Part shown: piece by piece, positions 1 to 64,000 of the stretch
Layout of the letters: each line of letters starts with the position of its first letter
Position numbering within the stretch: the first letter of the stretch is position 1
Assembly (NCBI RefSeq): GCF_003151075.1
Contig: NZ_CP029482.1
Location: 2,852,001 to 2,916,000, forward strand
Direction of reading: 5' to 3'
Length of the DNA: 64,000 bases
Source of the DNA: Pseudomonas sp. 31-12
GTDB taxonomy: Bacteria; Pseudomonadota; Gammaproteobacteria; Pseudomonadales; Pseudomonadaceae
Made by a program: the position numbers and the translations under genes
Notes under the pieces: model-generated
Seen by the model: only the letters and a program-made list of their open reading frames with translations
Database searches by the model: none
Told to the model about the DNA's origin: nothing

Positions 1-533
1 ATGGCGACCCGTACCGCGAGCCAGGTGCAGATCAATAGAAGGGTCAGTTGCACCAATAGCACCATCGGCAACCAGGAGGACAACGGCATCACCGACGGCC
101 GGACATCGATGGTCAGCGGGCTGCCGTCGGCGAGTTTCAGATGGGCCTGGAAATGCTGCTGCGCGCCTTCGATGCGAGTGAAGGTGAGGGCATATTGCTC
201 GCCGACAGCGTCCTGGATGGACTGCACCGCGTCGTGGGCATCCTTGAGATTGATTGGCGTGCCTGGCAGGCCTTCGCCCAGCGAGTAGCGATAGGTGCGG
301 CGCTCGAAGCGGGGCACCCAATCAGCGCGCTCGGCGGCCGGCAAGCGGTCGAGGATCGAGACCGCGATCGACACGTCATTTTCCAGGTTGCCCAGCAGCA
401 TGGCTTCGGCGCTGCGATAACGCTCGTAGAACTGCACGCCGAACGACAGGCCATGGGCGACGATCAGGCCGGCCAGGAAAATCAGCGACAACCGGGACGC
501 CAGCGTACGCGGCCAATACAGGGCTAGCTTCAT
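1..533 (-). CDS. Sensor histidine kinase, N-terminal part (cut by window edge)
   Basis: The frame opens with ATG at 533 and runs out of the window, giving about 177 residues. It starts with a short cytoplasmic stretch and a first membrane helix (about residues 14-32, LSLIFLAGLIVAHG). A periplasmic domain of roughly 120 residues follows, then a second hydrophobic helix near residues 150-172. HAMP, HisKA and ATPase domains would lie outside the window. The start codon overlaps the stop of the response regulator by four bases (ATGA), so the two are translationally coupled. The topology and the regulator partner indicate an EnvZ-like inner-membrane kinase. The signal is unknown. Confidence 0.85.
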   Translation of the reverse strand, partial: MKLALYWPRTLASRLSLIFLAGLIVAHGLSFGVQFYERYRSAEAMLLGNLENDVSIAVSILDRLPAAERADWVPRFERRTYRYSLGEGLPGTPINLKDAHDAVQSIQDAVGEQYALTFTRIEGAQQHFQAHLKLADGSPLTIDVRPSVMPLSSWLPMVLLVQLTLLLICTWLAVRVA

Positions 534-1270
534 GATTCTGTGCCGAGCAATTCCACGGGGTAGGAGAAGACGTAGCCTTCGCTGCGCACGGTCTTGATGT
601 AGGTCGACTCCCGGGAGTCATCCATCAGCCGTTGGCGCAGGCGGCTCACCAGCAAGTCGATGGAACGGTCGAACAGGTCGGCGTCGCGGCCCTGGGTGAG
701 GTTGAGCAACTGGTCGCGACTGAGCACGCGCTGCGGGTGATCGAGGAACACCCGGAGCAAGCGGTATTCGGCGCCACTGAGCGCGACCATCGTGCCGTCT
801 TCGTCCAGCAGATGGCGGGCGGTGGTGTCCAGGCGCCAGCGGCCGAAACCCAGCAACCGGCCGCTTTCGGTGATCAGCAGGTTGGGCGGCAGCATCCGGG
901 TGCGGCGCAGCACGGCGTTGATCCGTGCCAACAGTTCGCGGGCGGCGAACGGTTTGGTCAGGTAGTCGTCGGCGCCCATTTCCAGGCCGAGGATGCGGTC
1001 GGTTTCGTCGTTGCGGGCGGTGAGCATCAGGATCGGCGTGGCCTTGTGCTTGCCCGAGCGCAGCTCGCGGCACAGCAGCAGGCCGTCATCGCCGGGCATC
1101 ATGATGTCGAGCACGATCAGGTCCACGGTGTTGGTTTCGAGAAAGCTGCGCATCTGCCGGCCGTCGGCGACCACCGTGGTGCGCAGGCCGTTCTTCTTCA
1201 GGTAATTACCGACCAGTTCGCGGATCTCGCGATCGTCGTCAACGATCAGGATGTGGTTCACGTGTTCCAT
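530..1270 (-). CDS. OmpR-family response regulator
   Basis: 246 residues, normal for the OmpR/PhoB class. The N-terminal receiver domain shows the acidic pocket D11-D12-D13, the phosphoacceptor D55 (VLDIMMPG), T84 and the conserved K106 (LTKPF). A C-terminal winged-helix DNA-binding domain (about 135-240) ends in the typical YIKTVRSEGYVF segment. It is the first gene of a pair with the downstream kinase, overlapping it by 4 bp. Repeated TGTATC elements upstream are candidate binding sites for autoregulation and for control of the divergent small-protein gene. The regulon cannot be told from sequence. Confidence 0.93.
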   Translation of the reverse strand: MEHVNHILIVDDDREIRELVGNYLKKNGLRTTVVADGRQMRSFLETNTVDLIVLDIMMPGDDGLLLCRELRSGKHKATPILMLTARNDETDRILGLEMGADDYLTKPFAARELLARINAVLRRTRMLPPNLLITESGRLLGFGRWRLDTTARHLLDEDGTMVALSGAEYRLLRVFLDHPQRVLSRDQLLNLTQGRDADLFDRSIDLLVSRLRQRLMDDSRESTYIKTVRSEGYVFSYPVELLGTES

Positions 1271-1336
1271 TGTTCAACCCTCTTGTTATTCGCACGTCGC
1301 GCATTCTAGGGAGCCGCATCGCGCCTGCCTGCCGGC

Positions 1337-1428
1337 CTTTGTATCTCACTGTATCTGGAGGCGACTTTGATACATGGGCATACAAGGCGGCTTTTTTCAG
1401 GTGTGGGTGTATCGAACTGTATCGGGTG
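1337..1428. promoter_or_regulatory. Candidate response-regulator operator: paired TGTATC direct repeats
   Basis: TGTATC occurs at 1340 and 1350, and again at 1408 and 1418. Both are pairs with an exact 10-bp period. An inverted copy (GATACA) lies at 1369-1374. Helically phased direct repeats are the usual target architecture of OmpR-type dimers. The repeats lie between the divergent response regulator and the DUF2790 gene. The role is inferred. Confidence 0.45.
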
Positions 1429-1563
1429 CGCTGTGTGACACCTTACACCTTGATAATCCCGGTTTTGCGACACATGGCAGATACCTCGGGCCGGTTAAAT
1501 GGGTTCCATCGAGGCAGGATGACTTGCCTCGCTCCACTGCCCATCGACTTAGAGGACATGATC

Positions 1564-1809
1564 ATGAATTGGAACAGATTGGTTGCCGCTGGCTTCTTTG
1601 CTGTCCTGAGCGTTGCGGCGTTTTCGGCGCATGCGGATGTTCAGGCTCGCAGCAGCCACCTGGACATCAAGAAGGTGATTTCAACTGTAGAAGATGGCGG
1701 GGCGAATTGCGGGATTGTGAATGCGCGGATGACGTATCTGGATTCGAGCGGTACGCAGAAGGTGCTGGATTACAGCAAGTTCGCGGCGTGTGGCAATCAG
1801 GGCGGTTGA
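1564..1809 (+). CDS. Small exported DUF2790-family protein
   Basis: 81 residues beginning MNWNRLVAAGFF, with a Sec signal peptide and a probable cleavage after AHA (about residue 22). The mature part has the Pseudomonas DUF2790 look: an IxKVIS segment, a Cys, a V-x-A-x-M-T-Y-LDSSG stretch and a second Cys near the C terminus. The ATG at 1564 is preferred over the one at 1558 because AGAGG at 1551-1555 is 8 bp from it and only 2 bp from the other. It stands alone, divergent from the two-component operon, with repeated TGTATC elements between, so it is probably a target of that system. Function of the family is unknown to me. Confidence 0.75.
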   Translation: MNWNRLVAAGFFAVLSVAAFSAHADVQARSSHLDIKKVISTVEDGGANCGIVNARMTYLDSSGTQKVLDYSKFAACGNQGG

Positions 1810-1859
1810 CCTTGGCGGCCTTCGGGCCGACCAGGTTTCCCCCAGGTGTACAGACATTC

Positions 1860-2023
1860 CCTGTGGGAGCTGGCTTGCCTGCGATGGCGGCCTGAAAGCC
1901 GACCAATTTCTAGCGGATGTACACCAAACCTTGTGGGAACGGGCTTGCTCGCGAAGGCGGTGTGCCATTCAACATTAATGTTGGTTGACACTCCACCATC
2001 GTAAGCAGGCTCGCTCCTACAAG
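1860..2023. repeat. REP-type repeats (GTGGGAGC...GCTTGC class), three units
   Basis: Three diverged copies of the Pseudomonas REP unit are seen: direct copies near 1861-1890 and 1931-1960 and an inverted copy near 1996-2023. The last two form a palindromic pair around a central segment. They fill the gap between the DUF2790 gene and the 3' end of ppnN. Confidence 0.75.
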
Positions 2024-2052
2024 GGTATTGGGTGTTTGTCAGACGCCATTTA

Positions 2053-3426
2053 TCACGCAACCACCCGGTAACACGGAACATAAGCCGCGCCACCCGGCAG
2101 TTTCATCCGATGCTGCGCAACAAACGCCTTGAGCAGTTGATCAAGCGGATGCATGACCGCCGCATCGCCACGGATCTGATACGGCCCGTGTTCTTCGATC
2201 AGGCGGATACCCTTGTCCTTGACGTTGCCGGCGACGATGCCGGAGAACGCGCGGCGCAGGTTGGCGGCCAGTTCGTGAGGGGGCAGGTCGCGGCTGAGTT
2301 TCAGGTTGGCCATGTTTTCGTGGGTCGGGTCGAACGGGCGCTGGAAGCCTTCGTCGATTTTCAGCAGCCAGTTGAAATGGAACGCGTCATTGCGCTCGCG
2401 GCGGAACTGTTTGACCGCCTTGAGGCCTTGGGTCATGTGGCGCGCGACTTCAGCCGGGTCATCGATGATGATTTCGTAGTGTTGTTTGGCGGCGTCACCC
2501 AGTGTCGCGCCGACGAACGCGTCCAGTTGTTCCAGATACGGCGCCGCATGTTTCGGCCCGGTGAGGACGACCGGGAAGGGCACGCCGGCGTTGTCCGGGT
2601 GCATCAGGATGCCGAGCAGGTACAGGAACTCTTCGGCCGTGCCGGCGCCGCCCGGGAAAATGATGATGCCGTGGCCCACGCGCACGAAGGCTTCCAGACG
2701 TTTTTCGATGTCTGGCAGGATCACCAGTTCGTTGACGATCGGGTTCGGCGCTTCGGCGGCGATGATGCCGGGCTCGGTCAGGCCGAGGTAGCGGCCACCG
2801 TGGATACGCTGTTTGGCGTGGGCGATGGTCGCGCCTTTCATCGGGCCTTTCATCACGCCAGGGCCGCAACCGGTGCAGATGTCGAGGCTGCGCAGGCCCA
2901 GTTCGTGGCCGACTTTCTTGGTGTATTTGTATTCTTCAGTGTTGATCGAGTGGCCGCCCCAACACACCACGATCTTCGGTTCGACGCCGGGGCGCAGGGT
3001 GCGGGCGTTGCGCAGCAGGTGGAAGACGTAGTCGCTGATGCCTTGGGAGGTGCTCAGGTCGATGCGCTGGGCGTCGAGTTCGTTTTCGGTGTAGACGATG
3101 TCACGCAGGGCGCTGAACAGCATTTCCCGGGTGCTGGCGATCATTTCGCCGTCGACGAAGGCGTCGGCCGGGGCGTTCAGCAGTTCCAGGCGCACGCCTC
3201 GGTCCTGCTGATGGATGCGGATTTCGAAGTCTTTATAGGCTTCGAGGATGGTCTTGGCGTTATCAACATGGGCGCCGGTATTGAGGATGGCCAGGGCGCA
3301 CTGGCGAAATAGGGTGTAGGTGCTGCCGGATCCGGCTTCGCTCAGTTGCTGTACTTCACGTTGAGAAAGGGTTTCCAGGCTGCCTTTAGGGCTGACGGAG
3401 GCGTTGATTACTTGTCGTTGGGTCAT
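2053..3426 (-). CDS. ppnN: Pyrimidine/purine-5'-nucleotide nucleosidase (LOG family, PpnN/YgdH)
   Basis: 457 residues, close to the 454 of E. coli PpnN and far longer than plant-type LOG proteins. The central LOG (Rossmann-like) domain carries the signature PGGAGTAEE together with the upstream GCGPGVMKGPMKGA segment, which bind and hydrolyse the N-glycosidic bond of nucleoside monophosphates. N- and C-terminal extensions are typical of the PpnN subfamily, where in E. coli they bind (p)ppGpp. It is a cytoplasmic nucleotide-salvage enzyme. It appears monocistronic, flanked by a REP region and a divergent DUF3087 gene. Confidence 0.93.
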   Translation of the reverse strand: MTQRQVINASVSPKGSLETLSQREVQQLSEAGSGSTYTLFRQCALAILNTGAHVDNAKTILEAYKDFEIRIHQQDRGVRLELLNAPADAFVDGEMIASTREMLFSALRDIVYTENELDAQRIDLSTSQGISDYVFHLLRNARTLRPGVEPKIVVCWGGHSINTEEYKYTKKVGHELGLRSLDICTGCGPGVMKGPMKGATIAHAKQRIHGGRYLGLTEPGIIAAEAPNPIVNELVILPDIEKRLEAFVRVGHGIIIFPGGAGTAEEFLYLLGILMHPDNAGVPFPVVLTGPKHAAPYLEQLDAFVGATLGDAAKQHYEIIIDDPAEVARHMTQGLKAVKQFRRERNDAFHFNWLLKIDEGFQRPFDPTHENMANLKLSRDLPPHELAANLRRAFSGIVAGNVKDKGIRLIEEHGPYQIRGDAAVMHPLDQLLKAFVAQHRMKLPGGAAYVPCYRVVA

Positions 3427-3652
3427 TCAATGATCCTTAAAACGATGCCGTTCATACCCGCAAATGGCATCCGAATAGTATGTATCCATGAAAGAAGATG
3501 GCACGAACTGCGCGGTATCGCCATGTTCCCCGATTGACGATGAAAAGATGAAGAGGCGCCCAGCATAGCTAAATCCTGCGCAGGGGCGATAATGCCCCGC
3601 AGTCTTTTTGCTCACCGAGCCTTTTACCATTGATGCAAGGAACCCCGTCACG

Positions 3653-4180
3653 ATGTTCGAAATCCAGCCGATGAACGCCGAACGCTTTCGACAACAGACG
3701 CGACGCAGTACGGTGATTATTGCCCTGATTTTCCTGGCCCTGGCGATGGTGCTGTCCACCACGGCGGTGGCGTTGTTCGGTGAACCCGGGGGCGACAATC
3801 TGCGGTTTAACGTCGGCGGCGTGTTTGTCGCGGTGTTGGCGATGGTGGCGCTGATGCGCGGCACGTTCTGGTCTCAGGCGTGGATGGCGCCGGCGGTGTA
3901 TGGCTGGCAGCTCAAGCGCAGCCTGATGAGCATCACCAATGTGATGCATCAGTTGACGGCGGCGGTAGAGGCGGGTGATCCGACGGCCATGAAACTGCTG
4001 CGTTTCTACCACCTTGGCTTGAGCCAGATGCACGAACTGGATGGCAATTCCAGCGATCATGGCCAGTTGAGCCGGGAAATGGAGCAACACAAGGCGCGGA
4101 TGGAAGCGCTGGGCCTCGACACCGAACAGACGCAGTTGAATCCCGCCTGGCTTGAAGCGGTCAAGCAGACGTCGAATTAA
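3653..4180 (+). CDS. DUF3087-family inner-membrane protein
   Basis: 175 residues from the ATG at 3653, with AAGGA upstream at 3637-3641; the longer frame from 3608 lacks support. Two hydrophobic helices lie near residues 20-42 and 50-70, joined by a short loop. A hydrophilic, charged C-terminal half (about 75-175) follows, ending in a predicted helical tail. This arrangement matches the Pseudomonas DUF3087 family, whose biochemical role is not known to me. It stands alone between ppnN and a diguanylate cyclase gene. Confidence 0.75.
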   Translation: MFEIQPMNAERFRQQTRRSTVIIALIFLALAMVLSTTAVALFGEPGGDNLRFNVGGVFVAVLAMVALMRGTFWSQAWMAPAVYGWQLKRSLMSITNVMHQLTAAVEAGDPTAMKLLRFYHLGLSQMHELDGNSSDHGQLSREMEQHKARMEALGLDTEQTQLNPAWLEAVKQTSN

Positions 4181-4334
4181 AATCCGTGGTGTGGCTCATC
4201 ACCCCGACATAAACCCTTCACAACGCTAACAGATCGCCTATCTTGTTTCTGATGGGGCACCGCGATCCACAACTGGATGGGGCTAAAAGGGCGAACGGGA
4301 AAAGTCGCCATGTCATAACGATTCAGGGAGCGTC

Positions 4335-5912
4335 ATGGGACATCCGTCCATCAACGACCGAATTGAACACACCCGGCCCACCGTGCCTTGGGAGCCCGAA
4401 CCGATTGAGTCCCGGGTCAGGGTTCGCTATGCGGTTGTCCTGCTGGTGGCGGTGTGTCTGTCGTTAACGACCATTGTGATCTGGGAAGCCTGGAGCTCAC
4501 GTCAGTACCATTTGCATGACAAAGAAGTGGCGATGTCCAACCTGGCCCAGACCTTGGCATCGCAAGCGCAATCGTCGATCAAGCAGGCCGATACGCTGCT
4601 GTTTACCTTGGTGGACCGCATCGAAAACGAGGGCTTGAACCCGGTGCAGTTGCCCAGATTCAGACGTTTGCTCGCCACCCAGCGCAGTGAGCTGGCCCAG
4701 CTCCATGGCTTGTTCGTATTTGACGAAAAAGGCGGGTGGATCGCCAATTCCAACGGCGCGGATATGCCCGGTGCGAACAATTCCGACCGTGAATATTTCA
4801 TTTACCATCGTGATCATCCTGACCGAGGCCCCCATATCGGTCCGTCGATCAAGAGTCGCTCGACCAGCGAATGGATCATGACCGTGTCACGCAGGATCAA
4901 CCACCCGGATGGCAGTTTCGCCGGTGTGGCGCTGGCAACGATCTACCTCAACCATTTCCTCGGGCTGTACGACAGCATCGACATGGGCAAGAACGGCGTG
5001 ATCAACCTGATCGCCGACGACGCCAGCATCGTCGTTCGCCGACCATTCAACGAAGCAGAAGTGGGCACCAGCGTCGCCAAGGGGCCGCTGTTCATGCAGC
5101 TGTTGCCCAAGGGCAATTCCGGCACAGCCACCGTCCAGTCTTATGTGGATGGTGTCGAGCGCGTGGTCGGGTTCCGAAGAGTCGATGGTTATCCGCTGAT
5201 CGTCTTCGCCGGCCTGGACAAGCAAGACGTCCTGGCCGGTTGGCGCGAGGAGTCAATCCTCAGCGCCGGCATCGTGCTATTGCTGCTGGTGTTCCTGGGA
5301 GGGCTCGGTTATCGCCTGATTCGCTTCATGAAGCAGCAGAATCACATTCAAAGCGTATTGCTCGATGCCCAAGAGAAGCTCATCGAGGTCAACCGCAGCC
5401 TTGAATTGCTGGCGCTCGAAGACGCACTGACCGGGCTTTCCAACCGGCGTCAGTTCGATCTGTTTATTCTCGCGGAAATGGGCCGTGCCCGGCGCACGGT
5501 GACTCACCTCGCCATGCTGATGATCGATGTCGATCACTTCAAGAGCTTCAACGATCGATACGGGCACGTGGCAGGCGATGAGTGCCTGCGCAAAATCAGC
5601 GCGATCATCAAGGACAACATAAAGCGCCCCGGCGATCTGGCCGCCCGCTATGGCGGCGAGGAGTTTACGGTGGTGCTGCCCGGCACCGATTATGTGGGGG
5701 CGTTCCTGGTCGCTGAAAAAATCCGCCGCGCGGTCCAGCAGGCCGGTATCGAACACAGCGAATGCCCGGAAGGGACGGTGACCGTCAGTGTCGGGGTGTG
5801 CGCCTACAACCCGTCCTCCCAGGATCAGCCCGACGACCTGGTCAGCGCTGCGGACAAGGCCTTGTATGTGGCCAAGGCCAGTGGGCGGAACATGAGCGTC
5901 ATTGCCAACTGA
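4335..5912 (+). CDS. Membrane diguanylate cyclase with periplasmic Cache-like sensor
   Basis: 525 residues. A first membrane helix (about 35-58) is followed by a periplasmic region of about 250 residues of double-Cache type, a second helix (about 311-332), a short linker and a GGDEF domain (about 360-522). The active-site loop reads GGEEF, an active variant. The product-inhibition site RPGD sits exactly five residues upstream, so allosteric feedback by c-di-GMP is expected. The role is synthesis of c-di-GMP from two GTP in response to an external small-molecule ligand. A GGGAG ribosome site precedes ATG 4335. No linked effector is visible. Confidence 0.9.
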   Translation: MGHPSINDRIEHTRPTVPWEPEPIESRVRVRYAVVLLVAVCLSLTTIVIWEAWSSRQYHLHDKEVAMSNLAQTLASQAQSSIKQADTLLFTLVDRIENEGLNPVQLPRFRRLLATQRSELAQLHGLFVFDEKGGWIANSNGADMPGANNSDREYFIYHRDHPDRGPHIGPSIKSRSTSEWIMTVSRRINHPDGSFAGVALATIYLNHFLGLYDSIDMGKNGVINLIADDASIVVRRPFNEAEVGTSVAKGPLFMQLLPKGNSGTATVQSYVDGVERVVGFRRVDGYPLIVFAGLDKQDVLAGWREESILSAGIVLLLLVFLGGLGYRLIRFMKQQNHIQSVLLDAQEKLIEVNRSLELLALEDALTGLSNRRQFDLFILAEMGRARRTVTHLAMLMIDVDHFKSFNDRYGHVAGDECLRKISAIIKDNIKRPGDLAARYGGEEFTVVLPGTDYVGAFLVAEKIRRAVQQAGIEHSECPEGTVTVSVGVCAYNPSSQDQPDDLVSAADKALYVAKASGRNMSVIAN

Positions 5913-5961
5913 ATTCAAACGAAGCGATCACTACTTTTTCTCTCTGTTCTCGGCGGGTGTT

Positions 5962-6336
5962 TCAGGCGGCTCGGCGTAACTTCCACAACCTGATCAGCCG
6001 AAGATAGACCACGACGTTGATCGCCAGCACCACACTGCCCAGCGCCAGTTGAATCGCGGGTGTCAGCCCGGCCGGGTAGATGACCGGCCACACGTAATGT
6101 TCAATGAAACCACCGCCGTAACCGGTTTGCCCGGCGGCCTGGCGCATGAGGTTTTCCCATTGCGTCAGCGGGCATGGCAGGTGAAAAACCTCCACACTCA
6201 CGCCCCACACAGCCGCGGGCAGGTGCCACCAGATCAGGGGGCGCCATTTGAGCACCAGCAGCCCGCCGAACAGCACGAACAGAATGAACAGCAAGTGAAA
6301 CAGCACCAGCCCATCGGCTGCGATCCGGTAAAGCAT
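5962..6336 (-). CDS. DUF2784-family membrane protein
   Basis: 124 residues, MLYRIAADGLVLFHLLFILF..., with three to four hydrophobic segments (about 8-28, 35-48, 95-118). The conserved FHLPCPLTQWEN motif and a YGGGFIEHYVWPVIYP segment are features I associate with the DUF2784 family of integral membrane proteins. No enzymatic residues are obvious. It lies convergent to the diguanylate cyclase and divergent from azlC, apparently as a single gene. Function unknown. Confidence 0.8.
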   Translation of the reverse strand: MLYRIAADGLVLFHLLFILFVLFGGLLVLKWRPLIWWHLPAAVWGVSVEVFHLPCPLTQWENLMRQAAGQTGYGGGFIEHYVWPVIYPAGLTPAIQLALGSVVLAINVVVYLRLIRLWKLRRAA

Positions 6337-6504
6337 GTCGACTCCCTGACGCGTTAGGCGAATGGCTCCATGGTACTCGCGTTCTCTTCATTACAGCGGT
6401 TCAGCGCCATTCGGCAGGCGTTGCCCGCAAGTGCGCAAGATTGTTCAAGCCATCGACCGCAACTGCTGGCACAGTCTGGCGTCTTTCCCTGGTTGTAGAG
6501 CGTT

Positions 6505-7203
6505 ATGTCGAACTCACTCATGCCGCGCAGTGCCTTTCTTCGCGGCGCCGTAGCGATCATGCCGTTGTCCCTGGCGACTGCGCCCTGGGGGTTGCTGGCC
6601 GGGTCCATGGCCATCGAGGCCAATCTCACGCCGCTGCAAGGTCAGGGCTTGTCGAGCATCGTGTTTGCCGGTGCAGCGCAACTGGTGGCCATCGGCATGC
6701 TCAAGGGCGGTGCCGGGATCTTTTCGATTCTGCTGACCACGCTGCTGCTGACCTCGCAGCATTTGCTGTACGGGATGAGCATGCGTTCGGTGATTTCACC
6801 GCTGCCGGGCCGTTGGCGTGTGGGGCTGGGCTTTTTGCTCACTGATGAGCTGTTCGCCCTGACCAGCCAGCATGACAAGCAGCAGTTCAATCGCTGGTAT
6901 GCCCTGGGCGTGGGCCTGACGTTCTACATCGCCTGGAACCTGTTCACGCTCGCGGGCATCGTCCTGGGCAGCAGCATTCCCGGACTCGAACACCTGGGGC
7001 TGGACTTTTCCATTGCCGCGACTTTTATCGCCCTGATCACCCCGGTGGTGCGCAGCGTTCCCACGGTGGTCTGCGTCGCGGTTTCGCTGTTTTGTTCAGT
7101 GCTGTTCAGCTACTGGCAATGGGGCTCGGCGCTGGTGCTGTCGGGGTTGGCGGGCATGACTGCAGGTTTCATCTGCAACAAACTCTACATGGGGCGCACA
7201 TGA
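6505..7203 (+). CDS. azlC: AzlC-family branched-chain amino acid exporter, large subunit
   Basis: 232 residues with multiple hydrophobic helices. The N-terminal pattern, MPLSLATAPWGLLAG followed by FAGAAQLVAIGML, is characteristic of AzlC/YgaZ proteins. These work with a small AzlD/YgaH partner to export branched-chain amino acids (valine in E. coli YgaZH). The stop overlaps the next start (ATGA at 7200-7203), giving the classical azlCD pair. The ribosome site is weak. Substrate is inferred from the family only. Confidence 0.88.
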   Translation: MSNSLMPRSAFLRGAVAIMPLSLATAPWGLLAGSMAIEANLTPLQGQGLSSIVFAGAAQLVAIGMLKGGAGIFSILLTTLLLTSQHLLYGMSMRSVISPLPGRWRVGLGFLLTDELFALTSQHDKQQFNRWYALGVGLTFYIAWNLFTLAGIVLGSSIPGLEHLGLDFSIAATFIALITPVVRSVPTVVCVAVSLFCSVLFSYWQWGSALVLSGLAGMTAGFICNKLYMGRT

Positions 7204-7514
7204 TGGTCTGGGCTGTGATTATCGGGATGGGCGTGCTCGTCTTTCTGAACCGCTACGTGTTCCTCGAACCTCGACTGCCGCTGCGCCTGAGCAGCAATGC
7301 CCGGCAGTTCCTCGGTTTTGCCGTGCCGGGGATGTTGACCGCGATCTGCGGACCGATCGTGTTCATGCCGGACAAACAGCTGAATCTGCAGTGGGACAAT
7401 CCGTACCTGATCAGTTCGCTGGTGGCGGTGGGGTTGGTGCTGTACACCCGCAATACTTTGCTCAGCATGTTGTTGAGCATGGGGTTTTTCTTTTTGCTGC
7501 GTTGGTGGCTTTGA
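7200..7514 (+). CDS. azlD: AzlD-family small permease subunit
   Basis: 104 residues, nearly all hydrophobic, with four predicted helices. It shows the family-typical start and an RNTLLSMLLSMG segment near the C terminus. It overlaps azlC by four bases, implying coupled translation and a two-subunit transporter in the inner membrane. The ATG at 7203 is an equally possible start, one codon later. Confidence 0.85.
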   Translation: MMVWAVIIGMGVLVFLNRYVFLEPRLPLRLSSNARQFLGFAVPGMLTAICGPIVFMPDKQLNLQWDNPYLISSLVAVGLVLYTRNTLLSMLLSMGFFFLLRWWL

Positions 7515-7574
7515 GTCGGGCTTTGGAAATTGTTCTACGCTTAAAGGGGTAATCCTTCAGGAAGAGAGGTGAGC

Positions 7575-7730
7575 ATGGCTAACGAAACCAAGGGTACGGA
7601 TCTGGATGAAGAAGAGGATGACCCCACGGAGGAAGAACTCGAGCGGCAGAGGCGTTCAAGCCAGACCTGGAAACATGACGACAGTCGAGAGCTGTCAGAC
7701 CGTGACGAAGAGCGTCCACTGAAGCCTTGA
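7575..7730 (+). CDS. Small acidic conserved hypothetical protein
   Basis: 51 residues (MANETKGTDLDEEEDD...), strongly acidic in the first half and rich in Arg, Asp and Glu later, with no hydrophobic core, so probably disordered. GAGAGGTGAG immediately upstream is a good ribosome site. It follows azlD by 60 bp on the same strand. No domain recognised. Confidence 0.55.
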   Translation: MANETKGTDLDEEEDDPTEEELERQRRSSQTWKHDDSRELSDRDEERPLKP

Positions 7731-7803
7731 GCGGTCAGCACAAACCAAAAGCTCGCGATCAAGCGCAATGTTGTTCACTCAATCTTCAATCGAGCAAGAA
7801 ACC

Positions 7804-7915
7804 TGTGGCGAGGGAGCTTGCTCCCGCTTGAGTGCGCAGCACTCACAACAATCGGCATGGTTATCACATTTTGGGGCCGCTACGCAGCCCAGCGGGAGCA
7901 AGCTCCCTCGCCACA
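7804..7915. repeat. REPIN-like palindrome, class A (GTGGCGAGGGAGCTTGCTCCC)
   Basis: TGTGGCGAGGGAGCTTGCTC at the left end is mirrored by its reverse complement, which ends at 7915. A diverged middle contains TTTTGGGGCCGCT. Near-identical elements occur at 15714-15845, 30188-30301 and 62341-62473. Confidence 0.85.
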
Positions 7916-7985
7916 AAGACAGGCGTGCCTGAAGTACTGTGATGAGTGAACAGCGCTGCGCAATCAAGCGCAGCGGATGAAGGGG

Positions 7986-8213
7986 TCAGATCGCCTCATT
8001 CCAGCGTATCTGCGTGATGCCCAATTGTTGAGCGCTCAAGCGCGCCGCTTCGAGAGAGGCATGTGCGGCGATCTTTCGCTCGGATTGCGGAAAGGCATGC
8101 GCGGAGGCCGAATGAATCGCGTCCACGTCGGAGAACTGTTCAGCCAGTTTGAAAAAGTGCTGACGAACGCCGTCGAGCAAATAATGCACGGCATAGGGAA
8201 CGAGTTCGCTCAT
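7986..8213 (-). CDS. Small hypothetical protein (DUF6555-like pattern)
   Basis: 75 residues starting MSELVPYAVHYLLDG. The ATG at 8213 is preceded by an excellent AAGGAGGA ribosome site, which decides this start over longer frames. Its pattern is Y-x-V-x-Y in a first strand, an Ala/His-rich middle, and a GITQIRWNE ending. This resembles the protein at 22455-22685 (ending GLIQVNWEE) and fits small Pseudomonas DUF6555-like proteins, though the family name is tentative. No signal peptide or membrane segment. Function unknown. Confidence 0.6.
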   Translation of the reverse strand: MSELVPYAVHYLLDGVRQHFFKLAEQFSDVDAIHSASAHAFPQSERKIAAHASLEAARLSAQQLGITQIRWNEAI

Positions 8214-8307
8214 GTATTCCTCCTTAACTGCGCAGGGCTTTGGTTCAGTCTTCGAATGGGTCATTGAAAAAGTCTGCGGTGTCATCCTTGCGCAGATAAT
8301 GAGGGTT

Positions 8308-8336
8308 GAAAAAAAGAGGCCCGGTGGCCTCTTCTT
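8308..8336 (-). terminator. Rho-independent terminator
   Basis: Read on the minus strand, AAGAGGC, a 6-nt loop and GCCTCTT are followed directly by a run of T. It lies just downstream of the minus-strand gene at 8395-8682 and supports that gene being transcribed. Confidence 0.75.
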
Positions 8337-8394
8337 CAGAGTGCAAGGGTTTCCGGTTCGTTCAGTCGTGAGTTGAACTGAACCGCGCATCACT

Positions 8395-8682
8395 TCAAAG
8401 ATCTTCCAGTGGCGGAAAATCCGGGTGGGAGGCCCGATAGCCCAACGTCTTGTCGAACCAGGCATTCAGCTCGTTGACCATGACCGGCGGTTTGCCGGAG
8501 TAGGCCGCGAGGGTGGAACGCAGGATGTCGTTAATATTGGGAATGGAACGCAGGTTTCGGGTCTTTATGTATTGCCCGATAAAACAGTCAAGTTGAAAGC
8601 GTTCTGTCAACGACAGGTACACGCAGTCCAGACCGCTGACTTGATTAATTACAAGATCGTCGCGCAACTTAGTTCTCTGCAA
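8395..8682 (-). CDS. Hypothetical protein, 95 residues
   Basis: The frame begins with TTG at 8682 without a clear ribosome site, so the true start may differ. The product (residues such as NLRSIPNINDILRSTLAAYSG and a C-terminal HPDFPPLEDL) looks like a compact soluble helical protein with no signal peptide. A well-formed terminator follows at 8308-8336, which argues that the gene is real. AT content upstream (8690-8880) is higher than in the neighbours, consistent with a promoter. No family recognised. Confidence 0.45.
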   Translation of the reverse strand: MQRTKLRDDLVINQVSGLDCVYLSLTERFQLDCFIGQYIKTRNLRSIPNINDILRSTLAAYSGKPPVMVNELNAWFDKTLGYRASHPDFPPLEDL

Positions 8683-8918
8683 GGCTTGTTAAATTTCGGG
8701 ATTTCCTTGTTTATTGACTCTTTGGTCAATGGGGTGCTGCCGAGGGAAATGCGGCGCGCATGCTAGCTGTAGCGTTTCTAAATGTATGCACGATGATTCA
8801 ATTGTCAGACAAGCGGTTAATGCGTCCTTTTGCCGCATTCCGGCAAGTGTTTCTATTATGAAACAGTCTGCGTAACGTCTATCTCGTTTGGTTATTCAGG
8901 CTCAGGAATGGATCCACT

Positions 8919-9599
8919 TTAAACCAGCTTGTTAATCAAAATCGCACCCTGGTTCCTGACATTTCCCACCGCTTTATCGACCCTGTACCACTCGAACACT
9001 TCGCTGGCTTCACCTTGCATCAGCACCATCTGCTCGGCGCGCTCTTTGGGTGTGGCCGGGTCCAGCCATTCACGGGCCAGTTCCGCTGACAACACCACCG
9101 GTCGCCGGTCATGAATGTCGAGCATGCCGCCGGCGCTGTCCGCGGTGATGATGACAAAACCGTCGCCTTCCTTTTGCTCGCTGCCACTCGATGGGAACTG
9201 GCCGATCGCCGCGCAGCAGATCGGCGCCCGATCCCGTCGACGAATCAGCCACGGTTGCCTCGTCGAATCGCCGGCATCCACCCATTCGAACCAGTTGTCA
9301 ATCGGCACAATCGCACGGTGCGGCCAGATCGCCCGGAAAAACGGGCCATGAGCGACTTTCTCGACGCGGGCGTTGATCGGCGCCGCGCGATCCGTCGCCC
9401 AATGCGGCCGCCATCCCCAGCGCAACGAATCGGCGTGCAACCCGTCGGGCTCAAGGTGCAGCAGGGCGAGCTGGGTAGTAGGCGCGGCATTGTAGCGGGC
9501 CAGCGGTTCATCACCGACATGGTTGATCAGCGCGTCGGGAATGCTCAGCACCGCGACAAAGTCGTGGATGCCACGGTACTGCGAGAGTCGTCCGCACAT
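8919..9599 (-). CDS. yedK: SOS response-associated peptidase (SRAP, YedK/HMCES)
   Basis: 226 residues beginning MCGRLSQY. After removal of Met, Cys2 forms the thiazolidine crosslink with abasic sites in single-stranded DNA. The conserved RYNAAPTTQ, the NARVEK segment and the RRPVVL segment (HDRRPVVL) define the SRAP family. It shields abasic lesions and self-releases. Length agrees with bacterial YedK (about 222). Stands alone. Confidence 0.95.
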   Translation of the reverse strand: MCGRLSQYRGIHDFVAVLSIPDALINHVGDEPLARYNAAPTTQLALLHLEPDGLHADSLRWGWRPHWATDRAAPINARVEKVAHGPFFRAIWPHRAIVPIDNWFEWVDAGDSTRQPWLIRRRDRAPICCAAIGQFPSSGSEQKEGDGFVIITADSAGGMLDIHDRRPVVLSAELAREWLDPATPKERAEQMVLMQGEASEVFEWYRVDKAVGNVRNQGAILINKLV

Positions 9600-9921
9600 C
9601 GGCTGATCTCCGGCTGGAAAGCGCTGGCTGGAGCGTTCAGCTTAGTCTTCAAATCACAGGGGCACGCTGCAACTCGGTCAGCGACAACGCCTTCAGTTGC
9701 GCGAGCAACGGGTCTCGCCGGTCACGAGGATGTGGCAATTCCACAGCCAGCTCCTGACGAATGCTGCTCGGGCGAGCTACGAGGGTGAGCGCTGGAACCA
9801 AACACTGTGTAACCTGATCCAACCTCGTCCCGTAGCCACCTGCGGGCCGACAATGGATCAATGGGCGAAGGGTTTTTGCCGTTTAACGTGATGACCTTAA
9901 CGGTCTGGCCCAAGGCAAACC
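9600..9921. other. Intergenic stretch, no convincing gene
   Basis: This 320-bp gap holds two overlapping minus-strand frames (9649-9861, 70 residues; 9722-9913, 63 residues). Neither has a ribosome site or a recognisable domain. The second reads plausibly at its N terminus (VKVITLNGKNPSPIDPLSARRW), so a decayed or frameshifted small gene is possible but not supported. Confidence 0.3.
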
Positions 9922-10821
9922 ATGAAACAGCTGTTCAAGGTTCTCTGTGCGCTCGCCATCGCTGTCGCGCTGGCTGGCTGCATTGCCTCACCGATCGAGC
10001 TGACCCCGCAGACCGAACAGCGTTTGCGCGAGCAACCACCGATCCGCTTCCTGCTAACCTTCGACGACGGTCCCAGCGCGTCGAGCTTCTGGAACCCGAG
10101 CATGACGGTGCTCGACAGCCTTGCGCAGAACCCGGTGCAACCGGGGATCAAAGCAGTGTTCTTCGTCCAGACCGGCGCGCCACGGGCCGGCGACAGCGAC
10201 ATCGGACGCGCAGTCATGCGCCGGGAACAGGCGGAAGGGCATGTGCTGGGTTTCCACACGGCGACTCATTCGCACACCAATCACCGCTCGCTCAGCCCGC
10301 AAGAGCTGGAGCAGTCGCTGAGCAAAGGCAGTGCCGACATCGCCGCGATCACCGGCGCGCCGCCTACCCTGGTGCGTCCGCCATTCTGGAATTACGACAA
10401 ACGTGTGTTCGCCGCCTACCAGCGCCACGGCATGCAACTGTTGCTGACGGACCTGAGCGCCAACGACGGCAAGATCTGGGGCTTCAACGCCAGCCCGCGT
10501 CGGCGGGCCAACATGCTGCTGCAACTGTCGGAAGTTCGTGAACGCATTGCGCTGGGCGAGCTGCCGACGGTGGACGGTGTGGTGCCGGTGGTGGTGACCT
10601 TTCATGACCTGAATCGCTATACCGCCCGGCATGCCCGCGAATATCTGCAAATCCTCCTGGACAGCGCCCGTGACACCGGGGTGACGGTGGCGCAAAAGCC
10701 GTTTTACGATGACACGGCGGCGCTGCGACGGGCGGCGTTGGCGCGCACCGTCACCGACAGTTCCCAGCCAGTGGAATTACCGGGGATCTGGAACTGGCTT
10801 TGGGATGGGGATTCTCATTAG
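9922..10821 (+). CDS. Polysaccharide deacetylase-family lipoprotein
   Basis: 299 residues. A lipoprotein signal peptide ends in the lipobox LAGC (Cys19). The NodB-type deacetylase domain starts with the TFDDGPS motif (catalytic base and metal Asp). It continues with the HTATHSHTNH motif, in which the His residues bind metal, and an RPPFWNYD motif. The predicted role is metal-dependent removal of acetyl groups from N-acetylglucosamine polymers at the outer or inner membrane face. It appears monocistronic. The exact substrate is not inferable. Confidence 0.85.
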   Translation: MKQLFKVLCALAIAVALAGCIASPIELTPQTEQRLREQPPIRFLLTFDDGPSASSFWNPSMTVLDSLAQNPVQPGIKAVFFVQTGAPRAGDSDIGRAVMRREQAEGHVLGFHTATHSHTNHRSLSPQELEQSLSKGSADIAAITGAPPTLVRPPFWNYDKRVFAAYQRHGMQLLLTDLSANDGKIWGFNASPRRRANMLLQLSEVRERIALGELPTVDGVVPVVVTFHDLNRYTARHAREYLQILLDSARDTGVTVAQKPFYDDTAALRRAALARTVTDSSQPVELPGIWNWLWDGDSH

Positions 10822-10890
10822 AGCGTGAGAAATATGAGAAACGGCCCGTAGGAGCGTAATACTGTTCACTCAAACGCGAGCCCACACATT

Positions 10891-11011
10891 TGTGGCGAGG
10901 GGATTTATCCCCGTTGGGCTGCGAAGCGGCCCCAGCGTCATTTCAGGCAGAATAAGTTGTCTGGATTTACGACTGCTTCGCAGCCGAACGGGGATAAATC
11001 CCCTCGCCACA
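10891..11011. repeat. REPIN-like palindrome, class B (GGGGATTTATCCCC)
   Basis: TGTGGCGAGGGGATTTATCC at the left end is mirrored by its reverse complement at the right end, with GGCTGCGAAGC and GCTTCGCAGCC as inner arms. A second copy of this class lies at 58531-58663. It sits between the convergent ends of the deacetylase gene and catR. Confidence 0.85.
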
Positions 11012-11032
11012 GGTCATTTTTTGGCTGCTCCA

Positions 11033-11914
11033 TCACCGGGGCAGCAACTCATCAATCATTTTCAAGCAATGATTCAACCCCGGCGTCACATCGCCCACGC
11101 GCCGGCTGAGGATGATCGGTGAGGTCGCGTTGTCTTCCAGCAGCGGGGTAAAACCAATGTCATCTCGGTGCAGCAACTGCACCGACGCGGGTACCAGCGT
11201 GACGCCGATTCCAGCCCCCACCAGACCAATCGCCGTTTGCAGTTCATTGGTCCATTGCGCCACGTGAATGCTCACGCCGTAGGATTCGAACAGTGCAATC
11301 ACATGATCGGCGTAGCTGGGGCGCGGGTTGCCGGGGTACAGCACAAAGGGTTCCTTGGCCAGTTGGCGCAGGCTGATCGGCCCGGCCAGTAGCGGATGGC
11401 CGGCGGGCAGGGCGGCGACCAGCCGGTCTTCGGTCAATACGGTCTGAATGATCGCCGGGTCGTCGATGCGAATCCGCCCGAACCCGATGTCGATGCGCCC
11501 GGCCTTGAGCGCCTGTACCTGTTGCAATGTGGTCATTTCCGAAAGCCCGAGCTCAAGCTCCAGGGGCTCGCCACTGCGTAAACGGCGGATCAGTTCCGGC
11601 AGCACGCCGTAGAGGGTCGATGGCGCAAAGCCGATGCCCAGCCAGGTCTTTTCCCCCAGACCGATGCGCTTGGTGTTGTCGCATACCTTGGCCAGCTGTT
11701 CGAGCAGGGCGGTGGAGTGTTCATGGAAGAAGCGCCCGGCGTCGGTCAGCTTCAGCGGACGGCCGCGCTCAAGCAATAACACCCCGAGTTCATCTTCCAG
11801 TTGCTGGATCTGCCGGCTCAGGGGCGGCTGGGCAATGTGCAGCAGCTCGGCGGCGCGGGTGAAGTTGAGGGTTTGAGCCAACACCTGAAAATACCGCAGG
11901 TGACGCAGTTCCAT
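11033..11914 (-). CDS. catR: LysR-type activator of catechol genes, CatR
   Basis: 293 residues starting MELRHLRYFQVL, matching the usual 289-residue CatR/BenM class better than the longer frame from 11929. The N-terminal winged helix (about 1-62; FTRAAELLHIAQPPLSRQIQQLE) is followed by an effector-binding domain of the cis,cis-muconate-responsive type. It is divergent from catB with 127 bp between them containing two palindromic operator candidates, the standard catR-catBC layout. It activates catBC with cis,cis-muconate as inducer. Confidence 0.93.
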   Translation of the reverse strand: MELRHLRYFQVLAQTLNFTRAAELLHIAQPPLSRQIQQLEDELGVLLLERGRPLKLTDAGRFFHEHSTALLEQLAKVCDNTKRIGLGEKTWLGIGFAPSTLYGVLPELIRRLRSGEPLELELGLSEMTTLQQVQALKAGRIDIGFGRIRIDDPAIIQTVLTEDRLVAALPAGHPLLAGPISLRQLAKEPFVLYPGNPRPSYADHVIALFESYGVSIHVAQWTNELQTAIGLVGAGIGVTLVPASVQLLHRDDIGFTPLLEDNATSPIILSRRVGDVTPGLNHCLKMIDELLPR

Positions 11915-11940
11915 GGGGCCTCCAGGCATTGATCAGTTGA

Positions 11941-11979
11941 ATACCTTTAAGGTATCGAGCCAGACCAATTCTATATTGG
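11941..11979. promoter_or_regulatory. CatR operator candidates (recognition and activation sites)
   Basis: ATACCTTTAAGGTAT (11941-11955) is a perfect palindrome containing the LysR T-N11-A motif. CCAATTCTATATTGG (11965-11979) is a second inverted repeat. Their centres are 24 bp apart on the catB side of the catR start. This matches the two-site arrangement known for CatR. Confidence 0.6.
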
Positions 11980-12041
11980 CCGTGGGGAAAAAGCCGTACG
12001 AGAATCCATTTCAGAACTTCAAGAACCTGACGGGTATCGAC

Positions 12042-13190
12042 ATGCGTGCAACTGCCATTGAATCGATCGAGACGATCATCGTCGATCTGCCGACCATTCG
12101 CCCGCACAAACTGGCCATGCACACCATGCAGAACCAGACCCTGGTGATCATCCGCGTGCGCTGCGCCGATGGCATCGAAGGCATTGGCGAGTCCACCACC
12201 ATCGGTGGCCTGGCCTATGGCAACGAAAGCCCGGACAGCATCAAGACCAACATCGACAAACACTTCGCGCCCCTGCTGATCGGTGAGGACAGCGGCAATG
12301 TGAACGCCGCGATGTTGCGCCTGGAACGCAGCATCCGTGGCAACACTTTCGCTAAATCCGGTATCGAAACCGCCTTGCTCGACGCCCATGGCAAACGCCT
12401 TGGCCTGCCGGTCAGCGAGTTGCTGGGCGGTCGCGTTCGTGATGCGCTGCCGGTGGCCTGGACCCTGGCCAGCGGCGACACCGACAAGGACATCGCCGAA
12501 GCAGAAAAAATGCTCGACCTGCGGCGCCACCGGATCTTCAAACTGAAAATCGGTGCCGGCGAAGTCAATCGCGACCTGGCCCACGTCATCGCCATCAAGA
12601 AAGCCCTGGGCGACCGTGCCAGCGTGCGGGTCGATGTCAATCAGGCCTGGGACGAGGCGGTCGCACTGCGCGCCTGCCGGATCCTGGGCAGCAATGGCAT
12701 CGACCTGATCGAACAGCCGATCTCGCGCAACAACCGTAGCGGCATGGCACGCCTGAATGCCGTGAGCCCGGCGCCGATCATGGCCGATGAATCCATCGAG
12801 TGTGTGGAAGACGCCTTCAACCTGGCGCGCGAAGGGGCCGCTTCGGTGTTCGCCCTGAAGATCGCCAAGAACGGCGGGCCACGCGCCGTGTTGCGCACCG
12901 CCGCCATCGCCGAGGCCGCCGGTATCGGCCTGTACGGCGGCACTATGCTGGAAGGCGGGATCGGCACGCTGGCCTCGGCGCATGCCTTTGTCACCCTGAA
13001 TAAACTGGCCTGGGACACCGAGTTGTTCGGCCCGTTGCTGCTGACGGAAGACATCCTCAGCGAGCCGCTGGTCTATCGCGATTTTGCGCTGCATGTCCCG
13101 CAAACACCGGGCCTTGGCCTGAGCCTGGATGAAGAGCGCCTGGCGTTTTATCGCCGCGACAAAACATCCACTTCCGTTCATCAAGCCTGA
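12042..13190 (+). CDS. catB: Muconate cycloisomerase
   Basis: 382 residues of the enolase superfamily, muconate-lactonising group. It converts cis,cis-muconate to muconolactone. Visible features are the N-terminal capping domain (about 1-130), the FKLKIG motif with the catalytic KxK lysines, metal-binding acidic residues in RVDVNQAWDE, IEQP and MADESIE, and the ALKIAKNGG segment. ATG 12042 gives an N terminus MRATAIESIETI like known CatB; a somewhat later start is possible since the ribosome site is weak. First gene of the catBCA operon. Confidence 0.95.
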   Translation: MRATAIESIETIIVDLPTIRPHKLAMHTMQNQTLVIIRVRCADGIEGIGESTTIGGLAYGNESPDSIKTNIDKHFAPLLIGEDSGNVNAAMLRLERSIRGNTFAKSGIETALLDAHGKRLGLPVSELLGGRVRDALPVAWTLASGDTDKDIAEAEKMLDLRRHRIFKLKIGAGEVNRDLAHVIAIKKALGDRASVRVDVNQAWDEAVALRACRILGSNGIDLIEQPISRNNRSGMARLNAVSPAPIMADESIECVEDAFNLAREGAASVFALKIAKNGGPRAVLRTAAIAEAAGIGLYGGTMLEGGIGTLASAHAFVTLNKLAWDTELFGPLLLTEDILSEPLVYRDFALHVPQTPGLGLSLDEERLAFYRRDKTSTSVHQA

Positions 13191-13200
13191 GGAGAGCATC

Positions 13201-13491
13201 ATGCTATTCCACGTAAAAATGACCGTGAACCTGCCGGTCGACATGAATCCTGAAACAGCCACCAAGCTGAAGTCCGACGAGAAAGCCCTGGCCCAGCGCC
13301 TGCAAGAGCAAGGCAAATGGCGTCACCTGTGGCGCATCGCCGGGCACTATGCCAATTACAGCGTTTTCGACGTCGACAGCGTTCAGGAATTGCACGACCT
13401 GCTCATGCAATTGCCGCTGTTTCCGTACATGGCGATCGAGGTCGACGCGATGTGCCGGCATCCTTCTTCCATTCGAGACGATGACCGCTGA
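13201..13491 (+). CDS. catC: Muconolactone delta-isomerase
   Basis: 96 residues, the exact family length. MLFHVKMTVNLP at the N terminus and GKWRHLWRIAGHYANYSVFDV in the middle are hallmarks of CatC, a cytoplasmic decameric isomerase that converts muconolactone to 3-oxoadipate enol-lactone. It follows catB by 10 bp, with GGAGAG just before the ATG. Confidence 0.96.
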   Translation: MLFHVKMTVNLPVDMNPETATKLKSDEKALAQRLQEQGKWRHLWRIAGHYANYSVFDVDSVQELHDLLMQLPLFPYMAIEVDAMCRHPSSIRDDDR

Positions 13492-13546
13492 ACCCAGCCT
13501 GTTCAGTTCGCTACGCTAATAATTACAAGATGAGGAACCGCCAAAA

Positions 13547-14476
13547 ATGAACGTCAAGATTTCCCACACTGCCAGCGCCCAGAAGTTTCTCGAAGATGCC
13601 AGCGGCTTGCTCAACGACGCTGGCGACCCACGGGTCAAAGCCCTGATTTACCGCATTCTGCGTGATTCGGTGAACATCATCGAAGACCTCGCCGTGACCC
13701 CGGAAGAATTCTGGAAAGCCGTCAACTACCTCAACGTACTGGGCGCGCGTCAGGAAGCCGGTTTGCTGGTGGCCGGGCTCGGCCTGGAACACTACCTGGA
13801 CTTGCTGATGGACGCCGAAGACGAGCAGGCCGGGAAGGCGGGCGGTACGCCGCGGACCATCGAAGGTCCGTTGTATGTGGCGGGTGCGCCGCTGTCTGAC
13901 GGTGAGGCGCGACTGGATGATGGCGTTGATCCGGGCGTGGTTCTGTTCATGCAGGGCCAAGTGCGCAATACCGCTGGCGAGCCGTTGGCCGGCGCGGTGG
14001 TGGATGTCTGGCACGCCAACACCGGCGGCACTTACTCTTACTTCGATGCCACGCAATCGGAGTTCAACCTGCGCCGCCGTATCGTCACCGATGCCGAGGG
14101 TCGCTATCGCTTCCGCAGCATCGTGCCGTCGGGCTACGGTTGCCCGCCGGACGGTCCGACCCAGCAACTGCTCGATCAACTGGGCCGTCATGGCCAGCGT
14201 CCGGCGCATATTCACTTCTTCATCTCCGCGCCGGATCACCGTCACCTGACCACTCAGATCAACCTCGACGGCGACCAATACCTGCACGATGATTTTGCCT
14301 ATGCCACTCGCGATGAACTGATCGCCCACATCGCTTTCAGCGACGATCCGCAACGTGCGGCGGCCCATGGCGTCAGTGGCCGGTTTGCCGAGATCGAATT
14401 CGATTTCACCTTGCAGACCTCTGCGCAACCTGACGAACAACAGCGTCACGAACGGGTTCGTGCACTCGAGGATTGA
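13547..14476 (+). CDS. catA: Catechol 1,2-dioxygenase
   Basis: 309 residues. An N-terminal helical dimerisation domain (about 1-105) is followed by the intradiol dioxygenase beta-sandwich. Fe(III) ligands can be assigned by family alignment as Tyr163 (in GGTYSYFD), Tyr197 (PSGYGCP), His221 and His223 (RPAHIHF). It cleaves catechol to cis,cis-muconate. It follows catC by 55 bp, with GAGGAA as ribosome site, completing catBCA. Confidence 0.96.
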   Translation: MNVKISHTASAQKFLEDASGLLNDAGDPRVKALIYRILRDSVNIIEDLAVTPEEFWKAVNYLNVLGARQEAGLLVAGLGLEHYLDLLMDAEDEQAGKAGGTPRTIEGPLYVAGAPLSDGEARLDDGVDPGVVLFMQGQVRNTAGEPLAGAVVDVWHANTGGTYSYFDATQSEFNLRRRIVTDAEGRYRFRSIVPSGYGCPPDGPTQQLLDQLGRHGQRPAHIHFFISAPDHRHLTTQINLDGDQYLHDDFAYATRDELIAHIAFSDDPQRAAAHGVSGRFAEIEFDFTLQTSAQPDEQQRHERVRALED

Positions 14477-14485
14477 TTGCTGCGC

Positions 14486-14645
14486 CTTGTGGGAGTGGGC
14501 CTGCTTGCGAAAGCGGAGTGTCAGTCAACGTTGATGTGAGGCTGATGGCCCTATCGCGAGCAGGCTCGCTCCCACATTTTGACCGCGTTGGCCCTGAAGA
14601 AACCCGGCCAACTGTGGGAGCGGGCTTGCTCGCGAAGGGGCCAGA
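14486..14645. repeat. REP cluster (GTGGGAGC class), three units
   Basis: Units lie near 14489-14517 (direct), 14552-14576 (inverted) and 14612-14640 (direct). The first two form a palindromic pair. They separate catA from benR and could limit read-through or 3' decay of the cat mRNA. Confidence 0.8.
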
Positions 14646-14735
14646 AGCTTCCACAGGTCAGCCCACTGACACACCGTTGCAGCTACTGCCTTAGAATGGC
14701 CCGACAACACCTATAACAACAACGAGAGTGACCCG

Positions 14736-15695
14736 ATGATGCACGCGCAACTATTGAGTCAGCGCAGCAGAATATTCGACCACGCCGACCCTTACGCGGT
14801 GTCGGGTTATGTGAATCAGCATGTCGGCAACCATTGCATCCTCATGCCCAGGGCCGGCAGTCCGCTGGCCAGCCTCGGTCATCGCAAATTCGCCAGCCTC
14901 GACCTGTGCCGTATCAGCTACGGCGCCAGTGTGCGAGTGACCTCCGGCGCGCTGGAAACGATCTATCACCTGCAAGTGTTGCTGCGCGGCAACTGCCTGT
15001 GGCGCGGGCACGGTCAGGAGCATTACTTTGCGCCGGGCGAATTGCTGCTGATCAACCCCGACGACCCGGTGGACCTGACGTACTCCGACGATTGCGAAAA
15101 ATTCATCCTCAAAGTGCCGACCCGACTGTTTGAGTCGGTGTGCGAGGAGCAGCGCTGGCGCTATCCGGGGCAGGGCGTGCGGTTTCTGGAAAACCGTTAT
15201 CAGCTCGATCAACTGGAAGGCTTCGTCGGCCTGCTGGCGATGATTTGCCAGGAAGCCGAAGCCACCGAGCAGATCCCACGGGTGCAGGAACACTACGCGC
15301 AGATCATCGTCAGCAAGATGCTCAGCCTGATGAAAACCAACGTCATTCGCAGCAGCCTCGGTTCGTCGTCGGCGACGTTCGAGGGGATTGCCGATTACAT
15401 CGCGCGCAACCTCAAGCAGGACTTCGACAGTGAAGAACTGGCGCGCCAGGCCAGTATGAGCCTGCGTTCGCTGTACGGCTTGTTCGAGCGCAACGCCGGC
15501 ACCTCGCCGCAAAACTACATCCGGCAGAAGAAACTCGAACGCATCAACCTGTGCCTGAGCGACCCGACCTGCAACGTGCGCAACGTCACGGAAGTGGCCA
15601 TGGATTACGGCTTCCTGCACTTGGGGCGGTTCTCCGACAACTACCGCAAACAATTCGGCGAATTGCCGTCGGACACCCTCAAGCGCCGGCACTGA
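14736..15695 (+). CDS. benR: AraC/XylS-type activator of benzoate genes, BenR
   Basis: 319 residues, the length of XylS/BenR. The N-terminal effector domain contains LDLCRISYGASVRV and LWRGHGQEHYFAPGELLLIN, nearly as in XylS. The two helix-turn-helix motifs are in the C-terminal 100 residues, ending GFLHLGRFSDNYRKQFGELP. Benzoate is the expected inducer. Its target is the benA promoter 180-240 bp downstream, where two perfect XylS/BenR boxes are found. Starts 14736 or 14739 are both possible; GAGAG lies upstream. Confidence 0.94.
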   Translation: MMHAQLLSQRSRIFDHADPYAVSGYVNQHVGNHCILMPRAGSPLASLGHRKFASLDLCRISYGASVRVTSGALETIYHLQVLLRGNCLWRGHGQEHYFAPGELLLINPDDPVDLTYSDDCEKFILKVPTRLFESVCEEQRWRYPGQGVRFLENRYQLDQLEGFVGLLAMICQEAEATEQIPRVQEHYAQIIVSKMLSLMKTNVIRSSLGSSSATFEGIADYIARNLKQDFDSEELARQASMSLRSLYGLFERNAGTSPQNYIRQKKLERINLCLSDPTCNVRNVTEVAMDYGFLHLGRFSDNYRKQFGELPSDTLKRRH

Positions 15696-15713
15696 CTGCA
15701 GACGACGAGCACC

Positions 15714-15845
15714 TGTGGCGAGGGAGCTTGCTCCCGCTCGACTGCGCAGCAGTCGCAAACCTGTGACCCCGGTTTTACAGAATGATCGCGGTTGCAGGTT
15801 TTGGGGCCGCTTCGCAGCCCAGCGGGAGCAAGCTCCCTCGCCACA
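15714..15845. repeat. REPIN-like palindrome, class A
   Basis: Same family as 7804-7915, with matching GTGGCGAGGGAGCTTGCTCC arms in inverted orientation and TTTTGGGGCCGCTTCGCAGCC inside. It lies between the benR stop and the benA promoter. Confidence 0.85.
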
Positions 15846-15875
15846 AAGTCAGCGTCGCCCATAGACATCACCCAT

Positions 15876-15938
15876 TGCAGTAATCGGATACACGTCTGCA
15901 CCTATCGGATAGTCCGCCACATCCCCCCGTCCTAGCAT
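15876..15938 (+). promoter_or_regulatory. benA promoter with tandem BenR/XylS boxes
   Basis: TGCAGTAATCGGATA (15876-15890) and TGCACCTATCGGATA (15897-15911) both fit the XylS box TGCA-N6-GGNTA perfectly. They are 21 bp apart, two helical turns. The second overlaps a -35 position near 15910-15915. TAGCAT at 15933-15938 sits 17 bp further as the -10. This reproduces the geometry of the Pm/Pben promoters. Confidence 0.85.
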
Positions 15939-15974
15939 GGCCCTGCCTGAATAAAAACAATGGAGGCGGCGGCC

Positions 15975-17339
15975 ATGTCCCTGCGACCCGAATACCTTCA
16001 CTCCCTGCTCGAAGACGACAAAGAACAGGGCATCTACCGCTGCAAGCGCGAGATGTTCACTGACCCACGGCTGTTCGACCTGGAGATGAAACACATCTTC
16101 GAAGGCAACTGGCTGTACCTGGCGCACGAAAGCCAGATCCCCAACATCAATGACTTCTACACCACCACCATGGGGCGCCAGTCGATCTTCATCGCGCGCA
16201 ACAAGGAGGGTGTGCTCAACGCCTTCATCAACGCTTGCAGCCATCGCGGCGCGACGCTGTGCCGGCACAAGACCGGCAACAAGAGTTCCTACACCTGCCC
16301 GTTCCACGGCTGGACCTTCAACAACTCCGGCAAACTGCTCAAGGTCAAAGACCCGGCAGCTGCGGGTTACCCCGCGAGCTTCAACTGCGAAGGCTCCCAC
16401 GACCTGACAAAAGTCGCGCGTTTCGAGTCCTATCGCGGCTTCCTGTTCGGCAGCCTCAATGCCGATGTCGTGCCGCTGGTTGAGCACCTGGGCGAGTCGG
16501 CCAAGATCATCGACATGATCGTCGATCAGTCCGCCGATGGCCTCGAAGTGCTGCGCGGCTCCTCAAGCTACATCTACGAAGGCAACTGGAAACTCACGGC
16601 GGAAAACGGCGCCGACGGCTACCACGTCAGCTCCGTGCACTGGAACTACGCCGCCACCCAGAATCAGCGCAAACAGCGTGAAGCCGGTGACAGCAATCCG
16701 ACCATGAGCGCCGGGACCTGGGCCAAGCAGGGCGGGGGGTTCTACTCGTTCGACAAGGGCCACATGCTGCTCTGGACCCGCTGGTCCAACCCTGAGGATC
16801 GTCCGCTCTACGAGCGCCGCGACGAACTGTCCCGGGACTTCGGCCAGGCCCGCGCCGACTGGATGATCGAGAACTCGCGCAACCTGTGCCTGTACCCGAA
16901 CGTGTACCTGATGGACCAGTTCAGCTCGCAGATCCGCATCGCCCGGCCGATCTCGGTCGACCGCACGGAAATCACCATTTACTGCATCGCCCCCAAAGGC
17001 GAAAGCGACCACGCCCGGTCGAGCCGGATTCGTCAGTACGAGGATTTCTTCAACGTCAGTGGTATGGCCACCCCCGATGATCTGGAAGAGTTCCGCTCGT
17101 GCCAGACCAGCTATCAGGGCAGCGTCACGACGTGGAACGACATGTCCCGCGGTGCCGAGCACTGGGTCGAAGGTGCCGATGAGGCGGCCAAGGAAATTGA
17201 GCTGCATCCGCTGCTCAGCGGCGTGCGCACCGAAGACGAAGGCCTGTTCGTGCTGCAACACAAGTATTGGCAGCAAACCATGCTCAAGGCCCTGGCCGCC
17301 GAACAGTCCGAATTGATCGCAGTGGAGGCCGTGCAATGA
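15975..17339 (+). CDS. benA: Benzoate 1,2-dioxygenase, large (alpha) subunit
   Basis: 454 residues. The Rieske [2Fe-2S] ligands are Cys88, His90 (CSH), Cys108 and His111 (CPFH). The mononuclear iron site includes His217 and His222 (DGYHVSSVH). With BenB and BenC it converts benzoate to a cis-dihydrodiol carboxylate. The ATG at 15975 is chosen because GGAGG (15962-15966) lies 8 bp upstream and the product then starts [10 protein letters not shown]. First gene of benABCD; overlaps benB by 4 bp. Confidence 0.96.
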
Positions 17340-17824
17340 CCATCACTTATGACGCCGTGCGCGATTTCCTCTACCGCGAAGCACGCTACCTCGACGACAA
17401 GCAATGGGACGACTGGCTGGAAATGTACGCCGCCGATGCCTCGTTCTGGATGCCGTCATGGGACGACAACGACGAGTTGACCGAAGACCCGCAGCGCGAG
17501 ATTTCGCTGATCTGGTACGGCAACCGCACCGGCCTGGAAGATCGCATCTTCCGGATCAAGACCGAGCGCTCCAGCGCGAGCATTCCGGACACCCGCACCT
17601 CGCACAACATCAGCAACATCGAGCTGCTCGAACAGGCTGACGGTCTGTGCAAGGTGCGCTTCAACTGGCACACCTTGAGCTTTCGCTACAAGACCGTCGA
17701 CAGCTATTTCGGCAGCAGTTTCTACACCCTTGATGTGCGCGGTGAAAACCCGCTGATCAAGGCCAAGAAAGTGATCCTGAAGAACGATTACGTTCGCCAG
17801 GTCATCGATGTCTACCACCTCTGA
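17336..17824 (+). CDS. benB: Benzoate 1,2-dioxygenase, small (beta) subunit
   Basis: 162 residues of the ring-hydroxylating dioxygenase beta family (cone-shaped NTF2-like fold). The N terminus [18 protein letters not shown] and the [15 protein letters not shown] segment are typical. It assembles with BenA as the alpha3beta3 oxygenase. ATGA overlap with benA shows coupled translation. Confidence 0.95.
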
Positions 17825-17834
17825 GGCGGCCGTC

Positions 17835-18848
17835 ATGACTCATTCCATTGCATTCAATTTTGAAGACGGCGTCACCCGGTTCATCGACGCCGATGTGGGC
17901 GAAACCGTGGCCGATGCTGCGTACCGCCAGGGCATCAATATTCCGCTGGATTGCCGCGACGGCGCGTGCGGCACTTGCAAGTGTTTCGCCGAGGCCGGCC
18001 GTTACGATTTGGGCGAGGAATACATCGAAGACGCGCTCAGCGCCGAGGAAGCGCAGCAGGGTTTTGTCCTGACTTGCCAGATGCGCGCCCAGAGCGATTG
18101 CGTGGTGCGCGTGCCGACTTCATCGCAGGTGTGCCGTACCCAGCAGGCCAGTTATGACGCCACGATCAGCGCCGTGCGGCAGCTGTCCGACAGCACGATC
18201 GCGCTGTCGATCAAAGGCGAATCGCTGAGCAAACTGGCGTTTCTGCCGGGCCAGTATGTGAACCTCGGGATTCCCGGCAGCGAGCAGACCCGCGCGTATT
18301 CGTTCAGCTCGTTGCAGCGTGACGGCGAGGTCAGTTTCCTGATCCGCAACGTGCCCGGCGGCTTGATGAGCAGCTTCCTGACCGGCATGGCCAAGGCCGG
18401 CGACAGCATGCGCCTGGCCGGGCCGTTGGGCAGTTTCTATCTGCGCGATATCCGCCGGCCGTTGTTGCTGCTGGCTGGCGGTACGGGCCTGGCGCCTTTC
18501 ACTGCGATGCTGGAAAAAATCGCCGAGCAGGGCAGTGAGCATCCGCTGCATTTGATCTACGGCGTGACCAACGATTTCGACTTGGTGGAACTGGATCGGC
18601 TTGAAGCGTTCGCCGCGCGAATTCCGAATTTCAGCTTCAGTGCCTGCGTCGCCAACCCCGACAGCCAGCACCCGCTCAAGGGCTACGTAACCCAGCACAT
18701 CGAGCCACGGCATTTGAACGATGGCGACGTCGACGTCTACCTGTGCGGCCCGCCGCCGATGGTCGAAGCGGTCAGCCAGTTCATTCGCGAACAGGGCGTC
18801 GCCCCGGCGAACTTCTACTACGAGAAATTCGCCGCCAGCGCGGCTTGA
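17835..18848 (+). CDS. benC: Benzoate 1,2-dioxygenase reductase
   Basis: 337 residues in three domains. An N-terminal plant-type [2Fe-2S] ferredoxin carries ligands Cys40, Cys45, Cys48 and Cys81. An FAD domain (RAYSFSSL) is followed by an NAD domain (LLAGGTGLAPF, and the C-terminal YLCGPPPMVEAV). It passes electrons from NADH to BenAB. It follows benB by 10 bp. Confidence 0.96.
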   Translation: MTHSIAFNFEDGVTRFIDADVGETVADAAYRQGINIPLDCRDGACGTCKCFAEAGRYDLGEEYIEDALSAEEAQQGFVLTCQMRAQSDCVVRVPTSSQVCRTQQASYDATISAVRQLSDSTIALSIKGESLSKLAFLPGQYVNLGIPGSEQTRAYSFSSLQRDGEVSFLIRNVPGGLMSSFLTGMAKAGDSMRLAGPLGSFYLRDIRRPLLLLAGGTGLAPFTAMLEKIAEQGSEHPLHLIYGVTNDFDLVELDRLEAFAARIPNFSFSACVANPDSQHPLKGYVTQHIEPRHLNDGDVDVYLCGPPPMVEAVSQFIREQGVAPANFYYEKFAASAA

Positions 18849-18939
18849 GTATCAGCAACGACACCGTCTCTGTAGCAACTGCCGAGCCTGCTACAGAGAT
18901 AGCCGTTCCCGCGAAATTGATTTTCGTATTGAGGTGACC

Positions 18940-19713
18940 ATGAACAGATTTCACGAAAAAGTCGCGCTGATCACTGGCGCGGCGCAAGGCATCGGTCGGC
19001 GGGTGGCGGAGCGCATGGCCGCTGAGGGTGCGCGATTGATTCTAGTTGATCGCTCGGACCTGGTGTTCGAGGTGCAGCAACACTTGGCGCAGGACAGTCA
19101 GGTGCTTGCCCTGACCGCTGACCTTGAGCAATACAGCGAATGCAGCCGTGTGATGCGCACCGCCGTCGAGCGTTTCGGGCGTCTGGATGTGCTGGTGAAC
19201 AACGTGGGCGGCACGATCTGGGCCAAGCCTTTCGAGCACTACGAAGAGCAGCAGATCGAGGCTGAAATCCGCCGTTCGCTGTTTCCGACGTTATGGTGCT
19301 GCCATGCCGCGCTGCCGTTCATGCTGGAGCAGGGCAGCGGCGCCATCGTCAACGTATCCTCCATCGCCACCCGCAGCATCAATCGCGTGCCGTACGGCGC
19401 GGCGAAGGGCGGCGTCAACGCGCTGACCGCCTGCCTGGCGTTTGAAACCGCCGGGCGAGGGGTTCGGGTCAATGCCACTGCGCCCGGTGGCACGGAAGCG
19501 CCGCCACGGGTCATCCCGCGAAACAGTGAAGAGCAGAGCACCGAAGAAAAGGTCTGGTACCAACAGATCGTCGACCAGACGCTCGACAGCAGTTTGATGA
19601 AACGCTACGGCACGCTGGATGAGCAGGCAGGCGCTATCCTGTTTCTGGCCAGCGACGAAGCGTCGTACATCACCGGCATGATCATGCCGGTGGGCGGCGG
19701 CGACCAGGGCTGA
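18940..19713 (+). CDS. benD: cis-1,2-dihydroxycyclohexadiene-1-carboxylate dehydrogenase
   Basis: 257-residue short-chain dehydrogenase. The NAD-binding GAAQGIG motif is near residue 14, and NNVGG and the catalytic Ser/Tyr/Lys (VSSIATRSINRVPYGAAKGG, Tyr and Lys four apart) are present. It oxidises and decarboxylates the benzoate diol to catechol, the substrate of CatA. It follows benC after 91 bp. Transport genes (benK, benE, benF) commonly found next in other strains are absent here. Confidence 0.94.
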   Translation: MNRFHEKVALITGAAQGIGRRVAERMAAEGARLILVDRSDLVFEVQQHLAQDSQVLALTADLEQYSECSRVMRTAVERFGRLDVLVNNVGGTIWAKPFEHYEEQQIEAEIRRSLFPTLWCCHAALPFMLEQGSGAIVNVSSIATRSINRVPYGAAKGGVNALTACLAFETAGRGVRVNATAPGGTEAPPRVIPRNSEEQSTEEKVWYQQIVDQTLDSSLMKRYGTLDEQAGAILFLASDEASYITGMIMPVGGGDQG

Positions 19714-19728
19714 GATGACTGCACAAAC

Positions 19729-20091
19729 TTACAGGCGACGCTGAAAGGCTCTGACGATCTTGAGCGTGGCGTCGCTGGTGTTCAGGTTTTGAACCGCGTC
19801 CAGCGGATACCACATGCAATCGAAGATTTCATTTTGCGGCCGGGCTTCGTCCGAATTGAGCACCGACGCCTCATAAACATGGTGTCGGGTGCTGCCCGTT
19901 TCCAGCTCCATCAGGTACAGCATGCCGTCGACCCCCAGCCCTGTTTCTTCCTGCAGTTCGCGCATGGCCGCACCTGCCGTGGTTTCACCGCGCTCGACTT
20001 TTCCTCCGGGCAAGGTCCAGCGGCACCTGGGTTTGCGCACCAGGAGAACATGCCGATCCTGCTCGCAAATGACTGTTGCCCGTACTTTCAT
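19729..20091 (-). CDS. NUDIX hydrolase
   Basis: 120 residues. The Nudix box begins [12 protein letters not shown] and continues [10 protein letters not shown], matching G-x5-E-x7-R-E-U-x-E-E-x-G-U. The motif [15 protein letters not shown] precedes it. The substrate (a nucleoside diphosphate linked to another moiety) cannot be assigned. It ends 15 bp from the benD stop in convergent orientation. Confidence 0.88.
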
Positions 20092-20109
20092 GTGTTACTA
20101 AACCGTCGC

Positions 20110-20127
20110 TTGTCATAAAACAGTCAT
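20110..20127 (+). promoter_or_regulatory. Pho-box-like direct repeat
   Basis: TTGTCATAAAACAGTCAT matches the consensus CTGTCATAAATCTGTCAT at 15 of 18 positions, with the canonical 11-bp spacing of the two half-sites. Orientation points to the plus-strand gene at 20303. A TATTCA element about 10 bp downstream could serve as -10. PhoB control is inferred. Confidence 0.5.
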
Positions 20128-20302
20128 AAAAATGCAATATTCAGGCCGAGGCCCGTGTTTCAAGGGTTGGAGTCGTGGGAGCTGCAGAAAGTGCAAAGGA
20201 ATGTCGTAAACCCGGCGCGACGTCTGGTCGGCACTTGGGCGAAGGTCGGGTGTAAGGTAGCCAAGTCAATCGTGGCTTATCACTGCCGAAAAGGAGGTGA
20301 CT

Positions 20303-20503
20303 ATGAGCGTTCCGATGCTGAATAAAATGCACATGAACGGTTATGACGTACTCAGCGTAAACAACGGCCCCTGGCGGGTGTGCACCAAAGGCGACCGGCT
20401 CGGAGCCTTTGGCAGCAGAGAGGAGGCACTGGCGTTTGCAGCCGCTCTTCCCGCCTACAAAGCTAGAGCGGGTCGATCGACTGCAAGCCAGAAATCAGAA
20501 TGA
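20303..20503 (+). CDS. DUF2188-like small protein
   Basis: 66 residues. The ATG at 20303 follows AAGGAGGTG, a near-perfect ribosome site. The product has the features of DUF2188 proteins: a short strand (GYDVLSVNNGPWRV), then a residue stretch ending GAFGSREEALAFA, where an aligned helix packs. A basic, Ser-rich tail follows. The family is small and cytoplasmic with no known enzyme activity. A Pho-box-like repeat 175 bp upstream and a terminator directly downstream suggest a monocistronic transcript. Confidence 0.7.
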   Translation: MSVPMLNKMHMNGYDVLSVNNGPWRVCTKGDRLGAFGSREEALAFAAALPAYKARAGRSTASQKSE

Positions 20504-20513
20504 GCGAGCGTTT

Positions 20514-20541
20514 GAAGCCCTGGTATGCCGGGGCTTTTTTT
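20514..20541 (+). terminator. Rho-independent terminator
   Basis: AAGCCC and GGGCTT form the stem around a short loop (TGGTATGCCG region), followed by a run of eight T. It lies 11 bp after the stop of the DUF2188-like gene. Confidence 0.75.
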
Positions 20542-20622
20542 TGTCTTCAAACCAGGGGCGGGAGGATTTTAAACGTGACATTTGGGTGATAGGGTGGCCG
20601 CTTTCAATTCAAGGAAGAAAGC

Positions 20623-20970
20623 ATGTTGAAAGGTCGCTGGGCTGCTCTGGCAATGTTGTCTGCTCTTTGCCTCGCGGGTGTCAGTCAGGCTCACGCCCAG
20701 ACGCAAGGCGAGATTCACACCAATCAAAAGGTCTGCGATGTTTTCCGTGTTTTGGCCGGATCGATCATGCAGTCCCGGCAAAATGGGGAATCGAAAGAAA
20801 GTCTGCTGGCGGTGAAGTCGGGTAATCCCGAGCATGACAAGTTGGGCGCAATGTTGATCAACGAAGCTTACAAAGAGCCCGTTCTCGATTCTCCTGACCT
20901 CAAAAGCGAAAAGATCACTTCGTTCGCGGATAAATGGCGAGACACTTGTAATAAACCTGTTTCCGGCTAG
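20623..20970 (+). CDS. Exported hypothetical protein
   Basis: 115 residues. A Sec signal peptide (LAMLSALCLAGVSQAHA, cleavage after about residue 25) leaves a mature domain of about 90 residues with two cysteines (Cys near 38 and Cys near 109) that could form a disulfide. AAGGAAG before ATG 20623 supports the start. No domain recognised. It is the first of a run of small genes with few known relatives. Confidence 0.6.
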   Translation: MLKGRWAALAMLSALCLAGVSQAHAQTQGEIHTNQKVCDVFRVLAGSIMQSRQNGESKESLLAVKSGNPEHDKLGAMLINEAYKEPVLDSPDLKSEKITSFADKWRDTCNKPVSG

Positions 20971-21041
20971 CCCGGTACGCCGCACTGGCTAGTAACCTCC
21001 ACCGCCAGCACGACGACCAGCGCGAATAGAAGCTTGTTCAT
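20967..21041 (-). CDS. Possible 24-residue secreted peptide
   Basis: ATG at 21041 with GGGAG upstream opens MNKLLFALVVVLAVEVTSQC and stops after 24 codons. The sequence looks like a signal peptide followed by a Cys-containing tail. It overlaps the stop of the plus-strand gene by 4 bp. Very short, so the call is tentative. Confidence 0.25.
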   Translation of the reverse strand: MNKLLFALVVVLAVEVTSQCGVPG

Positions 21042-21054
21042 GACAAGGCTCCCG

Positions 21055-21303
21055 CTATCGCGCTTTTTGAGTTTTAGTCCGACTGATGATTTTGGCTTTC
21101 ACTTCTTCGGCATAGCCCGCCAGTCGCTCTTCATCGCCTTGAAATAGATTGCACAACTTCATGGCCGCTTGCGCATCAACATCATTGCCAGCCAGGCGTA
21201 GTTGCTCTGCAATGCGCAAGAGTTCCACCGCCGACCACCTCAGGTCTGACGCAAGTCCTTGCAGATCACGCCGAAGTTCATTTTCATCCTCGTTAAGCCA
21301 CAT
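21055..21303 (-). CDS. Small hypothetical cytoplasmic protein
   Basis: 82 residues beginning MWLNEDENELRRDL. GCAGGAGGTCATC before the ATG is a strong ribosome site and excludes the longer frame from 21381. The sequence is helical and charged, with heptad-like Leu spacing (LRRDLQGLASDLRWSAVELL), suggesting a helical bundle. No signal peptide. No family recognised. Confidence 0.6.
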   Translation of the reverse strand: MWLNEDENELRRDLQGLASDLRWSAVELLRIAEQLRLAGNDVDAQAAMKLCNLFQGDEERLAGYAEEVKAKIISRTKTQKAR

Positions 21304-21481
21304 GATGACCTCCTGCAAATACCCCGCTACAAAAGAGTAGTCCCAATTAACGGACAAGGCGTCTGTTCGTCGGCTGCTCAATGAATGGAAGACGCACCGC
21401 TTGTCGGGAGAATGAGCGCGAACGAACAGACGTGATGTCGTACTGAGGTGGCGAATTTTCGCTAGGGCAAGGGAACCTCAA

Positions 21482-21700
21482 ATGACCAGTACCGATGATT
21501 TCAGATTCCATGCACATGAGTTGATTGTTGACCTGGACGCAGCCACCACGGAGATGATGAAGCTGATTACGGCCCATCAGTTGAGCGGGCCGGAGTGGGA
21601 ACGGGTCACTCTATGGCAGCATGAAGCGTATGAGCGATGGATGACGTATTTGAACGAACGGTCTTATCCAGCGCCCGGCGATCACAATGCGGCTCCCTGA
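21482..21700 (+). CDS. Small hypothetical protein
   Basis: 72 residues (MTSTDDFRFHAHELIVDLDAA...), acidic and probably helical, with an aromatic stretch WERVTLWQHEAYERWMTYLNE near the C terminus. The ribosome site (AAGGGAA) is moderate. The pattern of a helix plus W/Y-rich helix recurs in small Pseudomonas proteins of unknown function. No export signal. Confidence 0.55.
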   Translation: MTSTDDFRFHAHELIVDLDAATTEMMKLITAHQLSGPEWERVTLWQHEAYERWMTYLNERSYPAPGDHNAAP

Positions 21701-21772
21701 GGGCTGATTCTATTGATGGATGTCCGGTCCGCTACGCGCTACATTTCCCGTTTTTCAGGATAAGGAAGCGTC

Positions 21773-22108
21773 ATGCGAATGTTGATTGGGGGATTAGCGA
21801 TGACGATGCTGGCGGGTTGTTCATTGCCGGCATCCCTGGTTCCAGGTGAGCCTAACGTCAGCAAGTACAGTAATAAACCGCCCAAAGAGTACGCCGCGTG
21901 TCTTTTGCCATTATGGCAACAGGAAGTCTCCAGAACGACTCAGACTGCGATTTCCAATGGTTACCGGATCAACGCGCCCAGCATCATCACGGCTGACGAG
22001 ATTCTGGACATCGTGAAATACAAGGACGGCAGTCGCGTATCGCTGTATCAGGGGCCGCCATGGGCCAAGTCGGACGCGATGCGTAAAGCGGTTCGCAGCT
22101 GCTTGTAA
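21773..22108 (+). CDS. Small lipoprotein of unknown function
   Basis: 111 residues. The lipobox LAGC places the lipidated Cys at residue 16, with Ser at +2, which favours outer-membrane sorting. The mature part contains one conserved-looking core (YAACLLPLWQQEV and ITADEILDIVKYKDGSRVSLYQG). ATAAGGAAG precedes the ATG. No family recognised. It is followed by another small gene after 105 bp. Confidence 0.65.
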   Translation: MRMLIGGLAMTMLAGCSLPASLVPGEPNVSKYSNKPPKEYAACLLPLWQQEVSRTTQTAISNGYRINAPSIITADEILDIVKYKDGSRVSLYQGPPWAKSDAMRKAVRSCL

Positions 22109-22213
22109 CACTCGCTTCTTCTGAGCTTCATAGATAAGCGCCGTACGTCGGAATCGAGGAACGGTCATTCATTCAGAAACTTCCAAGTGAAAAACTGGCC
22201 TTGGAGGTGGGTG

Positions 22214-22435
22214 ATGAATGACGATCAAAAGAAACAAGCCCTGGCGGCCTGGTACAAACTTCTGAACGAGCCGGAAATTCGCATGGATGTTGAAGAGCAG
22301 TACGACGAGTTGCTCAAGACCGCCGACGAGATGGAACGTATCGGGCTGATCAACAGCACGGAATGGCGCAAGTTAGTGAAGGAAGCGGGTACTGCATTTG
22401 CAAAAGCGATAGAGGGTGTGGACGGCGGCACGTAG
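22214..22435 (+). CDS. Small hypothetical protein
   Basis: 73 residues starting MNDDQKKQALAAWY, chosen over the frame from 22187 because GGAGGTGGGTG sits just before this ATG. The product is charged and helical (WYKLLNEPEIRMDVEEQYDELLKT) with a second amphipathic helix. No signal peptide or motif of known function. Confidence 0.6.
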   Translation: MNDDQKKQALAAWYKLLNEPEIRMDVEEQYDELLKTADEMERIGLINSTEWRKLVKEAGTAFAKAIEGVDGGT

Positions 22436-22454
22436 GTGGGCCGCACACTGGCGT

Positions 22455-22685
22455 TTAAGGTAACTCCTCCCAATTGACCTGTATCAAGCCATGTTCCTGT
22501 GCATGGCTGCGCACAGCATCGAAATTTTGTTGGTCGTGATTGTCCCCGTACGAAAGCCCGATTCCCGAATGCAGGCAGGCGTAGTACCAAGCGTCTGCCT
22601 CAGTCATGTGGGAGTCGGGTTGTACAAAAATATGCCGAGTCTTGTTGAAGCCATACGTGATTTGAAAATATCGAGGGCGGGTCAT
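22455..22685 (-). CDS. Small hypothetical protein (DUF6555-like pattern)
   Basis: 76 residues, MTRPRYFQITYGFN... with GGAG upstream of ATG 22685. It contains ADAWYYACLHSGIG in the middle and ends GLIQVNWEELP. The overall layout (YxIxY strand, Ala/Trp-rich helix, GI/GL-x-x-V-x-W ending) resembles the gene at 7986-8213, so both probably belong to one small Pseudomonas family. The name DUF6555 is tentative. Function unknown. Confidence 0.6.
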   Translation of the reverse strand: MTRPRYFQITYGFNKTRHIFVQPDSHMTEADAWYYACLHSGIGLSYGDNHDQQNFDAVRSHAQEHGLIQVNWEELP

Positions 22686-22805
22686 CCGAATCTCCAGGTG
22701 CTGCCACTACGACATTGATGGCGTAGTGCCAGTTCCTTCTATTTTCGGACTTTTGTCTGCTTCAACAAAACGCCAGGTTTTTCCGGCATTCACTCATGCA
22801 CGCGC

Positions 22806-23045
22806 TCATGGCGTGTTCTCGCGGGGGCGCTCAGCCAGCATGCATTGAAGGCACTCAGTGTTGAGCTGCAAGCATTCCTTGTCGGCCTCTATCCGTGTCA
22901 GGTAGGTGGTGGGAAGTCTTCGTTTTTCTTCATTGTCGTAGAGGTTGAACCCGATGGGGGCGGTTTTGCAGTAGAAGCGCGTTCCGTTGCGCGTTGATCC
23001 CGTTTCCGTGGGTATTGCAGGAACAACAACGAATCTTGGAATCAT
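22806..23045 (-). CDS. Small hypothetical protein
   Basis: 79 residues. GGAAGGAG lies 9 bp before ATG 23045. The N terminus is hydrophobic (MIPRFVVVPAIP) but too short for a clear signal. Four cysteines are present, three of them in ECLQLNTECLQCML, which might bind metal or form disulfides. No family recognised. Confidence 0.5.
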   Translation of the reverse strand: MIPRFVVVPAIPTETGSTRNGTRFYCKTAPIGFNLYDNEEKRRLPTTYLTRIEADKECLQLNTECLQCMLAERPRENTP

Positions 23046-23165
23046 CCTCGCGTACTCCTTCCGAATTCACCTTAACGTGTAGCGGCTACTGGCCACCACC
23101 GCAAGGGAGCGCTTGAAGTATCCGATGAACAGAGCAGATCTGTTGAACTGTACGGACAGAAGCCA

Positions 23166-23354
23166 TCAGGAAGTCGGGCGGCGGCGCTCGACGCCAGAAG
23201 GGTTTCCGGTGTCTATCAGCCTTCGCTCTGCCAGGACATTATCAAGAGCCTGGCGGGCATTGCGGTCCAGCTCATTCTCTCTCTCTTTGAGTGCAAGCAA
23301 GATTGGGTTGGACCAGGCGCGATAGGTTTTCTCGGCTTTGTAAATGGACGTCAT
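23166..23354 (-). CDS. Small hypothetical protein
   Basis: 62 residues, MTSIYKAEKTYRAWSNPILL..., with a strong AAGGAGGATAG site before ATG 23354. It is highly charged and helical (LKERENELDRNARQALDNVLAERR), and ends with a basic tail. No domain recognised. The overlapping plus-strand frame at 23113-23325 has no ribosome site. Confidence 0.55.
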   Translation of the reverse strand: MTSIYKAEKTYRAWSNPILLALKERENELDRNARQALDNVLAERRLIDTGNPSGVERRRPTS

Positions 23355-23556
23355 CTATCCTCCTTGATCACGCGCCCGCTGGGGAAGCAGGGCCTCTCGA
23401 TTCGGTAGAAACCCTAGTCGAGGAAACGGCTTTGCGCCAGTGAGGCGCACTGCAATGGTGCGCCTGGGGGGAGCGTTGCTTGCTCTCTACAGGAGCGCCA
23501 TTTCGCTTTGATTAGAGGTTTAGAGGCGTAAATCAAATACACAGCAACGATCAGGG

Positions 23557-23889
23557 ATGAACCGGGTAATCACGTTCCGGGGCGACGAGCAAACGATCCA
23601 GCTCAACGTGCATGGCCGCCTGCAAAGTAACAACGCCGACACCTTGCGCGAAGCGGCAATCGCGGGCGGCGGCGTGACCCTGCTGGCCGACTGGCTGGTG
23701 CGCGACGATGTCGCCGCAGGCCGGCTGACCCGTTTGCTGGAACATTACGAAGTCAATCCCGGCAGTGCGAGCAGTTGCATCAATGCGCTGTATTTACCCA
23801 ATCACCGGGGTTCCAGCCGCATCAATGTATTCATCGACTTTCTGGAGGAGATCCTCACGCCGCTCACTCCGTGTACCGTCAACCCTTGA
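23557..23889 (+). pseudogene. LysR-type regulator remnant (C-terminal part only)
   Basis: The frame encodes the last 110 residues of a LysR effector domain: QTIQLNVHGRLQSNNADTLR, AAIAGGGVTLLADWLV, and a LYLPNHRGSSRINVFIDFLEE ending, all typical of the family C terminus. The helix-turn-helix domain and most of the effector domain are missing. The sequence 5' of about 23557 contains none of it. It is therefore a 5'-truncated relic. Confidence 0.75.
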
Positions 23890-24799
23890 GCTCGCGCGGG
23901 TCGCTGATCAACATCACTTTGCCCTGAATAGCGGCCAAGGTGTATTCGAGCAATGACGTGCCCCCGTCCCAGTGTCGCGGCCTTGTCCTGCTCCAGTGCC
24001 TGTTGCAGAACGACGAGGAAATTTTGCGTCTTCGAGGCCGAGGCAGGGATCACATTGTCCTCTTCCAAATGCCCCTTTACGTATTTGGAAATGCGCGTGG
24101 ACTGGCTCGCCGAATGGCTGACGGAGGCTTCGACCAACTCACCTTCGACATAACCGATGCGGCTGGTGCTGCAGGCCTGATCGTTGATCTGGTAGTACCG
24201 GTAATTCTGCGATTCCGAGTCAGTGGTCAGTTCCAGCTTTTGCCCGGCATACAGTGGCTTATGGTACTGGGCTGTCAGATGTGATTGCTGGTTCTGGACA
24301 AGGGTGCGGTTGAGCCGATTCAGACCTTTGGATTGCGTGGCTTGGGAAAAGTCGTAGCTAAACGAATCGAGCTCGCCAGGCCGTGCGGGATTGCCATTTA
24401 CAGTCTTCTCGGTGACCGTAGCGCTGAAATCGGCGAGGCCGGAGAGTAAGCTGCGGTCGGTGTCTGTCAGGTGGTTCGAGCCTGGGGGCTGCTGCACGGT
24501 CACCGCTCATGCGCACGCGGCGCTGGCTTACATCGGCATGCAGATCAAGGGCCTGCGTGCTGTCATCGCTGAGTTTGAACCGTGTGACCAGATCGACCGA
24601 AGAAAACACCTTGGAATCGAACTGCATCAGCGCGTCCAGCTTGAGTTGCGGCGGCACCGCAGTCAGTCCTTGAATGGCCGACTCAAAGCCATCCGCCATT
24701 GCGCCCAGCGCAGCCAGTTCTTCTTTGCTCAGATCGTGACAACTTGAGGTTTGGGTGCGGGAGGTAAACCTGCGAATTGAAACTTTGAACACCTTCCAT
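23879..24799 (-). pseudogene. Frameshifted hypothetical gene
   Basis: Coding-quality protein sequence runs through this stretch but changes frame. From the GTG at 24792 or nearby ATG 24799, the frame reads ...SKEELAALGAMADGFESAI... to about 24500. It continues in a second frame (VTVQQPPGSNHLTDTDRS...) to about 23955, then finishes in a third (GGTSLLEYTLAAIQGKVMLIS...) ending in a TGA at 23879. Each switch equals one extra base (near AGCGGTGACC and in a G5 run). A further break may lie near 24740, because the first residues read better in another frame. Family not recognised. Confidence 0.6.
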
Positions 24800-24842
24800 C
24801 GCGACCGGCCTAATCCTCTATATGAATCAGGAGGGCATGATC

Positions 24843-25070
24843 ATGTCCGAAGCCGCCAGTTATTTCGCGATTGCCGTAGCAGTGATCATCTTGCTCGTTG
24901 ACCTATGGGCAATTGTCAGTGTGTTCCGCAGTGACAAGCCTGTGGGCATCAAAGCCGCTTGGGCCATCGGGTTGATCGTTTTCCCGGTGCTCGGATTGAT
25001 TGTCTGGGGGATTGCCGGACCGCGCGGGATCAAGGAAGGGCCTACATCACCTGAACACAGCAAGGGGTGA
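24843..25070 (+). CDS. PLDc_N-domain small membrane protein
   Basis: 75 residues. Two hydrophobic helices (about 5-27 and 40-60), with the second reading FPVLGLIVWGIAGPRG, match the phospholipase D N-terminal (PLDc_N) membrane domain found as a stand-alone protein in many bacteria. ATG 24843 is 8 bp from GGAGG, whereas ATG 24837 is only 2 bp away. Function unknown; not a nuclease itself, as no HKD motif is present. Confidence 0.75.
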   Translation: MSEAASYFAIAVAVIILLVDLWAIVSVFRSDKPVGIKAAWAIGLIVFPVLGLIVWGIAGPRGIKEGPTSPEHSKG

Positions 25071-25207
25071 GCCGATTCAGACGGAGCAAAAAAATCGCCT
25101 GATCGCCGGGCCTTTTTCGCCGTTCGTCCAATGCCTGGCACTTGCTCTGCGCTCTCTGCTCTCAATTACTAGCACGGACATCCCGCGCATCAGAACGGAG
25201 AACCCGC

Positions 25208-25390
25208 ATGGACATTGATGAAAATGCACCTGGAAACATTTCTCAGGCAGGCGTAACGAGGGGCACGGATAACGAAGCAGGTCACGATCCCAAGGGGAAG
25301 GACCCTGAGGTTGCGCTGCCGCCTGTCGATGAAGAGAGGGCGGACGTGGACGCCAACAACTCGGTGTCGAGCGAGCATCCCAGGCCGTAA
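25208..25390 (+). CDS. Small acidic disordered protein
   Basis: 60 residues, MDIDENAPGNISQAG..., rich in Asp, Glu, Pro and Ser, without a hydrophobic core. GGAG lies 9 bp before the ATG at 25208. It resembles the small acidic proteins common near Pseudomonas stress genes, but no family can be named. The following 113 bp to the next gene show no terminator. Confidence 0.4.
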   Translation: MDIDENAPGNISQAGVTRGTDNEAGHDPKGKDPEVALPPVDEERADVDANNSVSSEHPRP

Positions 25391-25504
25391 AGATTTCCAA
25401 CGCCATGGCAAGACGTCCCGCTGACGGCGATGACATTGGCGACCAAGCCGAAAGGGGCAAGTGTGTCCTGCGCACTTGTCGACCACGTTGATTCTGGTTT
25501 TTAT

Positions 25505-26410
25505 CTAAGGTATCGCATAGACCTTGAAGAGCTTTCTGGCCGTCTCGCTGACGCCACCGAGGTACTTGTCGAATGCCTGCTCAATCTCGCCCGACCTGTA
25601 CATTTCACTGAGCGCAGTATCAACCAGCAAACGGAAATTCTCATCGTTTCGGTCCACTGCCATTGCGGTGGGTGAGTACTCAAAAATGCGTTCGAGCAGC
25701 ACCAGGCTGGTTGCCGACTTATCTGTGGCGAGGAGGTTCCGGAGCATCATGCGTTCGGCGAAGAACGCGTCGGCTTTGCCTTCGGAGACCAGCGTGAGGC
25801 CTGCGGCGGTGTTTTCGACGGTGACCAGAGTGGCCACCACGCCCAGTAGTCGCATCTGCTGACGAATCCATGTTTCGGTGACACCGCCAGCCGTGGCGGC
25901 ATACGTTTGGTTGGACAGCCCATGGTTGACCGTCGCTCGCCAGGTTGGCCCGGTCCGAGCCACCTTGCCATTCAGCACATTGAGCAACGCCTCTGATGCA
26001 TCTTGGCGCACCACGGCCGAGAGGCCGGCCGTGTAGATCGGTACCGAGTAGCTCACTACCTTGCGCCGCTCCAGTGTGGGGGGCGTCGGCGTACAAAGAA
26101 TATCGACCGTCCCCGAGCTGACGGCGCTCATCTCGTCGGTGACCGTGACGGGCAGGTAACGTATTTGCAAGCCGGGCAAACCCAACTCAGTCTTCACCTT
26201 GTCGGCGATTTTCAGGCAGAGATCGATGGCATAACCGCTGGCTTTATCGGCTGCCTGGACACTGAAAGGTGCAAAGTCCGGCAGGTAACCGAGGGTGAAG
26301 GTATTGCTCGCCCGCACGCGTTCAAGGGTATTGGCATTGGCCAGTACGGACACCAGCATGAGCAAGCAGACGAGCAGCAGGTTGTTGGTGTTGGTCAGTT
26401 TCACGTTCAT
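25505..26410 (-). CDS. Periplasmic amino-acid-type solute-binding protein
   Basis: 301 residues from MNVKLTNTNN. A signal peptide (about 1-26, ending ANA) leads a bilobed SBP_bac_3 domain: the first lobe has TFTLGYLPDFAPFSV and DLCLKIADKVKTEL, the second VTVENTAAGLTLVSEGKADAFFAERMML. This is the GltI/HisJ-like family that delivers amino acids to ABC transporters. No ABC permease or ATPase lies next to it. It sits 48 bp downstream of the PotE-like antiporter, so it may be co-transcribed with it; the ligand is not known. Confidence 0.85.
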   Translation of the reverse strand: MNVKLTNTNNLLLVCLLMLVSVLANANTLERVRASNTFTLGYLPDFAPFSVQAADKASGYAIDLCLKIADKVKTELGLPGLQIRYLPVTVTDEMSAVSSGTVDILCTPTPPTLERRKVVSYSVPIYTAGLSAVVRQDASEALLNVLNGKVARTGPTWRATVNHGLSNQTYAATAGGVTETWIRQQMRLLGVVATLVTVENTAAGLTLVSEGKADAFFAERMMLRNLLATDKSATSLVLLERIFEYSPTAMAVDRNDENFRLLVDTALSEMYRSGEIEQAFDKYLGGVSETARKLFKVYAIP

Positions 26411-26458
26411 ATCCTGATTCCCCGAATTCAGATGTCTGTGCAGTTCTGAAATCAACGG

Positions 26459-27799
26459 TCAAGGGGTGTCGGCCCGGGTCTGCGCGGCGGGAGATGCCTC
26501 GACACTACGTTTGGCGAGGAAACCATAAAGCAGGTAGCCGAACACCAGGACGAGGGTGCCGCCGAACACGGCGTCTCTGCCGCAGGCATACAGGGCGTAC
26601 AACGAATAGGCCACGGCGACCAATAACAATAGGGTGTTGCGGGTGTACACGCCGAAACCGACTTTGGCTTTGTACATCATGATCAGCAGGCCGGTGGCCG
26701 CCGTCACGTAGGGGATGAGGTTGGTCACTGCCGCCAGGCTGACAAGTTTTGCGAATTGGGCACTGGCATTGGGCGAGATGGTCGATAGCGCCAGCAACGT
26801 CTGCAACACACCGCAGACCAGCATTCCGACTATAGGGGCATTCCGTGCGCTGACCTTGGCGAACAGTTTCAGGAACATACCCTGGTCAGCCGTCATCTTG
26901 GCGGTTTGCGCCAAGGTGAACTGCCAGCCCAGCAGCGAACCGACACAGGCCATCACCGCCAGCGCCATGATGATGTTGCCCACCGTGGGGTTGAACATGT
27001 GTGCATAGACGAGCGCGAAAGGGGCCGATGAGTTGGCCAGTTCGGCATTGGGGATGATGCCTTGAATAACGGTTGTCGACAGCACATAAACCACTGCCGC
27101 ACCCAGCGTGCCAAACAGGCACGCCAGCGGTACCGTGCGTTTGGGATCTTCCACTGCATCGGAGGCCTGTGCTGCCGATTCCATGCCGAGGAAGGCCCAC
27201 AGGGTCAGGGGAATCGCCTTGCTGATGGCTTCAGAGATGGGCAAGTCGTTCGGGTTCCAGGCGGCAGCCAGCACATCGGGCTTGAACCAGAACCAGCCGA
27301 TGATGCTCAAGCCGGCCACCGGGATGATCACACCCCACACGGTAATCGCACCGATCTTGCCCGTGATGTCGGGGCCGCCAAAGTTGGCCACGGTGGTCAA
27401 CCAGAGCAAGCCGACCGTTCCGATGAACAGCGGAATGGCGCCGCTCCCCAGCCACGGCACGAACGATGTCATATACCCCACTGCGGAGATGGCGACCGCC
27501 ACGTTGGCGATGGCCAGCGAAAGGAAGTACAGATACGAGCAAAGGAAGAACCCTGATTTGGCGTGCGCCTCTTCGGTATAGGCGGATAACCCGCCTGGAC
27601 GCGGACAGTAGATGCCACACTGGGAAAAGCAATACGCGATGGCCATGGAACCGACGGCAGTGACGATCCACGACAACAATGAAACAGCGCCGAGCTGAGC
27701 CATGCTTGTCGGTAACATGATGATGCCCGAGCCCATCATGTTAACTGTCACCAGTGTGGTGAGCCCCATGAGGCTCATTTTCTTGCTTGAGTCGGCCAT
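26459..27799 (-). CDS. potE: PotE-like amino acid/polyamine antiporter (APC family)
   Basis: 446 residues with about 12 membrane helices. The N terminus VNMMGSGIIMLPTSMAQLG and IVTAVGSMAIAYCFSQCG closely follow E. coli PotE, the putrescine/ornithine antiporter. ATG 27799 is preceded by AAGGAG; the longer frame to 27955 has no support. Close paralogs carry other substrates (cadaverine/lysine, arginine/agmatine), so the substrate is inferred. No decarboxylase gene is adjacent. The 300 bp upstream hold only an AT-rich promoter-like segment. Confidence 0.82.
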   Translation of the reverse strand: MADSSKKMSLMGLTTLVTVNMMGSGIIMLPTSMAQLGAVSLLSWIVTAVGSMAIAYCFSQCGIYCPRPGGLSAYTEEAHAKSGFFLCSYLYFLSLAIANVAVAISAVGYMTSFVPWLGSGAIPLFIGTVGLLWLTTVANFGGPDITGKIGAITVWGVIIPVAGLSIIGWFWFKPDVLAAAWNPNDLPISEAISKAIPLTLWAFLGMESAAQASDAVEDPKRTVPLACLFGTLGAAVVYVLSTTVIQGIIPNAELANSSAPFALVYAHMFNPTVGNIIMALAVMACVGSLLGWQFTLAQTAKMTADQGMFLKLFAKVSARNAPIVGMLVCGVLQTLLALSTISPNASAQFAKLVSLAAVTNLIPYVTAATGLLIMMYKAKVGFGVYTRNTLLLLVAVAYSLYALYACGRDAVFGGTLVLVFGYLLYGFLAKRSVEASPAAQTRADTP

Positions 27800-28100
27800 C
27801 GAAAACTCCTTGATCTGCTCAACGCATTGAGCCTGAATCCGGCGTTTGATTACGTGTTGTCGGGCAAGGGGCCGTCCAGAGAAAACACGGCGCCAGCACC
27901 ATCGGTATAGTCGGTTTGATCGAGAGCGGAAATCTTTGTGAAAGTGCGAAAGCAAATTTCATATTTAGTTGGCGACCGCTTGCTTGAAGGCGCAGAGATA
28001 AGCAGGTTGAATTCGTCAGTTGTTGAGTCATCTGATTTGAATCAATCAATCGACAGATTCTTTCCTCCTCGCATTTGAAATCCACACAAAAAATCAGACT
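27800..28100. other. Intergenic region upstream of the potE-like gene
   Basis: AT-richer than its surroundings, particularly around 27940-28060, as expected for the promoter of the potE-like gene. I see no terminator after the AraC gene, no repeat and no convincing open frame. Confidence 0.4.
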
Positions 28101-29138
28101 TCAACGGGTCTCGAACATCTCGCGAATCAAGTTAGGCGTGCTGCCGGTCCAGCGCTTGAAGGAGCGCCGAAAGTTCGCCGCATCGTTGAATCTCAGGTAG
28201 TCCGCGACTTCTTCGTTACTGAATCCCTTGATCTGATAGAGGTACAGCGCCACATGCTTGCGCACCAAATCCACCTGCTGTTGAAATCCTGTGTCGTGTT
28301 TTTGCAGTTTGCGCTTGAGCGTGGCGGGGCTCATGGCGAAGGCCAGGGCGGCCTGTTCGAGGTTGGGGGCTTGGCGAACATGGGTTTGAAGGTAGCGATA
28401 AACACAGTCGATGAAGCTTGAGGCAAATCCCAATTGTTCGATTTGTCGGTGGGCTTCCTGGCGGGCAACCTGGCCTGCTGTGGCCGAGGCGTCGGGCCAG
28501 GACTGAGTGAGATATTCCCGGGGGATGCGCATTTGGTCCAGCGGGCGCTTGAACTGTGTGTGCTCACCCAGATGCACCCAGTATTGCTCGACATAACGTG
28601 GCTCGGCATGGCTGAAGCTGCATTCCCACGGCAGGCGCTGGCCACTCTGTGACCGGCTCATGGCCACGATCGAGGTCATGCTTGCCTCCAGCACAAAACG
28701 CCACTGTTCACCCGCTCCGCAGCTGTCCAGCCAGTAGAAATAGGCGTGTTTTTCATCCAGCACCAGTCGCGGGGTGGCCAGCGGGCTGAGCAGCGCCTGT
28801 AGCTGCACCAGCGTGTCGAGGGCCTGGTGCAGGTTTTGGGCGTGGCGCAGGGCGTGGCTGGCGGGGCCGTAATGCCCCGGTAGCAGGCGCTGGCCGAACA
28901 AAAAGCTGCTGTCGTCGGCATCCAGTAAGCGCCGGCTGTTGCCGATCAACCCGAGAAACTGCTGCGGGCTGAGGCGAGTCTGGCCGGCCAGGATGTCGTC
29001 ATGAAACAGTCCGGTGCCGCGTAACAGACGATGGCTGTCGATTCCCCGGGACAGCGCCAGATCGATCAGGGTTGCTGGCTGGTAATGCCCGGGAATGAAA
29101 CGGCTGTCGGTTTCGTACCAAGTGGTTTTCAGGGTCAT
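28101..29138 (-). CDS. AraC-family regulator with N-terminal Arabinose_bd-type domain
   Basis: 345 residues. The N-terminal two thirds match the AraC-type Arabinose_bd domain family (SRGIDSHRLLRGTGLF and HYGPASHALRHAQNLHQAL). The C-terminal helix-turn-helix pair includes AALAFAMSPATLKRKLQKHDTGF and YLRFNDAANFRRSFKRWTG. It begins 9 bp after the stop of the GGDEF-like gene, implying an operon. The ligand and targets are unknown; the divergent-by-distance potE-like gene is one possibility. Confidence 0.88.
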   Translation of the reverse strand: MTLKTTWYETDSRFIPGHYQPATLIDLALSRGIDSHRLLRGTGLFHDDILAGQTRLSPQQFLGLIGNSRRLLDADDSSFLFGQRLLPGHYGPASHALRHAQNLHQALDTLVQLQALLSPLATPRLVLDEKHAYFYWLDSCGAGEQWRFVLEASMTSIVAMSRSQSGQRLPWECSFSHAEPRYVEQYWVHLGEHTQFKRPLDQMRIPREYLTQSWPDASATAGQVARQEAHRQIEQLGFASSFIDCVYRYLQTHVRQAPNLEQAALAFAMSPATLKRKLQKHDTGFQQQVDLVRKHVALYLYQIKGFSNEEVADYLRFNDAANFRRSFKRWTGSTPNLIREMFETR

Positions 29139-29147
29139 GGCCGGGTC

Positions 29148-30062
29148 TCAGGCCGTTCTGGCCAGAGGCTGCTTGGCCCGGGCCAGCGCCAGGTTAAGGC
29201 GCTTGAGCAGGGCGTCTGGTGACTCGTTCAGTGCCATCACCACCGCCGTGCTCGCCGACAGTTGCAAGCGTTCGCCGTGCTGCCGGGTTTTGTGCGCCAG
29301 GCCCTGAACCGCTTGCTGCAGTTCCAGCGCCAGCAACCGTGCCTGGCTCTCGCCGGTGTTGGGCAGTAGCACCACGAAACGGTCGCCGGCCAGTCGGCAG
29401 AGCAAGTCCTGTCGGCGCAGGTTGAGCAGCAGCAAATGACTGAGTGCTTGCAGCACGGCGTCGCCTTCGGCATGCCCGAAGGCCTGATTGATGGCCGAGA
29501 AGTTGTCCAGGTCCAGCGCCAACAATGATAGCGGCTGTTGTTGACCATGACTTTCCTCAAGACTGCCGGTCAGTTGCCGCTTGAGGTAATCGGCGCCGCC
29601 CAATGGCGTGAGTTTGTCGAACAACCGATGCTCGCGGAACAGCCGCTCGCGTTTCTCCATCTGTGCGCTGATTGCCAGTTGTTCGCGGTGCCAGTGATAG
29701 ATGCCGAGGGTCAGCAATATCATGCCCACCGGCATCGGCCCGGACTCGAGCCAGTGATCCCAGGTGATGCTGTCGGGCAGGCGGATGAACTCGTCGAGGC
29801 TGTCGATCCACCAGGAGAAAAAGATGCAACTCAAACCCAGCACCAGGTAATGGGTGACGCGCCCGGCCGGCCGACTCTTGAGCACCAGTCCCAGCCAGAC
29901 CAGCGCGAGCAGCGCCGAACCGCCTTCACCGACGATGTCCAGCCAGACCCATTCGCTGACCGGTTTGACCTCGCCGCAGGCCAGATGCACAAGCAACCCC
30001 AGGTTGGCGGCCAACAGCAGCAGGGCGAGTTTCCAACGGTGAGGTTTGAGCACTGAGAACAT
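29148..30062 (-). CDS. Membrane protein with degenerate GGDEF domain
   Basis: 304 residues. About four membrane helices fill residues 1-135, followed by a linker and a GGDEF-family domain (about 160-300). The active-site loop reads AGDRF instead of GGDEF, so cyclase activity is unlikely. The inhibitory site RRQD, five residues upstream, is intact, so the protein may bind c-di-GMP as a receptor. ATG 30062 is favoured (AGGATC upstream) over the frame from 30089. It precedes the AraC gene by 9 bp. Confidence 0.8.
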   Translation of the reverse strand: MFSVLKPHRWKLALLLLAANLGLLVHLACGEVKPVSEWVWLDIVGEGGSALLALVWLGLVLKSRPAGRVTHYLVLGLSCIFFSWWIDSLDEFIRLPDSITWDHWLESGPMPVGMILLTLGIYHWHREQLAISAQMEKRERLFREHRLFDKLTPLGGADYLKRQLTGSLEESHGQQQPLSLLALDLDNFSAINQAFGHAEGDAVLQALSHLLLLNLRRQDLLCRLAGDRFVVLLPNTGESQARLLALELQQAVQGLAHKTRQHGERLQLSASTAVVMALNESPDALLKRLNLALARAKQPLARTA

Positions 30063-30187
30063 GGCCGCGATCCTTTGGCGAAGAAGCAATTCGCGCCAGC
30101 ACAGCAGATGTTTGTGACACTCGGGTGACTGGGGTGTGAGGTCGAATCAGCTCATGGTCCTGTGGGATTTTCTGGCGAGTGAGGACC

Positions 30188-30301
30188 TGTGGCGAGGGAG
30201 CTTGCTCCCGCTGAAGTGCGCAGCGCTCCCCAACTTCAGTGGGTCATGTAAAACTCATGCGGCCGCTGCGCGACCGAGCGGGAGCAAGCTCCCTCGCCAC
30301 A
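30188..30301. repeat. REPIN-like palindrome, class A
   Basis: Same inverted arms as 7804-7915 (GTGGCGAGGGAGCTTGCTCC and reverse complement), with a 50-bp diverged middle. It occupies most of the gap between the GGDEF-like gene and the Pho-box promoter. Confidence 0.85.
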
Positions 30302-30396
30302 GAGCCCGTGTCGATCGGATGCAAACAAGTCATTTCAGCTCACTTCCCTCCCCGAAACCCGGCAAAACCCCGGTTTACCGCACCTCCCGCCAACCC

Positions 30397-30430
30397 CTGT
30401 CACAGAACCGTCATCCCCCGTGCCTAGCGT
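30397..30430 (+). promoter_or_regulatory. Pho-box promoter of the TonB-dependent receptor gene
   Basis: CTGTCACAGAACCGTCAT (30397-30414) agrees with the PhoB consensus CTGTCATAAATCTGTCAT at 14 of 18 positions with the 11-bp half-site period. TAGCGT at 30425-30430 lies 10 bp downstream, the usual place for the -10 of a PhoB-activated promoter. The receptor gene starts 60 bp later. Confidence 0.6.
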
Positions 30431-30489
30431 GCCCTCCCAGTTGCCGGGCCACTTGCCTGGCGTTATCGGACTCTTGGGGGAGGACCACC

Positions 30490-33018
30490 ATGTATAAGCG
30501 CAGCAGCACCGCTGGAGTCGTCGGCTTCACGCTCACCGCCCTGGCTATGGCAATCGCCAGTGAACGCCTGAGCGCCGCCGAAGCCGTGGCGAACACCGAA
30601 CACGTCGAAGTGGTGGGCCAGGCGGCGAGCATTGATCAGGCGCTCAAGGAGCAGCGCAGTTCCGACAGCATCAAGAGCGTGGTGCATGCCGACGGCGTGG
30701 CGCAGTTGCCGGACGAAAACGTCGCCGAAGCGGTGCAGCGTCTGCCGGGCGTCAGCGTCGAGCGCGACCAGGGCGAAGGGCGGTTTGTCAGCGTGCGCGG
30801 CCTCGGTCCGGATCTGAACAGCGTGACCATCAACGGCACACTGGTGCCATCGCCGGAAAGCGAACGGCGGGCCGTGGCCCTCGATGTGCTGCCCTCGGAA
30901 TTGGTGCAGTCATTGTCGGTGATCAAAACCCTGACACCGGACATGGACGCCAACTCCCTGGGCGGCACCGTGGATGTTAAAAGCCTCTCGGCCTTTGATC
31001 ACAAAGGGCTGTTCTACACCGGCAGCAGCGAAGCCAGTTACGACAAAAACACTCACCAGACCAGCCCGAAATTTTCCGGTGCCATCAGTGATCGCTTCAG
31101 CCTTGGCGACGGCATCGACAACTTCGGCGTCGCTGCGGCGCTGAGCTGGCAGAAGCGCGACTTCGGCTCGGACAACGTCGAAACCGGCGGCGCCTGGGAC
31201 TTCGAGCAAGGCGCCAAATTGCAGGAGTTCGAGCAACGCGATTACGACATCAGCCGTGAACGCTCCGGTGGCGGCCTGAACTTCGATTACAAACCCGACG
31301 ACCTCAGCAGCTATTACCTGCGCACCCTGTACAGCCGCTACAAGGACAGCGAGACGCGCAATTCCACCAGCCTGGAATTCGCCGACCCACTGGCGGCGGG
31401 GGAGTTGGGCGATGCCGAAGGCGCCCGAAAACTCAAACAACGGGAAGAGACCCAGGAAATCCAGTCTTACGTATTGGGCGGCGAACGTATGTTCGGCCTC
31501 TGGACCCTCAGCGGCCAGGCCGGCTACAGCCGCTCCAGTGAAGACAGCCCGGGTCATATCGCCAACGCCGCGTTCAATGGCACCGACGACTTCGCCGACA
31601 GCGGTTTCTACGACACCAAAAAACCGCGACCCCTGATCGGTCAGGGCTTCTACAACCCGGACAACTTCAGCCTCGACAAGGTCGATTGGGAAAAACAGAA
31701 AACCACCGACACCGAGAAAAACCTGCGACTGGACCTGGCCCGCGACTACGACCTCAGCGGCTATGCGTCCCAGGTCAAATTCGGCGGCAAGGTCAGCCGC
31801 CGCAACAAAGACAACAACCTCGATGCCTGGGTCTATGAAGATTTCGACGATCTGGGTTTCAGCGATGAACAGCTCAACCTCAGCCGATTCCAGAAAGGCA
31901 CCGTGGACTATCGCCTCGGCCAGTTCGGCCCGGGCATCAGCGGCAGCGGCATCAAGCAGTTGATCGGTGGCCTGAATCAAGCGGACTTCTATGACGAGAC
32001 CGAATCGCGGGTCAACGACTTCAAGATCAGCGAAGACATCGACGCCGGCTACCTGATGAACACCATCGATATCGATGACTGGCGTTTCATTGCCGGCATG
32101 CGCTACGAAGGCACCGAGTTCGAAGCCAAGGGCACGGGCGCCACCGATGGCGAGTTCCAGTCCACCGAAACCAAACGCCGTTATCACCACTGGCTGCCGG
32201 GCTTGCATGCGCGCTATCAACTGGACAAGAACACTCAGGTGCGCGCGGCCTGGACCAAGTCCGTGGTGCGCCCGACGTTCGGCCAACTGGCGCCGGGTTT
32301 TGTCATCGACGATGACGAGGCGACCTTCGGCAACCCGGACCTCAAGCCGCTGGAATCCAGCAACCTCGACCTGGGCATCGAGCACTACATGGGCCATGCC
32401 GGCACGGTCTCGGCGTTCGTGTTCTACAAAGACATCAAGAACTTCGTCTACAACACTGACCTGGCGGGCACCGGCGCCTGGGCCGATTTCTCCGAGGCTC
32501 ATACGTTTGCCAATGGCGACAGCGCCAAGCTCTATGGCCTGGAACTGGCCTACTCGCAAAAATTCGACTGGCTGCCGGCGCCCTGGAATGGTCTGCTGCT
32601 GGGCGCCAACACCACCTTCAGCCGCTCCGATGCCGAAATCGAAGGCTTCGACGCCGCCAGCGGTATCGACCGCAAGCGCAGCATCGATTTGCCCAACCAG
32701 TCGGACACTGTCGGCAACCTGATGCTCGGTTGGGAAGATGACAAGTTGAGCCTGCGCCTGTCGGCCAACTACAAGTCCGATTACCTCTTTGAGCTGGCCT
32801 CGATCAACGACAAAGCTCACGACCTGCACGTCGATGCCCAGACCTTCGTCGATTTCAGTGCGCGGTATTCGCTGACCAAAAACCTGCAAGTCAGCTTCGA
32901 GGCGCAGAACCTCACCGACGAGCCGTATTTCGTCTACACCGGTAACCGCTCCTATAACGGCCAATACGAAGAATACGGCCCGACCTACAAGCTCGGCCTG
33001 ACCTTTACCCACTTCTAA
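30490..33018 (+). CDS. TonB-dependent outer-membrane receptor (phytate/phosphate-linked)
   Basis: 842 residues. After a signal peptide (about 1-29, ending SAA), a plug domain follows with ALKEQRSSDSIKSVVHAD, DENVAEAVQRLPGVSVERD and VRGLGPDLNSVTING, typical of the TonB receptor subfamily seen with carbohydrate or phytate uptake. A 22-strand barrel ends YGPTYKLGLTFTHF with a terminal Phe. GGGGGAGGA precedes ATG 30490. It is followed by a phytase gene and an ExbB-ExbD-TonB set, so import of inositol phosphates or their products is the best inference. Confidence 0.9.
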   Translation: MYKRSSTAGVVGFTLTALAMAIASERLSAAEAVANTEHVEVVGQAASIDQALKEQRSSDSIKSVVHADGVAQLPDENVAEAVQRLPGVSVERDQGEGRFVSVRGLGPDLNSVTINGTLVPSPESERRAVALDVLPSELVQSLSVIKTLTPDMDANSLGGTVDVKSLSAFDHKGLFYTGSSEASYDKNTHQTSPKFSGAISDRFSLGDGIDNFGVAAALSWQKRDFGSDNVETGGAWDFEQGAKLQEFEQRDYDISRERSGGGLNFDYKPDDLSSYYLRTLYSRYKDSETRNSTSLEFADPLAAGELGDAEGARKLKQREETQEIQSYVLGGERMFGLWTLSGQAGYSRSSEDSPGHIANAAFNGTDDFADSGFYDTKKPRPLIGQGFYNPDNFSLDKVDWEKQKTTDTEKNLRLDLARDYDLSGYASQVKFGGKVSRRNKDNNLDAWVYEDFDDLGFSDEQLNLSRFQKGTVDYRLGQFGPGISGSGIKQLIGGLNQADFYDETESRVNDFKISEDIDAGYLMNTIDIDDWRFIAGMRYEGTEFEAKGTGATDGEFQSTETKRRYHHWLPGLHARYQLDKNTQVRAAWTKSVVRPTFGQLAPGFVIDDDEATFGNPDLKPLESSNLDLGIEHYMGHAGTVSAFVFYKDIKNFVYNTDLAGTGAWADFSEAHTFANGDSAKLYGLELAYSQKFDWLPAPWNGLLLGANTTFSRSDAEIEGFDAASGIDRKRSIDLPNQSDTVGNLMLGWEDDKLSLRLSANYKSDYLFELASINDKAHDLHVDAQTFVDFSARYSLTKNLQVSFEAQNLTDEPYFVYTGNRSYNGQYEEYGPTYKLGLTFTHF

Positions 33019-33025
33019 GCCCCGG

Positions 33026-33048
33026 GGCGGCAGCCCGGTGCTGCCGCC
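33026..33048 (+). other. Intercistronic hairpin
   Basis: GGCGGCAGC and GCTGCCGCC form a perfect 9-bp stem around CCGGT, right between the receptor stop and the phytase. There is no T run, so it is more likely an mRNA-stability or partial attenuation element than a full terminator. Confidence 0.5.
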
Positions 33049-33081
33049 GTGATGGATGCACGACAAGGACTTTGCCTGTTC

Positions 33082-35001
33082 ATGAGTATTTCGTGGTTAC
33101 CCAAACACGGTCTGCTGACCACCCTGATCAGCTTGACCATCGGCCAGGCCATGGCGGCCGCGCCGAACCTGAGCCTCACACCCTGGGCGCCGAACCTGGC
33201 AGTCGACGCGGTAGCGTTTTTGCCCGCTGAGATTGGCCCTGAACGCCTGGCCGCCAGCGAACGCGACGGCTTGCTGCTGCTCGACGCGCAAGGCAAAGAG
33301 TTGGCGCGCCTGAAAGGTTCGTTCAGTAGCCTGGACAGCCGCGCCGCCGGTCAACACGTCTTGGTGGCCAGCCTCGACAACGCTCGCCAACAAGCGTTGC
33401 TGGTCAGCCTCGATCCGGCCAAGCGCAGTTGGGGGCAACCGGTGTATCTGCCAACGCGGGATTACCCGGTGAACGGTTTGTGCCTGTACCGCGACGAAGC
33501 CAGCAATCTGTTCCTGTTTCTGGTGGGCGAGGAGGGCAAGGGTGAGCAATGGCTGGTGGGCAACGGCGCCACTTTGAACCCGCAACCGCAACCGCAACGG
33601 GTGCGCGGTCTGCCACTGCCGCCGTCGGCACAGTTCTGTCAGGTCGACGACGCGGCCAATCAACTGGTGGTCAATGAAGAGAACGCCGGTTGGTGGGCCT
33701 ACCCGGCGCATGCCGAGGCAGATGTAACACGCACACCTGTGGCGATGCGCGAACCGTTCGGCGAGATCAAACAGGCCGCGGGTGCGATGGCCCTGGTGCC
33801 GGGTGGCATCGTCGGACTCGATCCGAAAGCCGCGCAACTGCATCTCTATCAGCAGCAGGGCGAACGCTGGACGGCTCAGGCCACCTTGGCGTTGCCAGGC
33901 TTGAGCGAGCCGGAAAACCTCGCCCTGCGCCCGACGGCCAAAGGCTTGCAAGTACTGTTGCGCGACGATGAAAACGGCCTTCTGTATCAGGGCGAACTCA
34001 ACTGGCAAGCCACGCCGGTGCCCTTGGCGCCGGCGCTGCCGAACGTAAAAGCAGTCAGCCAAAGCGACCCGGTTGGGCGCCAGGGTGATGCCGCGGATGA
34101 TCCGGCGATCTGGATTCATCCGCAGCAAGCCGCCCTGAGTCGGGTGCTGGGCACCAATAAAAAGCAGGGGCTGATGGCGTACGACCTGCAAGGCAAACTG
34201 CTGCAGGAGTTGCCGGTAGGCCGCCTGAACAACGTCGACATACGGCCGAATTTCAAGCTCGGTCAGCAGACCGTCGACCTCGCGGTGGCGAGCAATCGCG
34301 ATCGAAACAGCCTCAGCCTGTTCAGCATCGACCGCACCAACGGTGAGTTGCGCGAAGCCGGTGAGATCCCCACGCCGCTCAAGGACATCTACGGCATCTG
34401 CCTGTTTCAACCGGCCAGCGGCGAACTTTACGCGATCGCCAACGGCAAGGATGGCACCTTCCTGCAATACCGCCTGAGCGCGCCGAACGGCAGCGTACAG
34501 GGCGAGCTGGTGCGCCAGTTCAAGGTCGACAGCCAACCTGAAGGCTGCGTCGCCGACGACCAGCGCCAGCGCCTGTTTCTCGGTGAAGAGGACGTCGGCG
34601 TCTGGGCGGTGGACGCCCGCGCCGATCAGCCGGCGACACTCAGCAGCGTGATCAAAGTCGGCGCGCAGTTGCAGGCAGATGTGGAAGGGCTGGCGCTTTA
34701 TCAAAGCGCGGCGCAGGACTATCTGGTGATCTCAAGCCAAGGCAACGACAGCTATGTGGTGCTCGATGCCGAACCGCCGTTTGCGTCTCGCGGTGCATTG
34801 CGCGTAGGGCTGAACGCCGAGCTTGGTATCGACGGTGCGTCGGAAACCGACGGCCTGGAAGTCACCTCGGTGAACCTTGGCGGGCGTTGGAGCCAAGGCC
34901 TGCTGGTGGTGCAGGACGGCCGTAAACGCATGCCCGAGCAAACCCAGAACTTCAAATTCGTGCCCTGGGCCGAAGTCACCCGGGCCCTGAAGTTGCCTTG
35001 A
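33082..35001 (+). CDS. Beta-propeller phytase, two-part
   Basis: 639 residues from ATG 33082, which opens a good signal peptide (LPKHGLLTTLISLTIGQAMAA). Residues about 30-310 look like a degenerate propeller-like half. Residues about 330-639 are a clear beta-propeller phytase domain: DAADDPAIWIHP, GLMAYDLQGK, NNVDIRPNF, LFLGEEDVGVW, ADVEGLALY and SSQGNDSY, carrying the acidic calcium- and phosphate-binding residues. It hydrolyses phytate stepwise in the periplasm or outside. AAGGA lies 13 bp upstream, so an earlier ATG (33052) is possible. Downstream of the receptor in the same operon. Confidence 0.9.
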   Translation: MSISWLPKHGLLTTLISLTIGQAMAAAPNLSLTPWAPNLAVDAVAFLPAEIGPERLAASERDGLLLLDAQGKELARLKGSFSSLDSRAAGQHVLVASLDNARQQALLVSLDPAKRSWGQPVYLPTRDYPVNGLCLYRDEASNLFLFLVGEEGKGEQWLVGNGATLNPQPQPQRVRGLPLPPSAQFCQVDDAANQLVVNEENAGWWAYPAHAEADVTRTPVAMREPFGEIKQAAGAMALVPGGIVGLDPKAAQLHLYQQQGERWTAQATLALPGLSEPENLALRPTAKGLQVLLRDDENGLLYQGELNWQATPVPLAPALPNVKAVSQSDPVGRQGDAADDPAIWIHPQQAALSRVLGTNKKQGLMAYDLQGKLLQELPVGRLNNVDIRPNFKLGQQTVDLAVASNRDRNSLSLFSIDRTNGELREAGEIPTPLKDIYGICLFQPASGELYAIANGKDGTFLQYRLSAPNGSVQGELVRQFKVDSQPEGCVADDQRQRLFLGEEDVGVWAVDARADQPATLSSVIKVGAQLQADVEGLALYQSAAQDYLVISSQGNDSYVVLDAEPPFASRGALRVGLNAELGIDGASETDGLEVTSVNLGGRWSQGLLVVQDGRKRMPEQTQNFKFVPWAEVTRALKLP

Positions 35002-35007
35002 CCCGGT

Positions 35008-35036
35008 CTGTCATCAACGCGTCATCACATTTTCAT
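35008..35036 (+). promoter_or_regulatory. Triple Pho-box-like repeat before exbB
   Basis: CTGTCAT (35008), GCGTCAT (35019) and TTTTCAT (35030) repeat at an exact 11-bp period. The first two match the PhoB consensus at 14 of 18 positions. They lie 62 bp before exbB and would allow the energy-transducing genes to be induced by phosphate starvation, independently of the receptor promoter. Confidence 0.6.
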
Positions 35037-35097
35037 CGAATAGCTCAACGGCCGTCGCGCATCGGCGGCCCGAGAGCATCAGACAAGGAGTTTCACC

Positions 35098-35799
35098 ATG
35101 CAGGCCACACTCGAACACATGACGATCTGGGGGCAGATCAGCGACGCCAGCCTGTTGGTCAAGGCGGTCATGCTCACCCTGTTGCTGGCCTCGTTACTCA
35201 GTTGGTACCTGATCATGCAGCGCAGCCTCGTGCTGCAACAGCGCGAACGGCAGATGAATGCGTTTGTGAAGCGCTTTCGCAGCAGCTCGGATCTGCTGCC
35301 GCTGTACCGGGACACTACTGACAGCGAGAACGGCGTCGAGCCGATATTTCACGCCGGGCTTCACGAGTTCAACCATCTTCATCAGCACACGGGCAATGCC
35401 GCCGACGTGGTGCTCGAAGGTGTGGAACGCGCGCTGTACGTCGCCATCAGCGAGCAGGAAGTGCAGCTGGAGAAAGGCTTGCAGTTTCTCGCGACCGTGG
35501 GTTCGGTCAGCCCTTACATCGGTTTGTTTGGCACGGTTTGGGGAATCATGAATTCGTTTCTCGGCTTGTCTCAGGTACAGCAAGCGACGCTGTCGACCGT
35601 GGCCCCGGGCATCGCCGAAGCGCTGATCGCCACGGCCATCGGCCTTTTTGCGGCGATTCCGGCGGTGATTGCCTACAACCGCTTTTCCTCGCGCAGCCAG
35701 ACCTTGCTCACCCGTTACTACGCCTTCGGCAATGAGCTTCAAGTGCGCCTGCATCGCACGTTGCATGGCAAGCCGTTGAACCTGGCCGCCGCAGCCTGA
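35098..35799 (+). CDS. exbB: ExbB/TolQ-type proton channel protein
   Basis: 233 residues with three membrane helices: about 22-42, then two near the C-terminal half framed by FLATVGSVSPYIGLFGTVWGIM and APGIAEALIATAIGLFAAIPAVIAYN. These are the signature segments of MotA/TolQ/ExbB. GCAAGGAG lies before ATG 35098. The order of exbB, exbD and tonB next to the receptor and phytase shows a dedicated energisation complex in the inner membrane. TolQ is less likely because no tolR-tolA-tolB-pal genes follow. Confidence 0.88.
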   Translation: MQATLEHMTIWGQISDASLLVKAVMLTLLLASLLSWYLIMQRSLVLQQRERQMNAFVKRFRSSSDLLPLYRDTTDSENGVEPIFHAGLHEFNHLHQHTGNAADVVLEGVERALYVAISEQEVQLEKGLQFLATVGSVSPYIGLFGTVWGIMNSFLGLSQVQQATLSTVAPGIAEALIATAIGLFAAIPAVIAYNRFSSRSQTLLTRYYAFGNELQVRLHRTLHGKPLNLAAAA

Positions 35800-35812
35800 G
35801 AGGAGAATGAAG

Positions 35813-36259
35813 ATGCTGGTCAGACCGCAACGCAAGCACGGGCCCAAGGCCGAAATGAACGTGGTGCCCTACATCGATGTGATGCTGGTGCTGCTGGTGA
35901 TTTTCATGGTCACCGCACCGATGCTCACCCAGGGCGTGAAGATCGAATTGCCCAAGGTCGCCAGTGAAGCGTTGGCCACCGATACCCGCCAGCAAATCCT
36001 TACCCTGTCGGTGAAGGCCGAGGGCAGCTACTACTGGAACCTCGGCGGAGAACTGGATACGCAGCACCAGACCGACAGTGCGGTGGGGCTCGATGAGATG
36101 CGGGCCAAGGTCGCGCAAATCGTTGCCGAGCGTCATGACACTCAGGTTTACATTCGCGCCGACAAGGACGCCGGTTACGGCAGCGTGGTCGCGGCCATGG
36201 CGGCACTGCAACAGGGCGGGGTCAGCAACCTCGGGCTGGTGACCGAGGCTGCGCAATGA
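35813..36259 (+). CDS. exbD: ExbD/TolR-type transport protein
   Basis: 148 residues. One membrane helix near the N terminus contains the essential Asp (MNVVPYIDVMLVLLVIFMVTAPML), followed by a periplasmic domain ending RADKDAGYGSVVAAMAALQQGG. ATG 35813 is 7 bp from AGGAG; the ATG at 35807 is only 1 bp away. Overlaps tonB by 4 bp. Confidence 0.88.
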   Translation: MLVRPQRKHGPKAEMNVVPYIDVMLVLLVIFMVTAPMLTQGVKIELPKVASEALATDTRQQILTLSVKAEGSYYWNLGGELDTQHQTDSAVGLDEMRAKVAQIVAERHDTQVYIRADKDAGYGSVVAAMAALQQGGVSNLGLVTEAAQ

Positions 36260-37062
36260 CGGCGATGATCATGCACGACTCCACCATGACGTTGCCGCGC
36301 AGTGCTCCCGGCGGGTTCTGGCAGAACAGTCTGGCGGCGGGCCTGGCCGTGGCGCTGCACGTCATCGTTCTGGCGTTGTTGGTACACGGCTGGTCGCTGG
36401 AGAAAACACCAGTCAGTCAGCCGGCAGTTTTGAAAACCCAATTGGTGATGTTGCCGCCGGAACCTCAGGTGCAGGCTCCCGAACGGGCACCCGCAATCGA
36501 GCAGCCAGCACCTCCTGAGCCCGTTGCAGCCGCACCCGTCGAGCCGATCAAACCTGCTGTCGATCCACAACTCCAGGCTCAAAAACGCGAACAGGCGGCT
36601 TTGGCGCGAAAACGGGTCGAAGATAAAAAACTCGAGCAGCAAGCCGAGCAGCAACGCGAGCGACTGGAGACGCAACGACGTGACCGGGAGACCCAGCAGC
36701 GGCAACTCGCCCAGCAGCAAGAACAACGTGCCGAGCAGGCCAGACTGGCTGCCGAACGCTCGCGCCGACCAGCCGCACAGAACGCTGCCGACATTCGTCA
36801 GTATTTACCTCTGAGCAAGGAAGCACCGGACTATCCGCAGCGGGCTCTGGACAAGAACATAGAGGGCGATTGCTCGGTGGAATACACCGTCAACCCACAA
36901 GGCAAAGTCGAGAATCCCAGGGTGCTTGATGGTTGCCATCCGCTGTTCATTCGACCATCGCTGGCAGCCGCTAACACCTTCCGTTACCAACCGCGAGTCG
37001 TCGACGGCCAAGCCGTTGCGGTGCCGGCTGTGCGCAATACGTTCCATTACCGGATCAAATAA
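36256..37062 (+). CDS. tonB: TonB energy transducer
   Basis: 268 residues. A membrane anchor (about 22-44) is followed by a Pro/Ala-rich segment and a long Gln/Arg/Glu helix (about 95-170; repeated QQ and ER steps). The C-terminal TonB domain reads YPQRALDKNIEGDCSVEYTV and continues NPRVLDGCHPLFIRP. It links ExbBD in the inner membrane to the receptor's TonB box. ATGA overlap with exbD. The long coiled Gln/Arg stretch is more TolA-like than the short Pro-rich spacer of canonical TonB. Confidence 0.88.
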   Translation: MTAMIMHDSTMTLPRSAPGGFWQNSLAAGLAVALHVIVLALLVHGWSLEKTPVSQPAVLKTQLVMLPPEPQVQAPERAPAIEQPAPPEPVAAAPVEPIKPAVDPQLQAQKREQAALARKRVEDKKLEQQAEQQRERLETQRRDRETQQRQLAQQQEQRAEQARLAAERSRRPAAQNAADIRQYLPLSKEAPDYPQRALDKNIEGDCSVEYTVNPQGKVENPRVLDGCHPLFIRPSLAAANTFRYQPRVVDGQAVAVPAVRNTFHYRIK

Positions 37063-37082
37063 GTGCCCAGCCCTCAAATCAT

Positions 37083-37979
37083 TCACTTTGCTCGGGTCTG
37101 CTCGATGGTTTCGACAAATGCCTTGACCAGCGGGCTGCGTTCGCGTTTGCGCGTCAATATCAGCAAGGGTGCGGTGGCCCCGGGTTCAGCCAGGGGCCGA
37201 TAGGTCACGCCGCGCTTGACCAGGGTCTGGGTGCATTGGGGCACCACGGCGACGCCACGGCCTGCGGCGACCAGGGCGATGATGGAGGTGATCTGCTTGC
37301 CCTTCGGCGCGGGCAGGGGGATCAGCGCCTGGCGCCGATATAGCGCCTCGATGATCTCGTTCAACCCGGAACCGTAGTCGGTCGGGAAGGCGATCAACGG
37401 GTAGGCGCTCAAATCGGCGAGTGTCACCTGTTCTTTCCGGGTGAGCGGGCTGTCACTGGCAATGGCCGCGACCAGCGGCTCGTTGTCCAGGCAGATGGCT
37501 TGAATCTCGGCATCGTCGGCGGGCGGCTGCATACGGCTCATGCCGATATCCAGACGTCCCTCGATGAGCTGCGACCATTGGGTGCTGGACGCGCCTTCTT
37601 CCACCGTCAGTTGCACATCCGGGTACGCCGAGCAGAAGGTCTGAATGGTCTGGCTGAAAATGTCCGACAGCGCAATCGAACTGGCGTAGCCCACCGCGAG
37701 ATGACCCGCGGACCCCGCCGCCAGCTTGCTGGTAATGCTCGCCGTCAGATCGACTTGCTCCAGCACCGCCCGGGCGTAGGGCAGAAAGTGCCGGCCCTCG
37801 GAGGTGAGCCTGACATTGCGGGTGCTGCGATCGAACAGGCGAAAACCCAGATCCGCCTCCAGTGCCGAAATCTGCCGCGTCAGCGGCGGTTGGGCAATGT
37901 GCAGGCGTGCCGCGGCACGGCCAAAGTGCAGCTCGTCGCTGACGAGCAGGAAGTAGCGCAGGCGGCGGAGGTCAATCAT
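37083..37979 (-). CDS. LysR-family regulator of the adjacent cluster
   Basis: 298 residues starting MIDLRRLRYFLLVSDELHF; this start is favoured because AAGG lies 6 bp upstream, while the earlier ATG at 37985 has none in range. The N-terminal winged helix (FGRAAARLHIAQPPLTRQISALE) precedes a substrate-binding-like effector domain. It is divergent from the MFS exporter gene with 107 bp between, the usual position of a LysR activator for a target operon. Effector unknown. Confidence 0.88.
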   Translation of the reverse strand: MIDLRRLRYFLLVSDELHFGRAAARLHIAQPPLTRQISALEADLGFRLFDRSTRNVRLTSEGRHFLPYARAVLEQVDLTASITSKLAAGSAGHLAVGYASSIALSDIFSQTIQTFCSAYPDVQLTVEEGASSTQWSQLIEGRLDIGMSRMQPPADDAEIQAICLDNEPLVAAIASDSPLTRKEQVTLADLSAYPLIAFPTDYGSGLNEIIEALYRRQALIPLPAPKGKQITSIIALVAAGRGVAVVPQCTQTLVKRGVTYRPLAEPGATAPLLILTRKRERSPLVKAFVETIEQTRAK

Positions 37980-38086
37980 CGTCATCCTTGAGGTATCAAT
38001 CGGTCAGAAATAGGTATTGGATCCTTTCGACGGTCTATCTTATAAAATTGTAAAAATACATTACAGATAATCCAGGGAATCGTCGC

Positions 38087-39262
38087 GTGAGTTGTCCTCG
38101 AGTTGCCTTGTTTCTGGCTGGGTGCGCCGCTTTTATCAACCTTTATGCCACACAAGGGCTGCTCAACGAGTTGGCTGCGGCGTTTCACATTTCCGCCAGG
38201 CAAGCGAGCTGGAGCATCACCGTCACCACCCTGGCCGTGGCAATCACCGCTCCCTTTGTCGGCCGGTTGACGGCGCGGGGCGAGCAGCACCGGGTCATCG
38301 CCGTGGCCGCGATATTGCTGGCACTGCCTGCGGTGATGGCGGCCTGCTCGGGCAGTTTCAGCGAGCTGCTGCTCTGGCGAGCGGTGCAAGGCATGCTGAT
38401 CCCGGTGGTGTTTGCCACCAGCGTCGCCTACATCGGCGTGCGCTGGAGCGGCGAGTCAGTGACGGAAATGACCAGCCTCTATGTCGCGGGCACGGTTCTG
38501 GGCGGCTTTAGCGGGCGCTTTTTGTCCGGCCTGGTGACCGAGTTCGATGATTGGCGCCTGGCGTTGGCAGTGCTGGCCGGCTTGAATCTGATCATCGGTC
38601 TGGGGATTTTCCTGCTGTTGCCGCGCAATCTTCGGTCACCCGTACAAACGCCTGCCGATCGCAAGGCGATGCGCAGCGAATTGCTAAGCAGGCCGTTGCT
38701 GGCCACCTACGCCGTGGGTTTCTGCGTGCTGTTCGCCCAAGTCGCAATGTTTACCTATGTCGGCTTACACCTGAGCCGGGCGCCGTTTGCGCTGGGCACC
38801 GCTGCGCTTGGTTCGATTTATGCGGTGTTCCTGCTGGCACTGGTGGTGGTGCCGATCGCCGGGCGCATGAGCAAGGCCCGCCCTCGCAGTGAATGGGTGA
38901 GGGTGGCGGCATGGCTGGGCGTCAGCGGCTCGGTGCTGACCCTGTGGCCATCGTTGTGGCTGATCGTTGCCGGTCTGGCGCTCAGTTGCACCGGCGTGTT
39001 TCTCGCCCAGTCCGCGGCCAATGCCTTTATCACCGCTCATGCCCGGCAAAACAAGGCCGGCGCCGTGGGCGTGTATCTGACCTGCTACTACCTGGGCGGC
39101 AGCTTCGGCGCGTTTGTGCCTGGCGTGCTGTGGGAGCAATGGGGCTGGCCTGGCTGTATCGCGTTGATCGCGGTTTTCCAGTTGCTGCCGCTGCTGATCG
39201 TGCGCAGTGGCTGGAAGTATTCCCCATTGCCATCAATGCCGCTCCCGCGCCCGCGCCCGTGA
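38087..39262 (+). CDS. MFS transporter, possible exporter of the cluster
   Basis: 391 residues with 12 predicted helices. GTG 38087 follows AGGGA. The N-terminal half carries the motif-A-like GRLTARGEQHRV loop after TM2 and FSGRFLSGLVTEFDDWRLAL near TM5, resembling the YnfM/multidrug efflux class rather than sugar uptake. The C-terminal half has a second GRMSKARPR loop. First gene of the putative biosynthetic operon, so export or self-resistance is inferred. Confidence 0.85.
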   Translation: MSCPRVALFLAGCAAFINLYATQGLLNELAAAFHISARQASWSITVTTLAVAITAPFVGRLTARGEQHRVIAVAAILLALPAVMAACSGSFSELLLWRAVQGMLIPVVFATSVAYIGVRWSGESVTEMTSLYVAGTVLGGFSGRFLSGLVTEFDDWRLALAVLAGLNLIIGLGIFLLLPRNLRSPVQTPADRKAMRSELLSRPLLATYAVGFCVLFAQVAMFTYVGLHLSRAPFALGTAALGSIYAVFLLALVVVPIAGRMSKARPRSEWVRVAAWLGVSGSVLTLWPSLWLIVAGLALSCTGVFLAQSAANAFITAHARQNKAGAVGVYLTCYYLGGSFGAFVPGVLWEQWGWPGCIALIAVFQLLPLLIVRSGWKYSPLPSMPLPRPRP

Positions 39263-39299
39263 ATGTGCCTGAAATCATCATCCAACAAGGAAAAAAGAG

Positions 39300-40130
39300 A
39301 TGACCGTGAGTAACCTGCTGACGCTGCAAAGCCAGTTGTTGAACGTGATAGAACCGGTGCTGGAGCTGATGCCGGCCGGGGTTTTGAAGCAAGCGTTGGT
39401 GGATGCGTTTCGCAGCCAGGAATCGGAATTGCTGGACATCGAAAGTACGTTTCAGACGCTCACCTCACGCCGCCATGCGGCGCCGCAGTTGCGCAAGTTC
39501 TTTGGCAGTTGGTCGAAAACCAACAACTCGGCGGCCAGTGTGTCCGGCCTGGCCAACCGCATCACGCTGCTGGCGCGTTCCGAGCAGTGGGGCGAAGCGG
39601 CGCAACGGCTCTACCGAATCTGCGGCAACCTGCAACGGATCACCGACGAGGACCTCGGCGCACTGAGCAACACGCTGCATTCCGAACTTTTTTACAACAT
39701 GGCAACGCGGATCTGCGGTGACGATCAGTGGCTGCTGACAGGCAATTGCCTGCCATCGGCGCAGGCCTTCAAGGACTGGACGGACGCGCAACGCCTGCGT
39801 GACCGCGACCTGTTGCAGGGGCTGTTGGTCACCCTGGTTCACGAGGTCTACACCCACGGTGAAGTGGAGTTCATTCATCCGCTGTTCAAGCAATGGTTCG
39901 AACGTGACATGGGCGTGCCGCCCGCGAAGGTACGGGCCACCGTTGCCTGGGTCACCGTGCACACCGGCGGCACCGAAAGCAATCACTTCGCCCACGCGGT
40001 GGCAGCGGTCGAGGAGTTCGTCGATGTCATGGGCATCGTGGTGGTCAAGTTCGCCGCCCAGGAAATCTTCGGCCAATACCTGCAGCGCAAGGCTGCGGTG
40101 ATGCGTGAGTGCGGCCAATACCTGGGCTGA
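39300..40130 (+). CDS. Candidate heme-oxygenase-like (HDO) oxygenase
   Basis: 276 residues, all-helical in appearance. Potential metal ligands cluster as in heme-oxygenase-like di-iron enzymes: His127/Glu129 (LHSELFY), His181-Glu182-x3-His186-x-Glu188-x-Glu190-x2-His193 (HEVYTHGEVEFIHPLF), and His221/Glu226/His229/His232 (HTGGTESNHFAHA). The family is recognised only by this pattern; another helical fold is possible. AAGGAAAAAAGAG precedes ATG 39300. It is second in the operon, 37 bp after the exporter. If correct, it could carry out an oxidative step such as desaturation, C-C cleavage or N-oxygenation on an amino acid. Confidence 0.5.
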   Translation: MTVSNLLTLQSQLLNVIEPVLELMPAGVLKQALVDAFRSQESELLDIESTFQTLTSRRHAAPQLRKFFGSWSKTNNSAASVSGLANRITLLARSEQWGEAAQRLYRICGNLQRITDEDLGALSNTLHSELFYNMATRICGDDQWLLTGNCLPSAQAFKDWTDAQRLRDRDLLQGLLVTLVHEVYTHGEVEFIHPLFKQWFERDMGVPPAKVRATVAWVTVHTGGTESNHFAHAVAAVEEFVDVMGIVVVKFAAQEIFGQYLQRKAAVMRECGQYLG

Positions 40131-40296
40131 CAGACCACGATCTGACCAGCGCTTGGGAAAGTATCAATAACGACGGCATCGGTATTGGCCTGTCCTTCAG
40201 GTTTTTATCAAGATACTGAGGCTCCGGATCCGGCGTGGATGTGATGTGCCTGAAGTTGGAGATTTACAAACTATGGAAGATTGCAAGGAAAGCCGC

Positions 40297-41538
40297 ATGC
40301 AGCTCATTGTTTTTTGCCCGCCGAAAATTCTTTTCCAGCACTCTGCCGCGAGCTGGTCTGCCGCGCTTGGCCAGGGGGGCATGCTGTTGAGCTGTGCCTC
40401 GCGATCTCAAGAGATTGCGGCGCATCTGGGCCATACCGTCCACTTTCAGCTCTTCGACAACTTTAACGACAGCGCGCTGGTCGAGATCGATGTCTATGAG
40501 CTTGCACGGGAGCTCCATGCGCCGCTGTGTGTGGCGCTGGCCGAGATCGATGTGCTGCGGGTGGCGCGCATCAATGATCGGCTCGGGATTACGGTGGGTG
40601 CCGAGGATCGCGCCTCGTTTTACCGGGACAAGTTCCTGATGAAACAACGCACCAGGGACTGCGGGTTTGCCATCGCCGAAATGGCATTGATCAGCAATGC
40701 CACGCAAGCGGTTCGCTTCAGCGAGCGCTTCGGTTTCCCGGTGGTCATCAAGCCTTGCGATGGCCGCGGCTCGAACGGCGTGGAGGTGCTCGACGATGCG
40801 CAGCAGCTGCGCGAATGGCTGGCCGGGCGCACTTCAAGCACGTTCCACAACCTGATGATCGAAAGCTATGTACGTGGCCGCCATTACATCGTCAATGGCC
40901 TGTACATCGATGGCCGCCCGATCCTGGTTTCACCGGTTCGGGTCATGACCTCGGCGCTGGATTTCCTCGGCGGCAAATCACATGACCTGCACATGCTCGA
41001 CGCCGAGAACCCGATGCGCGACAGGCTGGTTCGCTATGCGCGTTCGCTGGTTGAAGAGGTGCTGCCATCTGATCCGACCATGCTGTTTCATCTCGAACTT
41101 TTCGTGGATGGAAATGACGAGATCGTCCTCTGCGAAATCGCCTCGCGGTTGGGTGGGGTGTTCTTCAATCAGGAGCTGACCCACGCCTGGGGCATTGATC
41201 CGCGGATGAGCTTCCTGCGCGCGCTGCATGATCCGTTCTACCGTCCTGAGCCAATGGCCGCGCCGCTGCGGATGGTCGGGCATATCAGCATCCCGCCACG
41301 GGTCGGTCTGCTGCGCGACGTTCCGCAAACCTGCCCGCTCGACGGTGTCCTGGAGTACCGGATTTCCGCCAGGAAGATGACTTCCTATGGCGGCATGGAA
41401 TTCACCAACTCGGAAATCCTCAACGCCATCGTGGCAGGTCGGGATGAGGCCGAGTTGCGCGACAAGCTGCATCAGGTCGAGGCCTGGTTCCACGAGAGTT
41501 GCGACTGGTCGGACAGCGAAATCGCCGCCGCGATATAG
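40297..41538 (+). CDS. ATP-grasp ligase
   Basis: 413 residues from ATG 40297 (AAGGAAA upstream). The ATP-grasp core shows KFLMKQRTRDCGF, the P-loop-like lid FPVVIKPCDGRGSNGVEVL, and the metal-binding strand pair LFHLELFV...VLCEIASRLGGVFFN. These place it with carboxylate-amine ligases such as L-amino-acid ligases and carbamoyl-phosphate-type enzymes. It activates a carboxylate as acyl phosphate and joins it to an amine. In this context it may form an amide or dipeptide of a non-standard amino acid. The 166-bp gap before it has no visible promoter or terminator. Confidence 0.82.
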   Translation: MQLIVFCPPKILFQHSAASWSAALGQGGMLLSCASRSQEIAAHLGHTVHFQLFDNFNDSALVEIDVYELARELHAPLCVALAEIDVLRVARINDRLGITVGAEDRASFYRDKFLMKQRTRDCGFAIAEMALISNATQAVRFSERFGFPVVIKPCDGRGSNGVEVLDDAQQLREWLAGRTSSTFHNLMIESYVRGRHYIVNGLYIDGRPILVSPVRVMTSALDFLGGKSHDLHMLDAENPMRDRLVRYARSLVEEVLPSDPTMLFHLELFVDGNDEIVLCEIASRLGGVFFNQELTHAWGIDPRMSFLRALHDPFYRPEPMAAPLRMVGHISIPPRVGLLRDVPQTCPLDGVLEYRISARKMTSYGGMEFTNSEILNAIVAGRDEAELRDKLHQVEAWFHESCDWSDSEIAAAI

Positions 41539-41625
41539 ACCCTGCCGTACTCTCATTCGACATTAATCGAGCTGACCTCCCTGGGCTGGACGGACTCGTC
41601 ACGCCTGCAGAAAAGTGGATATCCA

Positions 41626-42654
41626 ATGAAGACAGTGTTTGAAAGCCTTATCCCGATTCCCGTGGCGGCCCTGGGCGCATGGCTCGGTTACCTGACCGGG
41701 CTTCCACTGGGTGAGCTGATCGGCGCGATCTGCCTGGTCACGGCGCTCAGTAAAATGGGCGTGCGCATGCGCATGCCGTATCCGTTCGTGGCCACCGTGC
41801 AGTTGCTGCTCGGGGTCAGTGTCGGCTCCATCGTCACCGCCTCGATGATGCATGAGCTGACGGACTTCAGCATTCTGGTCGGTCTGCTCATCTGCATGAC
41901 CACGCAGGTTTTCGTCGGCTACAACTGGCTACGGCGCATGGAGCGCTGGGGGCATATAGAAAGCCTGCTCGGGTCGATTCCCGGCGCAATGGCGGCGGTG
42001 ATGACCGTCTCGGGAGAGGAGGGCCCGGCCTCCGGGCGCATCGCGTTCGTGCACATTGTCCGCTTGCTCGCGCTGTTGCTGGTGGTGACGATCATTGCCG
42101 GTGGGCACGCCGAAAGCGCGGCGCCGGTACTGGGCACGCTTGATAATTACCTTGGCGTGATCCCTCCGGCGATCGCGGCGGTGGTGGCCGGTTATCTGCT
42201 GGAGCGCTTCGATGTTCCCGCGCCTTACATGTTGACCGGGCTAGTTTGCAGCGCGGCGGTCAACGTCGGTTTTCCTCAAGTCCATCTGCATGTTCCCGAT
42301 CCGCTGGCGATCGTTGCGCTGATCCTGCTCGGCGGCCTGATCGGCATTCGCCTCAAGGACATCACGTTTAAGGATTTCGTGCGTTACATCCGCGCCGGGC
42401 TGGTGGTTACTGCCCTGACGTTCTGCACGACACTGCTGGTCGCCTTCGCGTTCAGCAAGCTGACTGGCAAGCCGTTTCTTTCGCTGTTCATGTCGTGGGT
42501 TCCGGGCGGTGTCGAGGTGATGACCGCAGCGGCTTTGCTGCTCAAGCTCGATCCTGCCTTTGTGATGCTCAATCACGTGGTGCGGATGTCGATCATCCAT
42601 ATTTCGCCGGCGTTCCTGCCCAAACGGCTGCTGCAGGAAAAACCCTCAGCCTGA
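41626..42654 (+). CDS. AbrB-type (Gneg_AbrB_dup) membrane protein
   Basis: 342 residues with about ten hydrophobic helices in two related halves (GAWLGYLTGLPLGELIGAI near the N terminus and VVAGYLLERFDVPAPYMLTG in the middle). This corresponds to the family of E. coli AbrB, often misannotated as ammonia monooxygenase; it is not an oxygenase. The family looks like a permease. Lying inside the operon, it may move a precursor or product across the membrane, alongside the MFS protein. Confidence 0.8.
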   Translation: MKTVFESLIPIPVAALGAWLGYLTGLPLGELIGAICLVTALSKMGVRMRMPYPFVATVQLLLGVSVGSIVTASMMHELTDFSILVGLLICMTTQVFVGYNWLRRMERWGHIESLLGSIPGAMAAVMTVSGEEGPASGRIAFVHIVRLLALLLVVTIIAGGHAESAAPVLGTLDNYLGVIPPAIAAVVAGYLLERFDVPAPYMLTGLVCSAAVNVGFPQVHLHVPDPLAIVALILLGGLIGIRLKDITFKDFVRYIRAGLVVTALTFCTTLLVAFAFSKLTGKPFLSLFMSWVPGGVEVMTAAALLLKLDPAFVMLNHVVRMSIIHISPAFLPKRLLQEKPSA

Positions 42655-42699
42655 ACGTAATGGCTGCAAAAAACTTCGAATGACAAGGACTTGATCTCG

Positions 42700-43707
42700 A
42701 TGAGTATTGCAATTCACGACCCAACGCTGCGCGACGGAAATCATGCTGTCTCCCATACGCTGAGCCTGCAGGACATTGCCGCCTACTGCCGCGCGGTCGA
42801 TGGCTGCGGCCTCAGCGTTGTAGAAGTCGGCCACGGAAATGGCCTGGGTGCGTCCTCCCTGCAACTCGGACTTGCGCGCTACAAAGACAGCGAGATGCTC
42901 GAAACGGCGCGAGCCAACCTGACGCATTCCAGGCTCGGCATCCACATGATTCCCGGGTTTGCCAGGCTGAGCGATATTGATACCGCACTGCAGATCGGCG
43001 TCGACGTACTGCGCATCGCGTCCCATTGCACCGAGGCCAGCCTGACCGAGAGCTACATTGAGCATGCGCGGTCCAAGGGCGCGTACGTCCAGGGCGTGCT
43101 GATGATGACTCACATGGCCAGCCCCGAAACGTTGCTCGAAGAAGCATTGAAGCAGCAGGGCTATGGCGCCAATGCCCTGGTTCTGATGGATTCGGCGGGG
43201 CACTTTGACCCGGACAGCACCCGCGAAAAAATCGGCCTGCTGGTCAGGGAGCTTGCTATTCCCGTGGGCTTCCATGGCCACAACAATCTTGGATTGGCGG
43301 TCGCCAACTCGCTGGCAGCCGCCCAGGCCGGGGCGACCATCATTGATGGCTGCATGCGCGGATTTGGCGCGGGTGCCGGCAATACCCAGCTGGAGGTGCT
43401 GTGCGCGGTGCTTGAACGCTACAAATTCGAGACCGGGGTGAAGGTTTTTGACCTTTGCCGCGCCGTCGAGAGCCTTGAGGACTCAGCTCCGGTCAGGACT
43501 CCCACGGTGGTGAAGACTGCCAATCTGATCAGCGGCCTCTACGGCGTTTGCAGCGGGTTCGAGAAGCACGTCGCGCGCGCGGCGGCGGAATTTCACGTCG
43601 AGCCGCGAAAAATCTATGAAGAGCTTGCGCGATGCAACGCAGTGGCCGGCCAGGAAGACCTGATCATCTCGGTGGCCAGCCGCCTTTCACAACCCGTCGT
43701 CGCCTGA
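42700..43707 (+). CDS. 4-hydroxy-2-oxoacid (hydroxyoxovalerate-type) aldolase
   Basis: 335 residues of the DRE-TIM metallolyase family. The DPTLRDGNHAVSH motif supplies Arg11, Asp12 (metal) and His15 (base); FHGHNNLG supplies His192 and His194 (metal); Tyr281 (GLYGVCSGFEKH) matches the catalytic Tyr of DmpG/BphI. The reaction joins or splits pyruvate and a short aldehyde. Length is slightly below the usual 345. It is paired with an acylating aldehyde dehydrogenase, as in meta-cleavage pathways, but no hydratase, hydrolase or ring dioxygenase genes accompany it. Confidence 0.85.
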   Translation: MSIAIHDPTLRDGNHAVSHTLSLQDIAAYCRAVDGCGLSVVEVGHGNGLGASSLQLGLARYKDSEMLETARANLTHSRLGIHMIPGFARLSDIDTALQIGVDVLRIASHCTEASLTESYIEHARSKGAYVQGVLMMTHMASPETLLEEALKQQGYGANALVLMDSAGHFDPDSTREKIGLLVRELAIPVGFHGHNNLGLAVANSLAAAQAGATIIDGCMRGFGAGAGNTQLEVLCAVLERYKFETGVKVFDLCRAVESLEDSAPVRTPTVVKTANLISGLYGVCSGFEKHVARAAAEFHVEPRKIYEELARCNAVAGQEDLIISVASRLSQPVVA

Positions 43708-43725
43708 CTCTGGAGCTGAAAAAAA

Positions 43726-44604
43726 ATGACTTTGAAAACCGCCATCATCGGCAGTGGCAATATCGGCTGCGACATCCTGTGCAAGGTGCTGGCCCATCCG
43801 AATCTGGATTGCACGCTGGTTGCCGGTCGCTCCTTGCACTCATCAGGCCTTGCGTTTGCCCGTGAGCGCGGGGTCGCCACCACCGCGGACGGCATCGACG
43901 GCCTGTTTGCCCGGATCAACGAATTTGATCTGGTGTTCGATGCCACCTCGGCTGCCGACCATGAAGCCCACGCACCGCGCCTGATCGAGGCCGGGAAAGC
44001 GATCATCAACCTGACCCCGGCCTCTCTGGGCGCGTTGTGCGTGCCGTCCCTCAACGGCGAGGAGCTGACCGAGGCGAGCAATATCAACATGATCACCTGT
44101 GGTGGCCAGGCTTCCATCCCGCTTGCGGCCGCGATCGCCCGGGCTAATCCGGGCGTGCGCTACATCGAAGTGGTGTCATCGATCAGCGCCGAAAGCGCCG
44201 GCCCGGCCACTCGGCGAAACCTGAGCAACTACATCACTACCACCGAGCATGCGCTGAGCCATTTCACCGGCTGCAAGGACGTCAAGGCGATCCTCAACAT
44301 CAATCCGGCCAAGCCGAATGTCTTTATGCAGACCGCGGTTTCGGCGCTGATCGAGACGGTGGATCTGGCCGCCACCCGTCGTGAAGTGGAACGTGCCGTG
44401 GCCCAGGTGCAGTCTGCCGTGCCTGGGTATCAGGTCATCGTCGATTTGCATTACAGCGAGGGCCGCTTGTTCACCATGGTGCGCGTTGAAGGGGCAGGGG
44501 ACTTTCTCGATCCAAGCGCCGGCAACCTCGACATCATCACGGCGACCGCCACTCACATGGCCGCGCTTATGGCCCGAGCCCGCGTGACCGAACGCGCAGC
44601 CTGA
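43726..44604 (+). CDS. Acylating (CoA-dependent) aldehyde dehydrogenase, DmpF/MhpF-like
   Basis: 292 residues, shorter than the usual 310-316. The Rossmann motif IIGSGNIGCDI opens the protein, and the catalytic Cys125 lies in CGGQASIP, which is CGGQATIP in DmpF/MhpF. It interconverts acetaldehyde (or propionaldehyde) with acyl-CoA using NAD. It follows the aldolase by 18 bp; in known systems the two proteins form a channelling complex. Here the context favours running in reverse, from acyl-CoA toward the aldehyde, but this is an inference. Confidence 0.87.
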   Translation: MTLKTAIIGSGNIGCDILCKVLAHPNLDCTLVAGRSLHSSGLAFARERGVATTADGIDGLFARINEFDLVFDATSAADHEAHAPRLIEAGKAIINLTPASLGALCVPSLNGEELTEASNINMITCGGQASIPLAAAIARANPGVRYIEVVSSISAESAGPATRRNLSNYITTTEHALSHFTGCKDVKAILNINPAKPNVFMQTAVSALIETVDLAATRREVERAVAQVQSAVPGYQVIVDLHYSEGRLFTMVRVEGAGDFLDPSAGNLDIITATATHMAALMARARVTERAA

Positions 44605-44627
44605 CTCAGCGTCACGGAGCCACTTTT

Positions 44628-45815
44628 ATGCCTACTCTTTCGCCAGATCTCGAATTTGCACGGTTTTGCCCGATCCTGGGTGTCGTTCAGAAAGTCAGGG
44701 AAACCCTGCATCCAGTGATCGATCTCGGTGTCGGTGTGCCGGGTTTTCTTCCGGCGCCGCACATCGTCGAAGCGGCCGTCAAAGCTGCCTGCGAACACAC
44801 CGGCGGTTATGGCTCAAGCCGCGGAGATGAAGCGCTGCTGGCGGCGTATCTGGGTTACCTGCATGGACAGGGGTTCACGCACTATCGCGAGCAGAATCTG
44901 GTGGCCGGCCTCGGCGCCAAGCACCTGTTGTTCAGTGTGCTGCGCGCGATCATCCGCCCCGGCGACGAGATCCTCGTGTCCACCCCTTGCTGGCCGACCT
45001 ATTTCGACATTGCCGATCTGGTCGGAGCGGGCGTGGTCAACGTCACCTGCTCGGCGCAAACCGGTTTCAAGATGACGGCGCAAGCCCTTGAAGAAGCCTT
45101 GTCCGACAAGGTGCAGGTGGTGATGCTGAACTCGCCGGGCAACCCTACCGGCGCCGTGTATTGCGCCGAGGAACTCGCTGCGTTGGCACAGGTGCTGCGT
45201 AAAAAGGATGTCTGGATCATTTCGGATGACGTCTATCAGCGATTCGTCTACGACATGGATAGCTGCCCCAGTCTGCTGTCGGTCGCACCGGATCTGAGCG
45301 ACCGCATCATCAAGATCGACAGCGTATCCAAACTCTATGGAATGCCGGGCTGGCGCGTCGGGCTGTTGGCGGCCAATGAACGAATTGCCGCCGCAGTCAC
45401 CACGCTCAATTCCAACTCGATCTCCAATATCCCGCCGATCGCGGCGGCTGCGGCAGCGGCGGCCTTCAGCGGTGACCAGGCGTTCTCCTACGCCGCAAGA
45501 GACCGCTTGTACAGTCAGCGCCAGGCATTGCTCGCCGACTTGCAGGGGGCGCCACACCTGAGGTTCTGCGAACCAGCGGGGGCGTTTTATCTGTTCATGG
45601 ATATCAGCCAGGTCCTGGGCAAATCCCTGCACGGCAGGTTGATCGCCGATGACGAGGCATTTTGCGCCTTGCTGCTGGAGGAATACGGCGTCGCGCTGAT
45701 TCCCGGCAGCTTTTTTGGCGCACCGGGTCATGCGCGATTGTCGTACTCCAGCGATGTCGAGCAGGTCAGGTCCGGGGCCGCGCGCTTGAGAGAGTTCCTG
45801 TCTGCCGTTTCGTGA
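44628..45815 (+). CDS. Class I/II PLP aminotransferase
   Basis: 395 residues of fold type I. SPGNPTG, the cofactor-binding Asp200 (IISDDVYQ) and the Schiff-base lysine Lys235 in DSVSKLYGMPGWRVG are all visible. The Tyr/Arg residues that fit small hydroxylated or aliphatic 2-oxo acids cannot be judged from sequence alone. It follows the aldehyde dehydrogenase by 23 bp. It could aminate the 4-hydroxy-2-oxoacid made by the aldolase to a gamma-hydroxy-alpha-amino acid. Confidence 0.88.
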   Translation: MPTLSPDLEFARFCPILGVVQKVRETLHPVIDLGVGVPGFLPAPHIVEAAVKAACEHTGGYGSSRGDEALLAAYLGYLHGQGFTHYREQNLVAGLGAKHLLFSVLRAIIRPGDEILVSTPCWPTYFDIADLVGAGVVNVTCSAQTGFKMTAQALEEALSDKVQVVMLNSPGNPTGAVYCAEELAALAQVLRKKDVWIISDDVYQRFVYDMDSCPSLLSVAPDLSDRIIKIDSVSKLYGMPGWRVGLLAANERIAAAVTTLNSNSISNIPPIAAAAAAAAFSGDQAFSYAARDRLYSQRQALLADLQGAPHLRFCEPAGAFYLFMDISQVLGKSLHGRLIADDEAFCALLLEEYGVALIPGSFFGAPGHARLSYSSDVEQVRSGAARLREFLSAVS

Positions 45816-45945
45816 TTACCGGTCTGGCAGGGGCGAGGTCTGGCGACGTTGAAGTGTCCTGGAACGGGGGGGGCTGGCTGCGCCACGTCTGCTGCCGGGA
45901 GGAAACACACGTAAGGGAAGCGGTTCACTATAAGGAAATACCTTG

Positions 45946-47469
45946 ATGAAAAATGCCTTTGCAATCGTAGGCTGCGGCGCGACGGCTATCGCATTCCTGC
46001 AACGTCACCTGGATCGCGTCGCGGCATGCAACGCACCGGCCGGGACCATTTACCTCTTCGAAAAACGCGAAGACTTCGGGCGCGGCGCGGCATATGAGGC
46101 TGATTTGCAGAGCAACATCCTCAATACCAAGACAGGTTTCATTACGCCCTATCCGCATCTCCTTGGTCATTTCCAGCGTTGGTTAGAGGACCATCCCGGG
46201 GCGTGGCGGCATGCCTTTCCCGAGTTTTGTCCGACCCCGGAGAGCTTTGCTCCGCGGGCCTTGTTCGGCGTTTATTTGCAGCACCAGATCAAGAAGATCG
46301 TATTGCGTGGCGCCTCGCTCGGCTGCCAATTGGTGCTGATGAATGCCGAGGTCTGCGCTATCGATCTGATTGACGGAATGGAGACCGTGCGGACGCAATG
46401 CGGGCTGAGTATCGCCACGCACAAGGTCTTGCTGTTCTGCGGGCCGTTGGCCAAGAAAATTGATCCGGACCAGCACGACGAGCGCGTCCTGGCGACACCC
46501 TATCCGGTTGCGCGCCTGCTCAAAACAATCTCCCCGGACGAGCGGGTGGCCGTCATCGGTGCGCGGTTGAGCGCCATTGACACGGTGATCGCGCTGATCG
46601 AGGGCGGGCATCGCGAGTTGATTCGCATGCATTCGCGTAGCGGCTATTTCCCCGTGGTTCGCGCAACCCAGGAGCGCGTCGAGCTCCAGCACCTGACCCG
46701 CGAGGGTGTTCGCGCGCTGGTCGCGCAAAACGGGCCTTTGCAGATTAGTGATCTGGTCGCACTGTTTCGCAAGGAACTGGCCGCCCACGACCCGGCCTCG
46801 GCGAGTGCCGTGATCCCTCTGCCAGCACCGCCGGCTGACGTCATCAGCTTCATCGAAAACGAGATCAATGCCTCGCAAGCACCGCGTATCTGGCAGGCCA
46901 TCCTCTATGCAACCAACGGCTTCATCGAACACCTTTGGCAGGCGCTGGACGACACTGCACAAGCCAGGTTCATGAAAGAGTATTTCAGCTTCTTCATGGC
47001 TTACCGCGTCTCCATCCCGGCGGAAAACGCGCGCAAGATCCTCGGTTACCTGCGAAGCGGCCAGCTGGAGTTCATCCCCGGTGCGTTTACCGCACCCGAG
47101 CCAGTTGATGTGCCGGGACTGAGCATTCGGGTGGCGGGCTGTGAGCATGTCTATGATCGGGTGATCTACGCAACGGGCTTTCCTCGAGATGCGAACCTCA
47201 TTGAGTCGACCTTGCTGAGCTCGCTGATCAACAACGGCACGGCCACCTGTCATCCTATGGGGGGCATCTGCGTCGACCCGGATACCTACCGCATTCAGGG
47301 CCGGACGGGCTCGGCGCGGCAGATTTATGCGGTTGGCGAGCTGACCGTGGGACAGTTCTTCTTCACCTCTGCGCTGGAAATCAACGGGCGACACGCCTTC
47401 TGTTGCGCGGACGCGCTGCAATGGCGCGAAGAAACGCACAGGGTTGAGCGCGTGGAAGAGCATGTCTGA
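45946..47469 (+). CDS. FAD/NAD(P)-binding protein (NAD_binding_9-like)
   Basis: 507 residues from ATG 45946, with AAGGAAA upstream. The N-terminal dinucleotide motif FAIVGCGATAIAF is followed by RGAAYEADLQSNILNTKTGF, a pattern of the FAD-NAD(P)-binding (NAD_binding_9/HpyO-like) proteins. A second pyridine nucleotide site (VAVIGARLSAIDTVIAL) and a C-terminal GELTVGQFF segment are visible. Possible role is an oxidase, monooxygenase or dehydrogenase in the cluster. It is 130 bp after the aminotransferase and probably the last gene of the operon. Confidence 0.8.
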   Translation: MKNAFAIVGCGATAIAFLQRHLDRVAACNAPAGTIYLFEKREDFGRGAAYEADLQSNILNTKTGFITPYPHLLGHFQRWLEDHPGAWRHAFPEFCPTPESFAPRALFGVYLQHQIKKIVLRGASLGCQLVLMNAEVCAIDLIDGMETVRTQCGLSIATHKVLLFCGPLAKKIDPDQHDERVLATPYPVARLLKTISPDERVAVIGARLSAIDTVIALIEGGHRELIRMHSRSGYFPVVRATQERVELQHLTREGVRALVAQNGPLQISDLVALFRKELAAHDPASASAVIPLPAPPADVISFIENEINASQAPRIWQAILYATNGFIEHLWQALDDTAQARFMKEYFSFFMAYRVSIPAENARKILGYLRSGQLEFIPGAFTAPEPVDVPGLSIRVAGCEHVYDRVIYATGFPRDANLIESTLLSSLINNGTATCHPMGGICVDPDTYRIQGRTGSARQIYAVGELTVGQFFFTSALEINGRHAFCCADALQWREETHRVERVEEHV

Positions 47470-47683
47470 AAATCAGCGGCGCGGCAGTGGTGAGTGGCCT
47501 GACATTCCGAACGTCTGCCTCTACACACTGGCGGACAGTTATCGAGAGTGGGCAAAGACCTATTTGAAGTCAGAACACGATGAGAATCGAGTTTGAAACA
47601 GGTGAAATGAAGCGTCATGAAAAAGACAACCCTGGCCTTCAGTCGCGTCTCACCCAGCCAGGCATTTACTCAAGTATGGCTTT

Positions 47684-48601
47684 TCACGCAGGGCGGCGAG
47701 TTCGGCTGGTATCCCTGGATGGCGGACACCCGAATTGACGACTGTATTCTCGGCTGAATTGCGATGGGCTTTCGTAGCCCACTCGATAACATGCACTCGC
47801 CACATCCAGCCCTTCGCCGAGCATCAGACGGCGGGCTTCCTGCAGACGGAGTTGCTTCTGATACTGCAGCGGACTCATGGCCGTCACTGCCTTGAAGCGG
47901 TGATGCAAAGTAGAGCTGCCCAAATTGGCTACCCGGGCAAGCTCTTCGATGCGTAATGGTTGGGTGTAGTGGTTATTCAACCAATCGATTGCTCGCGTCA
48001 CCCGCCGCGTTTGCGAATCACCGAGGGCCAGCTCATACAGACGGCGGCCGTGTACACCTCGTACGAGGCGATAATACAGTTCCCGCAAGGCAAGCGGCGC
48101 CAGCATGCCGATGTCCCGTGGCGTCTCTAGCAATCGCACCAGCCGAAGCATTGTTTCCAGCAGGGGAACATCGACTTTTTCAAGGAAAAGACCAAGTTCC
48201 GGTTCGTCCGGGACTCCCGTCGGAGGAGCATCGGCGATGACCTGAGCGATGTCCGTAGCCTCGAAATCAAAACGGATACACAGATAGGGCGCCTCGGGGC
48301 TGGCCACCAGCACACGACCAGAAACCGGAAGTGTCACCGATACCACCAGGTAACTGAGTGGGTCGTACAGGTAACGGTCGTCACCCAGGCCGATTTCCTT
48401 TTGCCCTTGCACGATCAGGCAAAGTGCCGGCTTGTGAACGGTATGGATAAGCTCGGAGGGAGTGTCAAAACGAATGACATGCAGAGGCGCTATGGCGGTC
48501 TCATAGAGACCCGGCGCCGGAAACCGTTGTGTCAGTAGACGGACCAGTTCGTCGCGGTAAATGGCTGTGTTTTGAAGGATGAAAGCATCGCTTTGTTCCA
48601 T
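47684..48601 (-). CDS. AraC-family regulator (AraC_N cupin type)
   Basis: 305 residues starting MEQSDAFILQNTAIY. The N-terminal cupin-like AraC_N region (LHVIRFDTPSELIHTVHKPALC) precedes two helix-turn-helix motifs (IEELARVANLGSSTLHHRFKAVT and ACYRVGYESPSQFSREYSRQFG). This architecture is common in regulators of nearby oxidoreductases. The neighbouring Atu4866-like and SDR genes on the same strand lie upstream. The terminus is convergent with the FAD gene. Confidence 0.87.
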   Translation of the reverse strand: MEQSDAFILQNTAIYRDELVRLLTQRFPAPGLYETAIAPLHVIRFDTPSELIHTVHKPALCLIVQGQKEIGLGDDRYLYDPLSYLVVSVTLPVSGRVLVASPEAPYLCIRFDFEATDIAQVIADAPPTGVPDEPELGLFLEKVDVPLLETMLRLVRLLETPRDIGMLAPLALRELYYRLVRGVHGRRLYELALGDSQTRRVTRAIDWLNNHYTQPLRIEELARVANLGSSTLHHRFKAVTAMSPLQYQKQLRLQEARRLMLGEGLDVASACYRVGYESPSQFSREYSRQFGCPPSRDTSRTRRPA

Positions 48602-48682
48602 TTCAAAGCTCTCACAAATGTTTAATAGGGCCTGCCTGGGGCTGTCCAGGCAGACGGCATACACCCGACATCATCAAATCGC

Positions 48683-48940
48683 TCATTGCCGAAAAAGAAC
48701 CATGCCGGCGTGATACAGCACATCGTCCTGAAAATACCCATCGGCGGTGAAGCCGCTATCGTCCCAGTACTGGATGTAGTTGCCCACCATTTCGTAGCGG
48801 CCTTGATAGGCGCTCCTGTTTTTACCACGGGCCTCATCGTAACGCCCAGTCTCCAGAAGCTCGTGACGGATGAACCCATCAGCAGTGACCCACATGCCTG
48901 CGTAACGATGATCGTGAACGGCGTCTTTGGCATTTTTCAT
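48683..48940 (-). CDS. Atu4866-domain protein
   Basis: 85 residues, with GAGGAGAG before ATG 48940. The WVTADGFIRHELL, GRYDEARG and YQGRYEMVGNYIQYWDDSGFTADG segments match the small Atu4866 domain (a lipocalin-like beta-barrel) found beside SDR and AraC genes. Function unknown; a ligand-binding or isomerase-like role is possible. It sits between the SDR gene (upstream) and the AraC gene (downstream). Confidence 0.75.
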   Translation of the reverse strand: MKNAKDAVHDHRYAGMWVTADGFIRHELLETGRYDEARGKNRSAYQGRYEMVGNYIQYWDDSGFTADGYFQDDVLYHAGMVLFRQ

Positions 48941-49125
48941 AAGGTGCTCTCCTCGATTCATTGACGTTGCTCAGCTGAGGGGCCTGCCGTGGCCTGTTTC
49001 TGCATCCGTTGCGTGTTTTCAGATTACGTAGCTGAGTGGAGCGGCGTTAGATCGAAACTGTCGCAGATTTGCCTGATCCTCTCGGGATCGCCGGCAATGC
49101 CTGGCAGGTTCATTGCTGCGGCTGT

Positions 49126-49890
49126 TCACCCGGCAGTCACGGTCATGCCGCCGTCGGCCATGACCACCGAGCCGACCAGGAAACTGGCCCGATCCGAGGC
49201 GACGAAGGCGACCACTTCAGCGATTTCCTCCGGTTGTGCTGCGCGGCCGATGGGGGCGGCTTCACCGTGTCTGGCAAGAAATGCAGGGCCATCGTCGACC
49301 ACCTCGTTGAGGATATTGGTCACCACATCCCCCACGCCGATGGCATTGACACGGATGCCGTGGGCAATGACCTCGAGCGCCAGGGTGCGCGTCAGTTGGG
49401 CAAGCGCACCTTTGGAGGCGGTGTAGGCTGAAATGGTAGGGAAAGCGAAATACGATGCGTAGGACGCGATGTTGACAATCGAACCGGATTGATTAGGGAT
49501 CATCGCTTTGACCGCTTCGCGACTATGCAGGAATGCCGCCGTGGCATTGACCGCTTGAATGCGCTCCCAATCTTCACGGGTCATGTCGATGACCAGTTTG
49601 TTGATGATGATGCCGGCGTTATTGACCAGGATGTCCAGCCGACCGAATTGTTCGACAGCCAATGCGACCGCGCGCTCCGCGGCGCCGTCCTGAGTGATGT
49701 CGGCTACCAGGGGGACGAGGCCCGGGCGAGCCAGCGTCTCCACCTCGGGGTTCATATCTTCGGCGATGACCTTCGCCCCGCGGGCGTGCAGCAAAAGCGC
49801 GATCGCCTTGCCGATGCCACTGGCCGCGCCAGTTACCAGAGCGACTTTGCCTGCTACTTCGTTTGGCGTGCTGTTGTTGATATCGGTCAT
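49126..49890 (-). CDS. Short-chain dehydrogenase/reductase
   Basis: 254 residues. The cofactor motif TGAASGIG (about 20-27), NNAGI, and catalytic Ser/Tyr/Lys (NIASYASYFAFPTISAYTASKGAL) are present, with a C-terminal SVVMADGGMTVTAG typical of the FabG-like classical subgroup. Substrate unknown. It is divergent from the AraC gene at 50121 and upstream of the Atu4866-like gene. Confidence 0.88.
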   Translation of the reverse strand: MTDINNSTPNEVAGKVALVTGAASGIGKAIALLLHARGAKVIAEDMNPEVETLARPGLVPLVADITQDGAAERAVALAVEQFGRLDILVNNAGIIINKLVIDMTREDWERIQAVNATAAFLHSREAVKAMIPNQSGSIVNIASYASYFAFPTISAYTASKGALAQLTRTLALEVIAHGIRVNAIGVGDVVTNILNEVVDDGPAFLARHGEAAPIGRAAQPEEIAEVVAFVASDRASFLVGSVVMADGGMTVTAG

Positions 49891-50120
49891 GATGTTCTCC
49901 AGCGTTGTGATCCAGTAAGGGTGTGCCGTTCCTGCGCCTGCAAGGCGCTGTCATCGGCGACAGGTGTACTTTCACGCAACGAGGGGAAGCCGGCTTTCGC
50001 GGGTTTGCCGAAGCTGTCGGAGTTTTGCGCTGAATGTAATTGGGCAAGGCTTGGCGCTCTGTTCAATGAGCGGGAGAAGCGCACCTGGCTTTGCGTAACC
50101 GAGTTGAAAAGGACATGTTC

Positions 50121-51065
50121 ATGGCGAATACCGAGCGGCCGTCCCTGGAACAGGCGTCGACATCCTCCCCAGGCATACGCATCACTGGGGAGTCGATGCG
50201 TGAATACCTGCCAGGCGAGCCGCAGGCTTTATCCGCGCACCCGGAAATCAAGGACATTGTGATTCAGTTGTTCACCCATTGCAGCGTCATTGAACCCATT
50301 CTGGTGCCTGCGGTGGTGGAGCCGCTGCTCGTACTGGTGCTGGCGGGGGCGGCGAGGGTGGAGGAGCGCGTACTGGGTGGAGAGTGGGAAGCGGCAGATG
50401 TCAGCGCTGGCGATTTCTTCCTCACCAGTTCCGATGAGCCGTATGAAATGCGCTGGCAGACTCGCGGGGGCGATACCTTCGAAGTCATGCACCTCTATCT
50501 GGGTTTACCGCTGATCGAGCAAGCTTCGAGGGAGCTGCTGGGTGAACACGTAAGGGCTGTACGGTTGCGCGATGTATCAGGTGCACGGGACGCACGAGTT
50601 GCGTTTGTCATGGAGCAGTTGCGCACTGAGTGGGTCGAAGAGCGCTCGCCCAGCTCCCTTTTCGCCCGCTCTCTGGCACAAGCGCTGGCAGTACATCTTG
50701 TGCGCACCTATCTCTGCGACATCCAGCCTGGGCGTCGGGTCAACGCATTACAAGCGTACAAGCTGCGCAAAGTCACTGACGCGATGACTGCGCATCTGAG
50801 CGCTGAATTCAGCCTGGCAAAGCTGGCAAGGCTCGCCGAGCTAAGTGACTACCACTTCAGCCGCATGTTCAAGCGTGCTACGGGACTGTCGCCTTCACAG
50901 TATTTCATTCGCTTGCGCATGGTCCGCGCGCGGCAGCTGTTGCTTGAGACCCGGCGTAGCGTCATCGACGTCGGACTGGAGGTCGGCTACTCAAGCCCAA
51001 GTCACTTCTCCCAGGTGTTTCGTCGTGAGGTTGGCGTAACGCCCAGCGAGTTTCGTGGGGCTTGA
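50121..51065 (+). CDS. AraC-family regulator
   Basis: 314 residues from ATG 50121 (AAAAGGAC 8 bp upstream; the ATG at 50115 is too close). The N-terminal region contains a cupin-like sensory domain (VPAVVEPLLVLVLAGAARVEERVL). The C-terminal HTH pair reads SLAKLARLAELSDYHFSRMFKRATG and GLEVGYSSPSHFSQVFRREVG. It lies between an SDR gene on the minus strand and another SDR downstream on the plus strand, so it may control both. Confidence 0.88.
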   Translation: MANTERPSLEQASTSSPGIRITGESMREYLPGEPQALSAHPEIKDIVIQLFTHCSVIEPILVPAVVEPLLVLVLAGAARVEERVLGGEWEAADVSAGDFFLTSSDEPYEMRWQTRGGDTFEVMHLYLGLPLIEQASRELLGEHVRAVRLRDVSGARDARVAFVMEQLRTEWVEERSPSSLFARSLAQALAVHLVRTYLCDIQPGRRVNALQAYKLRKVTDAMTAHLSAEFSLAKLARLAELSDYHFSRMFKRATGLSPSQYFIRLRMVRARQLLLETRRSVIDVGLEVGYSSPSHFSQVFRREVGVTPSEFRGA

Positions 51066-51259
51066 GTGCCGCCCCTTAAGCCAGACGATACCATCATGTG
51101 CCAGCCCCTGCGCACAGACACGAATAGGCAAAGATTGCGCAGGTTTCGGCACGCGTCGATCAGGCAAGTGCCCTTAACCTTTTCGACGTACCCAGCAGCC
51201 GTGCCCGCGCTACCAGCGGTCAGCGCTGACATTCAATGCATAGAGCAGGAGATAAGGAT

Positions 51260-51994
51260 ATGTCGAGCATCCACAACAAAGTCGTACTGATTACCGGGGC
51301 AAGCAGTGGTATTGGCGAAGCTGCGGCCAGGCTGATCGCAGCCAAAGGTGCCAGCGTGGTGCTTGGTGCCCGTCGTACTGAGCGTCTGGAAAAACTTGTG
51401 AGCGAGATCCGGGCCGAAGGTGGCTCGGCAAGTGCCTGCGCGCTGGACGTTACGGATTTGAGTGCAATGCAGGCGTTCGTGGATTTTGCCAAGGCGCAAT
51501 ACGGCAAGGTGGATGTGATCATCAACAATGCCGGCGTGATGCCGCTGTCTCCTCTGGCCTCGTTGAAGGTCGCGGAATGGAACCAGATGCTCGACGTCAA
51601 CGTTCGCGGGGTGCTGCATGGCATTGCCGCCGTCTTGCCGGGCATGGAGGCGCAAGGGTACGGGCAGGTCATCAATATTTCATCGATCGGCGGCCTTGCG
51701 GTGTCCCCGACAGCCGCAGTGTATTGCGCTACAAAGTTCGCGGTCAGGGCTATCTCGGATGGCTTGCGACAGGAAACGGACAAGATTCGGGTAACCGTGG
51801 TCTGCCCGGGAGTTGTCGAATCCGAACTGGCCGATTCGATTTCCGATGAGGTGGCGCGAGAGGAAATGAGAGCCTTCCGTCGCGTGGCGCTCAACGCAGA
51901 TGCCATTGCGCGAGCGCTCGCCTATGCCATCGAACAGCCCGACGATGTTGATGTCAGTGAAATTGTCGTTCGTCCTACTGCTAGCCCGCATTGA
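51260..51994 (+). CDS. Short-chain dehydrogenase/reductase (YdfG-like)
   Basis: 244 residues, MSSIHNKVVLITGASSGIGEAA. Catalytic Ser (NISSIGG), Tyr and Lys (AVYCATKFAV) are present. The C-terminal GVVESELADSI region and PDDVDVSEIVVRPT ending resemble the classical YdfG/serine-dehydrogenase-like subgroup. AGGAGATA precedes the ATG. Co-directional with the AraC gene after 195 bp. Confidence 0.88.
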   Translation: MSSIHNKVVLITGASSGIGEAAARLIAAKGASVVLGARRTERLEKLVSEIRAEGGSASACALDVTDLSAMQAFVDFAKAQYGKVDVIINNAGVMPLSPLASLKVAEWNQMLDVNVRGVLHGIAAVLPGMEAQGYGQVINISSIGGLAVSPTAAVYCATKFAVRAISDGLRQETDKIRVTVVCPGVVESELADSISDEVAREEMRAFRRVALNADAIARALAYAIEQPDDVDVSEIVVRPTASPH

Positions 51995-52140
51995 GCAGTC
52001 TTGGGGAGAAAGCCTGCTTTTTTGACTCGGGCAATTTCAGTTGACCGCAAAGCGCTAGAGTCAGGGTGGGGCTGGGCAAATTACGGAAAAAATGCGGAAA
52101 CGGGCCATGACGACGTAACAGGAATCGTCTGCCCCAGAAA

Positions 52141-52172
52141 CGACAAAGCCCTGAATAATCAGGGCTTTGTCG
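52141..52172 (-). terminator. Terminator of tRNA-Ser
   Basis: CGACAAAGCCCTGA and its inverse form a perfect 14-bp stem around ATAA, 9 bp beyond the tRNA 3' end on the minus strand. A short T-rich stretch follows. Confidence 0.7.
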
Positions 52173-52181
52173 GTACAAATA

Positions 52182-52269
52182 TGGCGGAGGCGATGGGATT
52201 CGAACTCATGGACCTGTTACAGTCGACGGTTTTCAAGACCGTTGCCTTAAACCACTCGGCCACACCTCC
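52182..52269 (-). tRNA. tRNA-Ser(UGA)
   Basis: On the minus strand the gene starts GGAGGTGTGGCCGAGTGG and ends with TCGCCTCCGCCA, the two ends pairing as the acceptor stem with an encoded CCA. The anticodon loop reads CTTGAAA, giving anticodon TGA. A long variable arm follows, as expected for a serine tRNA. A strong terminator lies downstream. Confidence 0.96.
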
Positions 52270-52392
52270 GTTTGCGTTGCGGGCGCCATAATACCTGAAT
52301 GAAACACACTGTCAAACTCTCTGCATGGCTTGTTACAGAGCGTCTGTTATGATCTTTGCGACTGAACGTTTCAAACCAACAGGAGTGTCGCC

Positions 52393-53064
52393 ATGCGCGA
52401 ACAGGATTACGCAGTTAATAACAGCGTGCAGGCTGAGCAGCTAGAGGTTAGCCGCGTCCTGCGCAACACATACGGCTTGCTCGCTCTCACCCTCGCATTC
52501 AGCGGCGTGATGGCGTTCGTCGCTCAGCAGATGCGTGTCGGCTACCCGAATATTTTCGTGGTGCTGATCGGTTTCTACGGGCTTTTCTTCCTCACCAACA
52601 AGCTCCGTGACTCGGCCTGGGGCCTGGTGTCGGCATTTGCCCTGACTGGTTTCATGGGGTTCCTGCTCGGCCCGATCCTCAACCGGTACCTGGGCATGCA
52701 GGGCGGCGCTGAAGTCGTCAGTTCGGCTTTCGCGATGACAGCGCTGGTGTTCGGTGGTCTGTCGGCTTACGTGCTGATCACCCGTAAGGACATGAGCTTC
52801 CTCGGTGGTTTCATCACGGCAGGCTTCTTTGTGCTGCTGGGCGCGACGCTGGCGAGCTTCTTCTTCCAGATCAGCGGTCTGCAACTGGCGATCAGCGCAG
52901 GTTTCGTGCTGTTCTCCTCGGTCTGCATTCTGTTCCAGACCAGCGCCATCATTCATGGCGGCGAGCGTAACTACATCATGGCGACCATCAGCCTGTATGT
53001 ATCGATCTACAACCTGTTCGTCAGCTTGTTGCAGCTGTTCGGCATCATGAGCCGCGATGATTAA
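52393..53064 (+). CDS. yccA: Bax inhibitor-1/YccA family membrane protein
   Basis: 223 residues with seven hydrophobic helices after a 23-residue cytoplasmic lead. The last segments HGGERNYIMATISLYVSIYNLFVSLLQLFG, with the conserved Asp-free end and the terminal DD, match bacterial YccA/YbhL proteins. In E. coli YccA modulates FtsH and, when stabilised, protects against SecY jamming. A clear terminator follows. Confidence 0.9.
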   Translation: MREQDYAVNNSVQAEQLEVSRVLRNTYGLLALTLAFSGVMAFVAQQMRVGYPNIFVVLIGFYGLFFLTNKLRDSAWGLVSAFALTGFMGFLLGPILNRYLGMQGGAEVVSSAFAMTALVFGGLSAYVLITRKDMSFLGGFITAGFFVLLGATLASFFFQISGLQLAISAGFVLFSSVCILFQTSAIIHGGERNYIMATISLYVSIYNLFVSLLQLFGIMSRDD

Positions 53065-53078
53065 TCGCAGGCTCTAAG

Positions 53079-53107
53079 TAAAAAACCCGCTCAGGCGGGT
53101 TTTTTAT
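53079..53107 (+). terminator. Rho-independent terminator
   Basis: AAAAAACCCGC, TCA and GCGGGTTTTTT form a GC stem with a T run, 15 bp past the yccA stop. It also has an A run upstream, so it may work in both directions. Confidence 0.9.
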
Positions 53108-53123
53108 TGCCCGGAATTAGGGC

Positions 53124-53453
53124 TCATTCCGTGATGATAATGCTGCCATCGGCCTGCTGGCGGTAGATTGTATAGGGCAGGAGCAACGTATCGAGGGCGC
53201 CGGAAATGACTACGTCGATGAGGACAATGGCCGGAGCACTGTCATGCACCTGCGCATCCCGTCCTTTTTGCAGGGGGGCATTGAGCATGCAGAAATCGTA
53301 AGTCACGCCGCTGTAGATACGGGGAACGGCACCGCAGTAACTTTTGTACTCCTTGAGATCCTTCGCCGCCACTTCGTCACCGCGAAGCACAGTCTGTACC
53401 GTACCGCAACCCGTCAGCATCAACGCCGCGAGTAAAACCACCTGAATTTTCAT
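53124..53453 (-). CDS. YceK/YidQ-family lipoprotein
   Basis: 109 residues from ATG 53453, MKIQVVLLAALMLTGCGTV, with lipobox LTGC (Cys16). The mature segment, with YCGAVPRIYSGVTYDFC (a conserved Cys pair) and DVVISGALDTLLLPYTIY, matches the YceK/YidQ family of small outer-membrane lipoproteins. Function unknown. Confidence 0.8.
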   Translation of the reverse strand: MKIQVVLLAALMLTGCGTVQTVLRGDEVAAKDLKEYKSYCGAVPRIYSGVTYDFCMLNAPLQKGRDAQVHDSAPAIVLIDVVISGALDTLLLPYTIYRQQADGSIIITE

Positions 53454-53510
53454 ACCGCCAATCCTTCGCCGGAAAACTGTCAATTTACGCGTTTCCAATC
53501 AAAACCGCAC

Positions 53511-53948
53511 TCATGCCATCGGTGGCAAGCGGCGCTTGACCGGTGTCTTCTTGACGATGGCGGTGTTGGTTTCGGCGTGGGTGTTGAGGCGATCGAGCAG
53601 GGTGTCCAGTTGTTCCATCGAGCGTACATGCAGGCGCGCGATGAAGCAGTCGTCGCCGGTGACCTTGTCGCACTCGGTGAACTCGGGGATGGCCTGAATC
53701 TGCCGCTCGACTTCCTGCAACTGGCCCGGCAACGGGCGTATCCGTACGATGGCCTGGAGTTGATAGCCGAAGCATTTCGGGTCGATTTCGACGGTGTAAC
53801 CCTTGAGCACGCCACGCTCTTCCAGCCTGCGCAAACGCTCGGCAACGCTGGGTGAGGACAAGCCGCTGATCTGCGCCAGGGCCTTGAGCGAACGGCGGGA
53901 ATCTTCCATCAATGCGCTGATGAGCACTTGGTCGATGTTGTCGGTCAT
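53511..53948 (-). CDS. Lrp/AsnC-family regulator
   Basis: 145 residues. The N-terminal helix-turn-helix (LKALAQISGLSSPSVAERLRRLEERG) and the C-terminal RAM domain (about 65-140, with VTGDDCFIARLHV) define the family. These form octamers that respond to amino acids. It is divergent from the DMT exporter gene at 54081, which is the likely target. Confidence 0.9.
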   Translation of the reverse strand: MTDNIDQVLISALMEDSRRSLKALAQISGLSSPSVAERLRRLEERGVLKGYTVEIDPKCFGYQLQAIVRIRPLPGQLQEVERQIQAIPEFTECDKVTGDDCFIARLHVRSMEQLDTLLDRLNTHAETNTAIVKKTPVKRRLPPMA

Positions 53949-54080
53949 GGCAAATCCCCTGTTAGGCAGTTGACGGAATACGCCTTGATAAAAAAGGCAG
54001 AAACCGAGTTTAGCCTGCTTTTTGCGCTGGAGAAGCCCTTGGGCGGATTGTCATAATTTGGGCTCAATCACAGGAGTCTG

Positions 54081-54977
54081 ATGATGGACAAAACAATACG
54101 TCGCGGTTCATTTGAAATGACCGCCGCCATGCTGATCTCCGGGACCATCGGTTGGTTCGTGCTGGTGTCCGGGCAGCCCGTGCTGGACGTGGTGTTCTGG
54201 CGGTGCGTGTTCGGCGCCGGCACGCTGTTGCTGATCTGCGCGGCATTCGGCTTTCTGCGCCCGGGCATCCTCACCCGCACCACGTTCTTGCTGGCGGTGC
54301 TCAGCGGCGTGGCGATTGTCGGCAACTGGGTGCTGTTGTTCGCCTCTTATTCTCGTGCATCGATTGCCATCGGCACGGCGGTTTATAACGTTCAACCGTT
54401 CATGCTGGTGGGGTTGGCGGCGCTGTTCCTGGGCGAGAAAATCACCCTGCAAAAGCTGTTCTGGCTGGGTATTTCGTTTCTCGGGATGCTGGCGATTGTC
54501 AGCGCACATGGCGAGCAGGGCGCGAGTGGCAACGATTACCTGATGGGCATCGGCCTGGCGTTGGGCGCTGCGTTTCTGTACGCGATTGCGGCGTTGATCA
54601 TCAAACACCTGACCGGCACGCCGCCGCACTTGATTGCCCTGATCCAGGTCAGCACCGGCGTGCTGTTACTCGCACCTTTCGCGCATTTTTCGGCATTGCC
54701 ACAAGCGCCAAGCGCCTGGGCCAGCCTGGTGACGCTGGGTATCGTTCACACCGGCGTGATGTATGTGCTGCTGTACGGCGCGATTCAGAAACTGCCGACG
54801 GCATTGACCGGCGCGTTGTCGTTCATCTACCCGATTGCGGCGATTTTCGTGGACTGGTTTGCCTTCGGCCACCGCCTGGAGCCGCTGCAATGGATCGGTG
54901 TTGCCGCGATTCTGCTGGCCGCCGCTGGCATGCAGCAGGGCTGGGGCCTGAAGACTCGTCGCGCGGTCACCCAATAA
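54081..54977 (+). CDS. EamA/DMT-family exporter
   Basis: 298 residues with ten predicted helices in two EamA repeats (first ending near residue 135, second beginning YLMGIGLALGAAFLYAIAAL). The motif EKITLQKLFWLG and the end YPIAAIFVDWFAFGHRLEPLQWIG are typical. Drug/metabolite exporter, possibly of amino acids given the divergent Lrp gene. ATG 54081 or 54084, with AGGAG upstream. Confidence 0.87.
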   Translation: MMDKTIRRGSFEMTAAMLISGTIGWFVLVSGQPVLDVVFWRCVFGAGTLLLICAAFGFLRPGILTRTTFLLAVLSGVAIVGNWVLLFASYSRASIAIGTAVYNVQPFMLVGLAALFLGEKITLQKLFWLGISFLGMLAIVSAHGEQGASGNDYLMGIGLALGAAFLYAIAALIIKHLTGTPPHLIALIQVSTGVLLLAPFAHFSALPQAPSAWASLVTLGIVHTGVMYVLLYGAIQKLPTALTGALSFIYPIAAIFVDWFAFGHRLEPLQWIGVAAILLAAAGMQQGWGLKTRRAVTQ

Positions 54978-54984
54978 ACAGGCG

Positions 54985-56004
54985 TCAGATGTTCCAGCGC
55001 GGCGCGGTCTTGGCCAGTCGCTGGCGCATCTCGCCGATGTTCGATGCGAACTGGCGGATCAATAACCGATACCCGTCCAGCGCGTTATAAACGGGCGCTT
55101 CGAGACTTGAATCAACCGGCACATCGACGGGGCGACTGAGGCGCTGTGATGCGCCGGTTTTCAGCGCCCGGGCCATGCCGATCAGTTGCACGCGAATCTG
55201 TCGGTGCTCGGCTTTGAAACTCGATTGCAGATGGGCCATGGCGTCGCGATCGTTGGCATCGGGCCGGGTGTTGCCGAGGATCTCCAGGGTGCTGACGCAC
55301 ATCCGCAAATTGCGCTGGATGGCATCGAGCTCAGTCATGGAAATCTTCACTTCCTTGGACACCGACGGCATCAGCGAACGCAGTTGCACCATCGCTGCGT
55401 TCAGGCGATTCATGAGCTTCAGGTGTTCGTCATCGGAGACGGACTGACCATCGATGATGCGCCCGTAAATCGTCGCGCAATCGCGCAGCGAGTTGGCCAG
55501 GTTGTAGCGCCAGGAATAAACCGCATACGACGGCAGGGCGAAGGAAAAGGCCAGGGCCAACGCCACGCCAATCAGAATATCCACGCCGCGCCACAGTCCG
55601 TCGGAGATCGGGTTGTCACCATGCCCGGCGACAATAAACACCGTGATCCCCGCCAGCAACGCGGTGTAACCGCCCTTGCCGATGGCGTGATACGAGAAGA
55701 ATCCGCACACCACCGACATCACAAAATAGGTCAGCCACGGCATTCCGAGCCAGGCCTGTTGCGCCACCAACAGCAAGCCGATGGTGGCGCCGATCAACGT
55801 GCCGACGGCGCGCTCGGCGGCTTTTTTGCCGATGTTGCCGTGGTGCTGCAAACCGCCGATCACCACCAGCATCGTCACCGACGCCCACTCACCGTGGGGC
55901 AGGTTGATGCCGGTGGTCAGCATGATCGATGCCAGCAACCCCAGCGACACGCGGACCGCGTGGATCAGCTTGGCGTAGCGATAGCGCCGATACGGGTCCA
56001 GCAA
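54985..56004 (-). CDS. FUSC-family membrane protein
   Basis: 339 residues from TTG 56004. Six to seven helices in the N-terminal half (residues about 15-165, with HGEWASVTMLVVIGG and TLIGATIGLL) are followed by a cytoplasmic helical region. This matches the fusaric acid resistance (FUSC/YccS-like) family, thought to export aromatic carboxylates. The frame stays open upstream to the preceding stop at 56073. A CTG at 56061, 9 bp after GAGGA, would add 19 residues and may be the true start. It follows the aldehyde dehydrogenase with almost no gap. Confidence 0.8.
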   Translation of the reverse strand: MLDPYRRYRYAKLIHAVRVSLGLLASIMLTTGINLPHGEWASVTMLVVIGGLQHHGNIGKKAAERAVGTLIGATIGLLLVAQQAWLGMPWLTYFVMSVVCGFFSYHAIGKGGYTALLAGITVFIVAGHGDNPISDGLWRGVDILIGVALALAFSFALPSYAVYSWRYNLANSLRDCATIYGRIIDGQSVSDDEHLKLMNRLNAAMVQLRSLMPSVSKEVKISMTELDAIQRNLRMCVSTLEILGNTRPDANDRDAMAHLQSSFKAEHRQIRVQLIGMARALKTGASQRLSRPVDVPVDSSLEAPVYNALDGYRLLIRQFASNIGEMRQRLAKTAPRWNI

Positions 56005-56072
56005 CGGACGCAGTAGCCGACGCAGCAGCGGTGGCAGTCGATGGGCTCTGAACGTGTTCAGGCTTGGTGTCC

Positions 56073-57698
56073 TCAGAAGATGTAATCGGTGGTCAGGAAA
56101 CTCGAACTGCGTCCGCTGATGATCTCGCTGATGAGTTCCTTGTTGGTTTCCTGGAATTTGGTGGCCACCAGCGTGCGAATCGAGAACACTCGCAACGCGT
56201 CATGTACCGACAGCGTGCCTTCGGCGGAGTTTTTGCGGCCGTTGAAAGGATAGGTGTCCGGGCCGCGTTGGCACTGGGCGTTGAGGTTGATCCGGCCGAC
56301 CTGGTTGGCAAAGGTGTCCACCAGCCGACCGACCGCCACCGGGTTGGTGCCGAAGATACTCAACTGCTGGCCGAAGTCCGATTCCAGGACGTAGTCGATC
56401 ACCGTGTCGAGATGCCGGTAAGGCACGATTGGCACCACCGGGCCAAACTGCTCTTCCTGATAGACGCGCATCTGCGGCGTCACCGGGAACAACACCGCCG
56501 GGTAGAAGAACGACGCCCGCGCCTCACCGCCATTCGGGTTCACCACCTTGGCGCCTTTGCTGACCGCGTCCGCGACCAGCGAGTGCAGGTAATCGACCTT
56601 GCTCGCTTCCGGCAGCGGCGTCAGCGCAACACCGCTTTCCCACGGCATACCCGGTTTCAGGGTGGCCAGTTTGGCGTTGAATTTCTCGATGAACGATTCG
56701 ACCACGTCTTCATGGACGAAGAGGATTTTCAGGGCGGTGCAACGCTGACCGTTGAACGACAGCGAGCCGGTCACTGCTTCGTTGACCGCGTTGTCCAGAT
56801 CGACCTCCGGCAACACGATCCCCGGGTTCTTCGCATCCAGCCCCAGTGCCGCGCGCAAGCGGTGGGGTTTCGGGTGGAGTTTTTTCAGGTCGCTGGCGGC
56901 TTTGTTGGTGCCGATAAACGCAAAGATATCGATCTTGCCGCTGGCCATCAGTGCGCTGACGGTCTCGCGGCCGCTGCCGTAGATCACGTTGATCACTCCG
57001 GCCGGGAAGCTGTCGCGAAAAGCTTCCAGCAGCGGACGAATCAACAGCACGCCCAGCTTGGCCGGTTTGAACACCACGGTGTTGCCCATGATCAGCGCCG
57101 GAATCAGCGTGGTGAAGGTTTCGTTCAGTGGGTAGTTGTAAGGGCCCATGCACAAGGCGACGCCCAGTGGAACGCGGCGGATCTGCCCGAGCGTGTCCTG
57201 TTCCAGCTCGAAGCGGCTGGAGCGGCGGTCGAGTTCCTTGAGGGCGTTGATGGTGTCGACAATGTAATCGCAAGTGCGATCGAACTCTTTCTCGGAGTCC
57301 TTGAGGTTCTTGCCGATCTCCCACATCAGCAGCTTGACCACCGCCTCACGCTGTTCGCGCATGAGGCCCAGAAATGTTTCGACGTGCTGGATGCGTTCGG
57401 CCACGCGCATGGTCGGCCACAGTCCCTGACCCCGGTCATAGGCGCGGACGGCGGCGTCCAGCGCGGTCAATGCAGTTTCAGCGTCGAGCAGCGGCGTGCT
57501 GCCGAGGATCACTTGTTCGTCGCCATTTTCGCCGGTCAGGTACACCGGGCTGCGGACTTGGGCGAGGGGGCCGGACCAGGTTTTCAGTTCGCCATCGACC
57601 AGGTATTCACGCTGCTCGGTCTGACCGTCGAGGCGGTATTTTTCCGGGATGTCACTTGAATCGGGAAACAGGTTGCCAAGGATATGTGCTGTGGTCAT
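56073..57698 (-). CDS. Aldehyde dehydrogenase (GapN-like, NADP-dependent glyceraldehyde-3-phosphate dehydrogenase type)
   Basis: 541 residues. The catalytic Cys lies in FNGQRCTALK, and PYNYPLNETFTTLIPAL and FGPVVPIVPY are typical of the ALDH fold. The long form with an N-terminal extension of about 50 residues corresponds to proteins annotated as non-phosphorylating NADP-dependent GAPDH in Pseudomonas. The usual general-base segment ELGGKNP is replaced by GLDAKNP, so activity details may differ. Upstream of and close to the FUSC gene on the same strand. Confidence 0.75.
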   Translation of the reverse strand: MTTAHILGNLFPDSSDIPEKYRLDGQTEQREYLVDGELKTWSGPLAQVRSPVYLTGENGDEQVILGSTPLLDAETALTALDAAVRAYDRGQGLWPTMRVAERIQHVETFLGLMREQREAVVKLLMWEIGKNLKDSEKEFDRTCDYIVDTINALKELDRRSSRFELEQDTLGQIRRVPLGVALCMGPYNYPLNETFTTLIPALIMGNTVVFKPAKLGVLLIRPLLEAFRDSFPAGVINVIYGSGRETVSALMASGKIDIFAFIGTNKAASDLKKLHPKPHRLRAALGLDAKNPGIVLPEVDLDNAVNEAVTGSLSFNGQRCTALKILFVHEDVVESFIEKFNAKLATLKPGMPWESGVALTPLPEASKVDYLHSLVADAVSKGAKVVNPNGGEARASFFYPAVLFPVTPQMRVYQEEQFGPVVPIVPYRHLDTVIDYVLESDFGQQLSIFGTNPVAVGRLVDTFANQVGRINLNAQCQRGPDTYPFNGRKNSAEGTLSVHDALRVFSIRTLVATKFQETNKELISEIISGRSSSFLTTDYIF

Positions 57699-57960
57699 GT
57701 CGCTACCCCGTCTGGATTGGGTGATGAACTGATGAATCGTTTTAGCAGACCTCGGTCTCGCTTGTCATGACTCATCTCATCGTTCGGCGGTTCAGGGTTT
57801 TCGATCGTGGAACGGCCGGCACCTACGGTCATGGCCTCAGATGCCCCCCTTGTTGGCCCCCAATGCCCTCAACCCGTGCGCGTTGGTGCCTTATTGTTGA
57901 CCTGTGCCTGATCACAATAAAAAGTGCTCCCCGCGAGGGATGCCCAACGAGAGGACAACC
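57699..57960. other. Intergenic region, no gene seen
   Basis: Holds the upstream region of the minus-strand aldehyde dehydrogenase gene and leads into a stretch of gene fragments. The only frame (57767-58009, plus) has no ribosome site and unnatural composition. Confidence 0.35.
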
Positions 57961-58251
57961 ATGCGGGCCAGTCGAGTCTCTGAAAAGCCTAGCCTTTGTT
58001 TGGCGTTGATGGGCGGCATCTTCGCCGCGCTGCTGAGCGGTTGTGGCGATGAGCGGAAAAGCCCGGCGGTGCACGGCGACGCGGCCAACGCCATTCCCAC
58101 AATAAGAACGGCGGATGCGATTCATGACGATGGATTTAACACGGCGCCAACTGCTGCAACGGGCGAGCGTCATTGGCGCCTTCACCGCGCTGGGCTCAAC
58201 CCCCGCGTTGGCCGAGTTCCTGCGCGGGCCACGGCTGATTCCCTGGCGTAA
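57961..58251 (+). pseudogene. Lipoprotein gene start, probably truncated
   Basis: GAGAGGAC precedes ATG 57961, and the product opens with a convincing lipoprotein signal (LMGGIFAALLSGC). After about residue 40 (GDERKSPAVHGD) the sequence becomes unnatural and overlaps the next fragment. It is most easily read as the 5' end of a lost gene, though a short lipoprotein ending in another frame is possible. Confidence 0.4.
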
Positions 58252-58280
58252 CTGGTCGGGCGGCCAGAGTTGCTTGCCGG
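58127..58280 (+). pseudogene. Tat-exported FAD oxidoreductase, N-terminal fragment
   Basis: MDLTRRQLLQRASVIGAF is a twin-arginine signal (TRRQLL), followed by LAEFLRGPRLIPWRNWSGGQ, the normal beginning of FAD-binding sugar-lactone oxidase-like proteins. The frame then runs into the AraC-type remnant and stops by 58306, so about 90 percent of the gene is missing. The start may also be at 58115 (same frame). Confidence 0.7.
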
Positions 58281-58521
58281 CAGCCGCACCTTGCGTCGGC
58301 GCCTGACCGAACATGCGCTGACTTTCGAGACGCTGCTGGAACAAGTACGCCAGGCCCGGACGATGAGCCTGCTGGCCAACCCGGACCTGTCCATCGAGCG
58401 CATCACCGAAGAAGTCGGCTACAGCGACGTGCGCAGCTTTCGCCGAGCCTTCAAACGCTGGACCGGCATGAGCCCGAGCGCGTTTCGCAATGAATCCCCA
58501 CTCTCCACAAATCCCATGTAG
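58268..58521 (+). pseudogene. AraC-family regulator, C-terminal fragment
   Basis: The frame encodes the last two helices of an AraC DNA-binding domain: SRTLRRRLTEHALTFETLL and ITEEVGYSDVRSFRRAFKRW-TGMSP, ending at a TAG near 58521. The effector domain and the first recognition helix are gone. The left edge coincides with the FAD-oxidoreductase fragment at GCCGGCAGCC, a likely recombination point. Confidence 0.75.
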
Positions 58522-58530
58522 CAACTGACT

Positions 58531-58663
58531 TGTGGTGAGGGGATTTATCCCCGTTCGGCTGCGTAGCAGTCGTAAAACCTGAACGCACGGTCTATCTGGC
58601 GCACCGAGTTGTCTCATTTCACGACGGCTTCGCCGCCGAACGGGGATAAATCCCCTCACCACA
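58531..58663. repeat. REPIN-like palindrome, class B
   Basis: TGTGGTGAGGGGATTTATCC and its reverse complement bound the element, as in 10891-11011. It lies just right of the gene-fragment scar and may have taken part in the rearrangement. Confidence 0.85.
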
Positions 58664-58736
58664 AGGAAGCTGCGACAGGGAGTGCACAGAAAGGCTCATC
58701 CCCGGTTAAACTCCGCGCTCTTTTTAAGGAGTTCAT

Positions 58737-59624
58737 ATGAGTTACTACCAGCCGGGCATTCTCGCCACCCCCGTTCCGCCTCAAGCCCGTCATATGTTCT
58801 TCGCCCTCGAATCCGCCGAAGCCTTGCCAGCCGCGCTCGATAACTTGATGCAGCTGGTGGACGGAAAGTCGGTGGTGGTCGGCTTTGGTGAATCCCTGGT
58901 CAAGGCGCTGCACGCGCAGATCGATGGCCTGCGACCGTTTCCGGCGCTGACCGGTGTCGGCGTCGACAACCCGTCGACCCAACACGCGCTCTGGTGCTGG
59001 CTGCATGGCGTCGACCGTGGCGAGTTGCTCAATCGCAGCCACGCCATCGAAGACGCGCTGGCCCCGGCCCTGCGCCTGGTGCAGATGAACGAAACCTTCC
59101 GCCACATGACCGGCCACGACCTGACCGGCTACGAAGACGGCACCGAAAACCCGCACGACGAAGCCGCCGTGGCCGCCGCGCTGTTGGGCGACGGCGCTGA
59201 AGGCCTGGTCGGTGGCAGCTTCGCCGCGATCCAGCAGTGGCAGCACGACCTGAAAGGCTTCCACGCGATGCCGTCCCATGAAAAGGACAACATCATGGGC
59301 CGACGCTTGAGCGATAACGAAGAGCTGGATGACGCGCCGATTTCCGCCCACGTCAAACGCACCGCCCAGGAAAGCTTCGCCCCTGAGGCGTTCGTGGTCC
59401 GACGCTCGATGCCGTGGATCGAAGGGGATCGTGCCGGCCTGATGTTCCTGGCGTTCGGTTTTTCCCTCGATGCGTTCGAGGCCCAGCTGCGACGCATGAG
59501 CGGACTGGAAGATGGCATCACCGACGGTTTGTACCGCATCAGCCGCCCGATCACTGGCGGTTACTATTGGTGCCCGCCGCTCAAGGACGGTCATCTGGAC
59601 CTGCGCGCCTTGCGCATCGGCTAA
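58737..59624 (+). CDS. Dye-decolourising (DyP-type) heme peroxidase
   Basis: 295 residues, class B length. The GXXDG motif appears as GYEDGTENP, with the proximal-heme His in SAHVKR. A distal Arg lies downstream in the RTAQESF region. These residues bind heme and activate H2O2. No signal peptide, so cytoplasmic or encapsulin-loaded, but no encapsulin gene is near. It precedes the Gfo/Idh/MocA gene by 16 bp and may be co-transcribed with it. Confidence 0.9.
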   Translation: MSYYQPGILATPVPPQARHMFFALESAEALPAALDNLMQLVDGKSVVVGFGESLVKALHAQIDGLRPFPALTGVGVDNPSTQHALWCWLHGVDRGELLNRSHAIEDALAPALRLVQMNETFRHMTGHDLTGYEDGTENPHDEAAVAAALLGDGAEGLVGGSFAAIQQWQHDLKGFHAMPSHEKDNIMGRRLSDNEELDDAPISAHVKRTAQESFAPEAFVVRRSMPWIEGDRAGLMFLAFGFSLDAFEAQLRRMSGLEDGITDGLYRISRPITGGYYWCPPLKDGHLDLRALRIG

Positions 59625-59640
59625 GGATCAAGGAGAAAAC

Positions 59641-60609
59641 ATGGACGTCGTACGCTGGGGCATGATCGGTTGTGGCAGTGTCGCCGAACGCAAGAGCGGG
59701 CCGGCCTTTTACAAGGCGCCCGGCTCGGCGCTGGTGGCAGTGATGGGGCGACGGCTGGAGGCGGTCACCGACTACGCCGCACGCCACGGCATCGCCAGGG
59801 TTTACACCGATGCACAGGCGCTGATCGATGATCCCGAGGTGGACGCGGTATACATCGCCACGCCCCCCGACAGTCACCATGCCTATAGCTTGATGGTCGC
59901 TGCGGCCGGCAAGCATTGCTGCGTCGAAAAACCGATGGCGCTGAATGCCGGGCAAAGCCGCGAGATGCAACAGGTCTTTGTCGACGCCGGATTGCACCTG
60001 TTCGTGTCCTATTACCGACGCTCGCTACCGCGCTTTCAACAAGTGCGGCAGTGGTTGGAGGAGGGGCGGATCGGCGAGGTGCGGCATCTGTCCTGGACCC
60101 TGACCAAAGCACCTTCCCCGAACGATCTGGGTGGCGCCGACAATTGGCGCACGAATCCGGTGATGGCCGGCGGCGGCTACTTCGCCGACCTGGCCAGTCA
60201 TGGTCTTGACCTGTTCCAGTATCTGCTCGGCGATATCGTCGAAGTCGCCGGTTTCACCGCGCGGCAGGCCGGTTTGTATGCCGCCGAAGACGCCGTCAGC
60301 GCCAGTTGGCGGTTCGCTTCGGGTGCCCTGGGCATGGGCTGCTGGAATTTCGTGGCGGATCGCCGAGAAGACCGGGTCGAGCTGATCGGCAGCAAGGGCC
60401 GGATCAGTTTTTCAGTGTTCGATGAACACCCGGTGCAGCTTGAAGCGTATGAGCACCTGAGCCTGCTCATCGACCATCACGAGCACATCCAGTGGCATCA
60501 CGTGCTGGGCATGAACGCTCACATCCGTGGCGTTTCGCAGCATCCGGCGGTGGCCGAACAGGCGCTGAAAACCGATTGGGTGATGGACCAGATCCTCAAG
60601 CGCACCTGA
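59641..60609 (+). CDS. Gfo/Idh/MocA-family oxidoreductase
   Basis: 322 residues from ATG 59641, with CAAGGAGAAAAC upstream. The N-terminal Rossmann motif GMIGCGSVAE is followed by the family signature CVEKPMALN (EKP) and the substrate-domain DLASHGLDLFQYLLG, containing the conserved GxxxDxxxH-like pattern. NAD(P)-dependent dehydrogenation of a sugar or inositol derivative is expected. Likely operon with DyP. Confidence 0.9.
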   Translation: MDVVRWGMIGCGSVAERKSGPAFYKAPGSALVAVMGRRLEAVTDYAARHGIARVYTDAQALIDDPEVDAVYIATPPDSHHAYSLMVAAAGKHCCVEKPMALNAGQSREMQQVFVDAGLHLFVSYYRRSLPRFQQVRQWLEEGRIGEVRHLSWTLTKAPSPNDLGGADNWRTNPVMAGGGYFADLASHGLDLFQYLLGDIVEVAGFTARQAGLYAAEDAVSASWRFASGALGMGCWNFVADRREDRVELIGSKGRISFSVFDEHPVQLEAYEHLSLLIDHHEHIQWHHVLGMNAHIRGVSQHPAVAEQALKTDWVMDQILKRT

Positions 60610-60764
60610 AACCTCCCGAGTTCACTCACGAAACGGAATCGCTGGATCAGCTGCCGACCACCGCGAGGCTGCGTTGTGGCGCAGTGCCGGTTATCAGCCA
60701 TTGCGATGCGGTACGCCGAGCGGTCTATGCTTGCCAGTGCGCCCATCGTAATGGGAGAACTCTG

Positions 60765-61358
60765 ATGATCAACGTACGCACCGCCCGCATGCTTGCCGAT
60801 TACAAGCAATGGGCCGATCAGCGCCTCTTTGACAGCCTGGCCGCATTGCCGCCGGGAGAGGTCAACAAGGCGCGAGTGTCGGTGTTCAAGAACATGATCG
60901 GCACCCTGAACCACATCTACGTCGTGGACTGCATCTGGCAGGCTCACCTCGAAGGCCGAGGGCACGGCTTCAAAACCTCACACGATCTGCTGCATCCCGA
61001 CCTCGCTGATTTGCACATGGCGCAAAGGGAGATCGATCACTGGTATTGCAACTGGAGCGCCCGACAGACAGAGAGGTCGCTGGATAAACCCGTCGAGTTC
61101 ACTTTTGTCTCGGGCGAAAGCGGCACCATGAGCGCCGGGGCGATGCTGCTGCACGTGGTCAATCACGCCAGTTATCACCGTGGCTGGGTGATCCAGATGT
61201 ATTTCGACATTCCCGCCATGCCGCCGATGACCGACATGCCGATCTTTCTGCGCGAGACCGATCCGGATTTCAACTCGCTCAGAGCACCGGCAGTTCAGCC
61301 GACATGTGTTGGGCAATTCGCGAGCGCAACCAACGTTCTGCCGGATCGTTATCGTTGA
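60765..61358 (+). CDS. DinB-family protein
   Basis: 197 residues. The fold is a four-helix bundle with a three-His metal site: His near LNHIYVVD (about residue 47), and two in HVVNHASYHRG (about residues 128 and 132). Members include thiol-S-transferases and stress-induced proteins, so the specific function is unknown. The C terminus overlaps the convergent LysR gene by 80 bp, so the frame may be longer than the functional domain. Confidence 0.85.
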   Translation: MINVRTARMLADYKQWADQRLFDSLAALPPGEVNKARVSVFKNMIGTLNHIYVVDCIWQAHLEGRGHGFKTSHDLLHPDLADLHMAQREIDHWYCNWSARQTERSLDKPVEFTFVSGESGTMSAGAMLLHVVNHASYHRGWVIQMYFDIPAMPPMTDMPIFLRETDPDFNSLRAPAVQPTCVGQFASATNVLPDRYR

Positions 61359-62199
61359 CCCCGTTCCAGACCATGGACAGTTCGGACAGCACGATGTCAA
61401 ACGGCGGGTCGTCGGCTCGCAGCTGGTTGCTGCCTTCGATCAACGCACACGCGGCGTAGTCCGGCACCGTGGCCAGCATATCGGTGCCGGTCAGCAAGGC
61501 GCGCAGCCCGGAGAACTGCGGCACCGCCAGCACCACCCGCCGCGAGCGGCCGATGCGTGCCAGATCGTTGTCGATGGCACCGGTCAAATCCCCGGAAAAC
61601 GACACCAGCGCATGGGGACGTTCGCAATACTCATCCAGGGTCAATGGACCCGGACGGTTATCGCCACGCAGAATCTTCACGCTCAAGTCCCGCAACTTCT
61701 TGCGCTTGGCATTGGCCGGCAGTTCCGTGGTGTAGCTGATCCCGACGGAAATCTCCCCGGAGGAGAGCATCGGTGACATCAACAGGTAATTCACCCGCCG
61801 CACCACCACCACGACGTTCTGCGCTTCTTCGCGTATCTGCTTGAGCAGCGGCGGAAACAGACCGAACTCGGCGTCGTCGGACAGGCCGATGCGAAACACA
61901 TCACGGCTGGTCGACGGGTCGAAATCCTTGGCCCGGCTGACCGCACCGGAGATGGTGTCCATCGCCGGCTGCAACTCCTTGAGAATCGCCAACGCCCGTT
62001 GGGTCGGCTCCAGCACCCGACCGTTGCGCACCAGCAACGGATCGTCGAACAGATCGCGTAACTTCGCCAGCGAAGCACTGACCGCAGGCTGACCGAGGAA
62101 CAGCTTCTCCCCGGCCCGGGTCAGGTTCTTCTCGAACATCAACGTTTCGAAAATCACCAGCAGGTTCATGTCCACGCGGCGCAGGTCGTTGCGGTTCAT
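61279..62199 (-). CDS. LysR-family regulator (NodD/NahR-like subgroup)
   Basis: 306 residues. The N terminus RRVDMNLLVIFETLMFEKNLTRAGEKL is the pattern of the NodD/NahR/LinR subgroup, followed by QPAVSASLAKLRDLF (helix-turn-helix) and an effector domain with NYLLMSPMLSSGEISVGI and RRVVLAVPQFSGL. Target and inducer unknown. It is convergent with DinB, overlapping by 80 bp. A REPIN region lies upstream. Confidence 0.88.
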   Translation of the reverse strand: MNRNDLRRVDMNLLVIFETLMFEKNLTRAGEKLFLGQPAVSASLAKLRDLFDDPLLVRNGRVLEPTQRALAILKELQPAMDTISGAVSRAKDFDPSTSRDVFRIGLSDDAEFGLFPPLLKQIREEAQNVVVVVRRVNYLLMSPMLSSGEISVGISYTTELPANAKRKKLRDLSVKILRGDNRPGPLTLDEYCERPHALVSFSGDLTGAIDNDLARIGRSRRVVLAVPQFSGLRALLTGTDMLATVPDYAACALIEGSNQLRADDPPFDIVLSELSMVWNGVNDNDPAERWLRSRIAQHMSAELPVL

Positions 62200-62340
62200 G
62201 GAGGGGTACTCGCAGGGTTTTTGGGGTCTTTTCAGTAAAGCATCAAACCCTGTGGCGAGAGAGCGCCGGTGATGAGGGGGTTACCTGTGATGCAAGGCCC
62301 ACCTGAAATGAAAGCCCTACCCGTGGCGCAGGGATTTACC

Positions 62341-62473
62341 TGTGGCGAGGGAGCTTGCTCCCGCTCGACTGCGCAGCAGTCGTAAACCCTGTGCATGCGG
62401 TGTACCTGAATGACCGCAGTTGCAGGTTTTGGGGCCGCTTCGCGACCCAGCGGGAGCAAGCTCCCTCGCCACA
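62341..62473. repeat. REPIN-like palindrome, class A
   Basis: Same family as 7804-7915 and 15714-15845. The core TTTTGGGGCCGCTTCGC is conserved. It separates the LysR gene from the DUF6124-like gene's 3' end. Confidence 0.85.
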
Positions 62474-62484
62474 GAAAGCGGCGC

Positions 62485-62844
62485 TTATTTGGGCAGATCA
62501 ATCTTGTCCAACACCCGGTTCGCGGTGATCTCCGCCACCATGATGCTGTTGGAGATACCCAGCAGGGCGTAGCGCGACTCTCCCTCCAGGTGATCCACCA
62601 ACTGATGGACCATCACGTCGACCGAGGCGAGTATTTCGACCAGATAGACCGCCAGGGTTTCGGCCGTGGCCTCGGGGTCTACGGAGAACAGGGTGCTGCG
62701 GGTTCGCGGGGTGGCTTTGATGTCGGCGTTCGATGGGAAGTGGAAGTCGAGGGCTCGCTCGGCGGCCTCGTTGAGTTTTTTTGAATCGGGTTCATACGGG
62801 GATGCCGGATCGGCGTCCGGTGGGTTGGGCGTTACTTTGAACAT
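62485..62844 (-). CDS. DUF6124-family protein
   Basis: 119 residues. The N terminus MFKVTPNPPDADPASPYEPD and SKKLNEAAERALDFHF are the hallmark of DUF6124 (formerly DUF3077-related) proteins of Pseudomonas. The C-terminal helical part is ETLAVYLVEILASVDVMVHQLV. AAGGGAAGC precedes the ATG. Function unknown. The 5' untranslated region holds a structured RNA element (see 62901-62980). Confidence 0.85.
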   Translation of the reverse strand: MFKVTPNPPDADPASPYEPDSKKLNEAAERALDFHFPSNADIKATPRTRSTLFSVDPEATAETLAVYLVEILASVDVMVHQLVDHLEGESRYALLGISNSIMVAEITANRVLDKIDLPK

Positions 62845-62900
62845 AGATGCTTCCCTTTTGTAGTAGGGGCCGCAACCATCTCGCGACTAAACGAGGGGGT

Positions 62901-62980
62901 GGCAGCCGTGCGCAAGTTAGTCGACCGGCAAGGAAAAGCAAAAATCCGGCGCGTCCGAAGACGCCTTGCGCACAGCTGCC
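62901..62980 (-). ncRNA. Structured leader RNA candidate (three-way junction)
   Basis: Read on the minus strand: GGCAGCTGTGCGCAAG (62980-62965) pairs with CTTGCGCACGGCTGCC (62916-62901), 15 Watson-Crick pairs and one G-U of 16. Inside, GCGTC-TTCG-GACGC (62964-62951) forms a UUCG tetraloop hairpin. Next, GCCGG and CCGGT close a third arm (about 62951-62923). It ends 57 bp before the DUF6124-like start, so it would be part of that mRNA's 5' UTR. Ligand or partner unknown. Confidence 0.65.
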
Positions 62981-63332
62981 ATAAAGTACAGGCGAATACC
63001 TGACTGACAATGCTCATGCGACCGCTTTAACTTAGCCGGGCGACTAAACCCGATCACTGATGGGCAGTGACGGGAATCAAGTTACCGAGCAGCCCCAAGG
63101 CGCACAAGCCGGCGGATTCTGGCGCAGCCGTAGGCAACGGCGCAAGGTTTTGTAGCTTTCAGGAAGTATCTTTGAGGGCGTTTAAACAAGCGCTGTTTCG
63201 GTGTTAAACAGGCGAGCGCGACAGGACCTATTCATCCACCCATCATCCCCTCGCCACAGGGGTTTTGTGAACTCCAGACATTGAGGTTTTGCAGGCCAAA
63301 AGGTTTTTGATCGCTCCCACGCGTGGGAACGA
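62981..63332. other. Intergenic region, promoter and a short REP-like palindrome
   Basis: It holds the presumed promoter of the leader RNA and DUF6124-like gene. A CGACTAAAC repeat occurs at 63042 and 62884, with inverse GTTAGTCG at 62916. Near 63313-63334, CGCTCCCACGCGTGGGAACG is a palindrome common between Pseudomonas genes. No convincing open frame. Confidence 0.5.
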
Positions 63333-64000
63333 TCAATGCGGGCCCGGCTCGGTCAGCACCTTCCTGAACGTCTCCACCAACGGCCGCAAATTGATCCGGT
63401 GCCACGCTGCCCACAAGGGCGTGGTAAACGAAATCCACGGCACTTCCCGCAACACCACGCCCGGCGGTGCGTTGCGGCTCAAGCCTTTCTGAATCATCGC
63501 AATCCCCAGCCCCGACGCCACCAGCCCCAACGCGGTGAAAGGCTCGGTGGCTTCCATGCGAATGTCCGGGGTGAAACCGGCGCGGATGCAGGCGCTGACG
63601 AAGTCTTCGCGGCTGGCGCAATTCTGGCGGTGTTGCACGCCGATCCATTCCTGATCGGCCAGGTCCGCCGGGGTCAGCGTGGCCTGCAGGGCCAGGGGAT
63701 GGTGTTCGGGCAGGGCCAGCAGCATCGGGTCGTCCAGCACTTGAAAACCCAGCAGGTCCGGGTCATCGGCGACGGGCGGTTCACTGACCAGCGCGATATC
63801 CAGACTACGCTGGCGCAGGCCTTCGAGTTGTTCGGCGGAGCTCAGGTTGTACAGCGCAACGTGCACGCTCGGTCGGTCGACGCGCAGCACCCGCAAGGCA
63901 TTGGGCAACACGCCGGCGTGCATGGCATTCTCGATGTAGCCGATGCACAAGCCGCCTTCTTCGCCGCGACCGAGGCGTTTGCCCAGGGATTCGAGGCGGC
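63333..64000 (-). CDS. LysR-family regulator, C-terminal part (cut by window edge)
   Basis: The frame runs from beyond 64000 to the stop at 63333, giving about 222 residues. It contains the effector-binding domain: LCIGYIENAMHAGVLPNALR, LRQRSLDIALVSEPP, LALPEHHPLALQATLT, MEATEPFTALGLVASGLGIAM. The helix-turn-helix portion lies outside the window. The CbbR/BenM-like subgroup is possible. Targets unknown. Confidence 0.88.
   Translation of the reverse strand, partial: RLESLGKRLGRGEEGGLCIGYIENAMHAGVLPNALRVLRVDRPSVHVALYNLSSAEQLEGLRQRSLDIALVSEPPVADDPDLLGFQVLDDPMLLALPEHHPLALQATLTPADLADQEWIGVQHRQNCASREDFVSACIRAGFTPDIRMEATEPFTALGLVASGLGIAMIQKGLSRNAPPGVVLREVPWISFTTPLWAAWHRINLRPLVETFRKVLTEPGPH

Follow-up and report, generated by a model that had tools for sequence, protein, structure and literature searches.

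A candidate biosynthetic gene cluster for a small N-oxygenated, gamma-hydroxy-amino-acid-containing compound in Pseudomonas sp. 31-12

Introduction

The nearest enzymatic logic to that proposed for the cluster described here would be that of nikkomycin, whose peptidyl-amino-acid assembly relies on the acylating dehydrogenase NikA, the aldolase NikB, the aminotransferase NikK and the ATP-grasp enzyme NikS. There the same four-enzyme sequence leads from acyl-CoA to aldehyde, through aldol condensation with a 2-oxoacid and transamination, to an ATP-grasp amide bond. The cluster here lacks nucleoside, picolinate and P450 genes and adds genes for an FzmM-like FAD enzyme, an AbrB-type protein and a haem-oxygenase-like oxidase/oxygenase (HDO). 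A preliminary description of this DNA stated that the combination matches no known Pseudomonas pathway; that is true of Pseudomonas in the literature searched, but nikkomycin biosynthesis would use the same dehydrogenase, aldolase, aminotransferase and ATP-grasp logic. The aldolase and dehydrogenase families themselves are best known from meta-cleavage catabolism (DmpFG, BphIJ, MhpEF), and in NAH7, bph and mhp a hydratase lies beside the pair.

HDOs of known function are mostly biosynthetic, according to a review (PMC13108848). In the mangotoxin cluster mboABCDEF, as excerpts of its description present it, an HDO is paired with ATP-grasp amino-acid ligase chemistry, as here; mangotoxin involves an arginine deiminase, a redox partner, two ATP-grasp ligases and proteinogenic building blocks, whereas the cluster here has a single ligase and a flavin N-hydroxylase-like enzyme and would build its own amino acid (PMC13185094). 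The same excerpts mention at least 25 HDO and ATP-grasp clusters, so the present one may already be listed among them. That paper is also the nearest result of our literature search, which found no description of this gene combination among the matches listed. Fluopsin C, considered as the product for its HDOs FlcE and FlcD, was rejected because the lyase and methyltransferase genes given for its cluster in excerpts of the source are absent here (PMC11363339). Furanomycin of P. fluorescens SBW25 was dropped as well, the excerpted source naming no biosynthetic genes and citing a polyketide origin in Streptomyces (PMC3662646), and excerpts on flavophos, considered as a phosphonate link, yielded no HDO or ATP-grasp (PMC12871164).

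Results

The window is the whole 64,000-nucleotide stretch of the Pseudomonas sp. 31-12 genome that was analysed. The cluster within it consists of the following genes:

37083..37985, minus strand: LysR-type regulator (PF03466/PF00126), divergent from the operon
38087..39262, plus strand: MFS exporter-like protein (PF07690), half of the exchangeable MFS-HDO pair
39300..40130, plus strand: HDO, with the HDO fold in its model and no Pfam family
40297..41538, plus strand: ATP-grasp ligase (PF13535 above cut-off); the reading frame opens at 40246, likely ATG at 40297
41626..42654, plus strand: AbrB/TIGR03082-type membrane protein, putative transporter (PF05145, TIGR03082), core member
42700..43707, plus strand: 4-hydroxy-2-oxovalerate-type aldolase with DmpG communication domain (PF00682 and PF07836, TIGR03217 above cut-off); the reading frame opens at 42691
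43726..44604, plus strand: acylating (CoA-dependent) aldehyde dehydrogenase, DmpF type (PF09290, TIGR03215 above cut-off)
44628..45815, plus strand: class I/II aminotransferase-fold PLP enzyme (PF00155)
45946..47469, plus strand: FAD/NAD(P)H enzyme with predicted FzmM-like N-hydroxylase fold; the reading frame opens at TTG 45943

All nine reading frames bear out the layout first described, a LysR gene divergent from eight plus-strand genes with gaps of 18-166 bp. With likely ATG starts read from the sequence at 40297, 42700 and 45946, the successive gaps are 37, 166, 87, 45, 18, 23 and 130 bp. The coordinated ribosome sites reported earlier appear as purine-rich sites before most starts, but that of the AbrB gene is weak by eye. 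The genes then listed are all present; the list had left out the AbrB-type gene, whose product is a second membrane protein and belongs to the core, so that the plus-strand order is MFS, HDO, ATP-grasp, AbrB-type, aldolase, acylating aldehyde dehydrogenase, aminotransferase and FAD enzyme. Expected Pfam domains were found in eight of the nine proteins, the HDO being the exception. The block is more than a chance assembly, since it recurs in relatives and all nine genes have dN/dS values of 0.04-0.23 against four relatives. A promoter scan returned 1 site against 3.0 expected, and promoter and terminator scans were uninformative on transcription units.

Synteny separates a core of six genes (ATP-grasp, AbrB, aldolase, acylating aldehyde dehydrogenase, aminotransferase and FAD enzyme) from an exchangeable MFS-HDO pair; of 398 Pseudomonas genomes, 9 carry this core whole. 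The eight-gene neighbourhood proposed for a synteny check is conserved in part: the core block recurs in relatives, but MFS and HDO are absent from two of the nine cores, and 21 of 28 HDO copies lie outside a complete core. This goes part of the way towards the observation first named as refuting, genes that belong to separate operons in relatives. LysR is retained beside the core in both genomes without the pair (L023, L118). Phaeobacter and Leisingera plasmids carry rearranged versions of the core, as does a Burkholderiaceae MAG, in which no AbrB was detected; the marine-bacterial plasmid versions lack two of the nine genes. The linkage of aldolase, dehydrogenase, aminotransferase and ATP-grasp persists across bacterial classes. 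The core is itself modular, as an ATP-grasp/FAD/AbrB triad of one FAD type stands at 11 loci without aldolase, dehydrogenase or aminotransferase. At the left flank, the TonB gene is matched in 8 of 38 genomes, its own among them, and in three of the others near full length; at E 1e-8, relatives showed neither it nor the downstream AraC gene next to the core, so the insertion site differs among them. The spread of the cluster is rare, patchy and partly plasmid-borne.

The MFS gene adjoins the HDO gene in all 28 Pseudomonas genomes that carry the HDO, with gaps of 31-101 bp. Seven of these pairs lie in an FAD-type cluster, 15 near a PEP mutase (phosphonate) gene and six in neither setting; two of the six (L115 and L121) are truncated clusters that have kept the pair, and the other four have no PEP mutase match at E 1e-40. 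At L117 the pair persists with little else. Where it accompanies the core, in seven of nine cases, it is on the same strand and continuous with it, and the HDO tree requires two changes of cluster label. The MFS gene of genome G236 has a stop codon inside the aligned stretch. A class-wide search found the HDO in 2 of 369 genomes, its own included, and the phages searched gave no match. The protein matches no Pfam or NCBIfam family at E 0.001, and its family profile matches no PDB sequence even at E 1, the FlcD structures included, but the predicted structure (mean pLDDT 91.0) shows the HDO fold. Seven His/Glu residues are conserved in 21 or 22 of 22 aligned rows (E117, H127, E182, E188, H221, E226 and H229), from which candidate metal ligands would be E117, H127, E182 or E188, H221, E226 and H229.

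The aldolase and dehydrogenase are of the DmpFG type, having all of the family domains, the communication domain and the motifs (PF00682, PF07836, PF09290, TIGR03217, TIGR03215). The aldolase family profile matches 1nvm at E 9.1e-65; TLRDG.H and H-x-H in the aldolase align, as does TCGGQA of the dehydrogenase with 7z3s, and these we take to be the catalytic motifs of such enzymes. Families, communication domain and motifs are thus common to the cluster pair and to DmpFG, BphIJ and MhpEF, but identity is 37-42% and the trees separate the two groups. Thirteen cluster-type aldolases form one fork (100/99), and a 100/100 split sets them apart from their counterparts in NAH7, bph and mhp; the dehydrogenases show a 100/100 split as well, but their own fork is weak (82/67), in a tree with long-branch warnings. 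No hydratase or ring-cleavage gene occurs among the 17 proteins scanned (33049-51065), in contrast to the hydratase of the catabolic loci, and the genome holds no second DmpG-type aldolase, other matches reaching 27-31%.

Homologues of the PLP enzyme share 73-95% identity in Pseudomonas and Paraburkholderia and 50-51% in Phaeobacter and Leisingera. It scores 199 bits against GntC, the gamma-hydroxyarginine cyclodehydratase, under the cut-off of 415, and because of this resemblance transamination is not certain. PF13535 above its cut-off and a family profile whose best solved relative is 4wd3, an L-amino acid ligase (E 3.7e-19), point to kinship of the ATP-grasp protein with free-standing L-amino acid ligases. 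It has no LAL_C2 match at E 0.001, a domain present in a second Phaeobacter ATP-grasp, and Streptomyces proteins labelled NikS match it at 27-28%.

The best PDB match of the FAD protein, by fold and by sequence profile, is FzmM (8cp2/8cp5), the aspartate N-hydroxylase of fosfazinomycin. Both have a helical domain between two dinucleotide domains, and the FAD and NAD(P)H glycine motifs of this three-part architecture are present, but identity is 19% and the length 507 against about 600 residues. In FzmM, according to excerpts of its description, aspartate is bound by an arginine cluster comprising Arg13, Arg276, Arg416, Arg577 and Asn413 (PMC10404684). The FAD protein departs from this FzmM/CreE-type cluster at Arg13, which aligns with Thr13, the remaining residues having no reliable alignment; for that reason we call it FzmM-like and not an aspartate N-hydroxylase. 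It is best modelled as an FzmM-like N-hydroxylase, and N-oxygenation is therefore the likely FAD step, a change from the unspecified oxidation first proposed. Roseobacter and triad FAD proteins share 23-26% identity with it, so the step may differ between cluster versions.

Discussion

On balance, we lean towards a biosynthetic role: the cluster would make for secretion a small N-oxygenated compound that contains a gamma-hydroxy-amino acid and is probably a short peptide or amide. From the gene content, synteny, modelled folds and selection observed above, we infer every reaction of the following route, together with its order, substrates and direction of transport. The acylating aldehyde dehydrogenase would reduce an acyl-CoA, most likely acetyl-CoA, to an aldehyde and pass it on by channelling to the aldolase, for condensation with pyruvate (or 2-oxobutyrate) into a 4-hydroxy-2-oxoacid; from this the aminotransferase would produce a gamma-hydroxy-alpha-amino acid, at its simplest 4-hydroxynorvaline. 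The FzmM-like flavoenzyme would then oxygenate the amine, and the ATP-grasp enzyme would couple the amino acid, as an amide, to a further amino acid or an amine. Movement of the product would fall to the AbrB-type protein and, in clusters that have one, to the MFS protein, while the LysR regulator would sense an intermediate. The MFS-HDO pair would be an exchangeable finishing and export unit, contributing an optional HDO oxidation and dispensable for the core chemistry.

Since aldolase and dehydrogenase can each work either way, gene content by itself leaves the direction unfixed. A catabolic or salvage operon might run the route backwards, an imported gamma-hydroxy-amino acid or dipeptide being deaminated, split by the aldolase into pyruvate and aldehyde, and the aldehyde turned into acyl-CoA; two transporters and a LysR regulator would suit uptake, and the two families and their domains are those of DmpFG. 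We consider this improbable, given the separation of the cluster copies from catabolic ones, the absence of a hydratase among the 17 proteins scanned, the rare, patchy and partly plasmid-borne spread, and a MFS-HDO pair common to the PEP mutase cluster; the ligase, the N-hydroxylase-like enzyme and the HDO would also have no obvious role. The tree and the missing hydratase support the earlier view of a biosynthetic and not a degradative cluster, and with no second DmpG-type aldolase and four enzymes travelling together across classes, we still infer the originally proposed logic from acyl-CoA to gamma-hydroxy-amino acid. Little credence goes to a route in which the FzmM-like enzyme releases a nitrogen species at the nitroso/nitro or nitrite level, from which an N-N bond or a nitro group would be made, the gamma-hydroxy acid being the carbon partner: FzmM is its closest relative in fold and sequence and makes nitrosuccinate, as excerpts of the source report (PMC10404684), but Thr13 replaces the aspartate ligand Arg13, and by Pfam none of the cluster genes is a lyase or of a hydrazine-forming or diazotase-like kind.

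The pair's mobility raises a different question. LysR, MFS and HDO might be an independent passenger that came to lie next to a distinct biosynthetic operon, the genes from ATP-grasp to FAD, and that serves for self-protection against, or for sensing or detoxifying, an N-oxygenated or similar toxic compound. The constant adjacency of MFS and HDO with just seven of 28 in the FAD cluster, their absence from two cores, their survival at truncated or nearly empty loci and the two label changes would fit; yet the pair is continuous with most cores, LysR remains with the core in both cases of MFS-HDO loss, and HDOs of known function are mostly biosynthetic. We regard it as possible, if on the unlikely side. 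More doubtful still is the idea that two unrelated Pseudomonas biosynthetic clusters exchange the same three genes as a portable cassette for finishing N-oxygenated amino acids. The phosphonate cluster contains a PEP mutase, an aminotransferase and a second HDO. That second HDO would oxygenate the amine of phosphonoalanine, as the FzmM-like flavoenzyme would that of the gamma-hydroxy-amino acid here; the shared HDO would then carry out the same new oxidation on both, LysR and MFS would recognise the functional group common to the two intermediates, and in three genomes (G201, G264 and G403) the cassette would act in trans for the phosphonate cluster.

If the biosynthetic reading is right, the cluster would offer a compact way of making an N-oxygenated gamma-hydroxy-amino-acid product out of central metabolites with no ribosome, NRPS or PKS involved, and it would bring together an FzmM-like enzyme acting on a non-aspartate substrate and an HDO family without a Pfam entry. 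Because the MFS-HDO pair links the FAD-type and phosphonate clusters, assaying one HDO would shed light on both, and the pair offers a means of searching for more such clusters.

Organization and conservation of the cluster

All nine genes that the preliminary description placed at positions 37083–47469, a minus-strand LysR gene divergent from eight plus-strand genes, were found there; its heading leaves out the fourth plus-strand gene, which encodes an AbrB/TIGR03082-type membrane protein. Clear Pfam domains are present in eight of the nine, and the candidate haem-oxygenase-like oxidase/oxygenase (HDO) has no family match in Pfam or NCBIfam. If each of the eight plus-strand genes begins at its likely ATG, they are separated by 37, 166, 87, 45, 18, 23 and 130 bp, as read from the sequence. 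GC content is 0.608 in the cluster and 0.595 in the window, and dN/dS is 0.04–0.23 for every cluster gene in a comparison with four relatives. Phytase, ExbB, ExbD and TonB genes lie to the left, and AraC, small Atu4866-family protein, SDR and AraC genes to the right. The left-hand TonB gene (36256–37062) has a match in 8 of 38 genomes, its own included, and was not found adjoining the core in relatives.

The six-gene core, from the ATP-grasp through the FAD enzyme, is rare. A protein search of 194 genomes placed the ATP-grasp at 76% or above in four, the source genome included, and at 40–45% in three more. An FAD relative at 72% or above occurs in 9 of 398 Pseudomonas genomes, every one of which, the source genome again included, holds the complete core. 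Of the 29 loci recovered by scanning named genomes, eight are Pseudomonas loci with the same order (ATP-grasp, AbrB, aldolase, dehydrogenase, aminotransferase, FAD enzyme), seven of them preceded by LysR-MFS-HDO; the Pseudomonas locus L041 has the core and LysR without MFS and HDO. In a Burkholderiaceae MAG (L040), aldolase, dehydrogenase, aminotransferase, ATP-grasps and an FAD enzyme (29%) occur together, with neither AbrB nor HDO detected. Eleven loci hold ATP-grasp, FAD enzyme and AbrB alone (nine Pseudomonas, a Rhodobacteraceae bacterium and Agrobacterium rubi); the neighbours of these three-gene units (L042–L050, L052, L058) vary. The remaining nine are more distant ATP-grasps, among them one in Photobacterium (L053) with an FAD enzyme at 36%. 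Three inspected Phaeobacter and Leisingera plasmids carry ATP-grasp, FAD enzyme, AbrB, second ATP-grasp, aldolase, dehydrogenase and aminotransferase, without HDO; among the matches listed, ten plasmid records have the ATP-grasp at 54–57% and ten the aldolase at 74–75%.

Proposed chemistry and its precedents

In the simplest chain, acetyl-CoA would be reduced to acetaldehyde, condensed with pyruvate to 4-hydroxy-2-oxopentanoate and transaminated to 4-hydroxynorvaline. This would then be N-oxygenated, joined through an amide bond and exported, with ligation and N-oxygenation in either order and the acyl group and partner amino acid left free. The aldolase retains the motifs of 1nvm and the dehydrogenase those of 7z3s. 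In trees of 13 cluster, 3 catabolic and 4 unlabelled rows, the cluster-type aldolases form one fork (100/99) and the dehydrogenases a weak one (82/67, with long-branch warnings), and catabolic rows split from cluster rows at 100/100 in both. No second DmpG-type aldolase was found in the source genome. On two Streptomyces plasmids (L126, L127), an acylating dehydrogenase and a DmpG-type aldolase adjoin KAS III and acyl carrier protein genes, likely another biosynthetic use of such a pair. Judged by its domain, the PLP enzyme belongs to the aminotransferases, its GntC match falling below the cut-off, and the best family-profile match of the ATP-grasp is 4wd3, an L-amino acid ligase. Another small ATP-grasp cluster is L031, on a Pantoea agglomerans plasmid, which reads ThiF-type adenylyltransferase, TauD-like dioxygenase, GNAT, CapA, ATP-grasp, PurD-like ligase, MFS and amidase.

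Nikkomycin follows the same four-enzyme logic, a likeness at the level of the pathway. Literature searches, with the supplement of the mangotoxin paper outside their scope, found no description of this gene combination, and as far as they reached the cluster appears to be a previously undescribed version of known biosynthetic logic. The closest published example from Pseudomonas that we found of an HDO paired with an ATP-grasp is mangotoxin (PMC13185094).

An exchangeable MFS-HDO pair

The HDO model (pLDDT 91.0) matches the fold of UndA, CADD, HrmI, BesC and PolF. By their pattern, E117, H127, E182, E188, H221, E226 and H229 are candidate metal ligands; in an alignment of 22 sequences, each is shared by 21 or by all 22. 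Every exception is P0065, a homologue at 53% from Pseudomonas sp. NFXW11, which differs at 6 of 15 checked positions and has lost H127, E182, H221 and E226; it looks degenerate and probably no longer binds metal.

Among 398 Pseudomonas genomes, 28 encode the HDO (27 at 67% or above, G367 at 34%), and in all 28 the MFS gene adjoins it, with gaps of 31–101 bp. The FAD gene lies within 6 kb of seven of these pairs, and a PEP mutase gene 3.4–6.2 kb from fifteen. The EDK(X)5NS motif is diagnostic of PEP mutase and is present in the PEP mutase of all four inspected loci, three of which read LysR, MFS, HDO, second MFS, aminotransferase, second HDO and PEP mutase, with a fumarase-type lyase in two of those three; the second HDO is at 27–32% to that of the window. 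Loci L112, L113 and L114, which have this order and a PEP mutase with EDKCGLKKNS, represent a putative Pseudomonas phosphonate cluster. In three genomes (G403, G201, G264) PEP mutase lies elsewhere in the genome, with a second HDO, and no second close MFS or HDO was found; the remaining ten HDO genomes gave no PEP mutase match at E 1e-40. The fourth inspected locus, the PEP mutase cluster of G264 (L116), is without LysR-MFS-HDO, which in that genome is located at a truncated ATP-grasp cluster (L115); both there and in the counterpart from G201 (L121), no more than a fragment of AbrB follows LysR-MFS-HDO-ATP-grasp. Two genomes with the core and LysR, G101 and G274, gave no HDO match. On the HDO tree, which has four unlabelled rows, it takes two changes to account for the labels "ATP-grasp cluster" and "PEP mutase cluster", one sufficing in 3% of 200 bootstrap trees. 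On this distribution and these label changes, the MFS-HDO pair has probably moved between clusters; the root of the tree is fixed by one very long branch, so the move may have gone in either direction. In evolutionary terms, the pathway can do without the HDO and MFS steps.
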